Assembly (NCBI RefSeq): GCF_024228315.1
Contig: NZ_CP100455.1
Span: 1 to 64,000 of the forward strand
Source: Halomarina pelagica
GTDB taxonomy: Archaea; Halobacteriota; Halobacteria; Halobacteriales; Haloarculaceae
DNA: 64,000 nt
Direction of reading: 5' to 3'
Below, piece after piece: positions 1 to 64,000 of the stretch. How positions within the stretch are numbered: position 1 is the stretch's first letter; each line of letters opens with the position of its first letter. Below the pieces are notes generated by a model. The model had not been told where the DNA came from and ran no database searches. It saw only the letters and a list, made by a program, of their open reading frames with translations. The translations under genes and the position numbers were made by a program.

Positions 1-48
1 CGTCAGCAGGCGATACAGACGCAGAATATCACCCGCGATATATCTGTT

Positions 49-108
49 AGGTATAGTTGATGAGTATAGCCACCTAGTATAGTCGCCAATTATAGCCATC
101 TAGTATAT
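49..108. repeat. TATAG repeat cluster A upstream of parA
   Basis: Within 60 bp the core GTATAG or TATAG followed by T or C recurs about five times, in an otherwise GC-rich sequence. The spacing is roughly 12-16 bp. Together with the second cluster at 276-312 and inverted counterparts downstream of the partition genes, this resembles a centromere or iteron array bound by the partition protein or an initiator. The repeats are seen directly; their function is inferred from position. The 109-275 interval between the clusters holds no supported gene. Confidence 0.5.
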
Positions 109-275
109 CCGAAACCCTCCAGTTATGCTCCTTCGGGGCGCGCACGTACCGTATCGAGGGCGTCGCACTCGACGGTGGGGTCTCCGCCGAGGTCCTGCCG
201 CCCGAGACGTCATAATCGACGGTGTACAGTCGCCGGAGGCGGTAGCGGTCGGCGGGACTCGGACGTTACCAGTGA

Positions 276-312
276 GGAGTATAGTTAGATAGTATAGATA
301 TATACTATAGTT
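276..312. repeat. TATAG repeat cluster B, close to the parA promoter
   Basis: A second AT-rich block carries GTATAG, AGTATAG and the inverted ACTATAG within 37 bp. It ends about 40 bp before the parA TATA-like element, so a protein bound here could both mark the centromere and autoregulate parA. This is an inference from position. Confidence 0.45.
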
Positions 313-352
313 CAGCACAATAGTCGTATCTCGTAGCGACATTGTCTGACTT

Positions 353-362
353 AAGCTTATAT
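353..362 (+). promoter_or_regulatory. Probable parA promoter (TATA-like element)
   Basis: The AT stretch AAGCTTATAT lies 26-35 bp upstream of the ATG at 388. This is the spacing expected for a haloarchaeal promoter giving an almost leaderless transcript. Confidence 0.4.
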
Positions 363-387
363 CACTACTTCTCGACAGTCACACGTG

Positions 388-1245
388 ATGCTCACCTACA
401 CCCCCGTTTCGGAGGCGGGCGGCGTCGGAAAGACGACGACGGCCGCGACGCTCGCGGCGAGTCACGCGCGCGCGGGTCACGACGTCCTCGCGATCGACAT
501 GGACACGCAAAACGGGAGCCTCACGTATTTCTTCGGTCCCGACTACGACCGCGGCGACCCGACCGTCGATAATCTCGTCCGTCACCTGGTCGGGCGTCCG
601 AAAGGTGACTTTCACGATCTCGCTCTCGAAGTCGAAGGCGGGATCGATCTGATCCCGTCGCACAACATGCTCGAGGACCTCCACGAGTTCCTCCTCAACG
701 AGAAGGACCAGGCCGAGAACTTCGGGGAGTCCTACAGCATGTACCACCAGCTCCACCGCGTCCTCCGCGAGGCGAACGTCCGCGACGAGTACGACGTGGT
801 GATCGTCGATTCGGCCGGGAAGGCGGGCCCGATCCTCTACAACGCGCTGGTCGCGGTCAGGAACGTCGTCATCCCGTTCGAGGCGACGGCGAAGGGCCAG
901 GAATCGATCGAAGGGCTGGACGACCTCGTCGACGGACTGGAACAGAGTATCGACGTCGACGTCGGCGTACTGGCGATCGTGCCGATCGGATACAGGGACA
1001 CGCGCGATCAGCGAGAGATCCTCGGGAACCTGCGCGAGAGCGGATTCCCGGTACCGGTGGTCGTCGGCGAGCGCGGTTCGCTGATGGAGGGTAGCTGGAA
1101 GCAACAGTGCAGCCCATACGCCTACGTCGAGGACCACCGCGAGCGAAAACGCGACTACGAACTCGAGACGCTCGACCAGTTCGACGAACTCGCCCGGCAT
1201 CTCGAACGCGAAGCGGGCCTGGACACGCCGGAGGTGGTGGCGTAA
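388..1245 (+). CDS. parA: ParA/Soj-family partition ATPase
   Basis: A ParA-type ATPase of 285 aa that would drive segregation of the replicon. The nucleotide-binding loop GGVGKTT lies at residues 11-17 and a Walker B-like segment ending VIVDSAG sits near the middle. In the deviant Walker A of ParA/MinD proteins a signature lysine precedes the two glycines; here that position is Ala10, while the P-loop Lys15 is present. As recalled, this substitution recurs in haloarchaeal plasmid ParA proteins, but it should change how the dimer is stabilised. A GTG directly before the chosen ATG (385) is an alternative start. The stop codon overlaps the next start (TAATG), so the two genes are translationally coupled. 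AT-rich repeat clusters flank the pair. Confidence 0.85.
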   Translation: MLTYTPVSEAGGVGKTTTAATLAASHARAGHDVLAIDMDTQNGSLTYFFGPDYDRGDPTVDNLVRHLVGRPKGDFHDLALEVEGGIDLIPSHNMLEDLHEFLLNEKDQAENFGESYSMYHQLHRVLREANVRDEYDVVIVDSAGKAGPILYNALVAVRNVVIPFEATAKGQESIEGLDDLVDGLEQSIDVDVGVLAIVPIGYRDTRDQREILGNLRESGFPVPVVVGERGSLMEGSWKQQCSPYAYVEDHRERKRDYELETLDQFDELARHLEREAGLDTPEVVA

Positions 1246-1679
1246 TGGGGCTCAAGTCCGGTTCGCGGGACGCCGGTTTCGACGAATCTGCGGACGACAC
1301 AGAGCGATCCACACGGGAGACGGACGGGGCAAAGCCGGAACGAGAGACGGCCGCCGAGTCGTCGCCTACCGGTAGGAGTGGAGGGGACGCGAACCCCGCG
1401 TCCGGTTCCGAAACCGGGGCGCAGCGCCCCACGATGGACTCGATTCCGTACAAACTCCGCCGCGAGAAGGTAAACGAAGGGCGCGAACAGGTTCCGTACT
1501 TCCTTCGAGAGGAGATCATCGACGCCGAGGCCGATCTTCGGGATACGCTCGAAGCGCTGCTCGGCGAGGACGTCTACAAGTCGGATTATCGGGAGGCCGC
1601 GATGGTCGTCGCGCAGCGTAATCCAGAACTCATCGCCGAGGTCCTCCGCGAGTGGGGATACGACCTCGACGCTACTTGA
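1245..1679 (+). CDS. Small partner of ParA (putative centromere-binding or adaptor protein)
   Basis: A 144-aa protein whose ATG overlaps the parA stop by one base, so it belongs to the same operon. Residues 1-60 are polar, rich in Ser, Gly, Asp and Glu, and probably disordered. The rest is an amphipathic, mostly helical domain with a conserved-looking segment around IPYKLRREKVNEGREQVPYF. No ParB nuclease or KorB signature is visible, so the ParB role rests only on position behind parA. Haloarchaeal replicons commonly carry such a small gene there. Confidence 0.6.
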   Translation: MGLKSGSRDAGFDESADDTERSTRETDGAKPERETAAESSPTGRSGGDANPASGSETGAQRPTMDSIPYKLRREKVNEGREQVPYFLREEIIDAEADLRDTLEALLGEDVYKSDYREAAMVVAQRNPELIAEVLREWGYDLDAT

Positions 1680-2121
1680 CCGAGGTCCACTGGAAGGCTC
1701 CAGAGGGGGAGTCGTCCAGGCCCGGAACTCGCCGTCTTTTCGCCGTTCGTCCCCCGGGGCGACCAAGTCCCCACCGGTGATCCCCTCCTGCGGGCCCGCG
1801 GTCGGCCTCCGAGTTCGCTTACGCCGGCCACTCCGTTTTCGGTACCCCCGATCCTACCGCGTGCGTGATTTCGCCGCCCCCTCCCGAACCGGATCACGTC
1901 TTCCACTCCTCGAAGGACCGTTCCGCTAGGCGCTCTACCGCGAACGTATTATACGCTTTCCGCCCTCGTCCCAGTCGATTCGGCCAGAGAGTCAGTCCCT
2001 CACGGCCGGTCATGAGACATGAACCACATTCACCAGCTATAGCGTATCGCTATACTATACAACTATACTCTATCGCCGTGACTGTCGTCCGACGCTCATC
2101 GGACGGGGGGAGGAGATCGCG
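1680..2121. other. Intergenic region downstream of the partition genes
   Basis: I see no gene here. The first 300 bp are GC-rich without coding character; the AT-rich repeat cluster C lies near the end, just before the IS5-type insertion. Confidence 0.5.
2036..2074. repeat. CTATAC/GTATAG repeat cluster C downstream of parA
   Basis: About five copies of CTATA or TATAG cores occur in 39 bp, mostly in the CTATAC orientation, the reverse of the upstream clusters. The partition genes are therefore bracketed by similar elements in opposite orientation, as expected for a binding array used by the partition or replication machinery. The function is inferred. Confidence 0.45.
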
Positions 2122-2129
2122 GATCGAAT

Positions 2130-3061
2130 TGCTCTATTGAAAATGCGGTACGGCAGTGGGGTCATAGCTTCTTGGTCATCTTCTTGATGTTGTGGATCGC
2201 AAACATCAGGACGATTTCACGGAACTGGCGGTACCAGAACCGCGAACGCAGGGCGGAGTCCTGCGTTCGCTTGGTCGTTGAATAGGACGTTTCTGCCATC
2301 CAGCGCTGCGTGTACCCGGTCAACTGGTTGAGCGTGTTGTGTGCGACAGCCATCGGTGTCGATCCGCGGTGGTGAACACGGTACTCGAGATCGTATGCGG
2401 AGAGCTCGTATTCGGTGTGCCAGTCTTGAAAGCCGTTGTCGGCGACCACGGCCCGCAGGTCGTCCGCGTTCCGGCGGACGACCCGCGGGCCAGCCTGTGT
2501 GTCGGGTTCACGCTCGATACAGCAGTGCACGTCCAGCACCGCGAGCGATGCTGTATCGGTCAGTGTCGTCGCTTTGATCGTCGTGACGGTGCGCCCGCGT
2601 CGCTGGAGGTAGTACTGGGAGGCTTGCTTGCGTTCGAAGAACGTGCTGTCGAGCGCGACGTGGCCAGACTGGCGGAGTTGCTGCGCGGACGCGCGCAGCA
2701 ACGCCCGCCAGACGTACATCGCATACCGATCCAGTGAGTAGTAGAATGTCGTTGGATCGGGGAGCGCGTCCGGATGTAGTCCGAGGAGGTCACACACCGC
2801 AGGCATAAGACTGAGGCGATCGACGAGTTCGGTGAAGGTGTGACCCTCTTCCTTGCGAAGACAGTGGGCGACGATGTGAGCCTCGCGGGGAAGCCCGCCA
2901 GAGGCGGGCCTCCCCGCTCGATTCCCTAACGCTTGTTTAGCTACGCGGAGTACGTTCTGGACGAAGTCGAGGAGTGCGATTGCCATATCCACCTTCTCGA
3001 CTTCATCTTCTCAAACTCTTCCGGAGTGATCCCGACGCTGTCTGTCGTTTTCAATAGAGCA
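2130..3061 (-). mobile_element. IS5-type insertion sequence, complete with IR and 8-bp target duplication
   Basis: A 932-bp element bounded by perfect 14-bp inverted repeats (TGCTCTATTGAAAA at 2130-2143 and its complement at 3048-3061). The flanking 8 bp GATCGAAT occur at both 2122-2129 and 3062-3069 as a direct target duplication. One transposase gene fills it. The intact duplication and exact inverted repeats point to a recent insertion, which separated the repeat clusters at 2036-2074 and 3076-3126. Confidence 0.9.
2162..2992 (-). CDS. IS5-family transposase (DDE)
   Basis: A 276-aa transposase that would catalyse cut-and-paste movement of the surrounding element. The N-terminal part resembles a helix-turn-helix region. 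A DDE core is suggested by ALDSTFF (first Asp), VVADNGF (second Asp) and a C-terminal stretch with a Glu followed by Lys/Arg. The end RFWYRQFREIVLMFAIHNIKK is typical of haloarchaeal IS5 transposases. Translation starts at a GTG just inside the right end. No frameshift is visible, so it is probably active. Family assignment is firm; the exact IS name was not determined. Confidence 0.85.
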   Translation of the reverse strand: MDMAIALLDFVQNVLRVAKQALGNRAGRPASGGLPREAHIVAHCLRKEEGHTFTELVDRLSLMPAVCDLLGLHPDALPDPTTFYYSLDRYAMYVWRALLRASAQQLRQSGHVALDSTFFERKQASQYYLQRRGRTVTTIKATTLTDTASLAVLDVHCCIEREPDTQAGPRVVRRNADDLRAVVADNGFQDWHTEYELSAYDLEYRVHHRGSTPMAVAHNTLNQLTGYTQRWMAETSYSTTKRTQDSALRSRFWYRQFREIVLMFAIHNIKKMTKKL

Positions 3062-3075
3062 GATCGAATAGAAAT

Positions 3076-3126
3076 CCTAGCTGTAGTTACCAGTCATATC
3101 TCACGGCTATAATATATAGCTATAAC
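3076..3126. repeat. AT-rich repeat cluster D beyond the IS5 insertion
   Basis: CTGTAG, GGCTATAATATATAGC and GCTATAAC lie within about 50 bp. The central part is nearly palindromic. It resembles the clusters around parA and would have been contiguous with cluster C before the IS5 element inserted. Confidence 0.4.
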
Positions 3127-3503
3127 AGAGGGTGGACCGGTGAGGTTGTTATCCGGCAGGGCAGTCCCCATCTACACAGGACGCTACTCCCATCGCGGAC
3201 GGCGTCGGGGGTCGCTTCGAGTACCGACCGGACGGATCGTGGTAATTATCTGCGTCGATGCTGCGGAAGCGGATCGAGGCCCCGTCAGGATCGTCATTCC
3301 GGGGGATCAGCCCGCGTATCGACACGGAAACGTGCGAGAACGCCGACGTCCGGTAGAGAAAACGCGTAGTTCGACCGCTGTACGGTCTGAAGTCGGAATG
3401 TTCCGAGACTATAAATCTTATGTCGCTATATCAAGTGTTGGGTTCGGGGGGCACACAGGTTCGGAGGATAGGCCGTTTTTGAGCCAAATTTCGCGGAGTA
3501 TAG

Positions 3504-3731
3504 ATGCTATCTGGCAGTGAGGAGCCGCATTTGAACGCTTTGGACAATTGACCATCGCAGAGGCGGTGGACGCAGTCGAACAGACGCGCCCGGCCGATTC
3601 GTCGACATCGTCACGCACGAACGACACGGGCCACCGTCGTCGTACCTCTATCAAACCGTGGATCGGTGAATCGGTTCGTCGAGATCTCGGATCACGGACG
3701 GGCCCCTGTGGCGGATACGGTACTCGCGTGA
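3504..3731 (+). pseudogene. Degenerate small gene, possibly a winged-helix regulator
   Basis: Four consecutive segments read as protein only if the frame shifts between them: MLSGSEEP from 3504, AFERFGQLTIAEAVDAVEQT from 3527, RFVDIVTHERHGPPSSYLYQ from about 3595, and NRFVEISDHGRAPVADTVLA from 3669, ending at a TGA (3729-3731). Joined, they resemble a short helical DNA-binding protein, but none is open alone. Three frameshifts indicate decay. The family is not certain, and chance open stretches in GC-rich DNA are the main alternative. The rest of 3127-3783 shows no supported gene. Confidence 0.35.
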
Positions 3732-3783
3732 GCATCGAATCGACCGACTGAGGGGTTCTCCAACGTGGGCGGTGCGTTGCGAT

Positions 3784-4890
3784 TCACCCGAGGTTTGCCC
3801 GCGACCACTCCAACGCTTTGCGGAGAAGCCCAACGCCTACGACCACCCACGCAGCGAGTGCGATGTACACAAAGACTCGAGGGAGTATGTGAAGTATTCC
3901 GATCCCCGCTTCGCTCGCGAGGCGGGACGTACTCACTGTGTACATCCCGAGCGGGAAGACCATCCCCCAGTACCGTGGGTCGTACCCCTCTGGGCGATGC
4001 GGCAGTGCGATTCCGCTGACGGCGTGTCGCCAGATACCGAGTGCGACGAGCAACGGGATCCACCACGTGGCCGTCGCCCAGAAGAAGAACGTGAACCCGA
4101 GGAGGAACGGACGAATCTCGGTGATGAACGGCCACGACGGCCCGAGCTGGAGGAGCAACGCGCCCGCCAGCGTCGTGATCGCGACGGCGCCCATGTTGAT
4201 CCAGTACGGCGGCGTCGCGGACGCCGGGCGGAACGCGAAGAACGTCATCCGGTAGAACACCAGCGTGAACAGTACTAGGTAGAACCCGCCGCCGATCAGG
4301 TACAGGACGAGTGCCACCAGGCTGACATTCTCGAGCACCGACGGATACTGCGGAGCGAGCAACGCGGTGAGCACGGCCACGGACTGCGTGGCGACCACGG
4401 CGAGAAACCAGCCGCCGTCGAGCGTCTCCTCGATGGGATCGTCGACGTCCCTGATCGTCAATCCCACGAACACGGTGTACGTGAGAACGAACCAGAGACC
4501 GCCTGCGAAGACCAGTAGCGCCGTCGCGGCGGGAATCGACTGCTCGAAGACGACGAACTGACTCCCGAGTATGCTGGTCGCTGCGACGGCGGTGAACGAT
4601 CCGACCGCCCGGTCCGGCGAGACGAGGTCGTGAAGCGCCGATCCGAGGGCGCGGCCGATCCGCGCCACCGTGAGGACGCCGATACCTACGTACGCGACAG
4701 TATTGACCACGAACAGTGCCCGACCGATCCGCTCGAACCCGACGAGAGACGCACCGATGGAGACGATGCCGGTCGCCATGACGAGCGCGAAGTAGAGCGG
4801 ATCCCAGTACTCCAGAAGTCCGAGTACGTCCCCGACACGGCTGGCACTGTCGACGGGCGACTCGCCGGGGTCGTCCGGATCAGTGCTCAT
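3784..4890 (-). CDS. TDT-family membrane carrier (TehA/Mae1/SSU1/SLAC1 type)
   Basis: A 368-aa integral membrane protein with about ten hydrophobic helices. The first helix contains [14 protein letters not shown], the signature of the tellurite-resistance/dicarboxylate transporter family. Members export or import C4-dicarboxylates, sulfite (yeast SSU1) or anions (plant SLAC1). The start at 4890 removes an upstream stretch that only shadows the next gene. It lies 53 bp downstream of, and on the same strand as, a cytochrome b-sulfite oxidase fusion, which favours sulfite or a related anion as substrate; that is inference. Malate or other dicarboxylates remain possible. Confidence 0.8.
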
Positions 4891-4943
4891 TGAAAGACTG
4901 GAGGCCCGACGCCGACGCGAGAGCGGAGACGGCCATCGGCGTC

Positions 4944-6476
4944 TCAGATGTCCGCGCTGTTCGGGTAGTAGTGGAGGACGTCGTCGCGCCACCCGCCCTT
5001 CCCCTTGCCGATGTCCTCGAAGTCCTCGACGAACTCGATGCGGGTTACCCACTTCGCCATCTTGTACCCGAGCTGACTCTCGATGCGGAGCCGGTAGGGA
5101 GCGCCGTGGGCCACGGGAAGGTCGCCGTCGTTCATCTCGTAGGCGAGGATCGACCGGGGTTCCCGGGCCTTGTCCATCCGGATGGCCTCGTAGTAGAACT
5201 CCGGGACGTCCTCGGCCTTCTCCTCGAAGGGACCGTCCTCGGAGTACTCCCACTTCTCGTCGAGCGTCCAGAAGACGAGCCACTCCGCGTCCTCCGTCGG
5301 CTCACACCGGTCCACGATGGCCGACAACGGGACGCCGCCCCACTTGGCGTAGTACGTCCAGCCCTGGATGCAGTCGTGGCGGGTGACGTGTTCTTGCTTG
5401 TCCATCTCCCTGATTTCCTCGTTGGTCAGGTCGAGTTCGTTCCCGACGAGCCCGTCGACCGTGATCGTCCAGTCATCGAAGTCGTTCTCGTAGTGGGCGC
5501 GGTACTCGTCGTTACGTGGCGGCTTGCCGTTGACCCGTGCGAAGTTCGACACCTCCGGCCGATCGTCGCCGTCGTAGAACGAGACGTGGTGGAACAGCCC
5601 CTTCAACAGCGGGTCGACGCCGATCTCCAGCAGGTTCTGGGTGAAGTACGGACGCTTCAGGGTGATCCACGTCGCGAATCCCGCGAACCCGAAGACGATC
5701 GCGACACCCAGCACGGTGAGCGCGATGGTCAGGTCGGTCGAGGCCGCCTCGCTCCCGAGGACGATCTTCCCCATCTCGGACCAGAACCCGTGGGCCGCGA
5801 CCAGGGCGACGTGACCGAACAGGAAGACGTTGAACGCGACGAACCCGATGAAGTGGATGCTCCGGTTGAGCTGTCGGTTCCAGCCGAACCAGTCCGGCCA
5901 GTGCGCCCGGAAGGCCGGTGCCTGAAGGAGGCCGGTGACGATCATCACCGGCGACAGTACGAAAATGACACCGAAGTACGTGAGTTGCTGGAGCGCGTTA
6001 TAGCCAGCGGCGTGGGGGACCTGTAGTTGCGCGTACGTCACCAGCGCGTTCCACGCCTGCGGGAAGATGTCGAGCGACGTCGGAACGAGGCGCATCCACT
6101 CGCCCGAGATGAAGAGCCCCCCGACGTAGAGGAGTCCGCAGAGGGTCCATCCGAGCGCACCCCAGAAGTGCCAGTGGCGACCCATCCCGATGGCATCGCG
6201 ACCGGGAAGCGAGATGAGCGCCGACGGCGGATCGATCTCGTCTTCGGCCGCCCAGAGGTCCTCGTCCTCGATGACGTCCTTGTCGAAGTCGGTCCCGCGC
6301 TTCCGGTCGCCGGTGCGGAGCCACTCGTCCCCCGGCTCGGCGTCGTCCGACCAGTAGAGCTTGGGATGACTCATGAGGATCTCGTACCCGCTGCGGAATA
6401 GCAGGATGACGAAGAAGAAGTTGAACCAGTGTGTGATCCGAAGCCACCACGGATACGAGAGCGGGCCGGTCACCAT
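4944..6476 (-). CDS. Cytochrome b561-type membrane domain fused to a sulfite oxidase-type molybdopterin domain
   Basis: A 510-aa fusion. Residues 1-285 form a membrane cytochrome b domain with about four to five helices and candidate haem ligands His16, His101/His103, His208 and His222. Residues 305-510 form a molybdopterin oxidoreductase of the sulfite oxidase/YedY fold: [18 protein letters not shown] places the Mo-ligating cysteine at Cys369, and [15 protein letters not shown] matches the substrate-pocket region. No dimerisation domain is visible. Electrons from the Mo centre would pass directly to the membrane haems. The neighbour is a TDT-type carrier on the same strand, suggesting linked transport and oxidation of an oxyanion such as sulfite. 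The substrate is inferred, and methionine-sulfoxide reductase-like activity is possible. Confidence 0.8.
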
Positions 6477-7183
6477 ACGTGCCCTCTCGCGTCGGCAGGC
6501 TGTTAAACCTACACACGAACGTGTTCGGCATGGTCCGCACGGTCGAGCGAAACCGTCGTCGGATCTCGGTCACCCACTCGGCGGCAGCGCCGGTGGCGGG
6601 GACCGCCTCGACGACCGCGGGACGAGTTCGTCCAGCGATCCCATCCTTCTAGCGTCCCGACCTAGCCATCGCGCCGAGGCATCTCCCGATCGAGTCGAAC
6701 GTCGACTCGCTAGGGGATGAGAGCGACCTCGGTGAGGGTATCGAAACGCACCACGTTGCCCCCGTCGATCATCGGGTGGCGAACGCTCGACGTCGAGCCA
6801 CCGGTGAGACGTCGGTCGACGATGGGACTCGGCCCTTCGTCGTCGCCTACTCGAGGAGCGACTTCGGTCGCGTGGCGATCCCAATCCGACACCTCCACGG
6901 GAGGTGTGTGAACGAACTGCGGATTCCTACGCGCTGGAAAGATACCGAAGTACGGAGTTTTGGGCGCAAAGCATCGGCTTCAGGACGGAGAGGATGGCCC
7001 CCCGGTTCGCACGGATCCGGCGGGCGCAGAACTGATAACGTATCTGATAATACGAGTCCCGACGTCAGTTCAACACTACCCCCAGCGAATTAAGAGAGCT
7101 GATTAGCGTTTCTGACTAATTGACATTGGTAATACAATTCGATAGAGACAAGGGGCCATCACCGCGATAGGAGAAGTAATAGA
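6477..7183. other. Intergenic region with no firmly supported gene
   Basis: About 700 bp separate the Mo-enzyme fusion (leftward) from the ClC gene (rightward) and must contain both promoters. The last 120 bp are AT-richer. On the minus strand a GTG-started frame at 6713-6898 (62 aa, acidic, ending VVRFDTLTEVALIP) has some coding character, but I cannot match it to a family and do not call it a gene. Confidence 0.4.
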
Positions 7184-9175
7184 ATGGCGGCGACGAACCT
7201 CCGACCGACAGAATCAGGCTCGCGTGACTCCCCCGACGGGTTTCGAATAGGGTACGTTTCCGTCCTCGCCGGCGTCATAGGCGTGGCTGCGGCCGTGATC
7301 GCATACCTCATCTACCACTTCATCGGTCTTCTCTACAACCTCTTCTTCTACCAGCGGGTCGCGTTCGAGTTCGTCGAACCCACCGAATCGGCGGGGAGCG
7401 TCCTCGTCGCATCGGACGGCACCGTGAACTCGCTTCTGTTTCCGCCGAGCGGTCCGCCACTCTGGATCGTCCTCGTCCCGGCGCTGGGTGGTCTCATCGC
7501 CGGGGTGATGGCGCAGTACGGCTCGCGACGGATCATCGGTCACGGTATCCCCGAAGCGATGGAGGCCGTCTGGAGTAACGACAGCAGAGTCCGTCCACGG
7601 ATACTCGTTTTGAAGCCGATCTCCGCCGCGATCGCCATCGGTACCGGCGCGCCGTTCGGTGTCGAGGGGCCGATCATCCAGAGTGGGGGCGCGATGGGAT
7701 CCGTCTTCGGTCAGTGGATCAGTACGACGGTGGCCGAACGTAAGGTGCTCCTTGCGTGCGGGGCGGCCGCGGGGATGGCGGCGACGTTCAACACGCCGCT
7801 CGCGGGAATTCTCGTCGCGATCGAACTCCTCGTCTTCGAGTTTCAGGCCCGGTCCTTCGTTCCGATCAGCATCGCGAGCCTGATCGCGACTGGTGCTCGC
7901 CGCCCGCTCATCGGCGTCGGACCGATGTTCCACGTCGATGAGATCACCGCCGAACTCTTTCCGAACCTACCCTACCTCGTCGCGCTCGGCATCGTCATCG
8001 GCGGCGCTGCGATCCTCTTCAAGGACGGCTACTTCTCCGCCGAGAGGTACATCCATCGGATTCCGGTCAACGACGTCCTCCTGCCGGCGATCGGAGGCCT
8101 CATTTTCGGCGTGATGGGACTGCTCGTGCCCCGGACGTTCGGCGTGGGCTACGGGGTCGCCGAAGAGATCCTCAACAACGAGCTGGCCGTCGGCCTCGTC
8201 TTCGTCGTCATGCTCTTCAAGGTGGTCGGCGTCTACGTCACCCTCGGTTCGAAAACGTCGGGGGGATTCCTCGCGCCGGTGTTCGTCGCAGGGGCAGCCA
8301 TCGGAAGCGTGTTCGCCCACGGCGTGAACGCCCTCCTCCCCGGGGTGACGATCCCCGTCACACTGTTCGCGTTGGCGGGACTCGGAACGCTGTTTGGCGT
8401 CGTGAGCAACGCCACGTTCGGCTTCACGCTGTTCGCCATCGAGGTGACTGGGCAGTACGAGGCGATCCTCCCCGTGTTCCTCGTCGGGGTCGTCGCCGAC
8501 GCGGTTGCCACGCTCTATATGGATTCGGACCTGATGACCGCCGAGTTGTCAGACCGGGGGATCGACGTCAACCAGGACTACGAGGTCGACGTCCTGAAGC
8601 GGTTCAACGCGGGGGAGGTGATGGACGAGAAGCCGGCGATCCTGAATCCGGGCGTGACCGTCGCGCAGTTAGCGGCAACCATCGCTGAAACCGAGAACGC
8701 CACGTCCCAATCGCCGATCGCCAACGGCGGACTCGAACAGGCGGTCGACGAGTCCGGTGCGATCGCGGACGCAGAGCCACTCGAGTTGGCGGAAGATCCC
8801 GAGCGGACGATCCACGACGGCTTTCCGATCGTCGATTCGGGCGGTGCGTTAGAGAGCATCATCACCTACGGCGACCTCGTAAGGGCGATCGCTCGAGATC
8901 ACGGGGATCGAACGGTCGGCGAACTGGGAACGAGTGACCTCGTCGTCGGCCATCCCGACGAACGGTTGTTCGACGCCGTCGTCAGAATGGCGGATCACGA
9001 TATCGAGCAGTTGCCGATCGTCCCCCGAGACGACGAGACGACACTCGTCGGATGGCTCGATTCACAGGATCTGATGACGTCCGCCCTCCGGAAGCTAGAA
9101 GAAGAGCAGATACGCGAGGAGGGACGTCTCAGCGGATACGTACGCACGATAACGGACTACCGACGAGAGTCGTGA
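7184..9175 (+). CDS. ClC-type chloride channel/transporter with C-terminal CBS domains
   Basis: A 663-aa ClC protein that moves chloride (or other anions) across the membrane, alone or in exchange for protons. ClC signatures are visible: GHGIP at residues 119-123, GVEGP at 159-163 with the gating Glu161, and GGFLAPVF in the second half. The membrane domain ends near residue 450. A CBS-domain pair follows, split by an acidic insert, with HDIEQLPIVP in the second; it likely senses nucleotides. A UspA gene follows 44 bp downstream on the same strand, suggesting co-expression in osmotic or anion stress. No truncation is seen. Confidence 0.92.
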   Translation: MAATNLRPTESGSRDSPDGFRIGYVSVLAGVIGVAAAVIAYLIYHFIGLLYNLFFYQRVAFEFVEPTESAGSVLVASDGTVNSLLFPPSGPPLWIVLVPALGGLIAGVMAQYGSRRIIGHGIPEAMEAVWSNDSRVRPRILVLKPISAAIAIGTGAPFGVEGPIIQSGGAMGSVFGQWISTTVAERKVLLACGAAAGMAATFNTPLAGILVAIELLVFEFQARSFVPISIASLIATGARRPLIGVGPMFHVDEITAELFPNLPYLVALGIVIGGAAILFKDGYFSAERYIHRIPVNDVLLPAIGGLIFGVMGLLVPRTFGVGYGVAEEILNNELAVGLVFVVMLFKVVGVYVTLGSKTSGGFLAPVFVAGAAIGSVFAHGVNALLPGVTIPVTLFALAGLGTLFGVVSNATFGFTLFAIEVTGQYEAILPVFLVGVVADAVATLYMDSDLMTAELSDRGIDVNQDYEVDVLKRFNAGEVMDEKPAILNPGVTVAQLAATIAETENATSQSPIANGGLEQAVDESGAIADAEPLELAEDPERTIHDGFPIVDSGGALESIITYGDLVRAIARDHGDRTVGELGTSDLVVGHPDERLFDAVVRMADHDIEQLPIVPRDDETTLVGWLDSQDLMTSALRKLEEEQIREEGRLSGYVRTITDYRRES

Positions 9176-9219
9176 CGGTGGGGCCGTCGTTGAAGTGACT
9201 CCGCAGGCTACGGTTCGAC

Positions 9220-9672
9220 ATGTACGACGACATCCTCGTTCCGACCGATGGCAGCGACGAAGTAGCGACAGCACTCACCCAAGCGTTCGAACTCGCGAGC
9301 ACCTACGACGCGACCGTCCACGCCCTGTACGTCGTCGACGACAACCGTGGCAGTTCGGGGCTGATGGGGATCAATGATTCAGATCCGCTCGAACCACTCC
9401 AGCGACGGGGCCAAACGGCAGTCGAAGACATCGCCAAGAACGCGAGAGATGTAGGGGTTTCTGTCACGACCGCTGTTCGGCGACAGACTCCCCACGAAGG
9501 CATTCGGATCTATGCGGACGAACGGGACGTCGATCTCATCGTTATGAGTTCGCGTGGCAACTCGGGTATCAGTCGCGCCCTGTTCGGAAGCGTGACGGAG
9601 CGCGTCCTTCGAACCACCGAGCGCCCCGTGTTGGTCGTCAGCCGTACGAACGCCATCGAAGCGAGCGAGTGA
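9220..9672 (+). CDS. UspA-family universal stress protein
   Basis: A 150-aa single-domain Usp. The N-terminus MYDDILVPTDGSDE provides the first strand and ATP-contacting Asp. The C-terminal SSRGNSGISRALFGSVTE fits the G-x2-G-x9-G-S/T ATP-binding pattern. It probably forms a soluble dimer that modulates transport or metabolism. It follows the ClC gene closely and is one of three Usp genes within 7 kb. Confidence 0.9.
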   Translation: MYDDILVPTDGSDEVATALTQAFELASTYDATVHALYVVDDNRGSSGLMGINDSDPLEPLQRRGQTAVEDIAKNARDVGVSVTTAVRRQTPHEGIRIYADERDVDLIVMSSRGNSGISRALFGSVTERVLRTTERPVLVVSRTNAIEASE

Positions 9673-9845
9673 TCCGTCCACTCGACGGACTCGAATAAGC
9701 ACGGGCGGGAACGACGCCCCGTTTTTATCACCCTACTCGAGGAGCGAGACGTGCGGTCCGAGCGTATGTGGGTTGTCCACGTAGTCGCAACCAGCCCTCA
9801 CGGCCAGGGGTATTACTACTTCGTCGTTCGTGAGTCGAGACCACG

Positions 9846-10361
9846 ATGAAACGACCGTCGGTCGGTTTCGACATAGGCACGTACGTAGCGTTTCACTTCG
9901 CGATTCTCGGTGTGCTCTCGTGGTTTACCGGGTTCGGGTTTCTGCTTCCGAGCCTCGGACCGTCGATATTTCTGTTCGCGACGTTGCCTGACGACGAGAT
10001 GAATTTCCCCCAGCGGATAATCGAGGGCCAGTTCATCGGAGTGATTTCGGGGATCGTCGCATTCCAGTTACTCGTCGCCTAACCGATAGTCGGAGAACCG
10101 ATTCCGCCGCGTTCCCTCCGGGGGCTTCTCCAGGTATGTGCCACGTTCCTCGCCGCGATACTCACGACCGCAGGGATGTTCGCTACCGGGTTCGACCACC
10201 CTCCAGCGTACGCCACCACGCTCATCATCTCTCTCGGGTTCGTCGATGATCTCAAGGGGGCGGTCGCGTTCTTCCTGGCGGTTCTAATCGTAGCTGGGGC
10301 TCACAAACTGTTCGGAAAGCAACTCTCGGTATGGGACCTCCCGTATCAACGCGGGTCGTAA
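9846..10361 (+). pseudogene. HPP-family membrane protein interrupted by one in-frame stop codon
   Basis: The frame beginning MKRPSVGFDI encodes two hydrophobic helices with LLPSLGPSIFLFAT. It stops at a TAA (10080-10082), then continues without frame change as PIVGEPIPPRSLRGLLQV through helices ending LGFVDDLKGAVAFFLAV. The HPP-type motif is seen as HPPAYATTL near 10198. Read through, the product is about 171 aa, the usual HPP size. HPP proteins are implicated in nitrite transport in plants and cyanobacteria. A single nonsense mutation is the simplest explanation. An ATG at 10176 could give a 61-aa C-terminal fragment. Sequencing error cannot be excluded. Confidence 0.75.
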
Positions 10362-10529
10362 GTAACCGAGTTCCACACGGGGAACTCGGCTGAAAGTGGA
10401 AACCCGCCCCCGATACGTTACCATCGTACGGTCAGTCGACCCGCCGAATTGAGCGCACAGGTGAGAATCGAATCCTCTGTCCGAGGATAGGTCATAAAGT
10501 GTTATCATCGGAGTTGAACATGATGTACT

Positions 10530-11885
10530 ATGCGTCTCGTCCAGATACGGGTCAGAAACGAATCTCAGGAGAGCGTCCTCGGCGTGCTCGATGACGCAGA
10601 CGCGGACTACGTTATCGCCGACGAGGCGGCGGGTAACGAGTCGTCGATCATCTACTTTCCACTCCCGGATGGCGCGGTCGACGAGATGCTGGATCGACTT
10701 CGAAGCGACGGGCTCGAGGATGACGCATTCACCATCGTTACCGAGATCGAGACTGCGACGACGCCCGGCCTCGACGAACTCGAAGGGCGCTACACCCAGG
10801 GTCCCGATGACGAGGTCGGCCTCTCGCATGCGGAACTGCGGACGAAGGCCCGAGAGCTGACCCCCCAGCGATCGATGTTCGTTCTCTTCGCTGCGGTCAG
10901 TTCCATCGTCGCGGCTGCCGGTCTCCTGCTCAACTCCGCGATCGTGATCACCGGGGCGATGGTGATATCCCCGTTTGCCGGGTCGTCACTTTCCGCAAGT
11001 GTCGGCGCGGTCATCGGTGACTACGAGTCGATAATCGACAGCTTCGAGTCACAGTTACTCGGACTCGTGGTTGCCATCGCCGGGGCGGTCGTTGCAGGGT
11101 TCGTATTCAGATGGGGGTATCTCGTGCCACCGACGATCGCCGTCGAGAACATCGGACAGGTCAGCAGTTTCAGCGCACCCGCCGTACTCACGCTCACGAT
11201 CGCAGTTTTCGCTGGCGGCGCGGGCGCGCTCGCGTTGGCGACTGATCTCCCGGTCTCGATCGCCGGCGTGGCGGTCGCTGCCGCGATCGTCCCGGCCGCT
11301 GCCGCCGTGGGTCTCGGCGTCGTTTGGCGGCAACCGCTGTTGGCGCTCGGCGCACTCGCTTTGCTCCTCATAAACGTCGTCCTGATCAATCTCACCGCGT
11401 ATCTGGCTCTGTGGGCGTTCGGCTATCGATCGTCCAGTTCGAACGAGCTCCGTAACGCTGTTTCGTTCGACCGTCGAACGGTCGCTGGGATCCTCGGTGC
11501 CGCCGTGGTCGGGATTCTCATCGTGGGCGTCCTCATCAGCACCTATCAGTATTTCATCTTCACTCAGACGGTTAATCGGAACGTCAACGACGTATTGACA
11601 CAGTCGGAATACTCACGGCTGGAGCTCGAGCGAGCACACGCCGCCTACGGAGGGGCGTCGTTGGTCGGCGATCAACGACCCGCATCGATCACCGTCGTCG
11701 TCAGCCGTTCCTCCGGCGAGCGGTATCCGAGGCTGTCTCGTACGCTACAACGACGAATCGTCGAGGACACGAACCGGGCGGTCACCGTACAGGTTCGCTT
11801 TCTCGATTATCAACGGACGGATCCCACTCGAAATCGGCGACGCGTGTCCAGTCGGCCGCGCTATCGGGGTGCGACCACTGTGTGA
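10530..11885 (+). CDS. DUF389-family integral membrane protein (TIGR00341 type)
   Basis: A 451-aa protein. Residues 1-95 form a soluble alpha/beta domain (MRLVQIRVRNESQESVLGVL). A membrane domain of about six helices follows, containing LLNSAIVITGAMVISPFAGS and TDLPVSIAGVAVAAAIVPAA, the conserved core of DUF389. The tail is basic. The molecular function of DUF389 is not established; some members sit near transporters. It lies in the block of membrane and stress genes. The start at 10530 follows an AT-rich stretch. Family assignment is by recognition of the core motif. Confidence 0.8.
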   Translation: MRLVQIRVRNESQESVLGVLDDADADYVIADEAAGNESSIIYFPLPDGAVDEMLDRLRSDGLEDDAFTIVTEIETATTPGLDELEGRYTQGPDDEVGLSHAELRTKARELTPQRSMFVLFAAVSSIVAAAGLLLNSAIVITGAMVISPFAGSSLSASVGAVIGDYESIIDSFESQLLGLVVAIAGAVVAGFVFRWGYLVPPTIAVENIGQVSSFSAPAVLTLTIAVFAGGAGALALATDLPVSIAGVAVAAAIVPAAAAVGLGVVWRQPLLALGALALLLINVVLINLTAYLALWAFGYRSSSSNELRNAVSFDRRTVAGILGAAVVGILIVGVLISTYQYFIFTQTVNRNVNDVLTQSEYSRLELERAHAAYGGASLVGDQRPASITVVVSRSSGERYPRLSRTLQRRIVEDTNRAVTVQVRFLDYQRTDPTRNRRRVSSRPRYRGATTV

Positions 11886-12031
11886 CCGTTCACGGGACGT
11901 TCCGTATGATTACTCGAACCATCGTCCCTCTCGAACCCCGAGGTCGTCTCTCTCTGCGTTCGATCAGCGTCGTACCGCCGGTCGAATTTCGGGGACGATC
12001 GGTGGGCAGAGCGCTGTACTCCCGCGTCGCG

Positions 12032-13099
12032 TCACTTCTCCGCCTGAATCTCGCTCGACGCTTCGTTTCGGACGCCCTCAACCTGCTTGGTCTCCCGGAG
12101 GATGAAGGGTCCGATCGCGAGCGTTCGCTTCATGACGGTGAGGACGCGGAGGAGGTAGGCGAGCAGTACGGCGAACGGAACGAGCGTGAGTACGTACAGC
12201 GCACTGACGACGAGGTAGGCGGTGCTGACGCCGAACGTCGTGCCAGCGAGTTTCGCAGCGTCGAACTCGAGCATCATGTAGCCCGCGAGCGCGAGGGTCG
12301 GTAGCGCGCCGTAGAGCACTCCTCGTGAGATATTGATGATCTCCCACTGGACGTAGAGCGTCTTGAAGTGCTCGCGTGCAGGGCCGAAGAACCGTAGCGA
12401 CGTTATCAGCCCCTCGAACGCCTCGTCCGCCTCCTCGGGAAGCGATCCGTCGTACTTGTCGCGAAGGGTCCGAGCGGTGAACACCTTCCACGAGTAGTTA
12501 TAATCAAGTACGGGAAGCAGCGTCTGAAACGATCCGAACGTCGCGTCCTCTAGTTCGTCACTGATCTTCTGACTGTGCTCGACGAGACCACGTGCATAGT
12601 CGGTGACTTCTTCCAATTGCCCCGGGTTCGAGCTCTCTGCAACCGCGTCTTCGAGTGCTCTCGCGTACGTATCCGCCGTTTCGATGAGCGTCCGCAGGAA
12701 CCGAGACGGCTGTGCCGGACTCACCCCGATGCCCGCGGTCTCCTCTACCTCCTCTCGAAACCCGGTTTCGTTCGACATGCGTTCGCGCTGTTCGCCGAGT
12801 GGACCGATCTCTTCGGCGAGCACGAACTGGGAGATCGAGAGGACGAGCGTGACACTCGTTACGATCGCGATGACCATCGATCCGAATAACGAACCGATCG
12901 CACTGCTCGTCACGAGTTTTTGGGGGGAACTAGGGCCGAAGACGTGCACGAGGAGCAGAATCGCATACGTGACCGCGAGTATAATACCGGTAACGAGCCA
13001 TCGGTTCGCGCTAATCAGGAACCAGATCTTGACACGGGTCTCACCGACCCGCTCTCGCATCGTGTCGGCCGGCCGTGAGATCGTCTCTGTGTCACTCAT
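12032..13099 (-). CDS. Haloarchaeal integral membrane protein of unknown function
   Basis: A 355-aa protein with two N-terminal membrane helices (WLVTGIILAVTYAILLLVHV and LFGSMVIAIVTSVTLVLSIS). A cytosolic or extracytosolic segment of about 150 aa that is strongly helical follows, then two C-terminal helices (VLYGALPTLALAGYMML and LVVSALYVLTLVPFAVLLAY). The architecture recalls bestrophin-like or sensor-type channels, but no signature supports a function. It is convergent with the DUF389 gene, 146 bp away. Codon use and acidity match the neighbours, so it is a genuine gene. Confidence 0.7.
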   Translation of the reverse strand: MSDTETISRPADTMRERVGETRVKIWFLISANRWLVTGIILAVTYAILLLVHVFGPSSPQKLVTSSAIGSLFGSMVIAIVTSVTLVLSISQFVLAEEIGPLGEQRERMSNETGFREEVEETAGIGVSPAQPSRFLRTLIETADTYARALEDAVAESSNPGQLEEVTDYARGLVEHSQKISDELEDATFGSFQTLLPVLDYNYSWKVFTARTLRDKYDGSLPEEADEAFEGLITSLRFFGPAREHFKTLYVQWEIINISRGVLYGALPTLALAGYMMLEFDAAKLAGTTFGVSTAYLVVSALYVLTLVPFAVLLAYLLRVLTVMKRTLAIGPFILRETKQVEGVRNEASSEIQAEK

Positions 13100-13333
13100 C
13101 GGGCACCGGTCGTACTCCAGCCTGTACGTTAAACCGATCGAATCGGGACCCTCGCCGCAGTCTATCGATCAGACGATCGTCGAACTGGCGACAGCGCGAG
13201 CGTGGCGTTCCCCGTTTTGCCCTCCAGAGTATCAAGCCGCCTCCATGGCGTGTCTCGGAGACGTCGTCGAGAACGAGCGTTTCGGGATCGATTTCGCATG
13301 ATACATACCGGGAGCGTCCGCCACCCTTAGACG

Positions 13334-14671
13334 ATGGACGAACACGGTCAGCTAACGAATAAACACGGTGTCACAGGTACGCCGAACCGGGGGCTGCTCA
13401 TGGCTACGCTCGGGTTCTTTGCCGGACTCACTACGATCGTCTTCTACGGTGCGGCCGGACCGATACTGGAGGAGCATCTCACCCTCCCCGGAATACTCCA
13501 CGGACTGTTGTTGGGTTCGCCCCATCTCAGCAAGGCGGTTCTCCGGATTCCGTTCGGAGCGTGGGTGGACGAGGTCGGGGGAAAGAAGCCACTCCTTATC
13601 CTCTTGGCGTTGACGATCGTCGGAACGGGGGGACTCGTCGTCACGTTGTTTCTAACCTACCCTGAGGACTTCGACATGAGCCTCTACCCACTTCTGGTAC
13701 TCTTCGGATTTCTCGCCGGAGCTGGCGGTGCGACGTTCTCCGTCGGTATCACGCAGACGTCCTACTGGTATCCGAGTAACAAGCAGGGTTTCGCACTCGG
13801 TGCGTTCGCCGGCGTCGGAAACATCGGCCCCGGGATGGTGGTGTACGTTCTTCCGGTACTGATCGGAATCTGGGGCTTGACGATGGCGTACTCGACGTGG
13901 TTGGTGTTCCTCATCGTCGTCACCGTCGTGTATGCGTTGTTCGCCGTGGATCCGTATTTCTTCCAGCTCCGCAAGAAGGGAAAGGACGACGCCGAAGCGA
14001 GGCAGACCGCTACCGAACTCGGCCAGGATATCTTCCCCTCGGGGGGGACGTGGGACTCGCTGCGAACGTCCGCGTCGAATCGACGAACGTGGATCCTCGT
14101 GTTCCTGTACACCGTCTCCTTCGGCGGTGGATTCACCTCACTGTCCGCCTGGTTTCCCACGTACTGGGATCTGTTCCACGAGTTGACGCTCGCCAACGCC
14201 GGTCTCTTGGCGGGGGTCTTCATCGTCTATGGGTCGCTCATCAGAGTGCCGGCAGGAAGCGTCAGCGACCGATTCGGCGGTGAGAACGTGACGATCGTCA
14301 GTTTCGGCATCATGGCGGTCGGCGGCGCGATCATGACGAGTGCGACCGGGTTCTGGCCAGCCATCGTGGGGATGATGGTACTCGGGACGGGGATGGGGAT
14401 CGCCAACGCGGCGGTGTTCGAGCTCGTCCCGAAATTCGTCCCGGAAGCCGTCGGAGGAGCCTCGGGGTGGATCAGCGGTATCGGTGGCGCCGGGACGCTC
14501 GTCATCCTTCCCGCCCTGGGTCTCTTCGTGGACGTGTATGGCGAAATCGGCTACGCGTGGGGGTTCTCCCTCTTCGTCGCCCTCAGCGTCATCTGCGTGG
14601 GGGTCGCGGTCGCGCTGAAACTGTTCGTCCCTGAACCCGAAGCGTCCGCCGACGATACTGCTCTACACTGA
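13334..14671 (+). CDS. narK: NarK-type nitrate/nitrite transporter (MFS)
   Basis: A 445-aa major facilitator protein with twelve predicted helices. Nitrate/nitrite porter features are FGFLAGAGGATFSVG in helix 5, a long central loop (about residues 205-250) and SFGGGFTSLSAWFPTYW after it, followed by RVPAGSVSDRFGG between helices 8 and 9. It would import nitrate or export nitrite. No nitrate reductase gene lies in the window. A broken HPP gene, a family linked to nitrite transport elsewhere, lies 3 kb upstream. The gene stands alone, with Usp genes downstream. Confidence 0.82.
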   Translation: MDEHGQLTNKHGVTGTPNRGLLMATLGFFAGLTTIVFYGAAGPILEEHLTLPGILHGLLLGSPHLSKAVLRIPFGAWVDEVGGKKPLLILLALTIVGTGGLVVTLFLTYPEDFDMSLYPLLVLFGFLAGAGGATFSVGITQTSYWYPSNKQGFALGAFAGVGNIGPGMVVYVLPVLIGIWGLTMAYSTWLVFLIVVTVVYALFAVDPYFFQLRKKGKDDAEARQTATELGQDIFPSGGTWDSLRTSASNRRTWILVFLYTVSFGGGFTSLSAWFPTYWDLFHELTLANAGLLAGVFIVYGSLIRVPAGSVSDRFGGENVTIVSFGIMAVGGAIMTSATGFWPAIVGMMVLGTGMGIANAAVFELVPKFVPEAVGGASGWISGIGGAGTLVILPALGLFVDVYGEIGYAWGFSLFVALSVICVGVAVALKLFVPEPEASADDTALH

Positions 14672-14750
14672 GAGCCCTGCGGGGCGGTCGCGTATCACCT
14701 CCCGATGGTCGATTCGGAGTGGAGGCGGGGACGGAATCGACGTGACGCTC

Positions 14751-15197
14751 CTACTTCTCGGGTTCTCGATGTACGGTCAGAACCGGGATCTCCGAGTGTC
14801 GAACTACGTCTTCGGTCACACTTCCCCACAGTGCCCGTTTGACTCCCGTTCTTCCGTGAGTCCCCATGACGATCAAGTCGATCCCGTGATCGTTAGCATA
14901 CGCGAGGATGTCCTCGTGGGGGTTGCCCCGCCGAACGGCGGTCTCCGTCTCGACATCGCCCTCTCTGGCCCGATCAGCGATCGCATCCGTCGTCCGGTGA
15001 CCCTGTTCTTCGAGTGCGTTCAGGAGGTTGTCCAGCCCACTGAATCCCTCCGCTGTACCGGACACGGAGACGGGCTGGTCGACGATGAAGAGTACGTGAA
15101 GCGTTGCGTCGTGTGTTCTGGCGAGACCGAGCGCCATCTCCACCGCTGGCCTGGCCGCGTCACTTCCGTCGGTTGGAACGAGTATTCGGTCGAACAT
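14751..15197 (-). CDS. UspA-family universal stress protein
   Basis: A 148-aa Usp beginning MFDRILVPTDGSDAARPAVE; the ATG at 15197 was chosen because it begins exactly at the conserved first strand, and the longer upstream reading has no Usp similarity. The ATP-binding loop MGTHGRTGVKRALWGSVTE is intact. It is divergent from another Usp gene at 15366 across a 168-bp shared promoter region. It probably acts as a soluble nucleotide-binding dimer. Confidence 0.9.
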   Translation of the reverse strand: MFDRILVPTDGSDAARPAVEMALGLARTHDATLHVLFIVDQPVSVSGTAEGFSGLDNLLNALEEQGHRTTDAIADRAREGDVETETAVRRGNPHEDILAYANDHGIDLIVMGTHGRTGVKRALWGSVTEDVVRHSEIPVLTVHREPEK

Positions 15198-15365
15198 ACC
15201 CTGGGACACTCCTCCGGGTGCTAGCTCGTGGCGAGTAATAACGTTAGCTACGATCCACCGCCCGACAGAGCTGTAACCTGCGGTGGGAACGCTTATCGGC
15301 AGTCGCGGAGGATGCGAGATAACAGACCACAAGGGTTAGGCCAGACGGGTCGGTAACACCATGGC

Positions 15366-15800
15366 ATGTACGACTCAGTGCTCCTCGCGACAGACGGAAG
15401 CGGGGATCGACGAGCCATACGGCACGCGTTGGATCTCGCCGAGCAGCACGCTGCTACCGTCCACGTACTCTACGTCATCGACATCGTTCAGAGTGGACCC
15501 GGAATCATCGGGCGCACGCGGGCTACGTCAACTCGGTCAACGCTTCGTGATGAGGGTCAAGAAGCACTGAGGGCGATCAGAACGGCCGCACGGCGGCGCG
15601 GCATATCGGTCGTAACTGAGATCCGTGAGGGGATACCGACCCGGGAGATCCGAGCCTACGGGGACGAAGCGGGCGTCGATCTACTGATTCTCAGCCCCCA
15701 CGGACGGACTGGCTTCGATCGATTGCTCCAGGGAAGCGTCACGGAGCAGGTTCTACGCCGAACGGACCAGCCCGTTCTCGCGATTCAGAAGGGGACGTAG
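15366..15800 (+). CDS. UspA-family universal stress protein
   Basis: A 144-aa Usp (MYDSVLLATDGSGDRRAIRH). The ATP-binding loop SPHGRTGFDRLLQGSVTE is present near the C-terminus. It shares an intergenic promoter region with the divergently transcribed Usp at 14751-15197, so the two could respond to one signal. A permease gene converges on it from downstream. Sequence differs clearly from the other two Usp copies, so these are not recent duplicates. Confidence 0.9.
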   Translation: MYDSVLLATDGSGDRRAIRHALDLAEQHAATVHVLYVIDIVQSGPGIIGRTRATSTRSTLRDEGQEALRAIRTAARRRGISVVTEIREGIPTREIRAYGDEAGVDLLILSPHGRTGFDRLLQGSVTEQVLRRTDQPVLAIQKGT

Positions 15801-15908
15801 AGAGCCCGCACTGAAAACGGCTGATACCGAAACGGGCGCTCTGAAAGATAGTCACTCGACAGTGAAGATGGCCGAAAGCCAGCCCGTAGAGCGGATCACC
15901 ACTCGCAG

Positions 15909-17276
15909 TCAGTCGACTGTTTCGCCAGTGTGCGAGTCCAGGAAGGGGATCTCCTCTTCGATGATCTCCCGCTCGAAGTAAAGGAGTTCTGCGAGAAACA
16001 CCACGACGGCGATGATGAGCACCAAGTAGAACGTGCGTCGTTCAGCGGCGTAGAGGTGATAGAACATCAGGACGAAGAAGAGCGTGGCCCCGACCGTGCC
16101 GACGGCCGGCCAGACGGCGGTGATCTGATCGACATCCCGCTGCGTGAACGCGAGAAGACTCATCGCGCCGAATACGACGATGAAGGAAAGTGACGCGAAG
16201 GAAGTGATGGCCGAGAGACTCCCGTAAGCGGTGAATATCGCGGTAATCACCCCGATGAGGAGCAACGTCTGCGAAGGAACGCCACTTGCGCTCGAATCCC
16301 CCGTACGATCTGGGAGCAAGTCGTTCGAGAGCATCCCCTTGGCGAAGTAGCCCGCGGAGAACAGAGTCGCGTTGATCGCGCTCCCAGTCGAAAACAGCGC
16401 CGACAGCGAGAGGACAATAGCACCCGTGCTCGCCAGTCCGACGACGCCCGCGATCGTCGCGGCAGCGTCGGTCAGTGCAGTATGCGGATGACTCTGGATC
16501 GCCGCCGGTGCGAGATTGTAGGTCGTCAATGCGACGATGACGTAGATGAACACGGCGGTCGGGATGGCGATATACACTGCCCTCGGGATCTCATCGAGAG
16601 GATTCGCCATGCTCTCTTGGTCGTAGAACAGCAACTGCCAGCCCTGAAAGGCGACGAAGGAGATGGCCGCTGCCATGATCGGACTGAACGACGTAAGCCG
16701 GGTAAGTCCGAGCTGAACGGGTGCAGGAGAGACGACCAATGCGTAGAGGATACCTCCAATACCGAACAGTACGAGTACGAGTACCTTCGCCACGACAAGG
16801 ACGTTCTCCGCCTCGCCGGTCGCACGCGCTCCGAGCAAATTTAGTCCGACGAAGCCGGCGATCGCGAGGACGGAGATGACCGGCCGCAGGGAAAGTCCTG
16901 CGAGCGACACGGGAACGACGGGAAGCGCGATGGCGAACTCCGCGAACGCGAACGCGTACATCGCCATCGACCCGATATATCCGACGAGCAACGTCCAGCC
17001 GACCATCCCGGCGAGCGTCGAGTTGCCCGTGAACGACTGGACGAACGTCACCGACCCGCCGCCAGTATCGTCGGTACCGTCGGTGACGAGTTCGTTCAAA
17101 CCGATATACGAATACCCCGCACACACCGCGACGACACCCGCAAGAAGGAATGCAAACCATGTCGCAGCGCCCGTTATCTGGGTAACGACGCCCAAAACGG
17201 CGTAGATCCCACCGCCGATCATCCCGCCAAGTGCGATTGACACCGCCTCTGTTAGCCCGAAGTTTCCATCACTCAT
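15909..17276 (-). CDS. APC-superfamily amino-acid permease
   Basis: A 455-aa permease with about twelve membrane helices. The first helix holds SIALGGMIGGGIYAVLG, the APC substrate-binding GGxIGGGI-like motif, and helix 6 carries SFVAFQGWQLLFYDQESMAN. It would take up an amino acid or related amine with a cation. The ATG at 17276 was chosen because it precedes the first helix by only a few residues; the 56-residue upstream extension is basic and lacks support. It converges on the Usp gene at 15366 and is monocistronic. The substrate is not predictable. Confidence 0.85.
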   Translation of the reverse strand: MSDGNFGLTEAVSIALGGMIGGGIYAVLGVVTQITGAATWFAFLLAGVVAVCAGYSYIGLNELVTDGTDDTGGGSVTFVQSFTGNSTLAGMVGWTLLVGYIGSMAMYAFAFAEFAIALPVVPVSLAGLSLRPVISVLAIAGFVGLNLLGARATGEAENVLVVAKVLVLVLFGIGGILYALVVSPAPVQLGLTRLTSFSPIMAAAISFVAFQGWQLLFYDQESMANPLDEIPRAVYIAIPTAVFIYVIVALTTYNLAPAAIQSHPHTALTDAAATIAGVVGLASTGAIVLSLSALFSTGSAINATLFSAGYFAKGMLSNDLLPDRTGDSSASGVPSQTLLLIGVITAIFTAYGSLSAITSFASLSFIVVFGAMSLLAFTQRDVDQITAVWPAVGTVGATLFFVLMFYHLYAAERRTFYLVLIIAVVVFLAELLYFEREIIEEEIPFLDSHTGETVD

Positions 17277-17727
17277 GACCCACCTTGGAGTAGCTGCTGG
17301 AGTACTGTATAAGTGGTCACGGCGACGGACGTCGGTCTCCAACGTGACGTACCAGGATAGCACCGTTCGCTCCCGAAGCCACTGACGTTCGGTACTTTGC
17401 CGCCTGCGCAGCGATAGCTCCGAGCGCCGTCTGCCATCCGCCACTCTTTACCGACGGTAAGTGGTACAGTGTATCACATCAGCCCCTCAAGCCATATCGG
17501 CGATACGAAGACCGCATTTTGTGATGCGGTTCTATCCACAATCGAATCGAACGATTCGGAAATCAACCATGTATCGATTCACCGGTTCGCTACCCCCGGT
17601 CGGTGTCCCAGCGTCCGTTGACGGGGGAAACGGTCCTTCGGACGATGCCGGGCGCAAAACGATGGCGATACGCCCAAACAGAATCTGTGCAATATTTAAC
17701 CCCGGAGGGATATCATTGCATCCCGTA
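17277..17727. other. Intergenic region between the permease and a small membrane gene
   Basis: No gene is supported in these 450 bp. They should hold the permease promoter at the left and the TATA-like element of the small membrane gene at 17691-17700 on the right. Confidence 0.4.
17691..17700 (+). promoter_or_regulatory. TATA-like element of the small membrane gene
   Basis: AATATTTAAC lies 28-37 bp upstream of the ATG at 17728, giving a leaderless or nearly leaderless transcript. Confidence 0.45.
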
Positions 17728-17913
17728 ATGGAGTATATTAGTGACGATTGGGCTATCTACGGTCTAGTCATCATCCTAACGATTGCAGGGATCAATGGAC
17801 TGGCAAATGCCCAACAGAGTTTACAGCACGCGGGGGTGGGGCAGGCAGTTCTGAATACGACCGCTGGAGTCCTCCTCCTCGCGCTCGTAGCCGGGATCGT
17901 GTGGTTCCGGTAG
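17728..17913 (+). CDS. Small two-helix membrane protein, unknown function
   Basis: A 61-aa protein with two hydrophobic segments, AIYGLVIILTIAGINGLAN and VLLLALVAGIVWFR. They are joined by a polar loop containing QQSLQHAGVGQAVLNT. A TATA-like element at leaderless spacing precedes the ATG, which supports a real gene. A longer upstream reading in the same frame has no coding character. Nothing is known about function; small membrane proteins of this size often modulate a larger partner. Confidence 0.5.
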   Translation: MEYISDDWAIYGLVIILTIAGINGLANAQQSLQHAGVGQAVLNTTAGVLLLALVAGIVWFR

Positions 17914-17982
17914 ATCTGCTGTCTCGTGAACCGCGCTTGAACCCCCAACCGGCGTACTCGACGGAAAATCATGCTGACCCTA

Positions 17983-19037
17983 TAGTAGTGATCAGAGATA
18001 ATTGCTCATTTTTGGATTGAGAGTTGGTCGAGAGCGGTATCGATCACTGTTGTAAGCTCGTCGAGCGAGTCAAAGAAACGATTGCTGAGAGCCGCTTGCA
18101 GCTGTCTCCAGCATTCCTCGACAGGGTTCAGCTCCGGCGAATACGCTGGTAACGTCACGAAGGCGAGGTCGTCATGGGCCGCCAGGTCCGTGACGACCGA
18201 CGCCTGAAAATATGGCGCTCCATCCAACACGACGATCAAGTCATTTTCGAATTCTTCGCATAATGCTAAAATGAAATGTTTCGCGTGTTCGGTCGTGACG
18301 TCCTCGGTGAATCGAGAGAAAAAGCGATCACCGTCCTCGGTGATCGCGCCCAGTAAACACGTCCAGTCGCGTTGGTCTGAAAGTTCGACGGAGGGTCGCG
18401 TGCCGCGCAGAAACCACGCGGTACGCGGCTTGACTTGCACGGGTTTCTTGGTCTGATCGATACAGACTACGGTGGCGTCCATCTCCCGCCGCTTTTTTTT
18501 GAGCTCGTCGTGGAACGCTTCTTGCTCGTCTTCGTCGGCTTCGTCGGCTGACCGGCGCGGTTTCTGATAGCTCAATCCCGCTTCTTTCAGCAGCCGCCGA
18601 CAACTTGGGATTGAATACTCGACGCCGTACGTTTCTTCGAGATACTCTTGGACGAGCGCCGGCGTCCACGCCGGCGCGTCGGTCCCGACCTCTTCAGGTG
18701 GTTCGTGAACGATTTCTTCGAATTCTTCTTGCTGTGTTTCTGAGGGTTTTCTCTTCCTTCCAGTTTGTTTATCGTCAGAAACGGCTTGCTCACGCGACTC
18801 GTCGGTGTCGAGTCGCTTGAGCCAACTGTAGATCGTCCGCCGTTGAACGTCGTACCACTCGGCTAGCTCGGTCTGCGTTACACCGTTCTTGCACGCGATG
18901 GCTGCTAAGAGCCGTTGTGTCGGCTTCTTTCCGTCCACGTTGTCGAGAGCGTCTTGCAATTCCTCAACGGAGATCTCGTCGAGATGATTCACTATCTCTT
19001 GTAACAGTCTACGAGCAAAAAGTTCTAACGGATACTA
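17983..19037 (-). mobile_element. IS630/Tc1-type insertion sequence
   Basis: The transposase gene is bracketed by imperfect terminal repeats: TAGTAGTG at 17983 and its counterpart TAGTATCC read inward from 19037. About 16 of the first 25 positions match, including a shared TTGCTC. Each end abuts a TA (17981-17982 and 19038-19039), matching the TA target duplication of this family. The element is about 1,055 bp. Confidence 0.7.
18006..18992 (-). CDS. IS630-family transposase
   Basis: A 328-aa transposase. Residues 1-60 form a helix-turn-helix (TQTELAEWYDVQRRTIYSWL). A second DNA-binding region and a DDE domain follow: VVCIDQTKK (first Asp), IVVLDGAPYFQ (second Asp) and LPAYSPELNPVEECWRQL (Glu in the conserved SPELNPIE motif). 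All catalytic residues are present and the frame is intact, so it is likely functional. The gene nearly fills the element. Confidence 0.9.
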   Translation of the reverse strand: MNHLDEISVEELQDALDNVDGKKPTQRLLAAIACKNGVTQTELAEWYDVQRRTIYSWLKRLDTDESREQAVSDDKQTGRKRKPSETQQEEFEEIVHEPPEEVGTDAPAWTPALVQEYLEETYGVEYSIPSCRRLLKEAGLSYQKPRRSADEADEDEQEAFHDELKKKRREMDATVVCIDQTKKPVQVKPRTAWFLRGTRPSVELSDQRDWTCLLGAITEDGDRFFSRFTEDVTTEHAKHFILALCEEFENDLIVVLDGAPYFQASVVTDLAAHDDLAFVTLPAYSPELNPVEECWRQLQAALSNRFFDSLDELTTVIDTALDQLSIQK

Positions 19038-19039
19038 TA

Positions 19040-19244
19040 GTCGCAAACGAGTACTCCCTGTTCTCCCTCGATCCGTTTCGACTCGACCGGTTCGGCGATC
19101 GTTCGCCGGACTTCGAGTTCAGGAGCATCAGCGCGGGTGGGAACTGGTCGGCGAGTTCGTAGATCTCTCACTCCCCGGTATCTCGGAATCCCTTCTCGAG
19201 CGAGTCGAAAGACGATCTACGGAGGGCGACGGATTAGTCGCTTC
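19040..19244. other. Spacer between IS630 element and aminotransferase gene, possible gene remnant
   Basis: A plus-strand stretch at about 19143-19230 reads LVGEFVDLSLPGISESLLER, which looks protein-like but has no start and no continuation. It may be the residue of a gene cut by the IS630 insertion. I do not call a gene. Confidence 0.25.
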
Positions 19245-20567
19245 TCAATCGTCGAAGGTTTCGGTGATGGCGTCGTCGAGGACCGCCAGCCCCCGTTCGA
19301 GGTCGTCCCGCCCCGCGATCAGGGGCGGCGAGAGGATGAGCTGGAACGCCGGCCGCCCGCCGCCGACGAGCACCCCCCGTTCGCGAGCGGCCGCGATCAC
19401 GTCGCTGACCGGGTTCTCCCCCTCCTCGACGCGCGGATCGTGAAACGGCTCGCCGGTGTCGGGGTCGGCGAACTCGACGCCCCAGAGGAACCCGCGCCCC
19501 CGGACCGCACTCACCACCTCGTGGTCGGCTTCGATGGTTCGGAGGCCGTCGCGCAGGACCGGCTCGAGCGCCCGGACGTTCTCGATGACGCCGTCGGCGT
19601 ACTCGTCGATGGCGGCGACGCCCGCAGCACAGGCGATCGGGTGGCCGGCGAAGGTCTGGCCGAGGTCGAACCCCTCCCGCTCGACGAACGCCGCCAGTTC
19701 GGGACTGATGGCTACGCCGGCCAGCGGCGAGTACGCGCCCGTAACGCCCTTCGCGAACGTCAGCAGGTCCGGTTCGACGCCCTCGGTGCCGATGCCGAAC
19801 CAGTCGCCGCACCGACCGAAGCCGGTGATGACCTCATCCGAGATCAGCAGGATCTCGTACTCGTCGCAGAGGTCCCGGACGCGCTCGAAGTACCCCGGCG
19901 GGGCGGGAAACGCCCCGCTGGTCCCGGCGATCGGTTCGGTGAGGATCGCGGCGATCGACTCCGGGCCCTCGTTGCGGACGACGAACTCGAGGTGTTCGCC
20001 CGCCCGACGGGCGAGTTCCTCCGGGTCGTCGGTGTCGAACGCCCGCGGGAGCGGGGGGAGGAACTTGCCCACGCCGGAGGTCGCCGCGTGGCGCTCGAGC
20101 GTCGCGCGCGTCGCCGGATCGCCCGTCAGGCTCCCCGCGCCGTAGGTGCCGCCGTGGTAGGAGCGCCACCGGGTGAGTACTTTCGGGGCGTCCTGGTAGG
20201 CCCGGGCGAGTTGGATCGCGATCTCGTTGGCTTCGCTCCCCGAGACGGAGAAGAAGGTGTGAGAGAGGTCCCCCGGCGTAATGTCGGCCAATCGGTCGGC
20301 GAGTTTCTCGCGGATGGGCGACTGTTTGGCGGAGGAGACGTAGGGGATTCGCCGCGCCTGCTCGGCCATCGCCTCGATCACGGCCTCGTTGTCGTGGCCG
20401 AGGTTCGCACAGTACAACTGCGAGCAGAAGTCGAGGTATTCGCGCCCCTCGTCGTCCCACACCCGCACGCCCTCACCCTCCGTCACGGTCATACCGTCGC
20501 TCTTCGGGTCGTACCAGTGGGGAATGCTCGTCACCTCGGCCCGCGCCGTCGGTTCCTGTCGTGACAT
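19245..20567 (-). CDS. Class III (omega) pyridoxal-phosphate aminotransferase
   Basis: A 440-aa enzyme transferring an omega-amino group from donors such as GABA, beta-alanine or an amine to a keto acid. SGSEANE at residues 109-115 binds the cofactor phosphate, LISDEVITGFGR contains Asp244, and TFAKGVTGAY contains the Schiff-base Lys273. The ATG at 20567 begins a typical N-terminus; upstream codons in frame lie in the promoter region. The neighbours are an Lrp-type regulator and an APC permease, a frequent grouping for amino-acid uptake and catabolism under local control. The product would be a semialdehyde or keto acid. Exact substrate is unknown. Confidence 0.88.
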   Translation of the reverse strand: MSRQEPTARAEVTSIPHWYDPKSDGMTVTEGEGVRVWDDEGREYLDFCSQLYCANLGHDNEAVIEAMAEQARRIPYVSSAKQSPIREKLADRLADITPGDLSHTFFSVSGSEANEIAIQLARAYQDAPKVLTRWRSYHGGTYGAGSLTGDPATRATLERHAATSGVGKFLPPLPRAFDTDDPEELARRAGEHLEFVVRNEGPESIAAILTEPIAGTSGAFPAPPGYFERVRDLCDEYEILLISDEVITGFGRCGDWFGIGTEGVEPDLLTFAKGVTGAYSPLAGVAISPELAAFVEREGFDLGQTFAGHPIACAAGVAAIDEYADGVIENVRALEPVLRDGLRTIEADHEVVSAVRGRGFLWGVEFADPDTGEPFHDPRVEEGENPVSDVIAAARERGVLVGGGRPAFQLILSPPLIAGRDDLERGLAVLDDAITETFDD

Positions 20568-20722
20568 GGGGCGATAGTCCGCCTCCGAGCACATAAGTGT
20601 TGATTGGACTGTGTCCAAGTCTCCTCGAAGTCCTTCGATTTAGTCCAGGGGGACGCCGTCCGGAGTCAGCGCGGGCGGACGTCGTTCCCGCGTTCGGGGA
20701 ACGACGATGGTCGATGAACCGC

Positions 20723-21211
20723 TCAGAGTAGCAGGTCGAGGAGCGTCTCTAGCTCGTAGTCGGCCACCGCGTTCGACTCGCTCTTCACGGTACTGATGAC
20801 GAACGTGGAGCTAGTTCGCTGGATCTCGTCGGTCGCCTCGAACCGTTCGACCAAGCGTTCCACTTGCTGTCGCGAGGAGAGGTGGGAGACGACGACGAAG
20901 TCGGTATCGCCGAGCGTGAAGTACACCTGGTTCACCCCTTCGATCTCGCTGAGCTTTTCGCCGACTGACTCGTGATACCCCTCCTTAAACTCGGCCCACA
21001 CCTCCGAGATGAGCGTTATCGAGAGCCCGATCTTATCCAGATCGACGTCGAGCAGGTCGTTCGTTATTACCCCCTTCTCCTCGAGCCGCTGTATCCGGTA
21101 GTGAACCGTCGATTTCGGAATGCCGGACACCTCGGCGATCGCGTCCGGACTCCCCGTTTTCTGCTTCGCGATCGCGCTCAGAATCCGGATATCTTTCTCG
21201 TCGATGGACAC
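20723..21211 (-). CDS. Lrp/AsnC-family transcriptional regulator
   Basis: A 162-aa regulator. An N-terminal winged helix (SGIPKSTVHYRIQRLEEKGV) is followed by a ligand-binding RAM-like domain (EGVNQVYFTLGDTDFVVV). The GTG at 21211 was chosen because a strong ribosome site (GAGGAGG) lies a few bases upstream and because homologues begin at SIDEKDIRIL. Upstream codons in frame could add 54 residues, but these lack coding character. It is divergent from the APC permease at 21435 and lies upstream of the aminotransferase, so it probably controls one or both in response to an amino acid. Confidence 0.88.
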   Translation of the reverse strand: MSIDEKDIRILSAIAKQKTGSPDAIAEVSGIPKSTVHYRIQRLEEKGVITNDLLDVDLDKIGLSITLISEVWAEFKEGYHESVGEKLSEIEGVNQVYFTLGDTDFVVVSHLSSRQQVERLVERFEATDEIQRTSSTFVISTVKSESNAVADYELETLLDLLL

Positions 21212-21399
21212 AGTTCGATCCTCCTCGTGTCGTTCGTTCTCCGGTAGAAAAGCGTTGTTGCTGTTACGTACACCGGTCAGGACGCCGGAAGAGAACCTCC
21301 CGCTGAACGGGATTCCGCCGTCCTCGTCTCTGATTCCGAGGAACCGGTACGAAACGGTTCGGACCACGTCCAACTTTTATCGAACCAGTCGAACTTGAT

Positions 21400-21410
21400 T
21401 AAATTTATAT
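21400..21410 (+). promoter_or_regulatory. TATA-like element of the APC permease gene
   Basis: The run TAAATTTATAT lies 25-35 bp upstream of the permease ATG. It is in the 223-bp region shared with the divergent Lrp-type gene, a likely place for the regulator to bind. Confidence 0.5.
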
Positions 21411-21434
21411 TGCACGGGGGTTGGTTCCGTACGT

Positions 21435-22835
21435 ATGAGTGGTGAGGGATCACGTGGCAACCTGGAACGGGTACTGACGAAACGGGACGTCTTCGTCCTG
21501 GCGTTCGGAGCGATGATCGGTTGGGGATGGATCATCCAGTCCGGCTACTGGATCGACGAGGGGGGCGTCGGCGGATCGATACTCGCCTTCGTCCTGGGCG
21601 GGGTGATGGTGTCCGTGGTCGGCCTCATCTACGGCGAACTGGCGTCCGCGATGCCGTACGTCGGCGGCGAACACGTCTACAGCCTGCGGGCGCTCGGGCC
21701 GATCGGCTCGTTCGCGTGTACCTGGGCGCTCGTACTGGGGTACGTCGGGGTCGTCGTCTTCGAGGTCGTCGCGTTGCCGTCCGCGCTCGCGTACGTCGTC
21801 CCGGGTTTCAACGCGGTCCACCTCTGGACCGTCGCCGGGAACCCCGTCTACGCGACCTGGGTGCTCGTCGGAGGCGTCGGGGCGATCGTGATGACGTATC
21901 TGAACTATCGCGGCGTTCGCCCTGCGGCGCAGTTCCAGACGCTACTCGCGGTCGTGATCGGGCTGGCGGGGGTCACGCTGGTCGCCGGCGCGGTCCTGAA
22001 CGGTACCTCGCCGTCCGGGCCGCCGTTCGGCGGGGCCGGGATGGCCGGCGTGTTCACGGTCGCCATCATGACGCCGTTCATGTTCGTCGGCTTCGACGTG
22101 ATCCCGCAGGCGGCGGGCGAGGCCGACGTCTCGCCGCGGACGCTCGGACTCCTGATCCCGATCGCGGTCGGCTTCGCCGCGCTGTTTTACATCGGCGTCA
22201 TCTGGGCGTCCGGCCAGTCGATGACGGGCTCGCAACTCGTCGAGAGCCCACTGCCGGCCGCCGCGGCGATGGAGAGCCTGTTCGGCAGTCGGCTCGTCGG
22301 CCGCGTCATGGCGATTGCGGGCATCGCGGGGATCCTCACGAGCTGGAACTCGTTCATGCTCGGCGCGAGCCGCGCCGTGTACGCGCTCGCCGAGTCGGAG
22401 ATGCTGCCCCGGCCGCTGAGCGAACTCCACCCCGAGTACAACACGCCCGCGAACGCCCTCCTCCTCATCGGGGGGATCTCGGTGTTCTCGCCGATGTTCG
22501 GCGAACAGATGTTGATCTGGATCGTGAACGCGGGCGGGTTCGGGCTCGTCTCCGCCTGGGTCCTGGTCGTCGTCTCGTTCTTCGTGCTCCGCCGGCGCGA
22601 ACCCGACATGGACCGGCCGCTCGAACTCCCCTTCGGCCGCGCTCTCGGCGCGCTCGCGCTCGCGTTGACGCTGTTCTTCGTCGGACTCTATCTCCCCGGC
22701 GCGCCGTCGGCGCTCTCGTGGCCCTTCGAGTGGGGCATCGTCCTCCTCTGGACCGTCCTCGGCGTCGGCCTGTACGTCTTCTCGAGGGGGTCTCGCTCGC
22801 GCGCGGGGACCGGTGTCGAAGAGGTCGACGGCTGA
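21435..22835 (+). CDS. APC-superfamily amino-acid permease
   Basis: A 466-aa permease with about twelve membrane helices. LAFGAMIGWGWIIQSGYWI in the first helix is the APC substrate motif in the variant form with Trp residues. It lies next to an Lrp-type regulator and a class III aminotransferase. The three plausibly form one unit for uptake and deamination of an amino acid or omega-amine. It is not closely similar to the other APC permease at 15909. The neighbouring aldo/keto reductase gene converges on it from the right. Confidence 0.88.
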   Translation: MSGEGSRGNLERVLTKRDVFVLAFGAMIGWGWIIQSGYWIDEGGVGGSILAFVLGGVMVSVVGLIYGELASAMPYVGGEHVYSLRALGPIGSFACTWALVLGYVGVVVFEVVALPSALAYVVPGFNAVHLWTVAGNPVYATWVLVGGVGAIVMTYLNYRGVRPAAQFQTLLAVVIGLAGVTLVAGAVLNGTSPSGPPFGGAGMAGVFTVAIMTPFMFVGFDVIPQAAGEADVSPRTLGLLIPIAVGFAALFYIGVIWASGQSMTGSQLVESPLPAAAAMESLFGSRLVGRVMAIAGIAGILTSWNSFMLGASRAVYALAESEMLPRPLSELHPEYNTPANALLLIGGISVFSPMFGEQMLIWIVNAGGFGLVSAWVLVVVSFFVLRRREPDMDRPLELPFGRALGALALALTLFFVGLYLPGAPSALSWPFEWGIVLLWTVLGVGLYVFSRGSRSRAGTGVEEVDG

Positions 22836-22868
22836 TCGTTAGGCGTCGACGTTCCGGTCGGAGCCGCC

Positions 22869-23762
22869 TCAGGGGCTCGGGACCGGCGTGTCCCGCTCGC
22901 GAGCCGCCTCGACGAGCGCCCGCTGCTCTTCGTCGCTCATCTCCTCGTAGTTCGACGCGGCCGCCGCGATCGCGGGCACCAGTTCGGGGTCGCCCGCGTT
23001 CGTGACGGTGGTCAGCCCCCGCGAGAGCGCGAACCGCAGGCACGCCTCGATCTCCTCGCGCGTGTCGTAGGGTTCGTACCACGTGTCGTAGGGCCGTTCG
23101 GATTCGGGGAGATTCGCGGGCCACGGCGCTTTCGCGAACGCCTTGATGCCGAGCGTACCGACCCCCTGCTCCCGGGCGAGGTCGAGGACGGCCCCGTAAT
23201 CGTACTCGGGACCGTCCTTGCTCAGCAGGGTGTAGTTCAGCGGGAACATCACCGTCTCGAGTTCGTCGATGCGTTTCATCGCGGTCCGGATGAGGCTCGG
23301 ATCGCCGTGACTGGTGAGGCCGATGTGGTCGATGAGCCCCTCCCGCTTGGCGTCCCTGAACGCCGCGAGGGCACCCGGATCGGGTCCGTTCGCACCCTCG
23401 CCCTCGCCGACGATGGTCTCCAGTTCGTCGTATCGCGTGACCGCGTGGAACTGGTAGAGATCGATCGAGTCGGTCCCGAGACGATCGAGCGACCGGTGGA
23501 GTTCGCCCCAGGCACCGTTGTACGTACGCTCCTGGGTCTTACAGCCGAGGAAGATCTCGTCGCGATGCGCGTCGAGCGACGGCGCGAGCTTCAGTTCCGC
23601 GTCGCCGTACGTGGGCGCGACGTCGACGTGGTTGACGCCCTCGTCGAGGAGGTCCTCGACCATCGCGTTCGCCTCGTCCTGTTCGACGTAGTTCAGCGCG
23701 ATAGCGCCGAACGTGAGGACGGAACTGTCGTGACCGGTGTTCCCGAGCGGGCGCGTTTCCAT
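22869..23762 (-). CDS. Aldo/keto reductase
   Basis: A 297-aa NAD(P)H-dependent oxidoreductase of the AKR fold. The catalytic tetrad is visible as the Asp and Tyr of HVDVAPTYGDAE, the Lys of FLGCKT and the His of DLYQFHAV. It begins METRPLGNTGHDSSVLTFGA, the usual AKR start. It would reduce an aldehyde or keto group or run in reverse. It converges with the APC permease at 34 bp. Substrate is unknown; a role in handling the semialdehyde made by the nearby aminotransferase is possible. Confidence 0.88.
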   Translation of the reverse strand: METRPLGNTGHDSSVLTFGAIALNYVEQDEANAMVEDLLDEGVNHVDVAPTYGDAELKLAPSLDAHRDEIFLGCKTQERTYNGAWGELHRSLDRLGTDSIDLYQFHAVTRYDELETIVGEGEGANGPDPGALAAFRDAKREGLIDHIGLTSHGDPSLIRTAMKRIDELETVMFPLNYTLLSKDGPEYDYGAVLDLAREQGVGTLGIKAFAKAPWPANLPESERPYDTWYEPYDTREEIEACLRFALSRGLTTVTNAGDPELVPAIAAAASNYEEMSDEEQRALVEAARERDTPVPSP

Positions 23763-24235
23763 GCTGGTATCGCTCGGAGCGGACGGATAACTCTTCGCCC
23801 ATCTCGCTCCGAGAGGCGACTTCTCGGGGAGAGACTCCGTGGAGCGCGAGGCGACGACCTCGACACGGACCTGGCTACCGACTCTCGTCGAGCGACAGGT
23901 AACCCGTGGCGGCCCGTCTCAGTGTCCGCCTGGTTCCTGTTTCGCCCTCGAGCCGCGTTAGTAGTACACGAGTGTCAGAAGTAACTACTCGCTGTGTACG
24001 CGAAGTCGAGCGACGTGGTGTCCGTTACCCTGGAAGGATCGACGGTGAACCGTGACTCATCGGGGGGGATGTAATTCTTGAGGCGCTGTTGAAACCCTAT
24101 CAGTCGACGCCTCGTCGCTGGAACAGCCGTTACGTCGGTGTGCGAATCTATCGAACACGCGGGGATGAACTTCGAGCACGTACGTCACACGACTCGGATG
24201 AGAACGTGGGCAATTAGCTGAATTGAGGCGCTAAG
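23763..24235. other. Intergenic region upstream of the TnpB element
   Basis: No gene is supported. Short coding-like pieces near 23994-24190 are broken by stops and a seven-G run. The stretch around 24085 (CTGTTGAAACCC) resembles the terminal repeats of some haloarchaeal IS elements, so old transposon debris is possible. Confidence 0.35.
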
Positions 24236-24286
24236 CCCCCTTCCTCAGCGAGCGCCGACCGAACGGGAGGCGCGAGCAGGGAGGGG
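24236..24286 (+). repeat. Second right-end-like hairpin upstream of the TnpB element
   Basis: This 51-nt segment folds as an outer stem (24236-24245 with 24278-24286, one bulge, one wobble) around an inner GCGCC/GGCGC stem (24252-24256 with 24269-24273). It has nearly the same length and shape as the right end of the TnpB element at 25771-25820 and shares GAGCG-like bases in the same place. It may be the relic right end of an older element. Confidence 0.45.
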
Positions 24287-24297
24287 ATACAGCGTCC

Positions 24298-24347
24298 CCA
24301 GAACGCTTCGCGTTCTGGTGTGCGGACGAGACGCGGAACGTCTCGTC
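24298..24347. other. Two tandem perfect hairpins
   Basis: CCAGAACGC-TTC-GCGTTCTGG (24298-24318) is followed 6 bp later by GACGAGACG-CGGAA-CGTCTCGTC (24325-24347). Each has a 9-bp perfect stem with a 3- or 5-nt loop. They lie between the relic hairpin and the TnpB operon and may be left-end structures recognised by a TnpA, or transcription-stopping structures. Confidence 0.5.
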
Positions 24348-24444
24348 AACGCCGCACGGTTCTCATACACTCTACGATGGCAGGCCCACTGGCCCACAAC
24401 ATTCTATCGGTATCTTTATCGAGTATCGTGTGTATCATACTTGT

Positions 24445-24567
24445 GTGGTAACGCGCAAGAACATCACCGTCCGCGACGACCAAGAGGAGTGGATTCAGGA
24501 GAACCACCTGAATCTCTCTCGTTTCGTCCAAGACAAATTGGACGAACTCATCGGGGAACGCGAGTAG
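24445..24567 (+). CDS. CopG-like small protein preceding tnpB
   Basis: A 40-aa protein from a GTG start, reading VTRKNITVRDDQEEWIQENH and ending DKLDELIGERE. The strand followed by two helices fits a ribbon-helix-helix DNA-binding fold. It ends 4 bp before tnpB. Such short genes accompany many haloarchaeal tnpB genes and may repress the element. It is below usual gene-finder length limits. Confidence 0.6.
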   Translation: MVTRKNITVRDDQEEWIQENHLNLSRFVQDKLDELIGERE

Positions 24568-24571
24568 CGTT

Positions 24572-25813
24572 ATGTACTACGCCTACAAGTATCGACTCAA
24601 GCCGTCCGACGCCCACCGCGAGGAGTTGGACCGCCACCGCGATATTTGCAGGCAACTGTACAACCACACGCTCTACCGCCTCAACGAGTACCAAGACGAG
24701 CACGACGAACTGCCGTCTATGACCACCCTCCGGTCAGAGCTACCTAACCTCAAGACGTGGTGGGACGGCCTCTCGGACGTGTACTCGAAGGTTCTCCAAA
24801 CCGTCGTAGAACGCCTGTTTGACAACCTCAAAGGACTCTCCAAACTCAAGGAGAACGGCTACGGCGTCGGTCAACTCAAGTGGAAGCCACCACGGGAGTT
24901 CCGCAGTTTCACGTACAGTCAGTCTGGCTTCAAGCTCGACAAGAAGAGCGGCCAGACTGTCCTGTCACTCTCGAAACTCGCGGACATACCGATTCGGCTC
25001 CACCGCGCGATCCCCGACGACGCGACACTCAAGCAGGTCACGCTCAAGAAGGAACCGACCGGCGAGTGGCTCGCCACCTTCGGCGTCCAAATGGACTGTG
25101 AACCACCTGAGTCACCCGAGAATCCCGATCGGTGTGTCGGTATCGACGTGGGGATTCTCACGTACGCCCACGATACTGACGGTCACGCGGTCGGATCGCT
25201 TGACTTGTCGGTCGAGCGCAGGCGGCTTGAACGTGAGCAACGACGACTGTCGCGTCGGGAGCACGGGTCGAACAACTATGAGCGCCAGCGAAAGCGCGTG
25301 GCCGAGTGCTACGCTGACCTGAAGCGAAAGCGCCGTGACTTCTTGCACAAGCTCTCGAACTACTACGCTCGGGAGTACGACCTCGTGGCGGTCGAAGACC
25401 TGAACGTGAAGGGAATGCTCGAATCACCGTCGAACAGCCGAAATACGGCGTCTGCCGCGTGGCGGACGTTCCTTTCGTTGCTCGAATACAAGTGCAAACA
25501 GGAGGGAACGCACTTCGTGGCGGTCAGCCCGAGAGGGACGACCAAGGAATGCGCGGCGTGTGGCGTTTCGACGGACAAGCCATTGTGGGTCCGTGAGCAC
25601 TCCTGTCCTGCCTGCGGGTTCGAGGCTGACAGGGACGCGAACGCGGCGTGGAATATTCTTTCTCGCGGCCTCGATCAAATAGGAGTGGGACACTCCGAAT
25701 CAACGCGTGTGGAGACTGCGCTCCCTGTGGATGCACCTGTATCTGCAAAGCGCGTCGTGGAAACAGGAAGCCCTACCCTCAAGGAGCGAACGGCGTCAGC
25801 CGTGAGCGAGTAG
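24572..25813 (+). CDS. tnpB: TnpB, RNA-guided nuclease of the IS200/IS605 group
   Basis: A 413-aa TnpB. Known TnpB proteins cut DNA guided by a right-end-derived omega RNA and help the element persist at its site. The split RuvC site is complete: GIDVG with Asp192, AVEDLN with Glu275, and DRDANAAWN with Asp353/Asp355. A four-cysteine zinc finger (Cys327, Cys330, Cys345, Cys348) lies between the last two. The N-terminal MYYAYKYRLKPSD is the usual start. The C-terminal 45 residues overlap the structured right end, where the guide RNA scaffold is encoded. No disabling change is seen, so it may be active. Confidence 0.93.
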   Translation: MYYAYKYRLKPSDAHREELDRHRDICRQLYNHTLYRLNEYQDEHDELPSMTTLRSELPNLKTWWDGLSDVYSKVLQTVVERLFDNLKGLSKLKENGYGVGQLKWKPPREFRSFTYSQSGFKLDKKSGQTVLSLSKLADIPIRLHRAIPDDATLKQVTLKKEPTGEWLATFGVQMDCEPPESPENPDRCVGIDVGILTYAHDTDGHAVGSLDLSVERRRLEREQRRLSRREHGSNNYERQRKRVAECYADLKRKRRDFLHKLSNYYAREYDLVAVEDLNVKGMLESPSNSRNTASAAWRTFLSLLEYKCKQEGTHFVAVSPRGTTKECAACGVSTDKPLWVREHSCPACGFEADRDANAAWNILSRGLDQIGVGHSESTRVETALPVDAPVSAKRVVETGSPTLKERTASAVSE

Positions 25814-25828
25814 GGTAGGGTAGTTCAC
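25700..25828 (+). ncRNA. Predicted omega RNA/right end of the TnpB element
   Basis: CCCTACCCT (25771-25779) pairs perfectly with AGGGTAGGG (25812-25820), and an inner ACGGC/GCCGT stem (25790-25794 with 25799-25803) closes a GTCA loop. This overlaps the end of tnpB, as known for omega RNA. The guide would be read from about 16 nt directly after 25828. The 5' end of the RNA is a guess. Confidence 0.5.
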
Positions 25829-25863
25829 AAACGCTTCACCCGATGTACCTCCACACTCGGTCG

Positions 25864-26583
25864 CTATCCGGATTTCGACGCTTTGACACACAGGAACGTC
25901 GGGTATTTCGATCGCTTCTCGTAGGACTCCGGCTTCTTCTCTTTGAACGTCTCCCTCGGCTTCGGTTCGACCAGTTCGTCCAGTTGAAATCCCGCTTCGA
26001 TGAGTGGGTTGATGACCGCAGAAAACGGCCGGCGATAGAACGGGACGTCGATCTCCTCGCCGGAGGCCGACCACGTCATCCGTTGCCGCTCGATTTCGAA
26101 GTAGTTCTCGGCCTCGAACGCGATGTACTCATCGACCGGATGTTGGGCCGAAAACGCGAGGAATCCCCCCGGCCGGAGGATACGAGCGAACTCCGTGAAG
26201 GGCTGTCGCCAGTCTTCGACGTAGTGGAGCGAGAGGCCGCAAACGACGCCGTCGAACGCACCGTCGTCGACGAACGCGAGCGGCTCCGTCATATCGGCCC
26301 GGCGAATCTCTGCTCGGTCGCCGATCCGTCGTCTCGCCCGTTCGAGCATCTCGGCGTTCTCGTCGACAGCGAGGACATCCGCTCCCCGCTCGATCAACCA
26401 CTCTGCGTACCGACCGTGTCCACACCCCGCATCGAGGACCCGTTTGCCCTCTACGTCCGGAATGAGTTCTGTCATCGCGGGGAATTCCAGGTCCGCGCAG
26501 TACGGGTCCTCCTCTCGCGTCTCGTACGTCTTCGCCAATCTATCGTATGCGTCCTCTACAGTGGGACTCTCATCGGGCGGCAT
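25864..26583 (-). CDS. SAM-dependent methyltransferase (class I)
   Basis: A 239-aa methyltransferase. Motif I, VLDAGCGHGRYAEWL, binds S-adenosylmethionine. VLAVDENAEML is the acidic post-motif II and FDGVVCGLSLHYVEDW is motif IV. The tail EPKPRETFKEKKPESYEK resembles UbiE/small-molecule methyltransferases. An ATG 13 codons upstream (26622) is an alternative start. It is 35 bp downstream of the TnpB right end and convergent with it; the junction may mark where the element landed. Substrate is unknown. Confidence 0.85.
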   Translation of the reverse strand: MPPDESPTVEDAYDRLAKTYETREEDPYCADLEFPAMTELIPDVEGKRVLDAGCGHGRYAEWLIERGADVLAVDENAEMLERARRRIGDRAEIRRADMTEPLAFVDDGAFDGVVCGLSLHYVEDWRQPFTEFARILRPGGFLAFSAQHPVDEYIAFEAENYFEIERQRMTWSASGEEIDVPFYRRPFSAVINPLIEAGFQLDELVEPKPRETFKEKKPESYEKRSKYPTFLCVKASKSG

Positions 26584-26806
26584 GAACGCGGTCGTGCGTC
26601 TCTTCGGGTTAACCCTTGGCATTCCGGTTTCGAGTCGTTACTCGTCCGTTGCTGACGTCCGAAACGGCTCTGTTGCACTGGACGGGCTGAACGAGATGGC
26701 TTCGGTGTCTATCGGTTAGAGCGATCGACCGAGTACTTACTATTACTCCCTCTACCGCCCGGCTTCGAAACCTCGCGGGTAACATCGGACACTACGATAC
26801 TCCCTG

Positions 26807-28666
26807 TCAGTTCACGGCGTCCGCGAGAGCCGTCAGGTCAAGGCGCTCGACGGTCGCCTCGGTCGGACGGCCGTCGTCGTCCCAGCCCCGGAACGCGTAG
26901 TACTCCTCGAGCATCGCGTCGAGTTCGTCGGGGGGACAGTACATCCCGGCGGCGGGACCGTCGGGGATCGGCTCGTGGGTGACGCGGTAGGAGAGCGCGT
27001 CCGTCTCGCGGTTCGCCACCCCGCGGGCGACGTTGACGAGCCGTTCGAGGTTGTAGATCCGCTCGCCGACGGCCTCCACCTCCGCGGTCGTGAGATCCCA
27101 CCCGGTCGCGAGGTTGATCGCGTCCCGGTAGCGGTCGTCGACGCGTTTGCCCCACCCGGCCTCGCTCACGAACCGACACTGGGTGAGCGAGTCGCCGAGG
27201 GCCGTGAAGTGCTGGCTCCTGGCGGCGAACTCGGGGGTGCCGTCGGTCGTCTCGTCGTGCTCGCCGGCGTACTGCAGCGTCGGGCGGGTGTCGTGGTGCG
27301 ACCCGCCCCGGGTCGAGGTGGCGTAACCGATGCTCATCCCCTTCAGCCCGCGGGGGGAGTGGGCGGCGTACTCGAGGCCCTTCGTTCCGTGGAGGTAGCG
27401 CTCCGCGTCCGATCCCAGCCCCGCGGCCATCCGGAACGAGCCCTCAGCGAGGTCGTCACCGATCCCCTCCCGGTGGGCGGTCCGTCTCGCCAGTTCGACC
27501 AGCCCCTCCGCGTCCCCGAACGCCAGGTGCGGCGACGCGTCCTCGGGGAGCAGGCCCTCGGCGTAGCACTCCCGGGCGAACGCCACGGTCACGCCCCAGC
27601 TGATCGTGTCCATGCCGAGGCGATCGCAGCGATCGTTGGCCGCCATCACGCGTTTCACGTCGTACACTTCCTGCATCGTCGCGGTGGCGAAGAGGCTCTC
27701 GAACTCGGGGATCTTCGCCTCCGTCACCCCCTCCGCCTCGACCGAGACGTGCTTGCCGCACTTCACGGCGCAGTTCGCGCAGGTCGTGTCCTCGGTGACG
27801 TACGCCGCCAGCGTCTCCCCGCTGACCGCGTCGGCGTTCGCCTCGCTCGTCCGTTCGGCGGCGTAGTTGCGCCGGCCGAGCTTTCCCATCTCGTTGATCG
27901 GGTTGACGAGACCGCTCGTGCCGTAGTCCGTGAGCATCTCGGTTTCCTCCATCAGCGTCCCCATCCGGCCGACGGCGAGGTCGCGAAGGTCGGCCTCGTC
28001 GACGGGTTCCGGCTGGAAGTCGCCCTCGCGGATCGCGACCGCCTTCACGTTCTTCGACCCGAGCACCGCGCCCGCGCCGCCGCGACCGGCGACGCCCTCC
28101 CGAAGCTTCCCCTCGTGGAGCAGGCAGGCGTACCGAACCAGGTTCTCGCCGGCGGGGCCGGTCGCGATCACGTGCGTGTCGTACCCCTCCCCCTCGCGCT
28201 CCCGGATCGCCGCACAGGTCTCGTAGGTGTCCAGTCCGGCCAGGTCGTCCGCCGGGACGACCGTCGCGCCGTCCGCGTCGACGCGGACGTAGCAGTCCTC
28301 CCCAGCCGCGCCGTGGATCGCGATGGCCTCGAAGCCGGTGGACTTCTGCGCCCGCGGGAAGGTGCCGCCGAACGTGCTGTCGAAGAAGCCGTTCGTCATG
28401 GGGCTCACGAAGCCGACGACGCCGCGGCTCGTGCTCTGGAACGGCGTGGCGGTCATCGGCCCGACGGCGAAGACGACGACGTTCGCCGGGTCGAAGGGGT
28501 CAGCGTCCGTCGGAACGTGTTCGGCGACGAGCTTCGCCGCGAACCCGTTGCCGCCGAGGAACCGGCGGGCGTCCGCCGGATCGACGGGCTCGACGGTTGA
28601 CTCGCCCGCGTCGAGGTGGACGTGCAGGATCTCGCCGCCGTACACGGGCGGCAGGTCCTCCGACAT
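26807..28666 (-). CDS. Aldehyde ferredoxin oxidoreductase (tungsten/molybdopterin)
   Basis: A 619-aa AOR-family enzyme that oxidises aldehydes to acids and reduces ferredoxin, using a bis-pyranopterin tungsten (or molybdenum) site and one [4Fe-4S] cluster. The cluster ligands are Cys296, Cys299 and Cys303 in TCANCAVKCG and Cys497 in LTQCRF, all present. GVAGRGGAGAVLGSKNVKAV is the cofactor-binding signature. The ATG at 28666 was preferred to a GTG two codons upstream. A MoaD-like gene lies 188 bp upstream on the same strand, which supports a link to pterin-cofactor supply. Substrates could be amino-acid-derived aldehydes or glyceraldehyde. Confidence 0.92.
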   Translation of the reverse strand: MSEDLPPVYGGEILHVHLDAGESTVEPVDPADARRFLGGNGFAAKLVAEHVPTDADPFDPANVVVFAVGPMTATPFQSTSRGVVGFVSPMTNGFFDSTFGGTFPRAQKSTGFEAIAIHGAAGEDCYVRVDADGATVVPADDLAGLDTYETCAAIREREGEGYDTHVIATGPAGENLVRYACLLHEGKLREGVAGRGGAGAVLGSKNVKAVAIREGDFQPEPVDEADLRDLAVGRMGTLMEETEMLTDYGTSGLVNPINEMGKLGRRNYAAERTSEANADAVSGETLAAYVTEDTTCANCAVKCGKHVSVEAEGVTEAKIPEFESLFATATMQEVYDVKRVMAANDRCDRLGMDTISWGVTVAFARECYAEGLLPEDASPHLAFGDAEGLVELARRTAHREGIGDDLAEGSFRMAAGLGSDAERYLHGTKGLEYAAHSPRGLKGMSIGYATSTRGGSHHDTRPTLQYAGEHDETTDGTPEFAARSQHFTALGDSLTQCRFVSEAGWGKRVDDRYRDAINLATGWDLTTAEVEAVGERIYNLERLVNVARGVANRETDALSYRVTHEPIPDGPAAGMYCPPDELDAMLEEYYAFRGWDDDGRPTEATVERLDLTALADAVN

Positions 28667-28854
28667 GGTCACGCCACCGTTCGGGCGAACTCGACGGCGT
28701 CGCCCTCGCGGTCCGGACTCCGGAGTGCAGTGTGTGCTCCTCGCATGAATGCGAGGGACGATTCGCGGTCATATATAACTACCACCCCGACCCACGCGGA
28801 CGATCGGGCGGGCCTGCTGAAGACGCCCGCCGGCGACGACGGATCGGTGCTCGC

Positions 28855-29136
28855 TCATCCGCCGGTGACCGGCGGGCTGAGGGTGACGCGGTCGCCCGGC
28901 GCGAGCGCCGTCTCGACGCCCTCGAAGTGCGAGACGTGCCTGCCGTTCAGGAGCACCGTCACGGCCGGATGGAACGACCCGTCGGGGGCGAGCAGCCGTC
29001 CCTCCAGACCGGGGTGGGTCGCCTCCAGCGACGCGAGCAGGTCCCCGACGGTCGCGCCCTCCTCGAGTTCCCGGACGACGCCGTCGCGCCCGAGCGCATC
29101 CCGGAACGACGCGAACGGTCGAACGTCGATCTCCAT
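28855..29136 (-). CDS. MoaD/ThiS-type ubiquitin-fold protein (SAMP-like)
   Basis: A 93-aa beta-grasp protein starting MEIDVRPFASFRDALG and ending in the di-glycine PPVTGG, the feature adenylated and thiocarboxylated for sulfur transfer in molybdopterin synthesis or used for protein conjugation (archaeal SAMPs). Position 188 bp upstream of the tungsten-type oxidoreductase on the same strand suggests dedicated cofactor delivery. The start was chosen at the ATG beginning the first beta-strand. Confidence 0.85.
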   Translation of the reverse strand: MEIDVRPFASFRDALGRDGVVRELEEGATVGDLLASLEATHPGLEGRLLAPDGSFHPAVTVLLNGRHVSHFEGVETALAPGDRVTLSPPVTGG

Positions 29137-29247
29137 GTCCTCCGTTTTGCCGGGATCGTAATGAACCCCCCGAGCGCCCCGGCGCGGGGCATCGAACCGT
29201 CGCACGCGAGACGAAACCTACTCGGGCCGGGGGCGTGAGAGGCGCGT

Positions 29248-30483
29248 ATGGAGGTATCGATAGACAGGGACCGGTTCGTCGCGACGATGAGAGAGCAGGC
29301 CGAGTTCGGTGCGACCGCCGGCGGCGGTCTCCATCGGCTCGCCCTCTCGGACGCCGACGGGGACGTCAGGGACTGGTTCCGCGACCGGATGGAGCGGGCG
29401 GGTCTCGCGGTGCGAATCGACGAGTTCGGCAACGTGTTCGGCCGACGAGGGGGGACCGATCCGGCCGCCGCGCCGGTGTTGGTCGGCTCGCACCTCGACT
29501 CACAGCCGTACGGCGGCATCTACGACGGCGCGCTCGGCGTCGTCGCCGCGCTCGAACTCGTCCGGGCGCTGAACGACGCCGACGCGGAGACGACACGCCC
29601 CATCGAGATCGTGAACTGGACGAACGAGGAGGGGTCGCGCTTCCAGCCGGCGATGCAGGGTAGCGGCGTGTGGGTCGGCGAACACGACGTCGAGGAGGAG
29701 TACGAGAAGACGGACGCGAACGGCGAGCGTCTGGTCGACGAACTCGAACGGATCGGCTACCGTGGCGACCGCCCGGCCGAACCCCCGGAGGAGTACGAGG
29801 CGTACCTCGAACTCCACGTCGAACAGGGGCCGTATCTGGAGGACGGCGGCTACGAGGTGGGCGTCGTCACGGGCGTCGTCGGGTTCGTCTGGGGTGCGAT
29901 CACGTACCGCGGCGAGGCCGACCACTCCGGGCCGACGCCGATGCACTACCGCAGGGACGCGCTCGTCGCCGCCGCGGACGTCGTCACCGGGGCGCGCCGC
30001 ATCCCGAGCACGCTCGGCGAGCGGACCGTCGGCACCGTCGGTCACCTCGACGTCGAACCGAACTCGATCAACGTCGTCCCCGAGGAGGTGACGTTCACCT
30101 TCGACTTCCGCGACCCCTCCGACGAGATCGTCGACGAGGCGCTCGACCGGGTGTTGCTCGAAGCCGAGGCCGCCGCCGAGCGCGAGGGCGTCGAGTGGGA
30201 GTGGGAGCGGCGCATGCGATCGCCGGCCGTCCGGTTCTCCGAGGCGTGCGTCGGAGCGGTCCAGTCTGCCGCCGATTCGCTCGGGCTCGAGAGCCGGCGG
30301 ATCGTCAGCGGTGCCGGCCACGACGCCGCCCACCTGGCGGCATTCTGCGACACGGGCATGGTGTTCGCCGTCAGCGAGAACGGCAAGAGCCACACCGAGC
30401 GGGAGTTCACGAGCTGGGAGGACTGCTACAACGCCGCGAACGCGCTCGCGCGGGCGGCGGTGACGCTTGCGACCGACGACTGA
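29248..30483 (+). CDS. M20-type amidohydrolase, N-carbamoyl-L-amino-acid hydrolase/allantoate amidohydrolase family
   Basis: A 411-aa di-metal amidase. SHLDSQPYGGIYDGALGV contains the first metal ligands (His and Asp), NWTNEEGSRFQPAMQGSGVW the Glu-Glu pair, and LELHVEQGPYLE the next His. The pattern GHDAAHLAAFCDTGMVF near the end holds the final His. It would hydrolyse an N-carbamoyl amino acid or ureido acid to the amino acid, CO2 and ammonia. It is divergent from the MoaD-like gene. No hydantoinase is in the window, so the true substrate is open. Confidence 0.88.
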   Translation: MEVSIDRDRFVATMREQAEFGATAGGGLHRLALSDADGDVRDWFRDRMERAGLAVRIDEFGNVFGRRGGTDPAAAPVLVGSHLDSQPYGGIYDGALGVVAALELVRALNDADAETTRPIEIVNWTNEEGSRFQPAMQGSGVWVGEHDVEEEYEKTDANGERLVDELERIGYRGDRPAEPPEEYEAYLELHVEQGPYLEDGGYEVGVVTGVVGFVWGAITYRGEADHSGPTPMHYRRDALVAAADVVTGARRIPSTLGERTVGTVGHLDVEPNSINVVPEEVTFTFDFRDPSDEIVDEALDRVLLEAEAAAEREGVEWEWERRMRSPAVRFSEACVGAVQSAADSLGLESRRIVSGAGHDAAHLAAFCDTGMVFAVSENGKSHTEREFTSWEDCYNAANALARAAVTLATDD

Positions 30484-30693
30484 GTACGACAGGGTGCGTA
30501 ACGCTCGTACCCCTGTGAGGAGATAGGTAAAACTCAGTGTGGTGCTATGGCACACCACGGATAATAAATGTTCCGGGTGAGCGGACGCGATACGGACACC
30601 GTCCACGATCGTTTCGGTACCTGGCACGTCGTTCGAACGTGGGCGGCGGTCGACCGTCGGTCGACGAGGGGGACGGGCGTCCCGAGACGTCGC

Positions 30694-31863
30694 TCACGGA
30701 TCCCCGCCGAAGAGGTCCGTCAGCGCGCGGACGAGCGCCTCGTAGCCGTCCGCGGCGTGCGCGAGGTCGACGTGTTCGTCGTACGTGTGCGCCTGCGAGA
30801 TGTCGCCCGGGCCCCAGGTGATCGCCTCGATCCCGGCGTCGTTGACGAAGTTCCGGACGTCCGTCGAGGCCTGGATACCCCACGGTTCGGTCGGGACGTC
30901 GGCGACGGCGGCGGAGTGCTCGCGGAACACCGCGGCGAGGTCGCTGTCGCTCGGAACGGAGGCGGACTCGTAGGTTCGGGTGCGCTCCCAGGTGATCTCG
31001 ACGCCGTGGTCGGCCGCGACCTCGGCGAGCAGGTCGTCGATCTCGCCGTCGATCTCGTCGGCGGACTCGGAGGGGAGAAACCGGCGGTCGACCGTGATCG
31101 CGGCGCGCTCCGGGACGACGTTCTCCTTCGTCCCCGCCTCGAACTTCGTGACGGTGGCGTACGCCCGCCCCACGAGGTCGTCCTCGCGCTCGCGGACCTC
31201 CGCGTCGTAGTCGGCGAGGGCATCGAGCACCGGGCGCGCGTGCTGGATGGCGTTCGTTCCCTGATCCGGTCGGCTCGCGTGGGACGGATCCCCCCCGACG
31301 CCGATCTCGTACCAGGCGAGTCCCTTCTCACTAGTTGCGGTTCGCAGCCCCGTCGGTTCGAGGACGACGCCGTAGTCGCCGTCGTACCCGGACTCGAGCA
31401 GGGACCTCGTTCCCGGCTCCGCCGTCTCCTCCCCGATGGCGGCGTGGAACACGAGCGAGCCGTCCAGCTCCGCGCCCTCGAACGCTCGATCGAACTCGGC
31501 CATCGCGAGCATGCCCAGGGCGACGCCCGTCTTCATGTCGGCGCTTCCGCGGCCGTAAAGAGTGCCGTCCTCGACGACGGCGTCGTACGGGCCGACCGAC
31601 CACTGGTCGAGGTCGCCGGCCGGGACGACGTCGACGTGACCGTTCAGCACGACCGTCGGATCGCCGTCGCCCACCCGCGCCCCGACCTGCGGTCGATCGG
31701 GATACGGCCGCTCGACGCGATCGGCGTCGATGCCGCGTTCGTCGAACCAGTCGACGATGTAGTCGGTGCAGGCCGCCTCGTTCCCCGGCGGGTTCTCGGT
31801 CTCGATGGCGACGAGGGCCGCGATCAGTTCGGTCAGCTCGGATTCGGTTCGCGTCTGGGCCAT
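30694..31863 (-). CDS. M20-family ArgE/DapE-type deacylase
   Basis: A 389-aa zinc-dependent amidohydrolase. VVLNGHVDVVPAG supplies a metal His and the catalytic Asp, GRGSADMKTG the bridging Asp, and HAAIGEETAEPGT the general-base and metal Glu. The last metal His is in ISQAHTYDEHV. ArgE/DapE relatives remove acetyl or succinyl groups from amino acids. It converges with the carbamoylase gene. Neither lysine nor arginine synthesis genes are nearby, so it is more likely catabolic. Confidence 0.87.
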   Translation of the reverse strand: MAQTRTESELTELIAALVAIETENPPGNEAACTDYIVDWFDERGIDADRVERPYPDRPQVGARVGDGDPTVVLNGHVDVVPAGDLDQWSVGPYDAVVEDGTLYGRGSADMKTGVALGMLAMAEFDRAFEGAELDGSLVFHAAIGEETAEPGTRSLLESGYDGDYGVVLEPTGLRTATSEKGLAWYEIGVGGDPSHASRPDQGTNAIQHARPVLDALADYDAEVREREDDLVGRAYATVTKFEAGTKENVVPERAAITVDRRFLPSESADEIDGEIDDLLAEVAADHGVEITWERTRTYESASVPSDSDLAAVFREHSAAVADVPTEPWGIQASTDVRNFVNDAGIEAITWGPGDISQAHTYDEHVDLAHAADGYEALVRALTDLFGGDP

Positions 31864-32351
31864 GTGTGGAGTCCTTCTGTCGGTGATCTCTCGGTGAACC
31901 GCGCTCTACCGCTGTCACTCGCTGACGGCGTAGACGTCACGCGTACCTTCACACGGCGGCGCATAAAGGTTGACGTCCATTCGAGCGCCCGCGACGGTAT
32001 CGTCGCGTCCGAAGACGGCGGTCGGTGGCTCATTCGGTGATCGGATAACCGACCCGGTCGGGACTCACTCCCCCGCCGCGGTGCCGGGCTGGACCGGGTC
32101 GCCCTCCTTCCAGATGACGTGACCGACGTCGAAGTGCTTCGCGACTCTCGGTTCGAGCGTCACCGACACTTCGGTGATACCACCATTCGAGGTGTGAACT
32201 CGTCCACGCCGATCGAGGAGATATTTAATGGTATGGAAACCTTGACGTTCGTGACGCTGGATAACGTATACCAATCGTCGGGTGGGGCGTGGGACGCCTT
32301 TCGAGCGCTCGGTACGTCCCGAAGTCGCTCCGCCCCGTTCGACGACCGTAC
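31864..32351. other. Intergenic region with promoters and a weak small open frame
   Basis: The minus-strand deacylase promoter is likely near 31960-31975 (ACCTTTATGC in its orientation). A minus-strand frame at about 32065-32172 reads VSVTLEPRVAKHFDVGHVIW and ends PGTAAGE. It looks protein-like with an AT-rich TTAAATAT about 50 bp upstream, but it is only some 35 codons long and I do not call it a gene. Confidence 0.3.
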
Positions 32352-33116
32352 ATGCACCGCCACCTGCTCGCGCCGATCGAGACCGCACGCACCCTCCTCG
32401 ACGAGGAGTACGAGCAGGTGCGCGTCGAGCAGGCCGCCTTCGAGACCTTCGCGGGGCGGATTCGCGCCCTCGACCCCGAGCCGGAGCGGTCACGGGCGCT
32501 GTGTACCGTCCCGTCTCCTCGCGATCGGTCGCTGGCCGATCTCGGTTCGGCGTCTACGACGCGAGAGGTTCGAACGGCGTACCGGGAGACGGTGATGGGC
32601 GTCGAGCACTACGACCGCGTGTACGACGAGTCGCTGGCGACGAACCTCGCTGCGGAGGTGGGATCGGAACTCGCGGCGGTCGTCCGCGAGGACGGACCGC
32701 TCACCGTGACCGTGCAACGAGCGATCGTCGCGGGTGCAGACCGCGCGATCCGCGATCGCCGGGCGTTCCTCGACGCCCTCGAGGCCGAGCGCGACTCGCT
32801 CGCCGGGGCTCACCACGAAGGCCGCGAACTCACCGCCGGACTCGCTCGGCTGGGCGACTCGGAGACCGCGACGTCGACGGAGCGCGTTGCGGTCGCGGAG
32901 GCGGTCGACGACCTGCTCGAGCGGTGTCGCCGACTGATCGACGCGCGCCAACGGCACGTCCAGGAGCGGTCGATCGCCCGGTATCTCGACGGCCACGACC
33001 TCTGCACCTACCTGTACGCGGCCGGTCCGGGCGACTGGACGTATCCCGTGCTCACCGTCACCGTCTCGCTCTACCGGGACCTCACGGCGGTACGAAGCCG
33101 TCTCGAACGCCGCTAG
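32352..33116 (+). CDS. DUF7260-like haloarchaeal helical protein
   Basis: A 254-aa, highly acidic, almost wholly helical protein. It begins MHRHLLAPIETARTLLDEEY and ends with the segment YLYAAGPGDWTYPVLTVTVS. It resembles the DUF7260 family by memory of its N-terminal pattern and its C-terminal YxxP region. No enzyme motif, signal peptide or membrane helix is seen. The start is the ATG at the conserved N-terminus. The gene stands alone between intergenic regions, so context gives no function. Confidence 0.6.
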   Translation: MHRHLLAPIETARTLLDEEYEQVRVEQAAFETFAGRIRALDPEPERSRALCTVPSPRDRSLADLGSASTTREVRTAYRETVMGVEHYDRVYDESLATNLAAEVGSELAAVVREDGPLTVTVQRAIVAGADRAIRDRRAFLDALEAERDSLAGAHHEGRELTAGLARLGDSETATSTERVAVAEAVDDLLERCRRLIDARQRHVQERSIARYLDGHDLCTYLYAAGPGDWTYPVLTVTVSLYRDLTAVRSRLERR

Positions 33117-33548
33117 AACGCCGCGGACCGAGCGGTGACTCCGGCGGTGCTGGACCACTACACGCTGCCACTACCGTGGTGTCCGGTCCACGGGAGTGAC
33201 GGGCCATCGATAGCCCGTCCGCCAGTGGGCCGTGGGACGAGCCGTCACGGGTGACAACCTCTCTCGAATAATACACGTACGCCTGTTACCTGAGCTTTCC
33301 CACAGATTTGTATAAATATATCTCTAACATCTCTATCAGAAAAACGACCGACGCGACGCGTTCGTTCGACGACCGCGGTTCCGGTACCCTCGTGCCCGTG
33401 TCGTGAAGGATTTGTGGTACGTACCGAGACGGTCGGTCGTCGCGCCACTCCGGCGGGTTCCATCGCGAGCGCGGCGTCGAAGCTCGTTCCAGGCCGCCCG
33501 CCCGTCCCGACCGAAAAGCCGGTAAGGATGCCGTCGAATCTACCGGTG
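33117..33548. other. Intergenic region upstream of the aldehyde dehydrogenase
   Basis: No gene is supported. An AT-rich block at 33305-33328 (TTTGTATAAATATATC) is a strong TATA-like element on the plus strand, but it lies about 220 bp before the dehydrogenase start, implying a long leader or another transcript start. Confidence 0.4.
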
Positions 33549-35000
33549 ATGCCAGAGACGTTCCAGAACTACATCGACGGCGAGTGGGTCGCATCGGAGA
33601 CGGGCGAGACGTTCGAGGTTCGCAACCCGGCGAACACCGGGGAGGTCGTCGGCCGGTTCCAGCGGTCCGGACGCGGGGACGCACGGCGGGCGGTCGAGGC
33701 CGCGAAGGCCGCCTCGGAGTCGTGGGGCAAGACGCCCGGTCCGGAGCGCGGGAAGGTCCTCCGCCGGACGGCCGAGCGCCTCGCGGAGCGCGAGGACGAG
33801 TTGATCGAGACGCTGGTTCGCGAGGAGGGGAAGACGACCGCCGAAGCCGCACCGGAGGTGGGGCGGGCCGTCGACATCTTCTACTACTACGCCGAGAAGG
33901 CGCGGGACCTCGGCGGCACGGTGAAATCCGCGAGCGGTCAGAACAGGAACCTCTACACCGTGCGCGAGCCGCTCGGAGTCGCCAGCCTCATCACGCCGTG
34001 GAACTACCCGATCGCGATCCCAGCGTGGAAGATCGCCCCCGCCCTGGCGACGGGGAACGCGGTCCTCTTCAAGCCCGCGTCGCTCGCGCCGAACGTCGCC
34101 CGAAAGCTGGTCGAGTGCCTGGACGAGAGCGGCCTGCCGGCCGGCGTCCTCAACTACGTGACGGGTCCCGGAAGCGAGGTGGGCGACGCCTTCACCACCC
34201 ACGAGGACGTGGACGCGGTCTCGTTCACCGGCAGCACCGTCGTCGGTAGCGCGGTCTACTCCGACGCCACGGACGCCCAGAAGCGGGCGCAGACGGAGAT
34301 GGGCGGGAAGAACCCGACCGTCGTGATGCCGAGCGGCGACGTGGACGTGGCGGTCCGGGCCGTCGGCGCTGGCGCGTTCGGCGTGACGGGGCAGGCGTGC
34401 ACCGCGTGCTCGCGCGCCGTCGTTCACGAGGCGGTCTACGACGAGTTCGTCGATCGCATCGTCGATTACGCCGAGTCCCTCGAGGTCGGTCCCGGGCTCG
34501 ACGGCGCGGACGTGGGCCCGCAGGTGAGCGAGAGCGAACTGCAGAGCACCCTCGACTACGTCGAGGTCGGACGGGAGGAAGGCGCGCGGCTCGTGACCGG
34601 CGGCGAGGCGCTCGACGACGGGCCGCGGGCGAACGGTTACTTCGTCCAGCCGACGGTGTTCGCGGACGTCGATCCCGACATGCGCATCGCCCAGGAGGAG
34701 ATCTTCGGGCCGGTGCTCTCGGTGGTGAAGGTGAGCGACCTCGAGGAGGCGATCCGGGTCGCCAACGACGTCGAATACGGGCTCTCCGCGAGCGTGATCA
34801 CGACCGACCTCGCCGAGGCGAACCGCTTCGTCGACGACGTCGAGGCCGGCGTGGTGAAGGTCAACGAGAAGACGACGGGGCTCGAGCTACACGTCCCCTT
34901 CGGCGGCTTCAAGGGCTCTTCGAGCGAGACCTACCGCGAGCAGGGCGACGCGGCCATCGACTTCTACACGATCTCCAAGACGGTCTACCTCAACTACTGA
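33549..35000 (+). CDS. NAD(P)-dependent aldehyde dehydrogenase
   Basis: A 483-aa ALDH with all catalytic residues: Asn152 in TPWNYP, Glu250 in TEMGGKN and the nucleophile Cys284 in GQACTA. It opens the sugar-acid island. In haloarchaeal pentose breakdown a related enzyme oxidises 2-oxoglutarate semialdehyde, and in other pathways glyceraldehyde, lactaldehyde or glycolaldehyde. The ATG at 33549 was chosen because MPETFQNYIDGEWV is the typical first strand; an ATG seven codons upstream is possible. The neighbouring gene converges on it. Confidence 0.9.
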   Translation: MPETFQNYIDGEWVASETGETFEVRNPANTGEVVGRFQRSGRGDARRAVEAAKAASESWGKTPGPERGKVLRRTAERLAEREDELIETLVREEGKTTAEAAPEVGRAVDIFYYYAEKARDLGGTVKSASGQNRNLYTVREPLGVASLITPWNYPIAIPAWKIAPALATGNAVLFKPASLAPNVARKLVECLDESGLPAGVLNYVTGPGSEVGDAFTTHEDVDAVSFTGSTVVGSAVYSDATDAQKRAQTEMGGKNPTVVMPSGDVDVAVRAVGAGAFGVTGQACTACSRAVVHEAVYDEFVDRIVDYAESLEVGPGLDGADVGPQVSESELQSTLDYVEVGREEGARLVTGGEALDDGPRANGYFVQPTVFADVDPDMRIAQEEIFGPVLSVVKVSDLEEAIRVANDVEYGLSASVITTDLAEANRFVDDVEAGVVKVNEKTTGLELHVPFGGFKGSSSETYREQGDAAIDFYTISKTVYLNY

Positions 35001-35084
35001 GCGTCGCCGACCGGGCCGTCCGCTCGCTCCGGCGTCCGTTCGCTCCCGCTCGACGGACTCGACGCTCGTTCGCGGTCCCCCGGA

Positions 35085-35426
35085 TCAGACCGGTTCGTCG
35101 TGCTGCGCGGCCCACCCGGGGTCCCCGCCGCGGGCCTCCCGCGTCACGTACTCGATCTCCGTCCCCGGACCCATCGTCGGGCCGCCCTCGACCCGTTCGA
35201 CCCTGAGCGGAACGTCCATTCGACTGCCGCAGCAGCCGACGTCGGTGAATTCGTTCCACTCGTCGCCCTCGCGGACCTCGTCGTTGACCTTCCGGAGGTA
35301 GTTCCGGTAGTACTCCTGGCCGATCCGTCGCCGCCCGTGCGGCGGGAGGTCCGCCGGATACGAGACGACGACGCGCGTCGCGATGGCGGACGGCTCGTCC
35401 CCGGCCGCGTCTCGTCCGTCGTTCAT
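35085..35426 (-). CDS. Small protein coupled to a LarA-like gene, unknown function
   Basis: A 113-aa protein with FTDVGCCGSRMDVPLRVE in the middle, so the only two cysteines are adjacent. The N-terminal part has VVVSYPADLPPHGRRRIGQEYYRNYL. It shares an ATGA overlap with the LarA-like gene upstream, so it is translated from the same mRNA and is probably functionally linked. The CC pair could bind metal or be redox-active. I do not recognise the family. Confidence 0.6.
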   Translation of the reverse strand: MNDGRDAAGDEPSAIATRVVVSYPADLPPHGRRRIGQEYYRNYLRKVNDEVREGDEWNEFTDVGCCGSRMDVPLRVERVEGGPTMGPGTEIEYVTREARGGDPGWAAQHDEPV

Positions 35427-36742
35427 CCTTCGATCTCGTAGGGCTCCTCGGGGAGGTCTCCGTCGGAGAGCGAGAGCGGTCGTCGTTCGACGACGGTGAT
35501 GTCGTCGCGTTCCTCGAGTTCGGCGGCGACGGGTTCGGAGACGAGGAAGCGACCCAGTTCGAGGGTGTTTCGGATGCGGGCGACGCGCATGTCGCCGGGG
35601 TCGCGCGTGCCCGTCGAGGAGAACGCGAGCAGGAACGCGACCTCGTCCGTCGGGGCGACGACCGGGAGCCGGGCGCGGGCGGGCTCCCCGCCGGTGATGC
35701 CGTTGATGTAGGTGTCCGTGAGGTCGAGGCCGCCGACCGCGTCCGCGTGGATGAAATCCGCAAGCCCCATCCCGATGCCGTTGTGGTGTGACTCCTCCGT
35801 GAGCGAGCGCATGTAGATGCGGCTGTAGGAGGGCCGCTCCGGCTCCGGCTGCCCGTGATAGAGCATCCGCCCGACGACGTTCGTGTCCATCCCCGTCCCG
35901 GAGATGTTCTTCCCGATCTCGTCGACGACGAGCAGATCGAGGTCGTCGACGGGGAGCGTGGGGAGGAGTTCCTTCGAGCGGGCGAGTAGCTCCGGCTCCC
36001 TGTCGAGGATCTCGTCCACGGGGAGTCCCTCGATGTGGGCGGCGCGATCGTCTGCGTTCTCGATGAGAGCGACCCCGCCGACGATCGGCACGGTCTCGAA
36101 CAGGGCGGCCGCGCGTTCCGGGATCGCCTCGTCGAGCCCCTTTGCGAGCCCGGCGTTGTGCGTCACCTCGGCCCCGCGCTGTTTGCCGATGCCGATGACG
36201 GCGATCTTCGAGAGCCCGCTCTCGATGTCTCCCCTGAAGTCGGTGTGCGCCTTCACCCGGTTCGCCAGCACGACGGCGTCCGCGTTCAGGACGTCCGTCG
36301 CGGCGAAGATCGGCCGGCCCTCCGCGTCGGTCGCCACCCGCTCGACGTCGAGCGAGGAGCGTATCTCACAGCCCATCGTCTCCTCCGTGATGCCGAGCGA
36401 GGCGAGCATCTGGCGCTGCCCCTCGGCGGTCGCGCCGCCGTGGCTCCCCATCGCCGGGAAGACGAACGGCTCGAACCCGCGGTCGGAGAGCGTCTCGACG
36501 ACGGCCCGGAGCACGGTCGGCATGTCGTGAATGCCGCGACTGCCGCCGGTGACGCCGACCTCGGCTCCCTCGTCCAGGTCGTCGAGGCCGGGGATGTCGT
36601 CGAGCGCCTCGACGGTCGCCGCCGCCACGTCCGCCACCCGCGGCTGGTCCCGCTCCTGTTCGAGGAGGACGAACCCCGGGAAGTCGTCTATCGATACGTC
36701 GTTGACGTCCGCCAGTCTGTCGCTATCCGGTAACGTGAACAT
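35423..36742 (-). CDS. LarA-like (DUF2088) putative nickel-pincer hydroxyacid racemase/epimerase, copy 1
   Basis: A 439-aa protein of the LarA fold. By-eye alignment to lactate racemase places its active-site residues at Arg69 (GGSRG), His101 (MGSHGG), His166 (KAHTDF), Lys179 (GLSK, the cofactor-linking Lys) and His195 (EVTHNAG). LarA homologues racemise or epimerise 2-hydroxyacids with a pyridinium-dithio nickel cofactor. Here a sugar acid is the likely substrate given the dehydratase genes around it. The ATG at 36742 follows a 16-bp palindrome. The stop overlaps the next gene. Cofactor synthesis genes larB, larC and larE are not in the window. Confidence 0.75.
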   Translation of the reverse strand: MFTLPDSDRLADVNDVSIDDFPGFVLLEQERDQPRVADVAAATVEALDDIPGLDDLDEGAEVGVTGGSRGIHDMPTVLRAVVETLSDRGFEPFVFPAMGSHGGATAEGQRQMLASLGITEETMGCEIRSSLDVERVATDAEGRPIFAATDVLNADAVVLANRVKAHTDFRGDIESGLSKIAVIGIGKQRGAEVTHNAGLAKGLDEAIPERAAALFETVPIVGGVALIENADDRAAHIEGLPVDEILDREPELLARSKELLPTLPVDDLDLLVVDEIGKNISGTGMDTNVVGRMLYHGQPEPERPSYSRIYMRSLTEESHHNGIGMGLADFIHADAVGGLDLTDTYINGITGGEPARARLPVVAPTDEVAFLLAFSSTGTRDPGDMRVARIRNTLELGRFLVSEPVAAELEERDDITVVERRPLSLSDGDLPEEPYEIEG

Positions 36743-36778
36743 GGTTTCGTTCGTCGGTGTACGTTCCCCCTTCGGTCG

Positions 36779-36794
36779 AGGGTCATATGACCCT
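36779..36794. promoter_or_regulatory. 16-bp perfect palindrome upstream of LarA-like copy 1
   Basis: AGGGTCATATGACCCT reads the same on both strands and lies 37-52 bp upstream of the LarA-like ATG, at or just before the TATA position. It is a good candidate operator for a dimeric regulator. Confidence 0.5.
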
Positions 36795-36847
36795 GTGGGG
36801 TGGTGTCGATTCGCGTCGCTCACGCGAGTGGAGAGTGGTCGTGTCGC

Positions 36848-38068
36848 CTACGCGAACATCGTGCCCGGGTCGTGGAGGTGTTCCCGTGCGACCTCCTCGT
36901 TCAGTTCGATACCGAGGCCCGGGGCCTCGGGAACCTCGATGTAGCCGTCCTCGATGAGGGGGTCCTCGCGGTCGTGGAGGTCGTCCCACCAGTCGACCTC
37001 GAGCGCGTGGTACTCGAGGACGTCGAAGTTGGGGACGCACGCGCCGAGGTGGACGCACGCCATCGTACCGATGGGACCGCAGACGTTGTGCGGCGAGAAC
37101 ACGATGTAGTTCTCCTCGGCGCGGTTGGCGATGGCCTTCGACTCGGCGAGGCCGCCGCACGTCGACGGGTCGGGCGTGATGACGTCGACCCCGAAGTCGT
37201 ACAGCAGGTGCTTGAACTCGTGGACGCGGAAGCGGTTCTCGCCCGTGGCGATGGGGACCCGGGAGGCCCGCGTTATCTCGCGCTGAGCCTCCATGTTCTC
37301 CGGCGGCACGGGGTCCTCGAGCCACATCAGATCGAACGGTTCGAGCTTCCGGCACATCCGTTTCGCGCTGTCCATCGAGTAGTCCCAGTGGATGTCGAAG
37401 GCGAGGTCGATCTCGTAGCCGATCTCGTCGCGGATGGCCTCGACGGTGTCGACCTTCCGCTGGACGGCGGCGTTCGAGACGCGCCCGTTGTACGGGTCGG
37501 GGTGGTTGTCGAACGGCTGGTCGAGGTCGAACTTCAGGGCGGAAAAGCCCATGTCGGCGACCCGGGCGGCCTCCTCGGCGTACGCCTCGACCGAGTAGGC
37601 GTCCTCGGAGGCCGGCGAGTGGTATCCGGCGTCGGTCGCGAAGGCCTCCCCGGCGTGGCAGTCGCAGTAGATGCGGACCTCGTCGCGGTACTTGCCGCCG
37701 AGCAACTGGTAGACGGGGACGTCGAGCACCTTGCCGGCGATGTCCCACAGCGCGATCTCGATGCCGGTCGCCGCGGTGACGACCTTGCCCGTGGTGCCGC
37801 TGTGGCCGGAGGTCTCCTGGACCATCCGCCGGAAGAGCCGCTCGACGTCCAGGGGGTTCTCGCCGACGAGGAACCGCTTCATATACTCCACGACGGCGGT
37901 GACCCCGCCGCCGCGGTAGGACTCGCCGATGCCGGTGACGCCGGCGTCGGTGTGGACTCTGACGAGGTTCCACTCGAAGTTACCCTTGACGACGCAGGTC
38001 TCGATGTCGGTTATCCGTACGTCGCGCTCCGGCACGCGGTTCGTGGCGTGGTTGGAATAGTCTCGCAT
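36848..38068 (-). CDS. Mandelate-racemase-type sugar-acid dehydratase, copy 1
   Basis: A 406-aa enolase-superfamily enzyme. Metal ligands are Asp225 (FDIHW), Glu251 (WLEDP) and Glu277 (TGEN); His227 and His327 (SPHN) are the likely acid/base pair. ALKFDLD around residue 179 marks the second-strand position. The DIH arrangement and terminal WWDDL resemble galactonate, mannonate or gluconate dehydratases of the RspA group. It would dehydrate an aldonate to a 2-keto-3-deoxy acid. It has its own leaderless promoter and sits next to a LarA-like gene. It is closely related to copy 3 at 50678. Substrate is not fixed. Confidence 0.85.
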   Translation of the reverse strand: MRDYSNHATNRVPERDVRITDIETCVVKGNFEWNLVRVHTDAGVTGIGESYRGGGVTAVVEYMKRFLVGENPLDVERLFRRMVQETSGHSGTTGKVVTAATGIEIALWDIAGKVLDVPVYQLLGGKYRDEVRIYCDCHAGEAFATDAGYHSPASEDAYSVEAYAEEAARVADMGFSALKFDLDQPFDNHPDPYNGRVSNAAVQRKVDTVEAIRDEIGYEIDLAFDIHWDYSMDSAKRMCRKLEPFDLMWLEDPVPPENMEAQREITRASRVPIATGENRFRVHEFKHLLYDFGVDVITPDPSTCGGLAESKAIANRAEENYIVFSPHNVCGPIGTMACVHLGACVPNFDVLEYHALEVDWWDDLHDREDPLIEDGYIEVPEAPGLGIELNEEVAREHLHDPGTMFA

Positions 38069-38096
38069 TGGGTGGCTGGTGTGGGGCGTCGCGGTC

Positions 38097-38106
38097 GCTT
38101 AAACGC
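38097..38106 (-). promoter_or_regulatory. TATA-like element of dehydratase copy 1
   Basis: GCGTTTAAGC (read on the minus strand) lies 29-38 bp before the ATG at 38068. Confidence 0.4.
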
Positions 38107-38152
38107 TCGCATGGCTGCGAAAGTCGCCGGCTGGGGCCGGCACCGATCGTCC

Positions 38153-39202
38153 TCACCCTCGGACCGGTCGCTCGGCGAGTCGCAGCAGGTGCCGTCTGAG
38201 CGGCCGGATCTCGTCTGCGTACCGTCCGGCGGTGTCGTTCTCGAGCCGTTCCCGGAGGGCGGCCGCCACGTCCCGCTCGGCCGCGTGGAGGTCGGCCTCG
38301 ATGCGCGCGGCCCTGTCGACCTGTGCGGGCGTCAGCGACCCCTCGCGAGCCGTCCGAAGCTGTGCCCGGACGTCACGGCTTATCTCGATGGCCTGGCGGG
38401 CGTCGTGGACGACGTACGGCGAGCCGTCCTTCTCCCAGGCGACCTCGACCGCCTCCTCGGAGAGCGCGCCGGTCATGAACGCGGCCTTCCCGAGGGTGGC
38501 CTCGGTGGGGGAGGTCGTGGGATCGACGTCGGCGCGGGCGTCGTAGGAGACGAGGACGGTCTTCTCGGGCGTGTTGTAGGCGTCGGTCGGGTACGCCGCG
38601 TTCGCGACGCCGCCGACGCCGACGCCGAGGAGCGCCACGAGCGCGAGCGCGAGGAACCACCGCGGCGCGCCGCGGACGGGTATCGGCCCCAGCAGGGGGT
38701 TGTTCGAGCGGTTCCGCATCGACACCTCCCGGAGGTCGCCGACGAACTGCGCCAGCGTCCGCGTCCGCTTCGACGCGCCGGTGACGACGAGTCGCCCCCC
38801 CTCGGTGAGCCTGACGAACGAGTTGTGGAAGCCGCCGTGGGTGACCATGAGGCCCTCGCCCTCCGGGAACGGCTCCCAGCGGACGGCGTCGGAGCCGTCG
38901 CCGGCACCGACCGCCTCGGCGATGCTCGCAAGCGCGTCGTCCGGATTCGGGTCCGGGTCGTCCGAGACGAACGTCGCGTCCATCTCGACGCTGCCGCGGC
39001 GGCGGGCCTTGAGGTACCTGCTCCCGCGGCGCGACCAGAGCTTCGCGTACGCCAGCGCCGGCGGGAGCCCCAGTATCGTCGCCGCGACGACGACGCCCGG
39101 GAGGAACCGGAGGGGGTCGCCGTACTCGACGGCCGCCCAGACGCTCAGCGCGATCAGCAGCGTGCCGGACGACCACGAGACGGCGCGAAGCGTGTTCACC
39201 AT
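38153..39202 (-). CDS. Haloarchaeal membrane-anchored protein of unknown function
   Basis: A 349-aa protein. Two N-terminal helices (WSSGTLLIALSVWAAVEY and LPGVVVAATILGLPPALAYA) are followed by a soluble acidic domain, a third helix (WFLALALVALLGVGVGGVANAA) and a helical C-terminal domain rich in Arg and Glu. No enzyme signature is visible. The start is 2 bp after the stop of the small gene at 39205, so the two form an operon. They interrupt the sugar-acid genes and may be unrelated to them. Confidence 0.65.
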   Translation of the reverse strand: MVNTLRAVSWSSGTLLIALSVWAAVEYGDPLRFLPGVVVAATILGLPPALAYAKLWSRRGSRYLKARRRGSVEMDATFVSDDPDPNPDDALASIAEAVGAGDGSDAVRWEPFPEGEGLMVTHGGFHNSFVRLTEGGRLVVTGASKRTRTLAQFVGDLREVSMRNRSNNPLLGPIPVRGAPRWFLALALVALLGVGVGGVANAAYPTDAYNTPEKTVLVSYDARADVDPTTSPTEATLGKAAFMTGALSEEAVEVAWEKDGSPYVVHDARQAIEISRDVRAQLRTAREGSLTPAQVDRAARIEADLHAAERDVAAALRERLENDTAGRYADEIRPLRRHLLRLAERPVRG

Positions 39203-39204
39203 CG

Positions 39205-39495
39205 TCAGCGGCCGCCGAAGAACGTCCGTTTGAGCCGGCCGACGATCCCGACGCGTCGCGACTCGATCTCGGCTTCGATCACCGGTTCGAGCTTCCGTTC
39301 GAGGTCCTCGCGGCTCTCGAAGCGGTCGACCTCGGCGTCGAGGAACAGCTCGGAGACCATTATCATGTACTTGCCGTCCTCGTCGAGCTGGACGTTCGTG
39401 AGGGCGTACTGACGCTCTAACCGGTTTGCCGTCACCGGGTAGCTCCACCCGGCGTCTTCGACGAGTTCGTGGATGGCGTCCGCGCCGTGGGTCAT
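39205..39495 (-). CDS. DUF5789-like small haloarchaeal protein
   Basis: A 96-aa soluble protein beginning MTHGADAIHELVEDAGWSYP. It contains RLERQYALTNVQLDEDG and SELFLDAEVDRFESREDLER, which fit the DUF5789 family as remembered. These proteins are common in haloarchaeal genomes and have no known function. It is the first gene of a two-gene operon with the membrane protein downstream. Confidence 0.65.
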   Translation of the reverse strand: MTHGADAIHELVEDAGWSYPVTANRLERQYALTNVQLDEDGKYMIMVSELFLDAEVDRFESREDLERKLEPVIEAEIESRRVGIVGRLKRTFFGGR

Positions 39496-39549
39496 ATCCG
39501 AGGTAGTTAGCCCGACGGTATAAATGTTGTACGGGCGCCGAGTCGCCGC

Positions 39550-40521
39550 CTACGCGACCCGGTTCTCGACGTCGTCGTACGACCCGGTCTCCTCGACCGT
39601 CTCGAGGTTTCGAGCGAGGATGTCGGCGACGCGGGGGTAGTACTGCGGCGTGTAGCCGGAGTTGTGCGGCGTGATGTGGACGTTCCCCATCCGCCAGAGG
39701 TCGTGGTCCGCCGGGAGCGGTTCGGGGTCGGTCACGTCGAGCGCCGCCCCGCGGAGCGCGTTGCCCTTGATCGCGTCCGTCAGCGCCTCCGTGTCGACGA
39801 TCGGGCCGCGGCCGACGTTGACGACGACGGCCTCCGAGGGGAGCGTCTCGAACGCCGCGTCGTCGACGAGGCCGCGGGTCGTCTCGGTCAGCGGGCAGGC
39901 GAGGACGAGGTAGTCCGTGCGGGACAGCGCGTCGTGGAAGTCCTCCTCGCCGAAGCCGAGCACCTCGTCGGTCGGCCCGCCCTTCTCCGGCGTGTACCGG
40001 ATCCCGATGGTGTGAGCGCCGAACGGCTCGAGCCGTTCGGCGACGGCCCGCCCGATGGCACCGAGACCGACGACGGTGACGGTGCTCTGGCTCAGTTCGC
40101 GGTGAAACCCCTGGTAGTGTCGCCACTCGCGGTTTCGCTGCCGCTCCCAGCCGACGTGGAGGTTGCGCACGAAGACGAGGACGGTGCCGACGACGTGTTC
40201 GGCGATGTTCGGGCCGTGGACCCCCGAGGCGTTCGTGACGACGACGCCGCGCGCCTCGAGTTCGGCGAGCGGGAGGTGGTCGACGCCCGCCGAACAGCAG
40301 GCGAACAGCTCCAGCGCCTCGGCGGCCTCGAGCAGGTCGTCGCGCAGCCCGTGACCGACGACGACCGGTGCCCCGGCGACGAGTTCGCGTTCCGCCGCGG
40401 GCGTCGCCGCCCTGGCCACCTCGTACCCGGGCAACCGTTCGCGGAGTTCGTCGGCCAGCGACTCCGTCGACAGCCCGTGGGCCGCCCGACGCAGAACCGC
40501 GACGTCCGGCGAGTCAGCCAT
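39550..40521 (-). CDS. D-isomer-specific 2-hydroxyacid dehydrogenase
   Basis: A 323-aa NAD(P)-linked dehydrogenase interconverting a 2-keto acid and a D-2-hydroxyacid. VTVVGLGAIGRAVAERL is the Rossmann glycine loop. CSAGVDHLPL, NVGRGPIVD and ITPHNSGY carry the expected catalytic Arg/Glu/His context, with the His of TPHN clear. The ATG at 40521 was chosen since further upstream codons have no similarity. It is divergent from LarA-like copy 2, giving a shared 143-bp regulatory region. In the island it could handle a 2-keto acid made by the dehydratases or hydroxypyruvate/glycerate. Confidence 0.88.
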   Translation of the reverse strand: MADSPDVAVLRRAAHGLSTESLADELRERLPGYEVARAATPAAERELVAGAPVVVGHGLRDDLLEAAEALELFACCSAGVDHLPLAELEARGVVVTNASGVHGPNIAEHVVGTVLVFVRNLHVGWERQRNREWRHYQGFHRELSQSTVTVVGLGAIGRAVAERLEPFGAHTIGIRYTPEKGGPTDEVLGFGEEDFHDALSRTDYLVLACPLTETTRGLVDDAAFETLPSEAVVVNVGRGPIVDTEALTDAIKGNALRGAALDVTDPEPLPADHDLWRMGNVHITPHNSGYTPQYYPRVADILARNLETVEETGSYDDVENRVA

Positions 40522-40664
40522 CGATGCCTCCCTCGACGGTGGTGATTCGAATCGGCATTCGGCCGTCGGTTGTCGCCCGGCCCTCTTAATAACCCCGTCG
40601 TCGCCGCGACCGAACAGCGTCGCCGCGACCGAACAGTTTTGCCCTCCGGCGCGCGACGCCCCAC

Positions 40665-41948
40665 ATGGAATTTCCGGACGCGGACACGGCCGAGGCGGCA
40701 CTTCCGGACGTGGCGTTCCCGTCGTTCCACGAGGTGCGGTACGATCCGCCCGCGCCGACGCTCGACGACGTCGGTGCGGCCGCCCGGCGCGAACTCGACG
40801 CCCTGCCGCTCGAGGGCCTCGACGCGGGGGCGACGGTCGCCGTCGGCCTCGGCAGTCGCGGCATCACGGACGTCGTCCCCGTCGCGCGGGCGGTCGTCGC
40901 GGAACTGCGGGCGCGCGCCCTCGAACCGATCGTCGTCCCGGCGATGGGGAGCCACGGCGGTGCGACCGCCGAGGGCCAGCGGCGGACGCTCGCGGGCATC
41001 GGCCTCACCGAGGAGTCGCTCGGCTGTCCGATCGACCCGCGGATGGACACCGAGCACCTCGGAACCTCGGCGGTCGGCGGGGAGGTCCACCACTCGACGG
41101 CCGCCCTGGACGCGGACGCGGTGCTCGTGATCAACCGCGTGAAGGCCCACACGAACTTCGACGGCCGATTCGAGAGCGGTCTCTGCAAGATGCTGACCGT
41201 CGGTCTCGGCAAACAGGTCGGCGCGAAGGAGTTCCACGAGACGGCGCTCGTCGAGGGCTACGAGGCGGCCATCGAGGCGGCGCTGGACGTCGTCACCGAG
41301 CACTCGCCCGTCGTCGGCGGCGTCGCCATCGTCGAGAACTTCTTCGACGAGACGGCGCTCGTCGAGGGGGTCCCCGTCTCGGCGCTGCCGGACCGGGAGA
41401 CGGGACTGCTCGAACGCGCCTACGAGTACATGCCGACGCTCCCGTACGACGAACTCGACGTGCTCGTCGTCGACGAGATCGGCAAGGACGTCTCGGGTGC
41501 CGGGATGGACACGAACGTCATCGGTCGCTACCGGGTGCTCAACGCCGACGAACCCGAGTCGCCCGACGTGAAGCGCATCGTCGTCCGCGGGCTGACCGAG
41601 GCGACGCACGGCAACGGCAACGGCATCGGCCTCGCGGACGTCACGACGGCCGCCGCCGTCGAGGAACTGGACCTCCACCAGGTCTACACGAACGCGCTCA
41701 CGAGCGGGTCGCTCTCGAAGGCGCGACTGCCGGTCGTGCTCCCGAACGACCGCCTCGCGCTGCTGGCGGCGGTGTCGACGATCGGCCCGTACGACCCCGA
41801 GACGGTCCGCATCGCCTGGATCCGCGACACGTCACACCTCTCGTCGTTCCGGGTGTCGGCCGCGCTCGCGGCCGAGGAACCGGACCACGTCGAGGTGGTC
41901 GGCCCCGCGCCGCTGTCCTTCCCCGGCGGCAGTGCGCAGTTCGACTGA
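40665..41948 (+). CDS. LarA-like (DUF2088) putative nickel-pincer hydroxyacid racemase/epimerase, copy 2
   Basis: A 427-aa paralogue of the gene at 35423. The equivalent active-site residues are Arg65 (GLGSRG), His97 (MGSHGG), His162 (KAHTNF), Lys175 (GLCK) and His191 (KEFHET). The spacing His-13-Lys-16-His is identical to copy 1, so both retain the machinery. It is divergent from a 2-hydroxyacid dehydrogenase and followed by an SDR gene. An epimerase for sugar acids is the favoured role; the substrate would differ from copy 1. Function is inferred from family and context only. Confidence 0.75.
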   Translation: MEFPDADTAEAALPDVAFPSFHEVRYDPPAPTLDDVGAAARRELDALPLEGLDAGATVAVGLGSRGITDVVPVARAVVAELRARALEPIVVPAMGSHGGATAEGQRRTLAGIGLTEESLGCPIDPRMDTEHLGTSAVGGEVHHSTAALDADAVLVINRVKAHTNFDGRFESGLCKMLTVGLGKQVGAKEFHETALVEGYEAAIEAALDVVTEHSPVVGGVAIVENFFDETALVEGVPVSALPDRETGLLERAYEYMPTLPYDELDVLVVDEIGKDVSGAGMDTNVIGRYRVLNADEPESPDVKRIVVRGLTEATHGNGNGIGLADVTTAAAVEELDLHQVYTNALTSGSLSKARLPVVLPNDRLALLAAVSTIGPYDPETVRIAWIRDTSHLSSFRVSAALAAEEPDHVEVVGPAPLSFPGGSAQFD

Positions 41949-42148
41949 GCGATCCCGCGCGACGGTCGTACCGCACCGACGGCCTCGGACGGTCGAACGG
42001 GTCCGGGGGCTCGACGTCGCCGTCACGGGTGGCGGCCGACGCGTCCGCGCGGGACGGCGTCACGTTCCTCCGAACTCGTGTCGCCCGGGCGAACTCGCGT
42101 CGCCTCGAGCGAACGCTTTTAGCCCCGTCGGACGACGAACCGAACGAC
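41949..42148. other. Spacer with promoter of the SDR gene
   Basis: No gene is visible. A TTTT-containing element at 42115-42122 (GCTTTTAG) lies about 30 bp before the SDR ATG. Confidence 0.3.
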
Positions 42149-42940
42149 ATGGATCTCGAAATCGAAGGTGACGCGGCGCTCGTGTCGGCGTCGAGCAGCG
42201 GTCTCGGAAAGGCGTCCGCCATCGCGCTCGCGCGGGAGGGGGCGAACGTCGTCCTCAACGGCCGCGACGAGGATCGACTCGCCGACGCCGTCGCGGAGGT
42301 GGAGGCGGAGGCGACGGGCGACGTCGTCGGCGTCGCCGGCGACCTGACCAGCGGGGCGGACGTCACGACCCTCGTCGAGCGGACGGTCGAGGAGTTCGGC
42401 GGTCTCGATCACCTCGTCACGTCCGCGGGCGGCCCGCCGAGCGGTCCGTTCCTCGAGACGGACGACGAGGACTGGTACGACGCCTACGACCTGCTCGTGA
42501 TGAGCGTCGTCCGACTCGTCCGCGAGGCGGCTCCGCACCTCCGTGCGGGCGAGGGCGGCACCGTCGTCACCATCACCTCCCGGAGCGTCAAGGAGGCCAT
42601 CGACTCGCTCGTGCTGTCGAACTCGGTCCGCATGGGCGTCATCGGCCTGGAGAAGACGCTCTCTACGGAACTCGCGCCCGAGGTGCGCGCGAACGCCGTC
42701 CTGCCGGGGGCACACGAGACGGCCCGCATCCGGGAACTGGTCGAGCAGGGCGTCGAACGCGGCGAGTACGAGAGCTACGAGGCCGGTCTGCGGGAGCGCG
42801 GGCAGGCCAACCCGCTCGGGCGCATCGGCGACCCGATGGAACTGGGCGACACCGTGGCCTTCCTCTCGTCGCCCAGGTCGGGCTACATCAACGGCGAGGC
42901 CGTCCTCGTCGACGGCGGGCAGAGCCGGGGCAACCTGTAG
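42149..42940 (+). CDS. Atypical short-chain dehydrogenase/reductase family protein
   Basis: A 263-aa SDR. The cofactor loop reads SASSSGLGKA at residues 13-22 and NNAG is replaced by TSAGGPP. Ser144 (TITSRS) is the usual active-site Ser, but the Tyr and Lys of the YxxxK motif are replaced by Ser157 and Arg161 (LSNSVRMGVIGLEKT). This LSNxxRxG pattern defines a known atypical subgroup. Activity may differ from normal alcohol dehydrogenation. The C-terminus YINGEAVLVDGGQSRGNL is normal. It could act on a keto-deoxy acid. The following cupin gene is 55 bp away on the same strand. Confidence 0.85.
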   Translation: MDLEIEGDAALVSASSSGLGKASAIALAREGANVVLNGRDEDRLADAVAEVEAEATGDVVGVAGDLTSGADVTTLVERTVEEFGGLDHLVTSAGGPPSGPFLETDDEDWYDAYDLLVMSVVRLVREAAPHLRAGEGGTVVTITSRSVKEAIDSLVLSNSVRMGVIGLEKTLSTELAPEVRANAVLPGAHETARIRELVEQGVERGEYESYEAGLRERGQANPLGRIGDPMELGDTVAFLSSPRSGYINGEAVLVDGGQSRGNL

Positions 42941-42995
42941 AGAAATCGCCCGCACGCCAAGATTCATACCGCCGTGCGACGTGGGCGGAGGTGTC

Positions 42996-43340
42996 ATGGA
43001 ATCAGTGCACTTCGACCGGGCGGAGACCTACGAACCCGAGGAGGGCTGGCGACGCGTCGAGATGGCCGGCTCCGAGGCGTTCTCGTTCGAGTGGTTCGAG
43101 AAGCCGCCGGGACACTCCTCTCCCATGCACGACCACGAGAACGAACAGGTCTGCATGGTGCTCGCGGGCGAACTCACCATCCACACCGAGGACGACGAGG
43201 TGACGCTCGGTCCCTACGACTCGGTGTGGCTCGAACCGTGGGAGCGCCACCGCGTCGAGAACACCGGCGACGAGCGGGCCGTCGGCGTCGACGTCTTCGC
43301 GCCGGGGCGGTCGTTCGACTTCTGGCTGGACCGGGAGTGA
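42996..43340 (+). CDS. Small cupin-domain protein
   Basis: A 114-aa single cupin. Metal ligands are visible in SPMHDHENEQV (two His and a Glu or Gln) and in WERHRVEN (final His). GGAGGTG close to the ATG is a strong ribosome site. Such small cupins in sugar catabolic clusters often isomerise or bind sugar acids, as KdgF does for unsaturated uronates. It is downstream of the SDR gene and upstream of dehydratase copy 2, all on the same strand. Confidence 0.82.
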   Translation: MESVHFDRAETYEPEEGWRRVEMAGSEAFSFEWFEKPPGHSSPMHDHENEQVCMVLAGELTIHTEDDEVTLGPYDSVWLEPWERHRVENTGDERAVGVDVFAPGRSFDFWLDRE

Positions 43341-43462
43341 TCGCCGGGGCGAACTGGCCGTCGTCTCCGGGCGAACCCGTTCGGACGGCGACGGGGCGAG
43401 TCGACGCCGTCCGGTCGGGCGACCGCGACCTATTTACCCTCGCCCTCCGTCTGGCGTGCAGA

Positions 43463-44629
43463 ATGGTGCCGACCATCACGCGAATCGAGTCGACGGAGTT
43501 CAGCTACCCCGTCGAGGACCTCGGCTACTCGCCGAACGGGTTCAGCCTCGTGTACGAACCGGGGAACACGCTGGAGCGCAAGCTGTTCGGGCTGCGGGTG
43601 CACACCGACGCGGGGGTGACCGGCGAGTACGTCGGCGGTAACTCCCCCGCGTTCGCGCAGGTGAACCTGGTCGCGGACTACCTCGTCGGGAAGAACCCGC
43701 TCCACCGCGAGAAACACTGGTCGGAGATGAAACGCGCCCTCCGCAAGTACGACCGGATGGGGATCGGCCCGCTCGACATCGCGCTGTGGGACTTCGCGGG
43801 GAAGTACTACGACGCGCCGATCCACGAGCTGCTCGGCACCTACCGCCGGCGCATTCCGACCTACGCCTCGACGTACCAGGGCGACCGCAACGGCGGGCTG
43901 GACTCGCCGGCGGCGTTCGCCGACTTCGCCGAGACGTGTCGCGACATGGGGTATCCCGCGTACAAGATGCACGTCTGGGGCGGCGAGTGGCGCGACGCCG
44001 ACGAACTCGTCGAGGCCGTCCGCGCGGTCGGCGAGCGCGTCGGCGACGAGATGGACCTGATGCTCGACCCCGCGTGCGAACTGGAGACGTTCGCCGACGC
44101 GTTGCGGGTGGGGAAGGCCTGCGACGAGGCGGGGTTCCTCTGGTACGAGGACCCCTACCGCGACGGCGGCATCTCCCAGCACGCCCACCGCAAACTCAGA
44201 CAGCACCTCGACACCCCCATCCTCCAGACCGAACACGTCCGAGGGCTGGAGCCGTTCACCGACTTCGTCGCGACGGAGGCGACCGACTTCGTGCGGGCGG
44301 ACCCCGAGTACGACGGCGGCATCACCGGCGCGATCAAGCGCGCCCGGATCGCGGAGGGGTTCGGGCTGGACTGTGAGTTTCACGCGCCGGGGCCCGCCCA
44401 GCGCCAGTGTATCGCCGCCATCCGCAACACCAACTACTACGAGATGGCCCTCGTCCACCCGGACGTCCCGAACACGCAACCTCCGGTGTACCTCGACGGG
44501 TACGCCGACATGCTCGACGCGATCGACGGCGACGGGACGGTCGAAGTGCCCGACGGTCCCGGTCTCGGCGTCACCTACGACTGGGATTACGTCGAGGAGA
44601 ACGCGCTCGGCGGGCGCGTCTACGAGTAG
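43463..44629 (+). CDS. Mandelate-racemase-type sugar-acid dehydratase, copy 2
   Basis: A 388-aa enolase-superfamily enzyme of a different subgroup from copies 1 and 3. Lys168 (YKMHVWGG) lies on the second barrel strand. The metal ligands are Asp202 (LDPAC), Glu229 (WYEDP) and Glu257 (QTEHV), and His307 (EFHAPG) is the candidate acid/base. The long N-terminal domain begins MVPTITRIESTEFSYPVEDLG. It probably dehydrates an aldonic acid such as a deoxy-aldonate. Translation start is the only ATG near the conserved first strand. It is flanked by a cupin and an aldo/keto reductase on the same strand. Confidence 0.84.
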   Translation: MVPTITRIESTEFSYPVEDLGYSPNGFSLVYEPGNTLERKLFGLRVHTDAGVTGEYVGGNSPAFAQVNLVADYLVGKNPLHREKHWSEMKRALRKYDRMGIGPLDIALWDFAGKYYDAPIHELLGTYRRRIPTYASTYQGDRNGGLDSPAAFADFAETCRDMGYPAYKMHVWGGEWRDADELVEAVRAVGERVGDEMDLMLDPACELETFADALRVGKACDEAGFLWYEDPYRDGGISQHAHRKLRQHLDTPILQTEHVRGLEPFTDFVATEATDFVRADPEYDGGITGAIKRARIAEGFGLDCEFHAPGPAQRQCIAAIRNTNYYEMALVHPDVPNTQPPVYLDGYADMLDAIDGDGTVEVPDGPGLGVTYDWDYVEENALGGRVYE

Positions 44630-44650
44630 TCGTCGCTGGCTCCGACGCAT

Positions 44651-44660
44651 ACCTTTTTGA
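44651..44660 (+). promoter_or_regulatory. TATA-like element of the aldo/keto reductase
   Basis: ACCTTTTTGA lies 24-33 bp before the ATG. A near-identical element precedes the DapA-type gene, suggesting a shared promoter class in the island. Confidence 0.45.
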
Positions 44661-44683
44661 GCGCGTCGGCCGAGGCGTCCTCC

Positions 44684-45658
44684 ATGGAGTACGCGACGCT
44701 CGGTACCACGGGACTCGAAGTATCGAGGATCTGTCTCGGCTGTATGAGCTTCGGAACCAGCGACTGGCGCGAGTGGGTGCTCGACGAGGACGAGAGCGTC
44801 GAGATCATCGACCGGGCGGTCGACCTCGGTATCAACTTCTTCGATACGGCGAACATGTACTCGCTGGGCGAGTCAGAGCGCGTCCTCGGGAAGGCACTCG
44901 AGGGGCGACGCGAGGAGTCGGTCGTCGCGACGAAGGTGTTCAACCCGATGCGGGAGGACGACCCGAACGCGAAGGGGCTGTCGCGGAAGGCCATCGAGCA
45001 GGAACTGGACGCCTCGCTCGATCGCCTCGGGATGGAGACTGTCGATCTCTATCAGACGCACCGCTGGGACGACGACACGCCCATCGAGCAGACCCTGCGG
45101 GCGCTCGACGACGCGGTCCGACGCGGGAAGGTCCGCTACCTGGGAGCGAGTTCGATGTGGGCCCACCAGTTCGCGGAGGCGCTCGCCACGAGCGACCGAC
45201 TGGGTCTCGACCGATTCCTGACGATGCAGAACCACTACAACCTCGCGTACCGGGAGGAGGAACGCGAGATGCTCCCGCTGTGCGCGAAGGAGGACGTCGG
45301 CGTCATTCCGTGGTCGCCGCTCGCCCGGGGATACCTCACGCGCCCGGCCGAGGCCATCGACGCCACGACCCGCGGGGGATCGGAGCGGCGAATGTACGAA
45401 CACCCCTACCGGGAGGGCGGCGGGAGGGAGGTGAACGAACGCGTCGAAGCGCTCGCGGACGAGAAGGGCGTGAAGATGGCGCAGATCGCCCTCGCGTGGT
45501 TGCTCCACAAGGACTGGGTGACGGCACCCATCGTCGGAACGACGAGCGTCGAACACCTCGAAGACGCCGTCGAGGCGCTCGATATCTCGCTGTCGAGACG
45601 CGATATGGACTACCTCGAAGAGCCGTACGAACCGGTCCGCGTCTCCGGTCACGAGTGA
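44684..45658 (+). CDS. Aldo/keto reductase in the sugar-acid island
   Basis: A 324-aa AKR. The tetrad is seen in FFDTANMYSLG (Asp, Tyr), VVATKVF (Lys) and DLYQTHRWD (His). It starts MEYATLGTTGLEVSRICLG, the usual N-terminus. This subgroup includes aldose and dehydrogenase-like enzymes acting on sugars (YajO/YghZ type). It could oxidise or reduce a sugar before lactone or acid formation. It has its own promoter and converges with the ABC transporter operon. Confidence 0.9.
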   Translation: MEYATLGTTGLEVSRICLGCMSFGTSDWREWVLDEDESVEIIDRAVDLGINFFDTANMYSLGESERVLGKALEGRREESVVATKVFNPMREDDPNAKGLSRKAIEQELDASLDRLGMETVDLYQTHRWDDDTPIEQTLRALDDAVRRGKVRYLGASSMWAHQFAEALATSDRLGLDRFLTMQNHYNLAYREEEREMLPLCAKEDVGVIPWSPLARGYLTRPAEAIDATTRGGSERRMYEHPYREGGGREVNERVEALADEKGVKMAQIALAWLLHKDWVTAPIVGTTSVEHLEDAVEALDISLSRRDMDYLEEPYEPVRVSGHE

Positions 45659-45741
45659 GCGACACGCCGGAGGGATCGTCGCCGGGACGCCCCCCTTGTA
45701 GTCGACGACGAACGAAGACGAGGTCGGGCGCGTTCGACCCG

Positions 45742-46911
45742 CTACCCCTCGATGGTGGCCTCCTCGGCCTCCTGCTCGACCCCGGGTTTCTCCGTACCGT
45801 GCGTGAGCGCCTGTTCGGTGCGGGCGTCGAAGAGGTGGATGTCGTCCTCGGCGAACGTGAACGCGAAGGTGGTGCCGAGTTCGGGCTCGATGGACGACGG
45901 CGTGCGTACCCGGCACTCCTGTCCATCGAGGTCGAGGTAGATGAAGTTGTCCGACCCGACGACCTCGACGACGTCGACGCGGCCGCGGACGATCTTCCCC
46001 TCGGGCGTCGTCTCGTCGGCCTTCGTGATGGCCTCGGGACGGATGCCGAGCACCAACTCGTCGCTCTCGCGGTCGTCGAGGTTGCCGACGATGTGTTCGG
46101 ACACCTCGTAGGTGAACGCCTCGTTTCGGAGTTCGCCGGTGCCGTCGGCGTTCGTCGCTAGCTCGACGTCGAAGAAGTTCATGCTCGGTGAACCGATGAA
46201 GTCGGCGACGAAGACGTTGTTCGGCCGGTAGTAGACGTCCTTCGGCGGCCCGACCTGCTGGAGTCGGCCGTCGTTGAGCACGACGATCCGGTCGGCCATC
46301 GTCATCGCCTCCTCCTGGTCGTGGGTCACGTACAGCGTCGTGATGCCGAGTTCGGTGTGGAGCCGGGCGAGTTCCGTCCGCATGTGCTGGCGGAGCTTCG
46401 CGTCGAGGTTCGACAGCGGCTCGTCGAACAGGAACACCGCCGGCTCGCGGACGATGGCGCGGCCGGTCGCCACGCGCTGCTGCTGGCCGCCCGAGAGCGA
46501 CCCCGGCTTCTTGTCCAGGAGGTCGTCGATGCCCATCATCGTCGCCGCCTCCCTGACGCGCTTGTCTATCTCCTCGTCCGTGAGGTCGGTCGAGAGGCGG
46601 AGCCCGTAGGCCATGTTCTCCGCGACGGTCTTGTGCGGGTAGAGCGCGTAGCTCTGGAAGACCATCGCGATGTCCCGGTCCTTCGGCGCGCGGTCGTTGA
46701 TGACCTCGCCGCCGAGGCGGATCTCGCCGTCGGTGACCGTCTCGAGGCCGGCGACCATCCGCAGCGTGGTCGACTTCCCGCACCCGGACGGTCCGACGAC
46801 GACGATGAACTCGCCGTCGGGGATCTCGAGATCTAGCTCTTCGACCGCCACGATGGGGCCGGAACCGCCATCGAACACTTTGGTCAGGTTGTCGAGTTCT
46901 AATTGTGCCAT
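45742..46911 (-). CDS. Carbohydrate ABC importer ATPase (MalK/UgpC type)
   Basis: A 389-aa ATPase powering sugar uptake. Walker A is GPSGCGKSTT, the signature is LSGGQQQRVATGRAI and Walker B ends VFLFDEPLSNLD, followed by the switch His in YVTHDQEEAM. A C-terminal regulatory region with OB/TOBE folds follows (LGIRPEAI), as in MalK. It is the last gene of the minus-strand operon after two permeases and a binding protein, and the 160-bp gap before it could hold an internal promoter. It may serve several importers. Confidence 0.93.
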   Translation of the reverse strand: MAQLELDNLTKVFDGGSGPIVAVEELDLEIPDGEFIVVVGPSGCGKSTTLRMVAGLETVTDGEIRLGGEVINDRAPKDRDIAMVFQSYALYPHKTVAENMAYGLRLSTDLTDEEIDKRVREAATMMGIDDLLDKKPGSLSGGQQQRVATGRAIVREPAVFLFDEPLSNLDAKLRQHMRTELARLHTELGITTLYVTHDQEEAMTMADRIVVLNDGRLQQVGPPKDVYYRPNNVFVADFIGSPSMNFFDVELATNADGTGELRNEAFTYEVSEHIVGNLDDRESDELVLGIRPEAITKADETTPEGKIVRGRVDVVEVVGSDNFIYLDLDGQECRVRTPSSIEPELGTTFAFTFAEDDIHLFDARTEQALTHGTEKPGVEQEAEEATIEG

Positions 46912-47071
46912 GGTGTGTCGTATTGTTGGGTTACTGTCGGCTCACGCCTATTTAACGGTACGAGTCGAACGATCCCCGCTCGGACGCGGCGCTCTCGGAC
47001 CGACCGTCGACGGCCGGTGGAGCGCGCGCCGGGGCGAACGTCGTCCTCGAAGGTGGGTCTGGTCATGGGAA

Positions 47072-47911
47072 CTATCCGCCGCTGCCGCCGAGTCCTTCGC
47101 CGACGTAGCGCTGGGAGAGGCCGTAGAAGATGACCGGCGGTGCCACCAGGATCACCACCGCGGCCATCAGGAGGTTCCACTCCCGGAGCACGTCGCTCCC
47201 GAGGATGTAGTGGATGGCGACCGTCGCCGTCCGGACGTCCTCGTCGCTCGTGAGGATGAACACCCACAGGAAGTTGTTCCACCCGGAGAGGAACGAGAAC
47301 AGCGCGGCGGCGCCGATGGCGGGCGCGCTCAGCGGGAGCACGATGCGGAGGAACGCGGTGATCTCCGTGTTCCCGTCGAGCAGCGCCGCCTCCTCGATGT
47401 TGGGCGGGATGCCCTGTCGGAAGAACCCCTGGAGCAGCCAGATGTTCTGCGGCAGCGTGAAGATCGCGATGGCGATGATGACGCCGACGAGCGTGTTCAC
47501 GAGACCGAGATTGTAGAAGATCTCGTACACCGGGATGGTGATGACGATCCAGGGGAACATGATGGTGAACACGGCGGTGTAGAACAGCACCTGTCGCCCC
47601 GGGAAGTCGAGCCGGGCGAACGCGTACGCGCCCGGGATGGAGAACAGCACCGAGATGACCATCGCCGACAGCGAGACGATGATGCTGTTGCGGAAGAACA
47701 TCGGGAAGTCGGCGCGGCCCCAGATGCGGAGGAACGGCTCGATGGTGAATACCTCCCCTAGCGGGAGGTACGGGGCGTTCGGATCGACGGCCGCGAAGTT
47801 CGTCAACACGGACGTCCTGAGGACCCACAGGTACGGGAGCAGTGCCCACAGCGTGAAGACGGCGATACCACCCCACAGCAACGCTTTCGAGCGTCTGTTT
47901 TCGTTCAACAT
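47072..47911 (-). CDS. Carbohydrate ABC importer permease (MalG type)
   Basis: A 279-aa permease with six helices. The cytoplasmic EAA loop, EEAALLDGNTEITAFLRIVL, contacts the ATPase. PYLPLGEVFTIEPFLRIW lies in the periplasmic-side loop after the first helix, as in MalG proteins. It starts 3 bp after the stop of the partner permease, so the two are cotranslated. It forms the membrane channel with that partner. Confidence 0.92.
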   Translation of the reverse strand: MLNENRRSKALLWGGIAVFTLWALLPYLWVLRTSVLTNFAAVDPNAPYLPLGEVFTIEPFLRIWGRADFPMFFRNSIIVSLSAMVISVLFSIPGAYAFARLDFPGRQVLFYTAVFTIMFPWIVITIPVYEIFYNLGLVNTLVGVIIAIAIFTLPQNIWLLQGFFRQGIPPNIEEAALLDGNTEITAFLRIVLPLSAPAIGAAALFSFLSGWNNFLWVFILTSDEDVRTATVAIHYILGSDVLREWNLLMAAVVILVAPPVIFYGLSQRYVGEGLGGSGG

Positions 47912-47914
47912 GGG

Positions 47915-48862
47915 TTATACGTAGAGTTCCTCCTCCTGTCTGATCGCGTTGACGTAGATGATACCGGCGGCCATCGCCAGGATAATCATCACGACGCCGA
48001 TGGTGAACGCGCGCGCGAACGAGAGGTTCACGAACGCGGTACGGTACGTCAGGATGGACAGGAGCATCGTCCGGGTTCCCGGGCCTCCGGCGGTCAGTTC
48101 GAACGGTTGTGCGAACTCGGCGACGTTCCACGCCGTCCGGAGCGCAAGGATGACCACCGTGGGGATCATCAGGTGCGGGAGCGTCACGTCGCGGAACCGC
48201 CGGATCCGTCCGGCACCGTCGAGGGCCGCGGCCTCGTACTGCTCGCTCGGGACGGACGCCAGCGCGGCCCCGTAGATGATGGCCGCGTACGCGAAGTCGT
48301 GCCACACCTGGGCGACGATGAGCGAGACGTAGGGCCAGAACCCCTCCGCCAGGAACGACGGGACGGTCGTCCCGAAGTCGGAAGCAACCTTGACGATGAG
48401 CCCGAAGTTGCTGTCGAGGAACCAGAACCAGATGACACCGCCGGCCAGCGGGGCCGAGAAGTACGGCGACATCAGGATGGCGGCGAACGTCCCCTTCAGA
48501 CCGGATCGGATCTCGTTCAACAGCAGCGCCACCAGGAGGCCGACCACCAACTGTAGCGTCGTCACGCTGAAGACGAACACCATGGTCCACCCCAGCGCGA
48601 ACACGAACAGGTCGTTCGAGATCAGCCACGCGTAGTTGTCGAGTCCGACGAACTGGGCGCTGGCCCCGCCGAGCGTCGCGTTCGTGAACGTGAGGTAGAT
48701 CCCCTGGATGATGGGGATGTAGAACAGGAGGATGAACATGACGAACGTCGGGAGGATGAACAGGTACCCGGCGTAGTTCTCCTTGATCCTGTCTACGAGC
48801 GTCTCCTCTTCGAGCCCGTATCGCTGTCTGATGGCCTCTGCGGACCGTTGTTCCTGTGCCAC
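47915..48862 (-). CDS. Carbohydrate ABC importer permease (MalF type)
   Basis: A 315-aa permease with six helices. The EAA loop reads YEAAALDGAGRIRRFRDVTL. The GTG at 48862 was chosen because GGAGGTGA, a near-perfect complement to the 16S rRNA 3' end, lies 8 nt upstream; a TTG at 48880 would overlap that site. It sits between the solute-binding protein and the MalG-type gene in one operon. Confidence 0.92.
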   Translation of the reverse strand: MAQEQRSAEAIRQRYGLEEETLVDRIKENYAGYLFILPTFVMFILLFYIPIIQGIYLTFTNATLGGASAQFVGLDNYAWLISNDLFVFALGWTMVFVFSVTTLQLVVGLLVALLLNEIRSGLKGTFAAILMSPYFSAPLAGGVIWFWFLDSNFGLIVKVASDFGTTVPSFLAEGFWPYVSLIVAQVWHDFAYAAIIYGAALASVPSEQYEAAALDGAGRIRRFRDVTLPHLMIPTVVILALRTAWNVAEFAQPFELTAGGPGTRTMLLSILTYRTAFVNLSFARAFTIGVVMIILAMAAGIIYVNAIRQEEELYV

Positions 48863-48995
48863 GTTACCAGTCACCTCCAAGCATCGTACGGCGTTTCACG
48901 AACACAGTACATAAAACGTTGTGGGTCATACGAGTAGTATCTGAACGGTGGGCATTTTTGTGTCTTCGAGAGGTCGTTCGAGCGCTATCGAACCG

Positions 48996-50504
48996 TTAGC
49001 TGTTCCGCTCCTTCAGCGTCTTGTCGACCTTCTGTCTGACCTGCTGGGGTAGCTGGTCGACGCCGACCTGACCCGCGATGGCCTTGCTGATCGTCTCGTT
49101 CATGTCGGTCCAGCGGATCTGGTCGGTGCCGTTGACGTCCCACGGGCCACCCGTGTTGTTGTACTGGGTGCCGTATTTCTTGAGGTCCTGGAGGACCATC
49201 TTGAAGTTCTGGGGCAGATCTGGGTACTCCTCGAGCAGTTTGTCCTGCATCGGCGTGTCCGCCGGGATGGCGGGGTACAGTTCGCCGTAGAGCGTGAGGA
49301 CGTGCTGGTCGTCCTGGTGGAGGAAGGTGTTGAGGTCCCACGCGGCGTCCATCTTCTTCTGGTCGCCGACGTCGTAGATGGAGTGGGCCTGCTCGAGCGC
49401 CCACACGTGACCGCCGTGTTCGCCCTCCAGCCCTTCGAGTTCGCTGATGCCCATCTTGGCACCGTAGTCGGCGTCGAGCTTCGGGTGCGGGATCGCCATC
49501 ACGTCGCCGTCGCCGCCGTTCCAGCCGAATTTGACGTCCTCCTTGACCGTCGTCCAGCGGGTGAAGTTCTGGGTCATGTAGTTGAACGACCCGACGCGGT
49601 CGGTCAGCATCAGCGACGGGATCTCCTCGTCGCTGCGCTGGGCGGTGCTGTCGCTGGAGAACTTGCTCGCCAGCATGACGGTGTTCTTCATCATCCCGTC
49701 GGTCCGCTTGCCGTCCTCGCTGTCGGCGTTGATGATGACGTCGGGGTCCTTCGGGTCGCCCCGGATCCACGGGTCCTTCCCCTCGGTGTGAGCGGTGCGG
49801 GCCTCGCCCCAGTAGGCCTCGAGGTCGGCTGCGGCACCCGTCTGCTCGAACGCGTTGGCGTTGGGGAACTCCTTCTGTACCTTGTTGAGCGCGTCGAGGA
49901 ACCCGCTCCACGTCTGGAGTTCGTCGGGGCTGGAGACGCCGGCCTGGCTGAACATCTTCGGCCGGATGCCCGTGTGACTTACGCTGTGGCGGAGCGGGCC
50001 GCCGCTCCACCAGTTACCGCGGAAATCGGCCGTCGCCTTCGACGCGACGCTCCAGCGGTCGGGGTAGTCGCTCCCCTCGACCCACTGGCCGTGGTCGGGT
50101 ACCTTGCCGTCCTGCCAGAAGTCGATGCCCGCGCCGCCGGACTCCGCCAGCGTCGGCGGATTGCCCGCCGAGACGGTCGACGCGATCTTCTGCCGGACGT
50201 CGGAGTAGGAGGTCGTCTGCAGGTTGACCTTCACTCCCGCCTGTTCGCCGAATCGGTTGACCGACTCCTGGAAGTGCGGTTTGGTGAGGGAGTTCTCGGC
50301 GGCCTCCGCCGAGAGGTAACTGATGGTGACGTCCGCGGAGCCACCACCGCCGCCGTTGCCGCCGCCACCGCCACCGCCGCCGCCGGCACAGCCGGCGAGC
50401 GCTCCGAGCGCCCCGGTCGCACCCGTGGCAGCGGTCGCTTTCAGGAAGTCACGTCGAGACGTGTCTTCGGAGGTATCGGTTGCCCTGATGTCACGCTTTG
50501 ACAT
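48996..50504 (-). CDS. ABC importer solute-binding lipoprotein (carbohydrate family 1)
   Basis: A 502-aa extracellular binding protein. The twin-arginine signal SRRDFLK (Arg17-Arg18) and lipobox LAGC (Cys39) show Tat export and lipid anchoring, the usual haloarchaeal route. A glycine-rich linker spans residues 40-56. The mature domain fits family 1 extracellular solute-binding proteins, with WTDMNETISKAIAGQ near the end. It is the first gene of the importer operon. It would bind the sugar or sugar acid that the island degrades. Confidence 0.92.
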   Translation of the reverse strand: MSKRDIRATDTSEDTSRRDFLKATAATGATGALGALAGCAGGGGGGGGGNGGGGGSADVTISYLSAEAAENSLTKPHFQESVNRFGEQAGVKVNLQTTSYSDVRQKIASTVSAGNPPTLAESGGAGIDFWQDGKVPDHGQWVEGSDYPDRWSVASKATADFRGNWWSGGPLRHSVSHTGIRPKMFSQAGVSSPDELQTWSGFLDALNKVQKEFPNANAFEQTGAAADLEAYWGEARTAHTEGKDPWIRGDPKDPDVIINADSEDGKRTDGMMKNTVMLASKFSSDSTAQRSDEEIPSLMLTDRVGSFNYMTQNFTRWTTVKEDVKFGWNGGDGDVMAIPHPKLDADYGAKMGISELEGLEGEHGGHVWALEQAHSIYDVGDQKKMDAAWDLNTFLHQDDQHVLTLYGELYPAIPADTPMQDKLLEEYPDLPQNFKMVLQDLKKYGTQYNNTGGPWDVNGTDQIRWTDMNETISKAIAGQVGVDQLPQQVRQKVDKTLKERNS

Positions 50505-50677
50505 ACCGCTTCCGCCTTGTGACGAGTCTGTAATAACAGTTTGGGTGAGTACCAGATTGATTTCATATATGGTTCTTGTTTAGAACCCGAGGATGTCGGC
50601 CTCGTTAGAGCCATCGGACCAGCGTCAGAATTCAATCACGTCGGTACTGGGATCGAAGCGGTACTGCATCGACAGCC
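50505..50677. promoter_or_regulatory. Promoter region of the ABC importer operon
   Basis: These 173 bp hold no gene. On the minus strand a TGTTATTAC element lies 34-44 bp before the binding-protein ATG and is the likely TATA box. Confidence 0.4.
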
Positions 50678-51943
50678 TCAAACGAACAGTTCCGACCCCT
50701 CGACGAGGTGTTCCGCCGCGACGTCGGGATCGAGTTCGACGCCGAGGCCCGGTCCCTCGGGCAGTTCGACGTACCCGTCTTCGAGGATCGGTTCGTCGGG
50801 GGCGTCGGTTCGACGCACCAGGTCACCCCACCACGGTACGTCCCGGGCGTGCCACTCCAGCGCGAGGAAGTTCGGGATCGCGGCGCAGACGTGCACGCCC
50901 GCGATCGTACCGACCGGGCTGGAGATGTTGTGCGGCGCCAGCGGGATCCCGCGGAGGTCACAGACGGTCGCGATCTTCCTGAGTTCCCAGAGGCCGCCGC
51001 ACTTGTTGACGTCGGGCGCGGCGATGTCCATCGCCCCGGCCCGCGCGTAGTCGTCGAACCGGGCGGCCGTCACGACGTTCTCGCCGGTCAGGATCGGGAG
51101 GTGCAACTCCTCGGCGAGCCGGGCGTGCGCCTCCACCTGTTCGGGCGGGACGGGGTCCTCGAGCCACGCGAGGTCGTACGGTTCGAGTCTCTTCCCGATG
51201 CGCCGGGCCGTCTCCACCGTGAAGTTCCAGTGGAGGTCCATCCCGAGGTCGACGTCGTAGCCGATCTCGTCGCGGACCGCCTCCACCAGCGACACCTTGT
51301 GCTCGATCGACTCGTTGTCGAGTCGGCGCGCCGCCGTGTCCACGTCCCGGCTCGTCAACACGTCGAGGTCGAACTTCAGCGCCTCGAACCCCTCGTCGAC
51401 CACCTCGCGGGCCGCCCGCGCGTACGACTCCGGCGTGTAGACGTCCGTCGGGTCGCGGGAGGCGGCCTGTCCGAGCGACTCCCCGCCGTGGGTGTCGCAG
51501 TAGATCGTTATCTCGTCGCGGTACTTCCCGCCGAGGAGTTCGTAGACGGGAACGTCCAGCACCTTTCCCTTGATGTCCCACAGCGCCGTCTCGACGCCGG
51601 TGAAGGCCGACTGCCCCACGCGACCGCACCCTGTGTACCGCTGGTTCATCAGTTCGAGCAGGCGATCGACGTCGAGGGGGTTCTCGCCCTTCAGGTCGAC
51701 GACGAGGCGCTCGGCCATGTCGAGGGCCGCCTCGGCGCGGAACGTCTCGCCGAGGCCGTAGTGCTCGGTGTTCGTCTCGACCTTGACGAGCCCCCAGGTG
51801 AAGTTCCCCGCGACCGCCATCGTCTTCACGTCGGTGATCTCGAGGTCGCGCTCCGGCGGTCGGCGGGCCTCCTCGACGCTCAGGTCTCGCCAGGGGACGC
51901 CGCCGCCCGGCGGTATCCGGTAGTCTCCTTCGTCGTCTCGCAT
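50678..51943 (-). CDS. Mandelate-racemase-type sugar-acid dehydratase, copy 3
   Basis: A 421-aa enolase-superfamily enzyme close to copy 1 (same DLHW/DIHW, LEDPVPPE and TGEN motifs). Metal ligands are Asp236, Glu262 and Glu288; His238 and His338 (APHN) are the acid/base candidates, and ALKFDLD surrounds Lys190. An extra 30-residue N-terminal arm precedes the conserved start. The pair with copy 1 suggests duplication followed by change of substrate. It has its own leaderless promoter and lies just upstream of the importer operon, so it may share the imported substrate. Confidence 0.86.
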   Translation of the reverse strand: MRDDEGDYRIPPGGGVPWRDLSVEEARRPPERDLEITDVKTMAVAGNFTWGLVKVETNTEHYGLGETFRAEAALDMAERLVVDLKGENPLDVDRLLELMNQRYTGCGRVGQSAFTGVETALWDIKGKVLDVPVYELLGGKYRDEITIYCDTHGGESLGQAASRDPTDVYTPESYARAAREVVDEGFEALKFDLDVLTSRDVDTAARRLDNESIEHKVSLVEAVRDEIGYDVDLGMDLHWNFTVETARRIGKRLEPYDLAWLEDPVPPEQVEAHARLAEELHLPILTGENVVTAARFDDYARAGAMDIAAPDVNKCGGLWELRKIATVCDLRGIPLAPHNISSPVGTIAGVHVCAAIPNFLALEWHARDVPWWGDLVRRTDAPDEPILEDGYVELPEGPGLGVELDPDVAAEHLVEGSELFV

Positions 51944-51970
51944 GACTCGGTCGGTATGCCTCCCCGACTC

Positions 51971-51980
51971 ACATAAACCT
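51971..51980 (-). promoter_or_regulatory. TATA-like element of dehydratase copy 3
   Basis: AGGTTTATGT (minus strand) lies 28-37 bp before the ATG at 51943, in the same AGGTTTAT context as the chaperonin copy 2 and dehydratase copy 5 promoters. Confidence 0.45.
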
Positions 51981-52015
51981 GCGGAGCGGTCGACCGTTCA
52001 TCGGGTCGACTCGGA

Positions 52016-52909
52016 TCAGGTCGACTCGGAACGGGCGGCGACGGCGTCGTAGGCGTCGGCGAGTCGCCGTTCCTCCTCGGGCGACAGCTCCGGTAGCGGC
52101 AGCAGCGGCGGCCCCACCTCGACGCCGCTCCACCGGACGAGGAACTTGAGCGCCGCCGTCGTCGGGAGGCCGTCGTGGGCGGTGCTGATCGGTATCGCCA
52201 CGTCGTTGCACAGCCGTGCGACGCGCTCCCGGTCGCCGTCGACGTGGGCGTCGTACAGTTCGGCCATCGCCGCCGGGAAGACGTTTGCCGCCCCCGCGAC
52301 GATACCGTCGGCCCCCGCATCGAGCGATGCGGCCCCGAGCGCCGTGATGCCCTGGACGACGGCGAAGTCGTCCGGCGTGCCATCGACGAGTCGGAAGTGG
52401 TAGCTCGCCCGTCCGGAGGAGTCCTTGATGCCGACGACGTTGTCGTGGTCCGCCAGCGTCGCCACCGTCTCGACGTCGAGGGTGACGCCGGTCAACTGGG
52501 GGATGGTGTAGAGCACCACCGGGAGCGGCGAGCGGTCCGCCACGGTCTCGTAGAACTCGAGCAGTCCCGCCTGCGTCGTCGAGAGGTAGTAGGGCGTCAC
52601 GACGACCGCCGCGTCGGCACCCGCACCCGCGGCGTCGTCGACGGCGGCGAGCACGTATCCGACGCTCGTCCCCCCGCAGCCGGCGATGACGGGCGTCCCG
52701 TCGGCCGACTCGACCACCGTCTCGACGACGGTTCGTCGCTCCGCCCGCGTGAGGCTGGAGAACTCGCCGGTCGACCCGTTCGGAAACAGCGCGTGGACGC
52801 CGTCCGCGACGAGCGAGGCGGTGAACGATCGGAGCGTCGGAACGTCGACGCCGCCGTCTCGACCGAGCGTCGGCGTCACCATCGGCGGAATCGTGCCAGT
52901 GATTCGCAT
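52016..52909 (-). CDS. DapA-family aldolase/lyase (probable 2-keto-3-deoxy acid aldolase)
   Basis: A 297-aa TIM-barrel class I aldolase of the dihydrodipicolinate synthase/N-acetylneuraminate lyase family. Schiff-base Lys162 (VVGIKDSSG), Tyr134 (LYTIP) and the GSTGE carboxylate-binding motif at 45-49 are all present. In archaea this family includes KDG/KDGal aldolases that split 2-keto-3-deoxy acids to pyruvate and glyceraldehyde. The adjacent galactonate dehydratase strongly supports that role over lysine synthesis. It has its own promoter. Reverse or dehydratase chemistry remains possible. Confidence 0.87.
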   Translation of the reverse strand: MRITGTIPPMVTPTLGRDGGVDVPTLRSFTASLVADGVHALFPNGSTGEFSSLTRAERRTVVETVVESADGTPVIAGCGGTSVGYVLAAVDDAAGAGADAAVVVTPYYLSTTQAGLLEFYETVADRSPLPVVLYTIPQLTGVTLDVETVATLADHDNVVGIKDSSGRASYHFRLVDGTPDDFAVVQGITALGAASLDAGADGIVAGAANVFPAAMAELYDAHVDGDRERVARLCNDVAIPISTAHDGLPTTAALKFLVRWSGVEVGPPLLPLPELSPEEERRLADAYDAVAARSEST

Positions 52910-52932
52910 CGGTGCGCTCGTCGTCGGGCGGC

Positions 52933-52944
52933 CTCAAAAAGGTT
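52933..52944 (-). promoter_or_regulatory. TATA-like element of the DapA-type aldolase
   Basis: AACCTTTTTGAG (minus strand) lies 24-35 bp before the ATG at 52909 and matches the element before the aldo/keto reductase at 44684. Confidence 0.45.
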
Positions 52945-52954
52945 CCCGCGTCGC

Positions 52955-54133
52955 TCACCACTCGGCGACGCTGCCGTCCTCGTGCCGCCAGACGTCGCGG
53001 TAGACGGAGAGCGCGTCCCCCCAGTCGACGGCCGCGGGGTCCTCCGCCGCCTCCCGAACCGCCGACTCGTCGAGTTCGACGCCGAGGCCGGGGGCGTCCG
53101 GAACGTCGACGTAGCCGTCCTCGTACTCGAATATCGACGAGTCCGCGAGGTAGTCGAGCAGGTCGGCCTCGCGGTTGTAGTGGATGTCGAGGCTCTGTTC
53201 CTGGATGAGCGCGTTCGGCGTGGCGGCGTCGACCTGCAGGCAGGCCGCCAGCGCGACCGGCCCCAGCGGGCAGTGCGGCGCGAGCGCGACGTCGTACGCC
53301 TCCGCCATCGCCGCGATCTTTCGCACCTCCGTGATGCCGCCCGCGTGCGAGAGGTCCGGTTGCACGACGTCGACCGCGCCGGACTCGAGGAGCGGCTTGA
53401 AGTCCCAGCGGGTGAACAGCCGCTCGCCCGTGGCGACGGGCGAGTCGGTGTGCGCCGCGACCTCCGCGAACGCCTCGACCTGTTCGGACAGGACGGGTTC
53501 CTCGACGAACATCGGGTCGTAGGGGTCGAGCGCCGCCGCCAGCTTCTTCGCCATCGGCTTCGCCACCCGCCCGTGGAAGTCGACCGCGACGTCGACGTCC
53601 GGCCCGACCGCCTCCCGGACCTCCCGGAGGCGCGCGACGGCGGCGGCGACCGCGGCGGGCGATTCGACGCGGCGGAACTCCCCGGTCGCGTTCATCTTCA
53701 GCGCGGTAAAGCCCTCCTCGACCTTCTCGCTCGCCGCCTCGCCCACGTCCGAGGGCCGGTCGCCGCCGATCCACTGGTACACTCTGACGCGGTCGCGCGC
53801 GCGCCCGCCGAGCAACTCGTGGACGGGCAGACCGGCGCGTTTGCCCTTCAGGTCCCAGAGCGCCTGGTCGATGCCGGATATGGCGCTCATGAGGACGGGG
53901 CCGCCGCGGTAGAACCCCCCGCGGTACATCGTCTGCCAGTGGTCCTCGATCCGGGCGGCGTCGGCCCCGCGCAGTCGCTGCTCGAAGAGCACGTCGACGG
54001 CCGACGCGACGGGAGCCGGCCCGCCGCCGCCGGTCACGTGCTCGCCCCACCCGACGGTGCCCTCGTCGGTCTCGAGGCGGACGAGCAGCCACCGCGGCGG
54101 GACCGCGAACGTCTCGCAGTCGACGAGCGTCAC
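52955..54133 (-). CDS. dgoD: D-galactonate dehydratase (enolase superfamily)
   Basis: A 392-aa enzyme converting D-galactonate to 2-keto-3-deoxygalactonate. It follows the E. coli DgoD sequence closely by memory: YRGGFYRGGPVLMSAISGID, QPDLSHAGGITE, LAPHCPLGP and the exact-type C-terminus WRHEDGSVAEW. Ligands Asp185, Glu211 and Glu237 with His187 and His287 correspond to the E. coli residues with an offset of two. The GTG start overlaps the upstream stop (GTGA), so it is coupled to the 2-hydroxyacid dehydrogenase. The aldolase gene follows 45 bp downstream. This is the surest functional call in the island. Confidence 0.93.
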   Translation of the reverse strand: MTLVDCETFAVPPRWLLVRLETDEGTVGWGEHVTGGGGPAPVASAVDVLFEQRLRGADAARIEDHWQTMYRGGFYRGGPVLMSAISGIDQALWDLKGKRAGLPVHELLGGRARDRVRVYQWIGGDRPSDVGEAASEKVEEGFTALKMNATGEFRRVESPAAVAAAVARLREVREAVGPDVDVAVDFHGRVAKPMAKKLAAALDPYDPMFVEEPVLSEQVEAFAEVAAHTDSPVATGERLFTRWDFKPLLESGAVDVVQPDLSHAGGITEVRKIAAMAEAYDVALAPHCPLGPVALAACLQVDAATPNALIQEQSLDIHYNREADLLDYLADSSIFEYEDGYVDVPDAPGLGVELDESAVREAAEDPAAVDWGDALSVYRDVWRHEDGSVAEW

Positions 54134-55074
54134 GGGTCGTTCACCGCCGTCTCGGGGCGCTCGCCCTCGAGCGCCTGCCGGATCGCCCGCGCGACGCCCT
54201 CGCGGCACTCGCGCTCCGACTCCTCGGAGTACCACGCCTGGTGGGGCGTGGCGACGACCCGCGGGTGGTCCCGGAGGGGGTTGTCGACCGCCGGCGGTTC
54301 CGTCTCGAACACGTCGAGCCCCGCGCCGGCGATCTCGCCGGCGGAGAGCGCCTCGATCAGCGCCGCCTCGTCGACGACGGGGCCGCGCGCGACGTTTATC
54401 AGGGACGCCGTCCCCTTCATGCGGGCGAAGACGTCGGCGTCTATCATCCCCTCGGTCTCCGGCGTCAGCGGCGAGTGGACCGAGAGGTAGTCGGCGCGCT
54501 CGACGGCCTCCTCGAACGAGACGAGTTCGGCGTCGTGGTCGGCGACGTCGTCGGGTCCGAGGTACGGGTCGGCCGCGAGCACCGTCGCGCCGAGCGCCGC
54601 CGCCCGGTCGCCGACGCCGCGACCGAGCCTCCCGAAGCCGACGACGCTCACCGTCTCCTCGGAGAAGCGACGTATCTCCGCGGCGCGGTCGGTCTTCCAC
54701 TCGCCGGCGGCCATCCCGGTACCGTACTGCTTGAGCTGGCGGTCGAGCGCGAGGATCAGGGCGATCGCGTGGGTCGGCACCTCCTCCGTGCAGTAGTCGG
54801 GAACGTTCGCCACGTAGATGCCGCGCTCCGTCGCCGCCTCGACGTCGATGTTGTCGACGCCGATTCCGTAGCGGGCGATGACCCGACAGCGCTCCAGTCG
54901 GTCGACGTCGGCGGCGGAGACGACGTCGACGTGGTTGATGAGGGCGTCGGCGTCCGCGAGCGAGACCCCGTCCTCGTCGAGGCGTCGTATCTCCGCGACG
55001 TCCCCCAGTATCTCCCGCTCGACGCTGAACTCCCCGTAGCGCTGGTCGGTCGCGACCACGGTGTATTCGATCAT
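54130..55074 (-). CDS. 2-hydroxyacid dehydrogenase (C-terminal binding protein-like)
   Basis: A 314-aa NAD(P)-linked dehydrogenase. VVGFGRLGRGVGDRA is the Rossmann loop, IARYGIGVDNIDV and INVARGPVVDE are the family signatures, and TPHQAWYSEES holds the catalytic His in the CtBP-like form. The ATG at 55074 was preferred to one four codons upstream. It overlaps dgoD by four bases, so the two are cotranslated. It may reduce a keto acid, for example hydroxypyruvate to glycerate. It is divergent from the chaperonin-like gene at 55164, with 89 bp between. Confidence 0.88.
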   Translation of the reverse strand: MIEYTVVATDQRYGEFSVEREILGDVAEIRRLDEDGVSLADADALINHVDVVSAADVDRLERCRVIARYGIGVDNIDVEAATERGIYVANVPDYCTEEVPTHAIALILALDRQLKQYGTGMAAGEWKTDRAAEIRRFSEETVSVVGFGRLGRGVGDRAAALGATVLAADPYLGPDDVADHDAELVSFEEAVERADYLSVHSPLTPETEGMIDADVFARMKGTASLINVARGPVVDEAALIEALSAGEIAGAGLDVFETEPPAVDNPLRDHPRVVATPHQAWYSEESERECREGVARAIRQALEGERPETAVNDP

Positions 55075-55163
55075 CGGTGGGTGCACGCACGCGGTGAGCG
55101 TATAACCTTACGGGGCTCCCGCGGTCCAACACACCTATAACGCCCTGTGCACCATCGGACGGC

Positions 55164-56732
55164 ATGGCCGAGAACGCGCGCGCCACCCTGACGGCCGACG
55201 CCCGTACCGTCTGTGACCTCGTCCGGACCACGCTCGGGCCGTTCGGCGCGAACAAACTCGTGATCGGCACGGACGGAACGGTGACGACGACGGCGTCTGG
55301 GTCGCTCGTTCTCGACTCGCTCGAACTCGACAATCCGGCGGTGCGGCTGTTGAAGGGGGCCGCGAGCGACTTCAGGAACGCGCACGGCGACGGGTCGAGC
55401 ACGGTCGTCGCGCTGACGGGCGCGCTCCTCGACGAGGCGGACCGCCTCTCGGAACTGGGACTGCACCCGACGACGATCGAGCGGGGGTACCGCGAGGCGC
55501 TCGGCGTCGCCGTCGACCGACTGGAACGGAGCGCCCGTCCGCTCGAGGCGGTCGGCGTCGACGCCGTCGCGCGAACGGCGCTCACGGGGACGCGCAACCC
55601 GAACACGCGCGCGCAGGTGGGCGGGTACGTCGAGCGCGTCGCCGCGACGCTCGACGCCGACGACGGCTTCGACGCCGACCGGGTGGCGGTCCGCTCGCGG
55701 CTCGGCGGGGCCGAGGCCGAGACGGAACTCGTCGCGGGCGTCGTCCTCGATCGCGACCCGGTGACCGACGACATGCCGCGGACGCTCGACGACGCCGGCG
55801 TGGCGGTGCTCTCGACGACGGTGGACGTGCCGCGGCTCGGCGGCGCGACCGGCCGGCTGAACGCCGGAATCCGCATCACGCCCGAGACCTTCGAGGACCG
55901 CGCCGCCCTCGGCGAGACCGAGCGCGAGCGCTTCCGCGAACGGCTCGACGCCGCCCTCGACGCCGGGTGTCGCGTCGTCGTGACCGGTCGCTCCATCAAC
56001 GAGCGCGTCGAGCGGACGCTGGCGAACGCGGGCATCCTCGCGCTCCAGCGCGTCGACGAGGGGGACCTGCGGCGGATCGCCCGCGCCACCGGCGCGACGG
56101 TCGTCCCCGGACTCGATCAGGTGACGACGGAGGCGGTGGGGCGCGCGAACGTCCGCGTGACCAGGCGGGCAGGCCGCGACGTGACGTCCTTCGAGTCCGT
56201 CGGCGAGGAGCGAGCGCCCGTGTACACGCTGTTCTGTCGGGCTCCGGACGCGCGGTCGGTGGAGGCGTTCGAGCGCTCCGTCGAGAGCGCGCTTGCCGCC
56301 GTCGACCACGCCTGCCGGACGCGGACCGTCGTCCCCGGCGGCGGTGCGGCCGAGACCGGGGCGACGCTCGCGGTCCGCGAGCACGCCCGGTCGGTCCCGG
56401 GAACCGAACAGCTCGCGATCGAGGCGTTCGGCGACGCGCTCGCGGTCGTCCCGCGGGCACTGGCGGTCAACGCCGGCATCGACGGCTGGCGCGGCCTCGT
56501 CCGCCTCCGGGTCGCCCACCACGAGGGACGCGACGCGGTGGGCGTCGACTGCCTGTTCGGGGAGACGCGGGACGTCCTCGCGGAGGACCCCATCGCCGAA
56601 CCGACGGGGCTCAAGCGGGAGGTGTGGTCGGCGGCGACGGACCTCGCCGTCCACCTCGTCCGCATGGACGCCGAACTCCCGGCGTCGGACCTGAGCGACG
56701 ACGAACCGGCAGGTCGCGAGGAGCGGCGTTGA
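55164..56732 (+). CDS. Divergent group II chaperonin homologue, copy 1
   Basis: A 522-aa protein of the thermosome/TCP-1 family, which folds proteins in an ATP-driven double ring. LGPFGANK (24-31) replaces the usual GPKGMDKM, GDGSS (75-79) matches GDGTT, but the Asp of the NDGA motif is Ser45. The C-terminal equatorial part is well conserved (VVPGGGAAETGATL and EQLAIEAFGDALAVVPRALA). Loss of one Asp and a shortened apical region suggest altered or absent ATPase activity. It converges on copy 2. Its neighbours are metabolic, not chaperone, genes. Confidence 0.85.
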   Translation: MAENARATLTADARTVCDLVRTTLGPFGANKLVIGTDGTVTTTASGSLVLDSLELDNPAVRLLKGAASDFRNAHGDGSSTVVALTGALLDEADRLSELGLHPTTIERGYREALGVAVDRLERSARPLEAVGVDAVARTALTGTRNPNTRAQVGGYVERVAATLDADDGFDADRVAVRSRLGGAEAETELVAGVVLDRDPVTDDMPRTLDDAGVAVLSTTVDVPRLGGATGRLNAGIRITPETFEDRAALGETERERFRERLDAALDAGCRVVVTGRSINERVERTLANAGILALQRVDEGDLRRIARATGATVVPGLDQVTTEAVGRANVRVTRRAGRDVTSFESVGEERAPVYTLFCRAPDARSVEAFERSVESALAAVDHACRTRTVVPGGGAAETGATLAVREHARSVPGTEQLAIEAFGDALAVVPRALAVNAGIDGWRGLVRLRVAHHEGRDAVGVDCLFGETRDVLAEDPIAEPTGLKREVWSAATDLAVHLVRMDAELPASDLSDDEPAGREERR

Positions 56733-56821
56733 CGGGGACGGCGTCGACGGGGACAGCGTCGACGGGGACAGCGTCGACGAGGACGGCGTCGACGGGGACA
56801 GCGTTGGCGGGGACCGGCGTC
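56731..56821. repeat. 15-bp tandem repeats between convergent chaperonin genes
   Basis: Five 15-bp units of the type GACGGGGACAGCGTC (56731-56805), with one or two changes each, are followed by a degenerate 16-bp unit up to 56821. They fill exactly the gap between the stop codons of the two genes. The unit length keeps any reading frame open. A role in termination or simple slippage is possible. Confidence 0.85.
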
Positions 56822-58511
56822 ACTCCCGTTCGGGGTTCGGGCTGAAGCGGCCGAGGTCGACGCCGGGGTGGACCACCGCGTCGACGGTCAGCAACTGTTC
56901 GGTGACGGCGTTGGCCGTCTCCAGCGCCTGCGAGAACAGCCGGCGGGGTTCGACGACGCCGGCGTCCCACGCGTCGAACGGTTCGCCGGCGGCGGAGATC
57001 CCCACGTCGAGCGGTCCCTCGCCGGTGGCGTGTTCGGCCCGGAGCGCCGGCACCGCGTCGAGGGGGTCGACGCCCGCGTTCTCCGCCAGCGCCGTCGGCA
57101 CCGACTCGACCGCGTCGGCGAACGCCTCGACGGCCAGCTGTTCGACGTCGGCGACGGTGGTGGCGTACTCGCGGAGGTCGGTCGCGACGGCCATCGCGGG
57201 CGCGCCCGCTCCCGGGAGCACCTGTCGGTCGGTGGCGGCCGTCGCGGTCACTTCGAGGGCGTCCTCGAGCAGTCGCTCGTGTTCGGCGCTCGCCGTCTCC
57301 GTCTCCACGTCGACGACGAGGGTGTAGACGCCACCCTCGCAGTCGTCGAAGAAGGTCCACTTCTCGTCGCCGACGCGGCGTTCGGTCACCGACCCGGCCA
57401 CCCCGAGCCGGTCGGGTGAGAGTTCCGAGAGGTCGTCGACCACGGTCCCGCCGGTCGCCCGCGCCAGCCGGTAGACGTCTGCGAGCGGGTACTTCACCTC
57501 GTCGACGACGGCCACGCCGCGGGCCTCGAACGCCGTCCGTTCCCGGTCGCCGAGGCGCTCCTGGGAGACGAGCACGTCGACGCCCATCCCGGCGAGGTGA
57601 TCGGCGACCGCCGCGACGCGCCGGTCCAGCCCCTCGGTGTAGGCGTCCCACTGCTCGAACGACTCGATGACGACGCCCGGGTCGCCCCCCTCGCCGAACG
57701 ACGTCGCCGTCCGCTCGAAGTCGATCTCCTCGTCGACGAGCGCCACCGTCGCGTCGGTCACCGGATCGAGCGTCGACCAGTCGAACTCCCGCACCGACTC
57801 CTCGGACTCGTCGAGCGGCCCGGGGTAGCGGCGAACGACGAGGCCGCGGTAGCGACCGCCCGGTGCCTCGGGGCCGGCGAGTACCTTCGCGTCGTCGGCG
57901 TCGACCCAGTCGACGTCGCCGCTTCCGGCGAGCGCGCGAACCGCCTCCGCCACCCGGGAGGCGTACGTCGCGCGGGTGGTCGCGTCGAGCCCCCCGGTCA
58001 TCGACGTCGCGGCGACGCGTTCGAGGGGTGCGGTGTCCTCCGGGTCGATCTCGCGGGCGAGCGAGTCGAGGACGACCCCCGCGCGAGCGGCGGCCATCGC
58101 GTACCCGACGACGACGTTCCCCGGGTGGAGCCCCCGCTCGACGAGGTCGATCCCCTCGCCGAGGAGGGCGTCGCCGACGAGGACGGCGGTGGTCGACCCG
58201 TCTCCGAGTTCCCGCCGCATCGCGTCGACGGCGTCCACGAACAGCGCGGTCACGGGGTGGCCGAACCCGCCGCCCCGCTCGATTGCGTCGAGTATCTCGC
58301 CGGCGTCGGACGTCCACACCGTCTCCGGTCTCCCCTGGAGGTCCTCGGTCGCTATCTGGCTGGTCATGCCGTTCGGGCCGAACGACGACCGGACGAGCGA
58401 CGCGACGGCTCGCGTCCCCGCCGAGACGAACGTCCGGGCCTCCTCGTCGCGCAGGGTCCACGACCCCGCGTCGACGCGGTCGTAGCCTCCGTCCTCGCGT
58501 CCGACGTCCAT
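56820..58511 (-). CDS. Divergent group II chaperonin homologue, copy 2
   Basis: A 563-aa thermosome-like protein. It keeps more of the ATP site than copy 1: FGPNGM (44-49), SDAGEIL with Asp69 in the position of the NDGA Asp, and GDGSTT (103-108). VLPGAGAPAMAVATDLREYA and AVEAFADAVESVPTALAENAG are the conserved C-terminal equatorial segments. It could form a ring or mixed ring with copy 1. The ATG at 58511 has a TATA-like element at leaderless spacing. It is divergent from the kinase gene at 58649. Confidence 0.86.
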   Translation of the reverse strand: MDVGREDGGYDRVDAGSWTLRDEEARTFVSAGTRAVASLVRSSFGPNGMTSQIATEDLQGRPETVWTSDAGEILDAIERGGGFGHPVTALFVDAVDAMRRELGDGSTTAVLVGDALLGEGIDLVERGLHPGNVVVGYAMAAARAGVVLDSLAREIDPEDTAPLERVAATSMTGGLDATTRATYASRVAEAVRALAGSGDVDWVDADDAKVLAGPEAPGGRYRGLVVRRYPGPLDESEESVREFDWSTLDPVTDATVALVDEEIDFERTATSFGEGGDPGVVIESFEQWDAYTEGLDRRVAAVADHLAGMGVDVLVSQERLGDRERTAFEARGVAVVDEVKYPLADVYRLARATGGTVVDDLSELSPDRLGVAGSVTERRVGDEKWTFFDDCEGGVYTLVVDVETETASAEHERLLEDALEVTATAATDRQVLPGAGAPAMAVATDLREYATTVADVEQLAVEAFADAVESVPTALAENAGVDPLDAVPALRAEHATGEGPLDVGISAAGEPFDAWDAGVVEPRRLFSQALETANAVTEQLLTVDAVVHPGVDLGRFSPNPERE

Positions 58512-58533
58512 GCGGGAGGAATAGGAGGTCCGC

Positions 58534-58544
58534 CTGATAAACCT
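58534..58544 (-). promoter_or_regulatory. TATA-like element of chaperonin copy 2
   Basis: GGTTTATCAGG (minus strand) lies 23-33 bp before the ATG at 58511. The 137-bp region is shared with the divergent kinase-enolase operon. Confidence 0.45.
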
Positions 58545-58648
58545 GCCCGTGTGTCGACGATAGCCTGCTCCGCCGGGTAAGGATAAAGACGGACGCCCCT
58601 CTGTGTCGAACGATGACGAACGAACCACGCGAGGCGAGGTGAGACCGG

Positions 58649-59653
58649 ATGGCTGAGACCGCCACGCTCGACGCGTCGACGGCCGTGCCGTACCTCCGTC
58701 GGCACGGCGTCGTCGACGGGGACGCCGAGGCGTCGTCGCTCGGCGGCGGCGTCTCGAACGCCGTCGTCCGCGTCGACGCGGGAGCGGAGTCCTACGTGCT
58801 GAAGCAACCGCACCCGAACCTCCGCGTCGCGGACGACTGGCCGGCGGACGTCTCTCGCGTCCACAACGAGGCCGCCGCCGCCCGCGCGTACGCGGACGTC
58901 GTCGAACGGGCCGGCATCGACGACGTGGTCGTCCCCGAGGTGGTGTTCGAGAGCCGCGAGGACCACGTCATCGTCGTCACGTGCGCGCCGGACGAGGCGA
59001 CGATGTGGAAGCGGGACCTGCTGGCCGGCCGCGTCGACGCCGGGGTGGCCGCGTCGCTCGGTCGGTTCCTCGGGACGGCCCACCGGCTCGCGGCCGGGAC
59101 GGACGACGTCCGGGCGTCGTTCCGCGACAAGACGCCGTTCGACCAGCTCCGCGTCGACCCGTACCACCGGACGACGGCCGACCGCCACCCGGACCTCGCA
59201 GAGCCCGTCCTCGCGGAGGCAGAGCGGGTCCTCGCTGCCGACCGGACGCTCGTCCACGGGGACTACAGCCCCAAGAACGTCCTCGTCGCCGACGACCTGT
59301 GGGTGCTCGACTTCGAGGTGGCCCACTGGGGCGACCCGGCGTTCGACGCGGCGTTCATGCTCAACCACCTGTTCATCAAGTCGATCCACGTCGCCGACGC
59401 GCGCGCGGCGCTCCGCCGGTCGGCGCTCGCGTTCTGGCGGCGGTACGAGGCGGCCGTCGAGTGGGACGTCGAGCGGGAGACGGTCGCCGAACTCTCGGTG
59501 CTGATGCTCGCGCGGGTCGACGGCAAGTCGCCCGTCGAGTACGCCGACGAGACGACGCGAGCGCGGTTGCGCGAGGTCGCCACCCGCGGGCTCCGCGGGG
59601 AGGCCGAGACGGTGGACGGCTTCGCCGACCTGGTCCGGGAGGCGTGTGCGTGA
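58649..59653 (+). CDS. Small-molecule kinase of the aminoglycoside-phosphotransferase/methylthioribose-kinase fold
   Basis: A 334-aa kinase. Lys52 (YVLKQ) and Glu74 (HNEAAA) form the ATP-binding pair, HGDYSPKN at 203-210 is the Brenner motif with catalytic Asp205, and DFEVAHWGDP at 221-230 carries the metal-binding Asp221. GAGGTGA 8 nt before the ATG is a strong ribosome site. The stop overlaps the enolase start (GTGA), so both are made together. An aldehyde, sugar or glycerate-like substrate fits the context better than a drug. Substrate is inferred only. Confidence 0.83.
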   Translation: MAETATLDASTAVPYLRRHGVVDGDAEASSLGGGVSNAVVRVDAGAESYVLKQPHPNLRVADDWPADVSRVHNEAAAARAYADVVERAGIDDVVVPEVVFESREDHVIVVTCAPDEATMWKRDLLAGRVDAGVAASLGRFLGTAHRLAAGTDDVRASFRDKTPFDQLRVDPYHRTTADRHPDLAEPVLAEAERVLAADRTLVHGDYSPKNVLVADDLWVLDFEVAHWGDPAFDAAFMLNHLFIKSIHVADARAALRRSALAFWRRYEAAVEWDVERETVAELSVLMLARVDGKSPVEYADETTRARLREVATRGLRGEAETVDGFADLVREACA

Positions 59654-60918
59654 GCGCGACGGTCACCGGCGTCGACGCCTGGGAGGTGCTCGACTCCCGC
59701 GGCGACCCGACGGTCCGCGTCGCCGTCGACGTCGAGGGGGGTCGCGGCGTCTTCACCGTTCCCGCGGGGGCCTCGACGGGGGCTCACGAGGTCGTAGAGC
59801 GCCGCGACGGCGGCGAGCGGTACGGCGGTAAGGGCGTGACGGCGGCGGTCGAGGCCGTCCGGGAGACGCTCGCGCCGGTCGTCGTCGGGATGGACGCGAC
59901 CGATCAGCGGGCGATCGACGCCGCACTCGTCGAGCGCGACGGTACCGGGGACCTCACGAACCTCGGCGGTAACGCGGTTCTCGGCGTCTCGGGCGGCGTC
60001 GCCCACGCCGTCGCCGACGCCCGGGACGAACCGCTCTACCGGACGCTCGCCGACGGCGACCCGGGGGCGATCCCGCGGCCGATGGTGAACGTGCTGAGCG
60101 GCGGCCTCCACGCCCGCGGCGGCATCGAGATACAGGACTTCCTCGTCGTACCGACGGGCGCGGAGACCTACCCGGAGGCGCTCGAGACCGCCTGGTCGGT
60201 CCGCGACGCGGTCCGCGAGCGCATCGAGGCCGACGGCGAGCGCCCGCTCGTCGCCGACGAGGGCGGCTACGCCCCGCCGCTCGCCGACGTCGACGACGCC
60301 TTCGAGTTGCTGGCGTCCTGCGTGCGCGACGCGGGCCACGAGCCGAGCCGAGACGACGTGGCGTTCGCCGTCGACGTGGCGGCGACGCACTTTTACGACG
60401 AGCGCGACGGGTCGTACGCGCTGTCCGCGCTCGACCGGCCGCTGGACCGCGAGGGGATGATCGACCTCGTCGCCGGGTGGACCGAGCGCTACCCCGTCGT
60501 CTCGGTCGAGGACCCGCTGGCGGACGACGACTGGGAGGGGTGGGCGCGGCTCGCCGATCGCCTCTCGGGCGTCCAGTTGCTCGGCGACGACCTGCTCGCG
60601 ACGGACGCCGCCCGGATCCGGCGGGCGGCCGCGTCGGGCGCGGCGAACGCGGCGCTCGTCAAGCTCAATCAGGCCGGGACGGTGACGCGGACGCTCGACG
60701 CCGTCGAGGCGGCCCGCGACGCCGGCTTCGCGACGGTCGTCTCGGCGCGCTCGGGCGAGACGTGCGACGCCACCATCGCGGATCTCGCGGTCGCCGTCGA
60801 CGGCGGCCAGATAAAGATCGGCTCGCTCGCCCGGTCGGAACGACTGGCGAAGTACAACCGCCTGCTGGAGATCGACCGCGCCCTCGACGCGCCGCTCTCG
60901 GCGGACCCCGCGCCGTAG
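59650..60918 (+). CDS. Enolase paralogue with altered active site
   Basis: A 422-aa enolase-family protein. Metal ligands Asp242, Glu287 and Asp313 and bases Lys338 and Lys389 are kept, as is Glu204 in ADEGGYAP. Two active-site positions differ from true enolase: the QEF Glu is Asp163 (IQDFLV), and the His of SHRSGE is Ala366 (SARSGET). It may thus work slowly on 2-phosphoglycerate or act on a different phosphorylated acid. The GTG start overlaps the kinase stop. It is probably not the housekeeping enolase, which is elsewhere in haloarchaeal genomes. Confidence 0.86.
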   Translation: MSATVTGVDAWEVLDSRGDPTVRVAVDVEGGRGVFTVPAGASTGAHEVVERRDGGERYGGKGVTAAVEAVRETLAPVVVGMDATDQRAIDAALVERDGTGDLTNLGGNAVLGVSGGVAHAVADARDEPLYRTLADGDPGAIPRPMVNVLSGGLHARGGIEIQDFLVVPTGAETYPEALETAWSVRDAVRERIEADGERPLVADEGGYAPPLADVDDAFELLASCVRDAGHEPSRDDVAFAVDVAATHFYDERDGSYALSALDRPLDREGMIDLVAGWTERYPVVSVEDPLADDDWEGWARLADRLSGVQLLGDDLLATDAARIRRAAASGAANAALVKLNQAGTVTRTLDAVEAARDAGFATVVSARSGETCDATIADLAVAVDGGQIKIGSLARSERLAKYNRLLEIDRALDAPLSADPAP

Positions 60919-60961
60919 TCGCACTGTCGGTCGTACCCGATCCGAAATTCTGGACACTCTC

Positions 60962-61120
60962 GACACCCCTGACACCTGGGTGTCTGGTGTGTCAACGTCG
61001 GGGTGTCGATGACGTCAGGGGTGTCAACGTCGAGGTGTCAGGAGGTGTCTGGTGTGTCAACGTCGGTGAGTGCTGACGTCAGGAGGTGTCAAGGGTGTCA
61101 ATGACGTCCGGTGTGTCGAC
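60962..61120. repeat. GGTGTC-rich direct repeats upstream of a cupin gene
   Basis: The hexamer GGTGTC or its near forms recurs about ten times in 160 bp. A 23-bp block at 60979-61001 is repeated exactly at 61044-61066, and TGACGTCAGG at 61010-61019 returns at 61074-61083, giving a period of 64-65 bp. GACACC-TG-GGTGTC at 60971-60984 is an inverted repeat. The region lies between the enolase paralogue and the cupin gene. Confidence 0.7.
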
Positions 61121-61217
61121 GGTCGGTACGAACGTGCTGGCCGGCGGAATCACTCGAGCGGGGCCGGTGCGTCGACGCCGCGCTCGTCCGCCGGCGCGTC
61201 CCGCGATCGGACGACGC

Positions 61218-61227
61218 ACCTTTTTAC
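61218..61227 (+). promoter_or_regulatory. TATA-like element of the cupin gene
   Basis: ACCTTTTTAC lies 24-33 bp before the ATG at 61251, the same class of element as before the aldolase and aldo/keto reductase genes. Confidence 0.45.
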
Positions 61228-61250
61228 CCGACGGCGGCGAACCCCGGGCG

Positions 61251-61628
61251 ATGTCGGACGAATACACCGCGGTGCGAGTCGACGAGGTGGAACGGAAGCC
61301 GTCGGCGAGTTCGGGGACCGACCACGTCGACCTGGTCGAACGGCTCGGCTGCACGGAGATGCGGCCGAAGGTGTGGTACCTCTCGCCCGGCGACGCGATG
61401 AGCTACCACCGCCAGACCGAACAGGAGGAACTCTACTACGTCCTCCGGGGACCGGGTCGCATGAAGATCGGGGGCGAACTCGTCGACGTCCCGGAGGGGA
61501 CGGCGGTCCGCGTTCCGCCCGAGACGGACCGACAGGTGCTCAACGACACCGACGGAGAGCACGTCTGGCTCATCGTCGGCGCGCCGCCGGCGACCGACGA
61601 CGGCCGGCCCGCCTCCGAGGACGTCTAG
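61251..61628 (+). CDS. Cupin-domain protein (sugar-phosphate isomerase-like)
   Basis: A 125-aa cupin. MSYHRQTEQEELYYVLRG provides a metal His and Glu, and GTAVRVPPETDRQVLND the second cupin motif, in which the usual final His is replaced by Gln. One metal ligand may therefore be missing, so a binding rather than catalytic role is possible. It lies downstream of the repeat array, with its own TATA-like element. The ketol-acid reductoisomerase-like gene converges on it. Confidence 0.82.
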   Translation: MSDEYTAVRVDEVERKPSASSGTDHVDLVERLGCTEMRPKVWYLSPGDAMSYHRQTEQEELYYVLRGPGRMKIGGELVDVPEGTAVRVPPETDRQVLNDTDGEHVWLIVGAPPATDDGRPASEDV

Positions 61629-61730
61629 CCCGCGGCGTCACGTCGGAACGTCGACGTGACGTCGGGGTGTCCGTGTTCCATCGAAACGGCGGCGGTGCCG
61701 ACCGCCGCTCGCCCGTCCCGTCCTCCCCTC

Positions 61731-62726
61731 TCAATCGCGTCCGAAGAGCTTCGCCATCGTCTCCCGCTCCGCCCGGATGAACGCCGATTCGCGTTGCTTC
61801 TTGTAGAGCCGCTTGAGGCCGGGGCGGTCGAGCCGTTGTTCGACGCTCCACTCCCGGACGAACGTGCCGTCGTCGATCTCCCGCAGGCGCTCCTCGACGA
61901 ACGCCTTGAGCGGCTCGTGGTCGAACTTCTCGGCGCGGGAGAGCTGGCCGTACTGGCTGGTCGTCGAGTGATAGGGCAACTGGCCGAGGAATCCCTCCTC
62001 GGCCATCAGCTCGAAGATCTCCGCCATCTCCTTCGAGAGGTAGAGTTCGGACATGGCGATCTCCGGGGGGATGCCGTGGGCCACCTCCACCTCGAACTTC
62101 GCCCGCATCGCGCCCATCAGCATCGGCACCAGCGCCTGCTCCGAGAGCAGGTCGACCGTGGTCTCCATGTCGAACGTCCCCTCGACGACGCCGGCGGACG
62201 TCGACCCGATGCCCTTCGCGAGCGCCAGCGCCGTCGCCGTCGCCTCGCCCGTCGCGTCCTGGTTCACCGCGAGGATGCTCGGGAAGCTCTCTCCCGCCTC
62301 GTAGAGCGTGCGGACCGAGGGGCCGCCCATCCGCGGGGCGACGAGGACGACGTCGACGTCGTCCGGGGGCTGGATCAGGTCGAAGGTGACGTTGTAGCCG
62401 TGCGAGAAGGAGAGCGTGTCGCCAGCCGCGAGGTGCGGTTCGACCTTCTCCTCGTACACCTCGGGAGCGACCTCGTCGGGGACGAGCAGGACGACGACGT
62501 CACCCTCGGCGGCCGCCTCGTCGATGGCGTAGGCCTCGAAGCCGTCCTCGCGGACGCGCTCGCGGTAGTCGTCCGACCGGTTGCCGACGACCACGCTGAC
62601 GCCGGAGTCGCGGAGGTTCAGCGCCTGCGACCGCCCCTGGTTGCCGTAGCCGATGACCGCCACCGTCCGACCGTCGAGGGTCGACAGGTCGGCGTCCTCG
62701 TCGTAGTAGACTGTCGTCTCGGACAT
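61731..62726 (-). CDS. Ketol-acid reductoisomerase homologue, orphan copy
   Basis: A 331-aa protein of the IlvC family. Residues 22-31 (VAVIGYGNQG) form the NADPH loop. SHGYN contains His109, and candidate magnesium ligands Asp192, Glu196 (TTVDLLSEQ) and Glu227 (MSELYLSKEM) remain. The usual GPGHTVR is changed to GGPSVRT. IlvB, IlvN, LeuA and IlvD are absent nearby, so branched-chain synthesis is unlikely here. It may reduce a 2-keto acid in the island. The ATG at 62726 begins the conserved part. It converges with the cupin and lies downstream of dehydratase copy 5. Confidence 0.85.
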   Translation of the reverse strand: MSETTVYYDEDADLSTLDGRTVAVIGYGNQGRSQALNLRDSGVSVVVGNRSDDYRERVREDGFEAYAIDEAAAEGDVVVLLVPDEVAPEVYEEKVEPHLAAGDTLSFSHGYNVTFDLIQPPDDVDVVLVAPRMGGPSVRTLYEAGESFPSILAVNQDATGEATATALALAKGIGSTSAGVVEGTFDMETTVDLLSEQALVPMLMGAMRAKFEVEVAHGIPPEIAMSELYLSKEMAEIFELMAEEGFLGQLPYHSTTSQYGQLSRAEKFDHEPLKAFVEERLREIDDGTFVREWSVEQRLDRPGLKRLYKKQRESAFIRAERETMAKLFGRD

Positions 62727-62782
62727 CGATGAGCGATGCGTTGGCACGCATCATGACGTTACTGGTCCGCCTCCCCCCCCGG

Positions 62783-63877
62783 TCAGTCGAAGGTGACGAG
62801 GTGATCGTCCTTCGCGTCGGGATCGATCCGGTAGCCGTGTCCGGGGCGGTCCGGGAGGTGGACGTGCCCGTCCTCGACGACCGGCGTCGGGTCGAGGAGC
62901 GGTCCCGTGTCGTACTCCGGGATGTACTCGACGACGAACCCCGTCCCGGCGGCGCTGACGACGTGCGCGCTGACGACGTAGTAGAAGTGCGTCGCCAGGG
63001 GGACGTTGTACGTCGCGGCGAGATCCGCCACGCGCGTCTGTCCGGAGACGCCGCCGGCGCGGATCAGGTCCGGCTGCGCGATCTCCATGCCGCCGCGCTC
63101 CAGGAGGCGGACGAACTGCTCGGGGCGGTTCAACATCTCCCCCGTCGCCAGCGGGGGCCCCGTCGCCGCCGCCACCCGCGCGTGGCCGTCGAGGTCGAAC
63201 TCCGAGATGGGTTCCTCGACCCAGTCGACGCCGTGTTCGTCCATCGCCGCGACCGTCTCGATGGCCTCGGGGACGGTCCACGCCTGGTTGGCGTCGACGA
63301 AGACGTCGGCGTCGGGACCGACCGCCTCGCGGACCTCGGCGACGCGGCGGGCCTCCTCCTCGGGCGACTTGTCGCCGACCTTCGTCTTGAACGCGGTGAA
63401 GCCCGCGTCGGCGAACCCGCCGTGGAGGTCGGCGAGGTCGTCCAGATCGTGGTGGGCGTCCATGCTGGAGGCGTAGGCGCGGACGCGGTCGTCGTCGCCC
63501 CCGAGCAGTCGATAGAGGGGCTGGTCCGCGGCCTTGGCCTTGATGTCCCAGCAAGCGACGTCGATGGCCGAGCGGGGCCACGCCGACAGCCCGAGTTCGC
63601 CGTAGTAGACGGTCCGTGCGCGGAGTCGCTTGCGCAACTCCTCGGTGGCGAAGGGGTCGGCTCCGACGACTACGTCCCGGAACTGCGAGTCGACGAACCG
63701 CTCCATCAGGTCGGGCGCGAAGCCGAGCGAGTTCATCCACCCCGTCCCGGTGTACCCCTCGTCGGTCTCCAGTTCGACGACCACGGTGTACAGGTCGGTG
63801 ATCTCGAGCCGCGAGTCGCCCACGACCCGGTCGAGCGGCCGGTGGAGCGTGTAGGTGTCGACGTCCGTTATCTCCAT
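62783..63877 (-). CDS. Mandelate-racemase-type enzyme, copy 5 (KxK type)
   Basis: A 364-aa enolase-superfamily enzyme. Unlike copies 1 and 3, it has a true KxK pair, Lys164 and Lys166 (FKTKVG), on the second barrel strand, so it can act as a racemase, cycloisomerase or dehydratase. Metal ligands are Asp195 (VDANQAW), Glu221 (VEEP) and Glu247 (TGEM); His297 (THFYY) completes the site. It starts at MEITDVDTYTLHRPL with a TATA-like element 22-30 bp upstream. This resembles mandelate racemase, galactarate or rhamnonate-type dehydratases. Substrate is not fixed. Confidence 0.86.
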   Translation of the reverse strand: MEITDVDTYTLHRPLDRVVGDSRLEITDLYTVVVELETDEGYTGTGWMNSLGFAPDLMERFVDSQFRDVVVGADPFATEELRKRLRARTVYYGELGLSAWPRSAIDVACWDIKAKAADQPLYRLLGGDDDRVRAYASSMDAHHDLDDLADLHGGFADAGFTAFKTKVGDKSPEEEARRVAEVREAVGPDADVFVDANQAWTVPEAIETVAAMDEHGVDWVEEPISEFDLDGHARVAAATGPPLATGEMLNRPEQFVRLLERGGMEIAQPDLIRAGGVSGQTRVADLAATYNVPLATHFYYVVSAHVVSAAGTGFVVEYIPEYDTGPLLDPTPVVEDGHVHLPDRPGHGYRIDPDAKDDHLVTFD

Positions 63878-63898
63878 ATGGAGCGTGCGACCGTCTCT

Positions 63899-63907
63899 CA
63901 GATAAAC
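63899..63907 (-). promoter_or_regulatory. TATA-like element of dehydratase copy 5
   Basis: GGTTTATCT-type sequence (minus strand) lies 22-30 bp before the ATG at 63877; it matches the element before chaperonin copy 2. Confidence 0.45.
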
Positions 63908-63954
63908 CTGCGTCCGGAGGAATAGCTAAGTCCACCCCGTCGGAGTGTGTCACC

Positions 63955-64000
63955 ATGACGAACCAGTTCGAGCACGTCCCCGTCTCGGTCGAGGGGAAGA
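63955..64000 (+). CDS. 5' end of a gene continuing beyond the window
   Basis: An ATG opens MTNQFEHVPVSVEGK and runs off the window end. Codon use matches the neighbours and it is divergent from dehydratase copy 5 with 77 bp between. Fifteen residues are too few to name a family. Confidence 0.45.
   Translation, partial: MTNQFEHVPVSVEGK

Follow-up and report, generated by a model that had tools for sequence, protein, structure and literature searches.

Archaeal chaperonins are regarded as general housekeeping machines, and the described systems closest to the locus reported here are the archaeal thermosomes, their engineered mutants, and certain divergent relatives in vertebrates. In Mm-cpn, the D386A substitution leaves ATP bound and makes hydrolysis impossible (PMC5019054), and Thermoplasma rings containing hydrolysis-dead subunits (D93/D94 mutants) still form alpha8beta8 and continue ATP cycling (PMC5983026). 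Loss at the ATP-hydrolysis site has been reported for MKKS and BBS12 (PMC2846930). For an importer-linked chaperonin pair such as subunits A and B described below, no description was found in the literature searched.

The window, that is, the first 64,000 nt of the 617-kb contig NZ_CP100455.1 of Halomarina pelagica, carried two divergent group II chaperonin genes in convergent orientation within a sugar-acid island; four more chaperonin genes were located elsewhere in the genome, on the chromosome. Subunit A was encoded at nt 55164–56732 of the plus strand (522 aa) and subunit B at nt 56820–58511 of the minus strand (563 aa). Both matched the TCP-1/cpn60 superfamily (PF00118) over nearly the full length, with scores (347.8 and 305.4 bits, respectively) far above the cut-off of 34.3, so that the two distinct tail-to-tail TCP-1 homologues proposed in a sequence-only reading were borne out. 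The short tandem repeat noticed between them was also confirmed, as 6.5 copies of a 15-bp unit (nt 56724–56821) between the two stop codons, making up most of the 87-bp gap. Elsewhere the gap ranged from -4 to 123 bp and was thus not conserved, and this comparison of lengths left the repeat unsupported as a functional element. The flanking genes were those named in the same reading. On one side were a D-2-hydroxyacid-dehydrogenase-like gene (nt 54130–55074, minus strand, family F9) and a dgoD-like gene of the mandelate racemase (MR) family (nt 52955–54133, minus strand, family F1), followed by a dihydrodipicolinate synthase (DHDPS)-family aldolase gene (nt 52016–52882, minus strand, family F7), which is so annotated in locus L171; the L171 gene in the place of the dehydrogenase-like gene is annotated as "C-terminal binding protein". 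On the other side were an APH-family kinase gene (nt 58649–59653, plus strand) and an enolase gene (nt 59650–60918, plus strand; TIGR01060, 458.6 bits, cut-off 300), overlapping by 4 bp.

Assignment to group II was clear for both proteins, since A scored 325 bits against thermosome alpha and 69 against GroEL, and B about 288 and 86, respectively. Neither reached the cut-offs of the thermosome models NF041082, NF041083, and TIGR02339 (450, 400, and 671 bits), the scores being 325, 316, and 324 bits for A and 289, 279, and 288 bits for B. The structures predicted by AF2 had a mean pLDDT of 80.7 for A and 79.9 for B, and in Foldseek the nearest folds of A and the best matches of B were group II chaperonins. 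In a tree built with true thermosome subunits, from which the GroEL sequences L129 to L133 were excluded, A formed a monophyletic clade of 23 species and B a separate clade of 23 species, each with an SH-aLRT of 100 and with stems of approximately 1.0 to 1.1 changes per site. Neither clade was nested inside the ordinary thermosome subunits, in agreement with the special standing first suggested for the pair.

The conserved partner of A/B is a CUT1 ABC importer, and not dgoD, the kinase, or the enolase. Its genes, all on the minus strand, encoded a solute-binding protein with a Tat-lipobox (nt 48996–50504; SBP_bac_1 and TAT_signal), permease 1 (nt 47915–48862; BPD_transp_1), permease 2 (nt 47072–47911; BPD_transp_1), and a MalK/UgpC-type ATPase (nt 45742–46878; NF008653, 450 bits, cut-off 432). 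This cluster (nt 45742–50504) lies outside the interval of nt 55164–58511 covered by the sequence-only reading, and A/B are transcribed separately from the importer operon. Among 293 Halobacteriales genomes, the sets with A, with B, and with the binding protein were identical (14 genomes), and matches to permease 1 of at least 58% identity were confined to these 14, the next best match being 36%. All six genes, those for A and B and the four of the importer, were present in 23/23 species, and the Tat-lipobox of the binding protein in 13/13. Carriers of the locus include Haloferax sulfurifontis, H. denitrificans, and H. massiliensis, congeners of the laboratory species H. volcanii. No A/B without the importer and no importer without A/B was found in the 293 Halobacteriales genomes. 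The tie survived rearrangement: A and B were separated by 3.3 kb in Halorussus vallis and by about 31 kb in Haladaptatus sp. QDMS2, and in Haloplanus ruber the importer was about 6 kb away. An invariant genetic association with one module, as expected of a dedicated chaperone, was thereby found (14/14 of 293 genomes; 23/23 species), and a functional link between A/B and the importer module is probable.

Co-occurrence of linked genes can arise by transfer as one block. The A/B loci were often carried by megaplasmids and have been transferred across family boundaries, and because linked genes travel together, A/B could be passengers on a mobile catabolic island with no role there. Such a reading is very unlikely, as A and B are full length and under purifying selection (dN/dS below 0.32 for each in every pair tested), are never lost from the importer or found without it in the 293 genomes, and keep the tie through rearrangement, and as several accessory chaperonin clades (see below) each stay with one module type. 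The dN/dS values and the conserved full length also ruled out pseudogene decay of A.

The catabolic enzymes of the island behaved differently from the importer. The sequence-only reading had asked whether close homologues recur beside MR, kinase, or enolase genes; a genuine and recurring link to carbohydrate genes was found, but the invariant partner turned out to be the ABC importer. MR-family or DHDPS-family genes were near A/B in nearly all loci, and many such island enzymes have the TIM-barrel fold, which is enriched among the clients of GroEL; these points would favour A/B folding or scaffolding the island enzymes (MR-superfamily dehydratases, DHDPS-type aldolases, and dehydrogenases), as would the formamidase-linked chaperonins described below, which suggest that a partner can be an enzyme. 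However, the neighbouring enzymes differed between A/B loci, and the two commonest occurred in 107/293 and 58/293 genomes, mostly without A/B, whereas the importer never did; the former is an MR-family enzyme (nt 43463–44629, plus strand, family F6) frequent near A/B. The kinase–enolase pair recurred only in the QDMS2 locus among 14 loci and is thus not part of the conserved association. As each is either rare among the loci or common in genomes lacking A/B, the kinase–enolase pair and dgoD were ruled out as the conserved partner. With the enzymes variable and the importer invariant, a scaffold for island enzymes is less likely, and we consider the enzymes unlikely clients overall.

The active sites of the two subunits differed. 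In A, alignment placed Ser45 (nt 55296–55298, plus strand) at the NDG catalytic Asp (Mm-cpn D60/GroEL D52) and Ser375 (nt 56286–56288, plus strand) at the VEDAL catalytic Asp (Mm-cpn D386/GroEL D398), while Asp76 of GDG at the Mg-ATP site (nt 55389–55391, plus strand) was kept, as in all A. The NDG Asp was absent from A in 23/23 species, being replaced by Ser, or by Ala in three, and the VEDAL Asp from 22/23. In B, the window copy retained all three Asps (NDG, GDG, and EDAL), including Asp69 of the NDG type (nt 58305–58307, minus strand; kept in 22/23 B species) and Asp417 of EDAL (nt 57261–57263, minus strand; kept in 21/23), the latter being Asn in two Haladaptatus. Thus Ser45 and Asp69, singled out earlier as the loss in one copy and its retention in the other, both align to the NDG Asp, and the proposed pairing of one catalytically dead with one intact subunit holds across the 23 species. 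The split is not absolute, since the second Asp is still present in A of Halorussus vallis and one Asp is missing from a few B. The GP and GDG ATP motifs were retained in A and B, and the TGK-loop Lys was missing from both, so neither carries the complete thermosome ATPase site (NDG Asp, GDG Asp, EDAL Asp, and TGK Lys). The C-terminal tail of B was conserved and of a non-GGM type. From these residues, A is very likely hydrolysis-dead.

Distances among the 23 species were correlated most strongly between A and B (r = 0.97, the highest of 15 gene pairs), and neither A without B nor B without A was found in the 293 Halobacteriales genomes. A and B would accordingly form a hetero-oligomer, which we regard as likely. 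Group II rings accept several paralogues, and with four further chaperonin genes in the genome, A/B might instead be regulatory subunits of the general chromosomal thermosome, with A as a brake, shifting its client range when substrate is present. This appears quite improbable, as A and B have each diverged widely, with stems of about 1 change per site, and yet co-vary and are never found apart, which a private complex fits better. Between A/B and the importer parts, the best correlations in the full set were those of MalK (A-MalK, 0.87; B-MalK, 0.90). With the correct copies in the 23 species, A-SBP (0.72) was below A-MalK, and the distance correlation does not establish the binding protein as the client. 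The MalK values, the loss of catalytic residues in A, and the exact tie to the whole importer would suit a non-folding importer regulator, for example a holdase that senses ATP and acts on the MalK-type ATPase or on the membrane complex, but B keeps its hydrolysis residues in most species, the differences in correlation are small and shift with the species set, and we know of no precedent for a chaperonin in such a role, which makes this regulator a very doubtful candidate.

Thermosome genes had been said to lie normally elsewhere, a statement that needs correction, because accessory chaperonins beside catabolic modules were common on haloarchaeal plasmids, while the chromosomal control chaperonin loci were not adjacent to ABC importers. 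Unexpectedly, other accessory clades were each linked to one module, namely formamidase (9/9), GH4-CUT1 (4/4), xylose/galactoside-CUT1 (3/3), and a polyamine-type ABC module (4/4), in a non-random plasmid survey whose loci were picked by similarity to A and are, through shared clade history, not independent counts. The formamidase-linked chaperonins had no ABC importer, and thus folding of a binding protein cannot explain the whole class. Plasmid 2 of Haladaptatus QDMS2 carried an independent pair of a predicted ATPase-competent and a predicted ATPase-dead subunit. There is perhaps an even chance that the group II chaperonins of haloarchaea include a set of module-specific ones, with every accessory clade specialised on, and travelling with, one catabolic or uptake module, some of them (A/B and, independently, the QDMS2 plasmid 2 pair) combining an ATPase-competent with an ATPase-dead subunit.

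In the reading that we narrowly favour, A/B is an accessory group II chaperonin, hetero-oligomeric and reserved for a single CUT1 ABC-importer module. A would bind Mg-ATP without hydrolysing it and B would hydrolyse, so that in a mixed A/B ring, which is plausible, only some of the sites may fire, as in the half-dead Thermoplasma alpha/beta thermosomes that have been engineered. The ring may fold or hold a product of the importer operon; the likeliest, though still tentative, candidate for the main client is the binding protein, a Tat lipoprotein that is expected to reach its fold in the cytoplasm ahead of export. If this is true, folding machines can evolve that serve single modules, such as one nutrient-uptake module, rather than the whole cell, and a catabolic module acquired by horizontal transfer may have to bring along a chaperonin in order to function in a high-salt cytoplasm. 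A/B would offer natural material on the number of sites in a ring at which ATP has to be hydrolysed, and the formamidase, GH4-CUT1, xylose-CUT1, and polyamine-type modules with their own clades make group II client specificity directly testable in haloarchaea.

Compared with archaeal thermosome alpha/beta (Thermoplasma alpha8beta8 and those of haloarchaea), A/B share the superfamily, the predicted three-domain fold, the two paralogous subunits, and the GP and GDG motifs, but score far under the equivalog cut-offs, have neither the Gly-Met tail nor the TGK lysine, and are linked to an importer module, with A lacking both catalytic Asps. Divergent Methanosarcina-type paralogues (Hsp60-4/5) likewise add rapidly evolving group II chaperonins to a single archaeal genome; D_L135, D_L137, and D_L138, which we take to be candidate paralogues of this type, were elsewhere in the tree and kept the NDG and EDAL Asps. 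A resembles the subunits of engineered Mm-cpn D386A and Thermoplasma D93/D94 thermosomes, in whose rings ATP is bound but some or all subunits cannot hydrolyse it (PMC5019054, PMC5983026), whereas A is natural, has lost two Asps (the D60 and D386 positions, not D93), is conserved over 23 species, and has an Asp-keeping partner. Vertebrate MKKS, BBS10, and BBS12 are divergent group II relatives that, like A, keep the Gly-Pro dipeptide. The combination of lost hydrolysis residues and retained Gly-Pro was found in subunit A only, as a functional likeness with no claim of kinship; the vertebrate proteins are eukaryotic and tied to human disease syndromes, and the likeness is at the superfamily level.

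The window is the first part of contig C2 (617 kb) in a haloarchaeal genome of 4.6 Mb with a main contig of 3.54 Mb. The family is probably Haloarculaceae, to judge from the position of Haloarcula mannanilytica next to G233, another genome of the window's family. It carries two TCP-1/cpn60 genes, A (55164-56732, plus strand, 522 aa) and B (56820-58511, minus strand, 563 aa). The sequence-only reading had placed them tail to tail around a short tandem repeat, and they indeed converge on an 87-bp gap with a 15-bp tandem repeat. Both predicted proteins belong to PF00118 and are full-length; their public annotation reads 'TCP-1/cpn60 chaperonin family protein'. Four more members of PF00118, with scores above those of A and B, are encoded on the main contig. 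AlphaFold2 with 14-member alignments gave mean pLDDT values of 80.7 for A, whose five models spread widely (39.7 to 80.7), and 79.9 for B, and Foldseek placed both predicted models among group II chaperonins (probability 1.00). Membership of the superfamily is certain, and membership among ordinary thermosome subunits fails on the features tested. Neither A nor B reached the curated thermosome cut-offs or carries the Gly-Met tail present on most chromosomal haloarchaeal thermosomes examined. The N-terminus of A is a few residues ahead of helix 1, and the C-terminal tail of B is conserved.

Alignment with chromosomal and other archaeal thermosomes agreed with the earlier observation that A lacks the NDG-type Asp (Ser45) and B has it (Asp69), and revealed a second substitution in A, Ser375 in place of the VEDAL Asp. 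These two hydrolysis-catalysing residues correspond to D52 and D398 of GroEL. The GDG Asp of the Mg-ATP site is retained in A (Asp76), and B retains all three (Asp69, Asp104, and Asp417). Among 23 species, the NDG Asp was missing from 23/23 A proteins and the VEDAL Asp from 22/23, the exception being Halorussus vallis; in B they were retained in 22/23 and 21/23, respectively. The TGK-loop Lys is absent from A and B alike. All four residues, the three Asps and this Lys, are present in ordinary haloarchaeal and methanogen reference thermosomes.

A-type genes (53% to 73% identity) were found in 13 of 293 genomes sampled across the order in addition to the window's own, the next best matches reaching at most 41%, and B-type genes occurred in the identical set. 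In a wider contig-database scan, 15 named haloarchaeal records carried A-type loci, and no such locus turned up beyond Halobacteria; the three remaining matches were methanogen or unclassified euryarchaeal chaperonins with 34% to 35% identity. The combined surveys gave 23 distinct species with A and B. The two genes lie side by side and converge in 12 of the 14 genomes, as they do in the nine further named loci.

Gene calling and clustering showed that a CUT1 sugar importer (binding protein, two permeases, and MalK-type ATPase; 45742-50504 in the window) adjoins A/B in nearly all loci, and all six genes were present in 23/23 species. Among the 293 genomes, the binding protein (E ≤ 1e-30) was detected in exactly the 14 A/B genomes, as was a permease with at least 58% identity (next best 36%); the search scored the best few candidates per genome, and a rare copy may have been missed. 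Of two enzymes common in A/B loci, the one of the mandelate-racemase family occurred in 107 of the 293 genomes and the tartrate/isopropylmalate-dehydrogenase-like one in 58. Because the importer is confined to the A/B genomes and the enzymes are widespread, A/B track the importer, not the enzymes. The proposed tie to carbohydrate genes thus holds for the recurrent importer but not for the kinase-enolase pair, which among 14 loci recurs only in Haladaptatus QDMS2 (G116).

This pair consists of an APH-family kinase (58649-59653) overlapping by 4 bp a second phosphopyruvate-hydratase-type enolase (59650-60918), and could produce phosphoenolpyruvate from a sugar-acid product. A ketol-acid-reductoisomerase-like gene (61731-62726), oddly located within a catabolic island, was also present in related loci of G099 and G116. 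A gene pair at 38153-39202 and 39205-39495 (349 and 96 aa) recurs jointly near the importer in seven loci. Orphan paralogues of the binding protein (42% to 44% identity) were observed in two of the 14 genomes (L077:6863-8314 and L079:5623-7164, both minus strand), with no importer permeases or chaperonins nearby.

In the tree, A and B formed separate clades (SH-aLRT 100) with long stems and similar internal branching, and their pairwise distances correlated at r = 0.97, a value that no other pair in the six-gene set (A, B, and the importer genes) reached. The window's genome was grouped in the A tree with genomes of family f5, not its own family, which indicates horizontal transfer. The dN/dS ratios (NG86) were 0.14 to 0.31 for A and 0.09 to 0.26 for B, versus 0.03 to 0.10 for the first permease (pairs with measurable change); thus, the chaperonins are constrained yet evolve faster than the importer.

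A tblastn search of PLSDB with A detected chaperonin genes on 37 haloarchaeal plasmids, and 25 annotated neighbourhoods (L171-L195) were inspected. A second tree assigned these chaperonins to clades; in it the relative placement of long branches is unsure (program warning). In the formamidase clade, the formamidase gene fmdA was adjacent to all copies, seven on plasmids and two on main contigs, the latter two having been placed in the tree before any look for fmdA. One lies on the window genome's own main contig (L199:6598-8286, minus strand), beside fmdA (L199:5253-6509, plus strand). This clade shows that the accessory chaperonin class is not restricted to importers. Modules matched in 4/4 members of a GH4-CUT1 clade and 3/3 of a xylose/galactoside-CUT1 clade, and another clade lay within polyamine-type ABC operons (4/4). 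Single chaperonins were located between Opp/Dpp operons (L173) and next to another ABC importer (L159); L175, L180, L183, and L192 fell outside all these module classes. Every well-sampled accessory clade on the inspected plasmids stays with one module type. As a control, 0/13 other main-contig chaperonin loci from four genomes adjoined an ABC importer recognisable with the queries used, although a solitary ATPase gene lay about 6 kb from one of them. Three 50-kb stretches of the same plasmid kind contained two ABC clusters, one a full CUT1 importer.

The solitary, very divergent L159 chaperonin (9609-11237, minus strand) adjoins, within a LamB/YcsF-type cluster, an ABC importer whose binding protein bears a Tat-lipobox; it lacks the EDAL Asp, has a C-terminal tail like that of B, and was not found in 98 other genomes searched. 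Plasmid 2 of Haladaptatus QDMS2 has a further pair of neighbouring chaperonin genes (L183:5872-7599 and 7733-9316); one product carries Asn in place of both catalytic Asps and the other keeps Asp, apparently a live/dead pair independent of A/B. Outside the order, four genomes belonging to a single genus each have a chaperonin gene with one TAG in frame, which may be a stop codon that is re-read (G293:C3:30171-31676, G302:C61:21573-23078, G320:C32:154858-156363, and G328:C162:5698-7203).

Since the link between A/B and the importer is exact and resistant to rearrangement, a functional connection is its simplest account, with A/B acting on some product of the importer module. It is occurrence patterns alone that support a dedicated-chaperone function. 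A Tat-lipobox signal was found on the binding protein in 13/13 loci checked, and as Tat exports folded proteins, a cytoplasmic chaperonin could act on this protein. The signal is suggestive only, because Tat-lipobox binding proteins are common among haloarchaea and the pairwise distances give this protein no special standing among the importer parts. Literature searches of the full-text PMC subset found no description of importer-linked chaperonins, nor of module-specific ones in haloarchaea.

The lost Asps and the retained GDG Asp, together with the literature on mutant chaperonins, suggest that A would be an ATP-binding, hydrolysis-dead subunit. A putative mixed ring with ATP hydrolysis confined to B would be the most economical use of a dead and a live subunit that co-vary so closely. 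In Mm-cpn, the D386A mutant binds ATP without hydrolysis (PMC5019054). Thermoplasma alpha/beta thermosomes with one hydrolysis-blocked subunit still assemble and cycle ATP, although the Asp mutated there is the GDG one, which A retains (PMC5983026).
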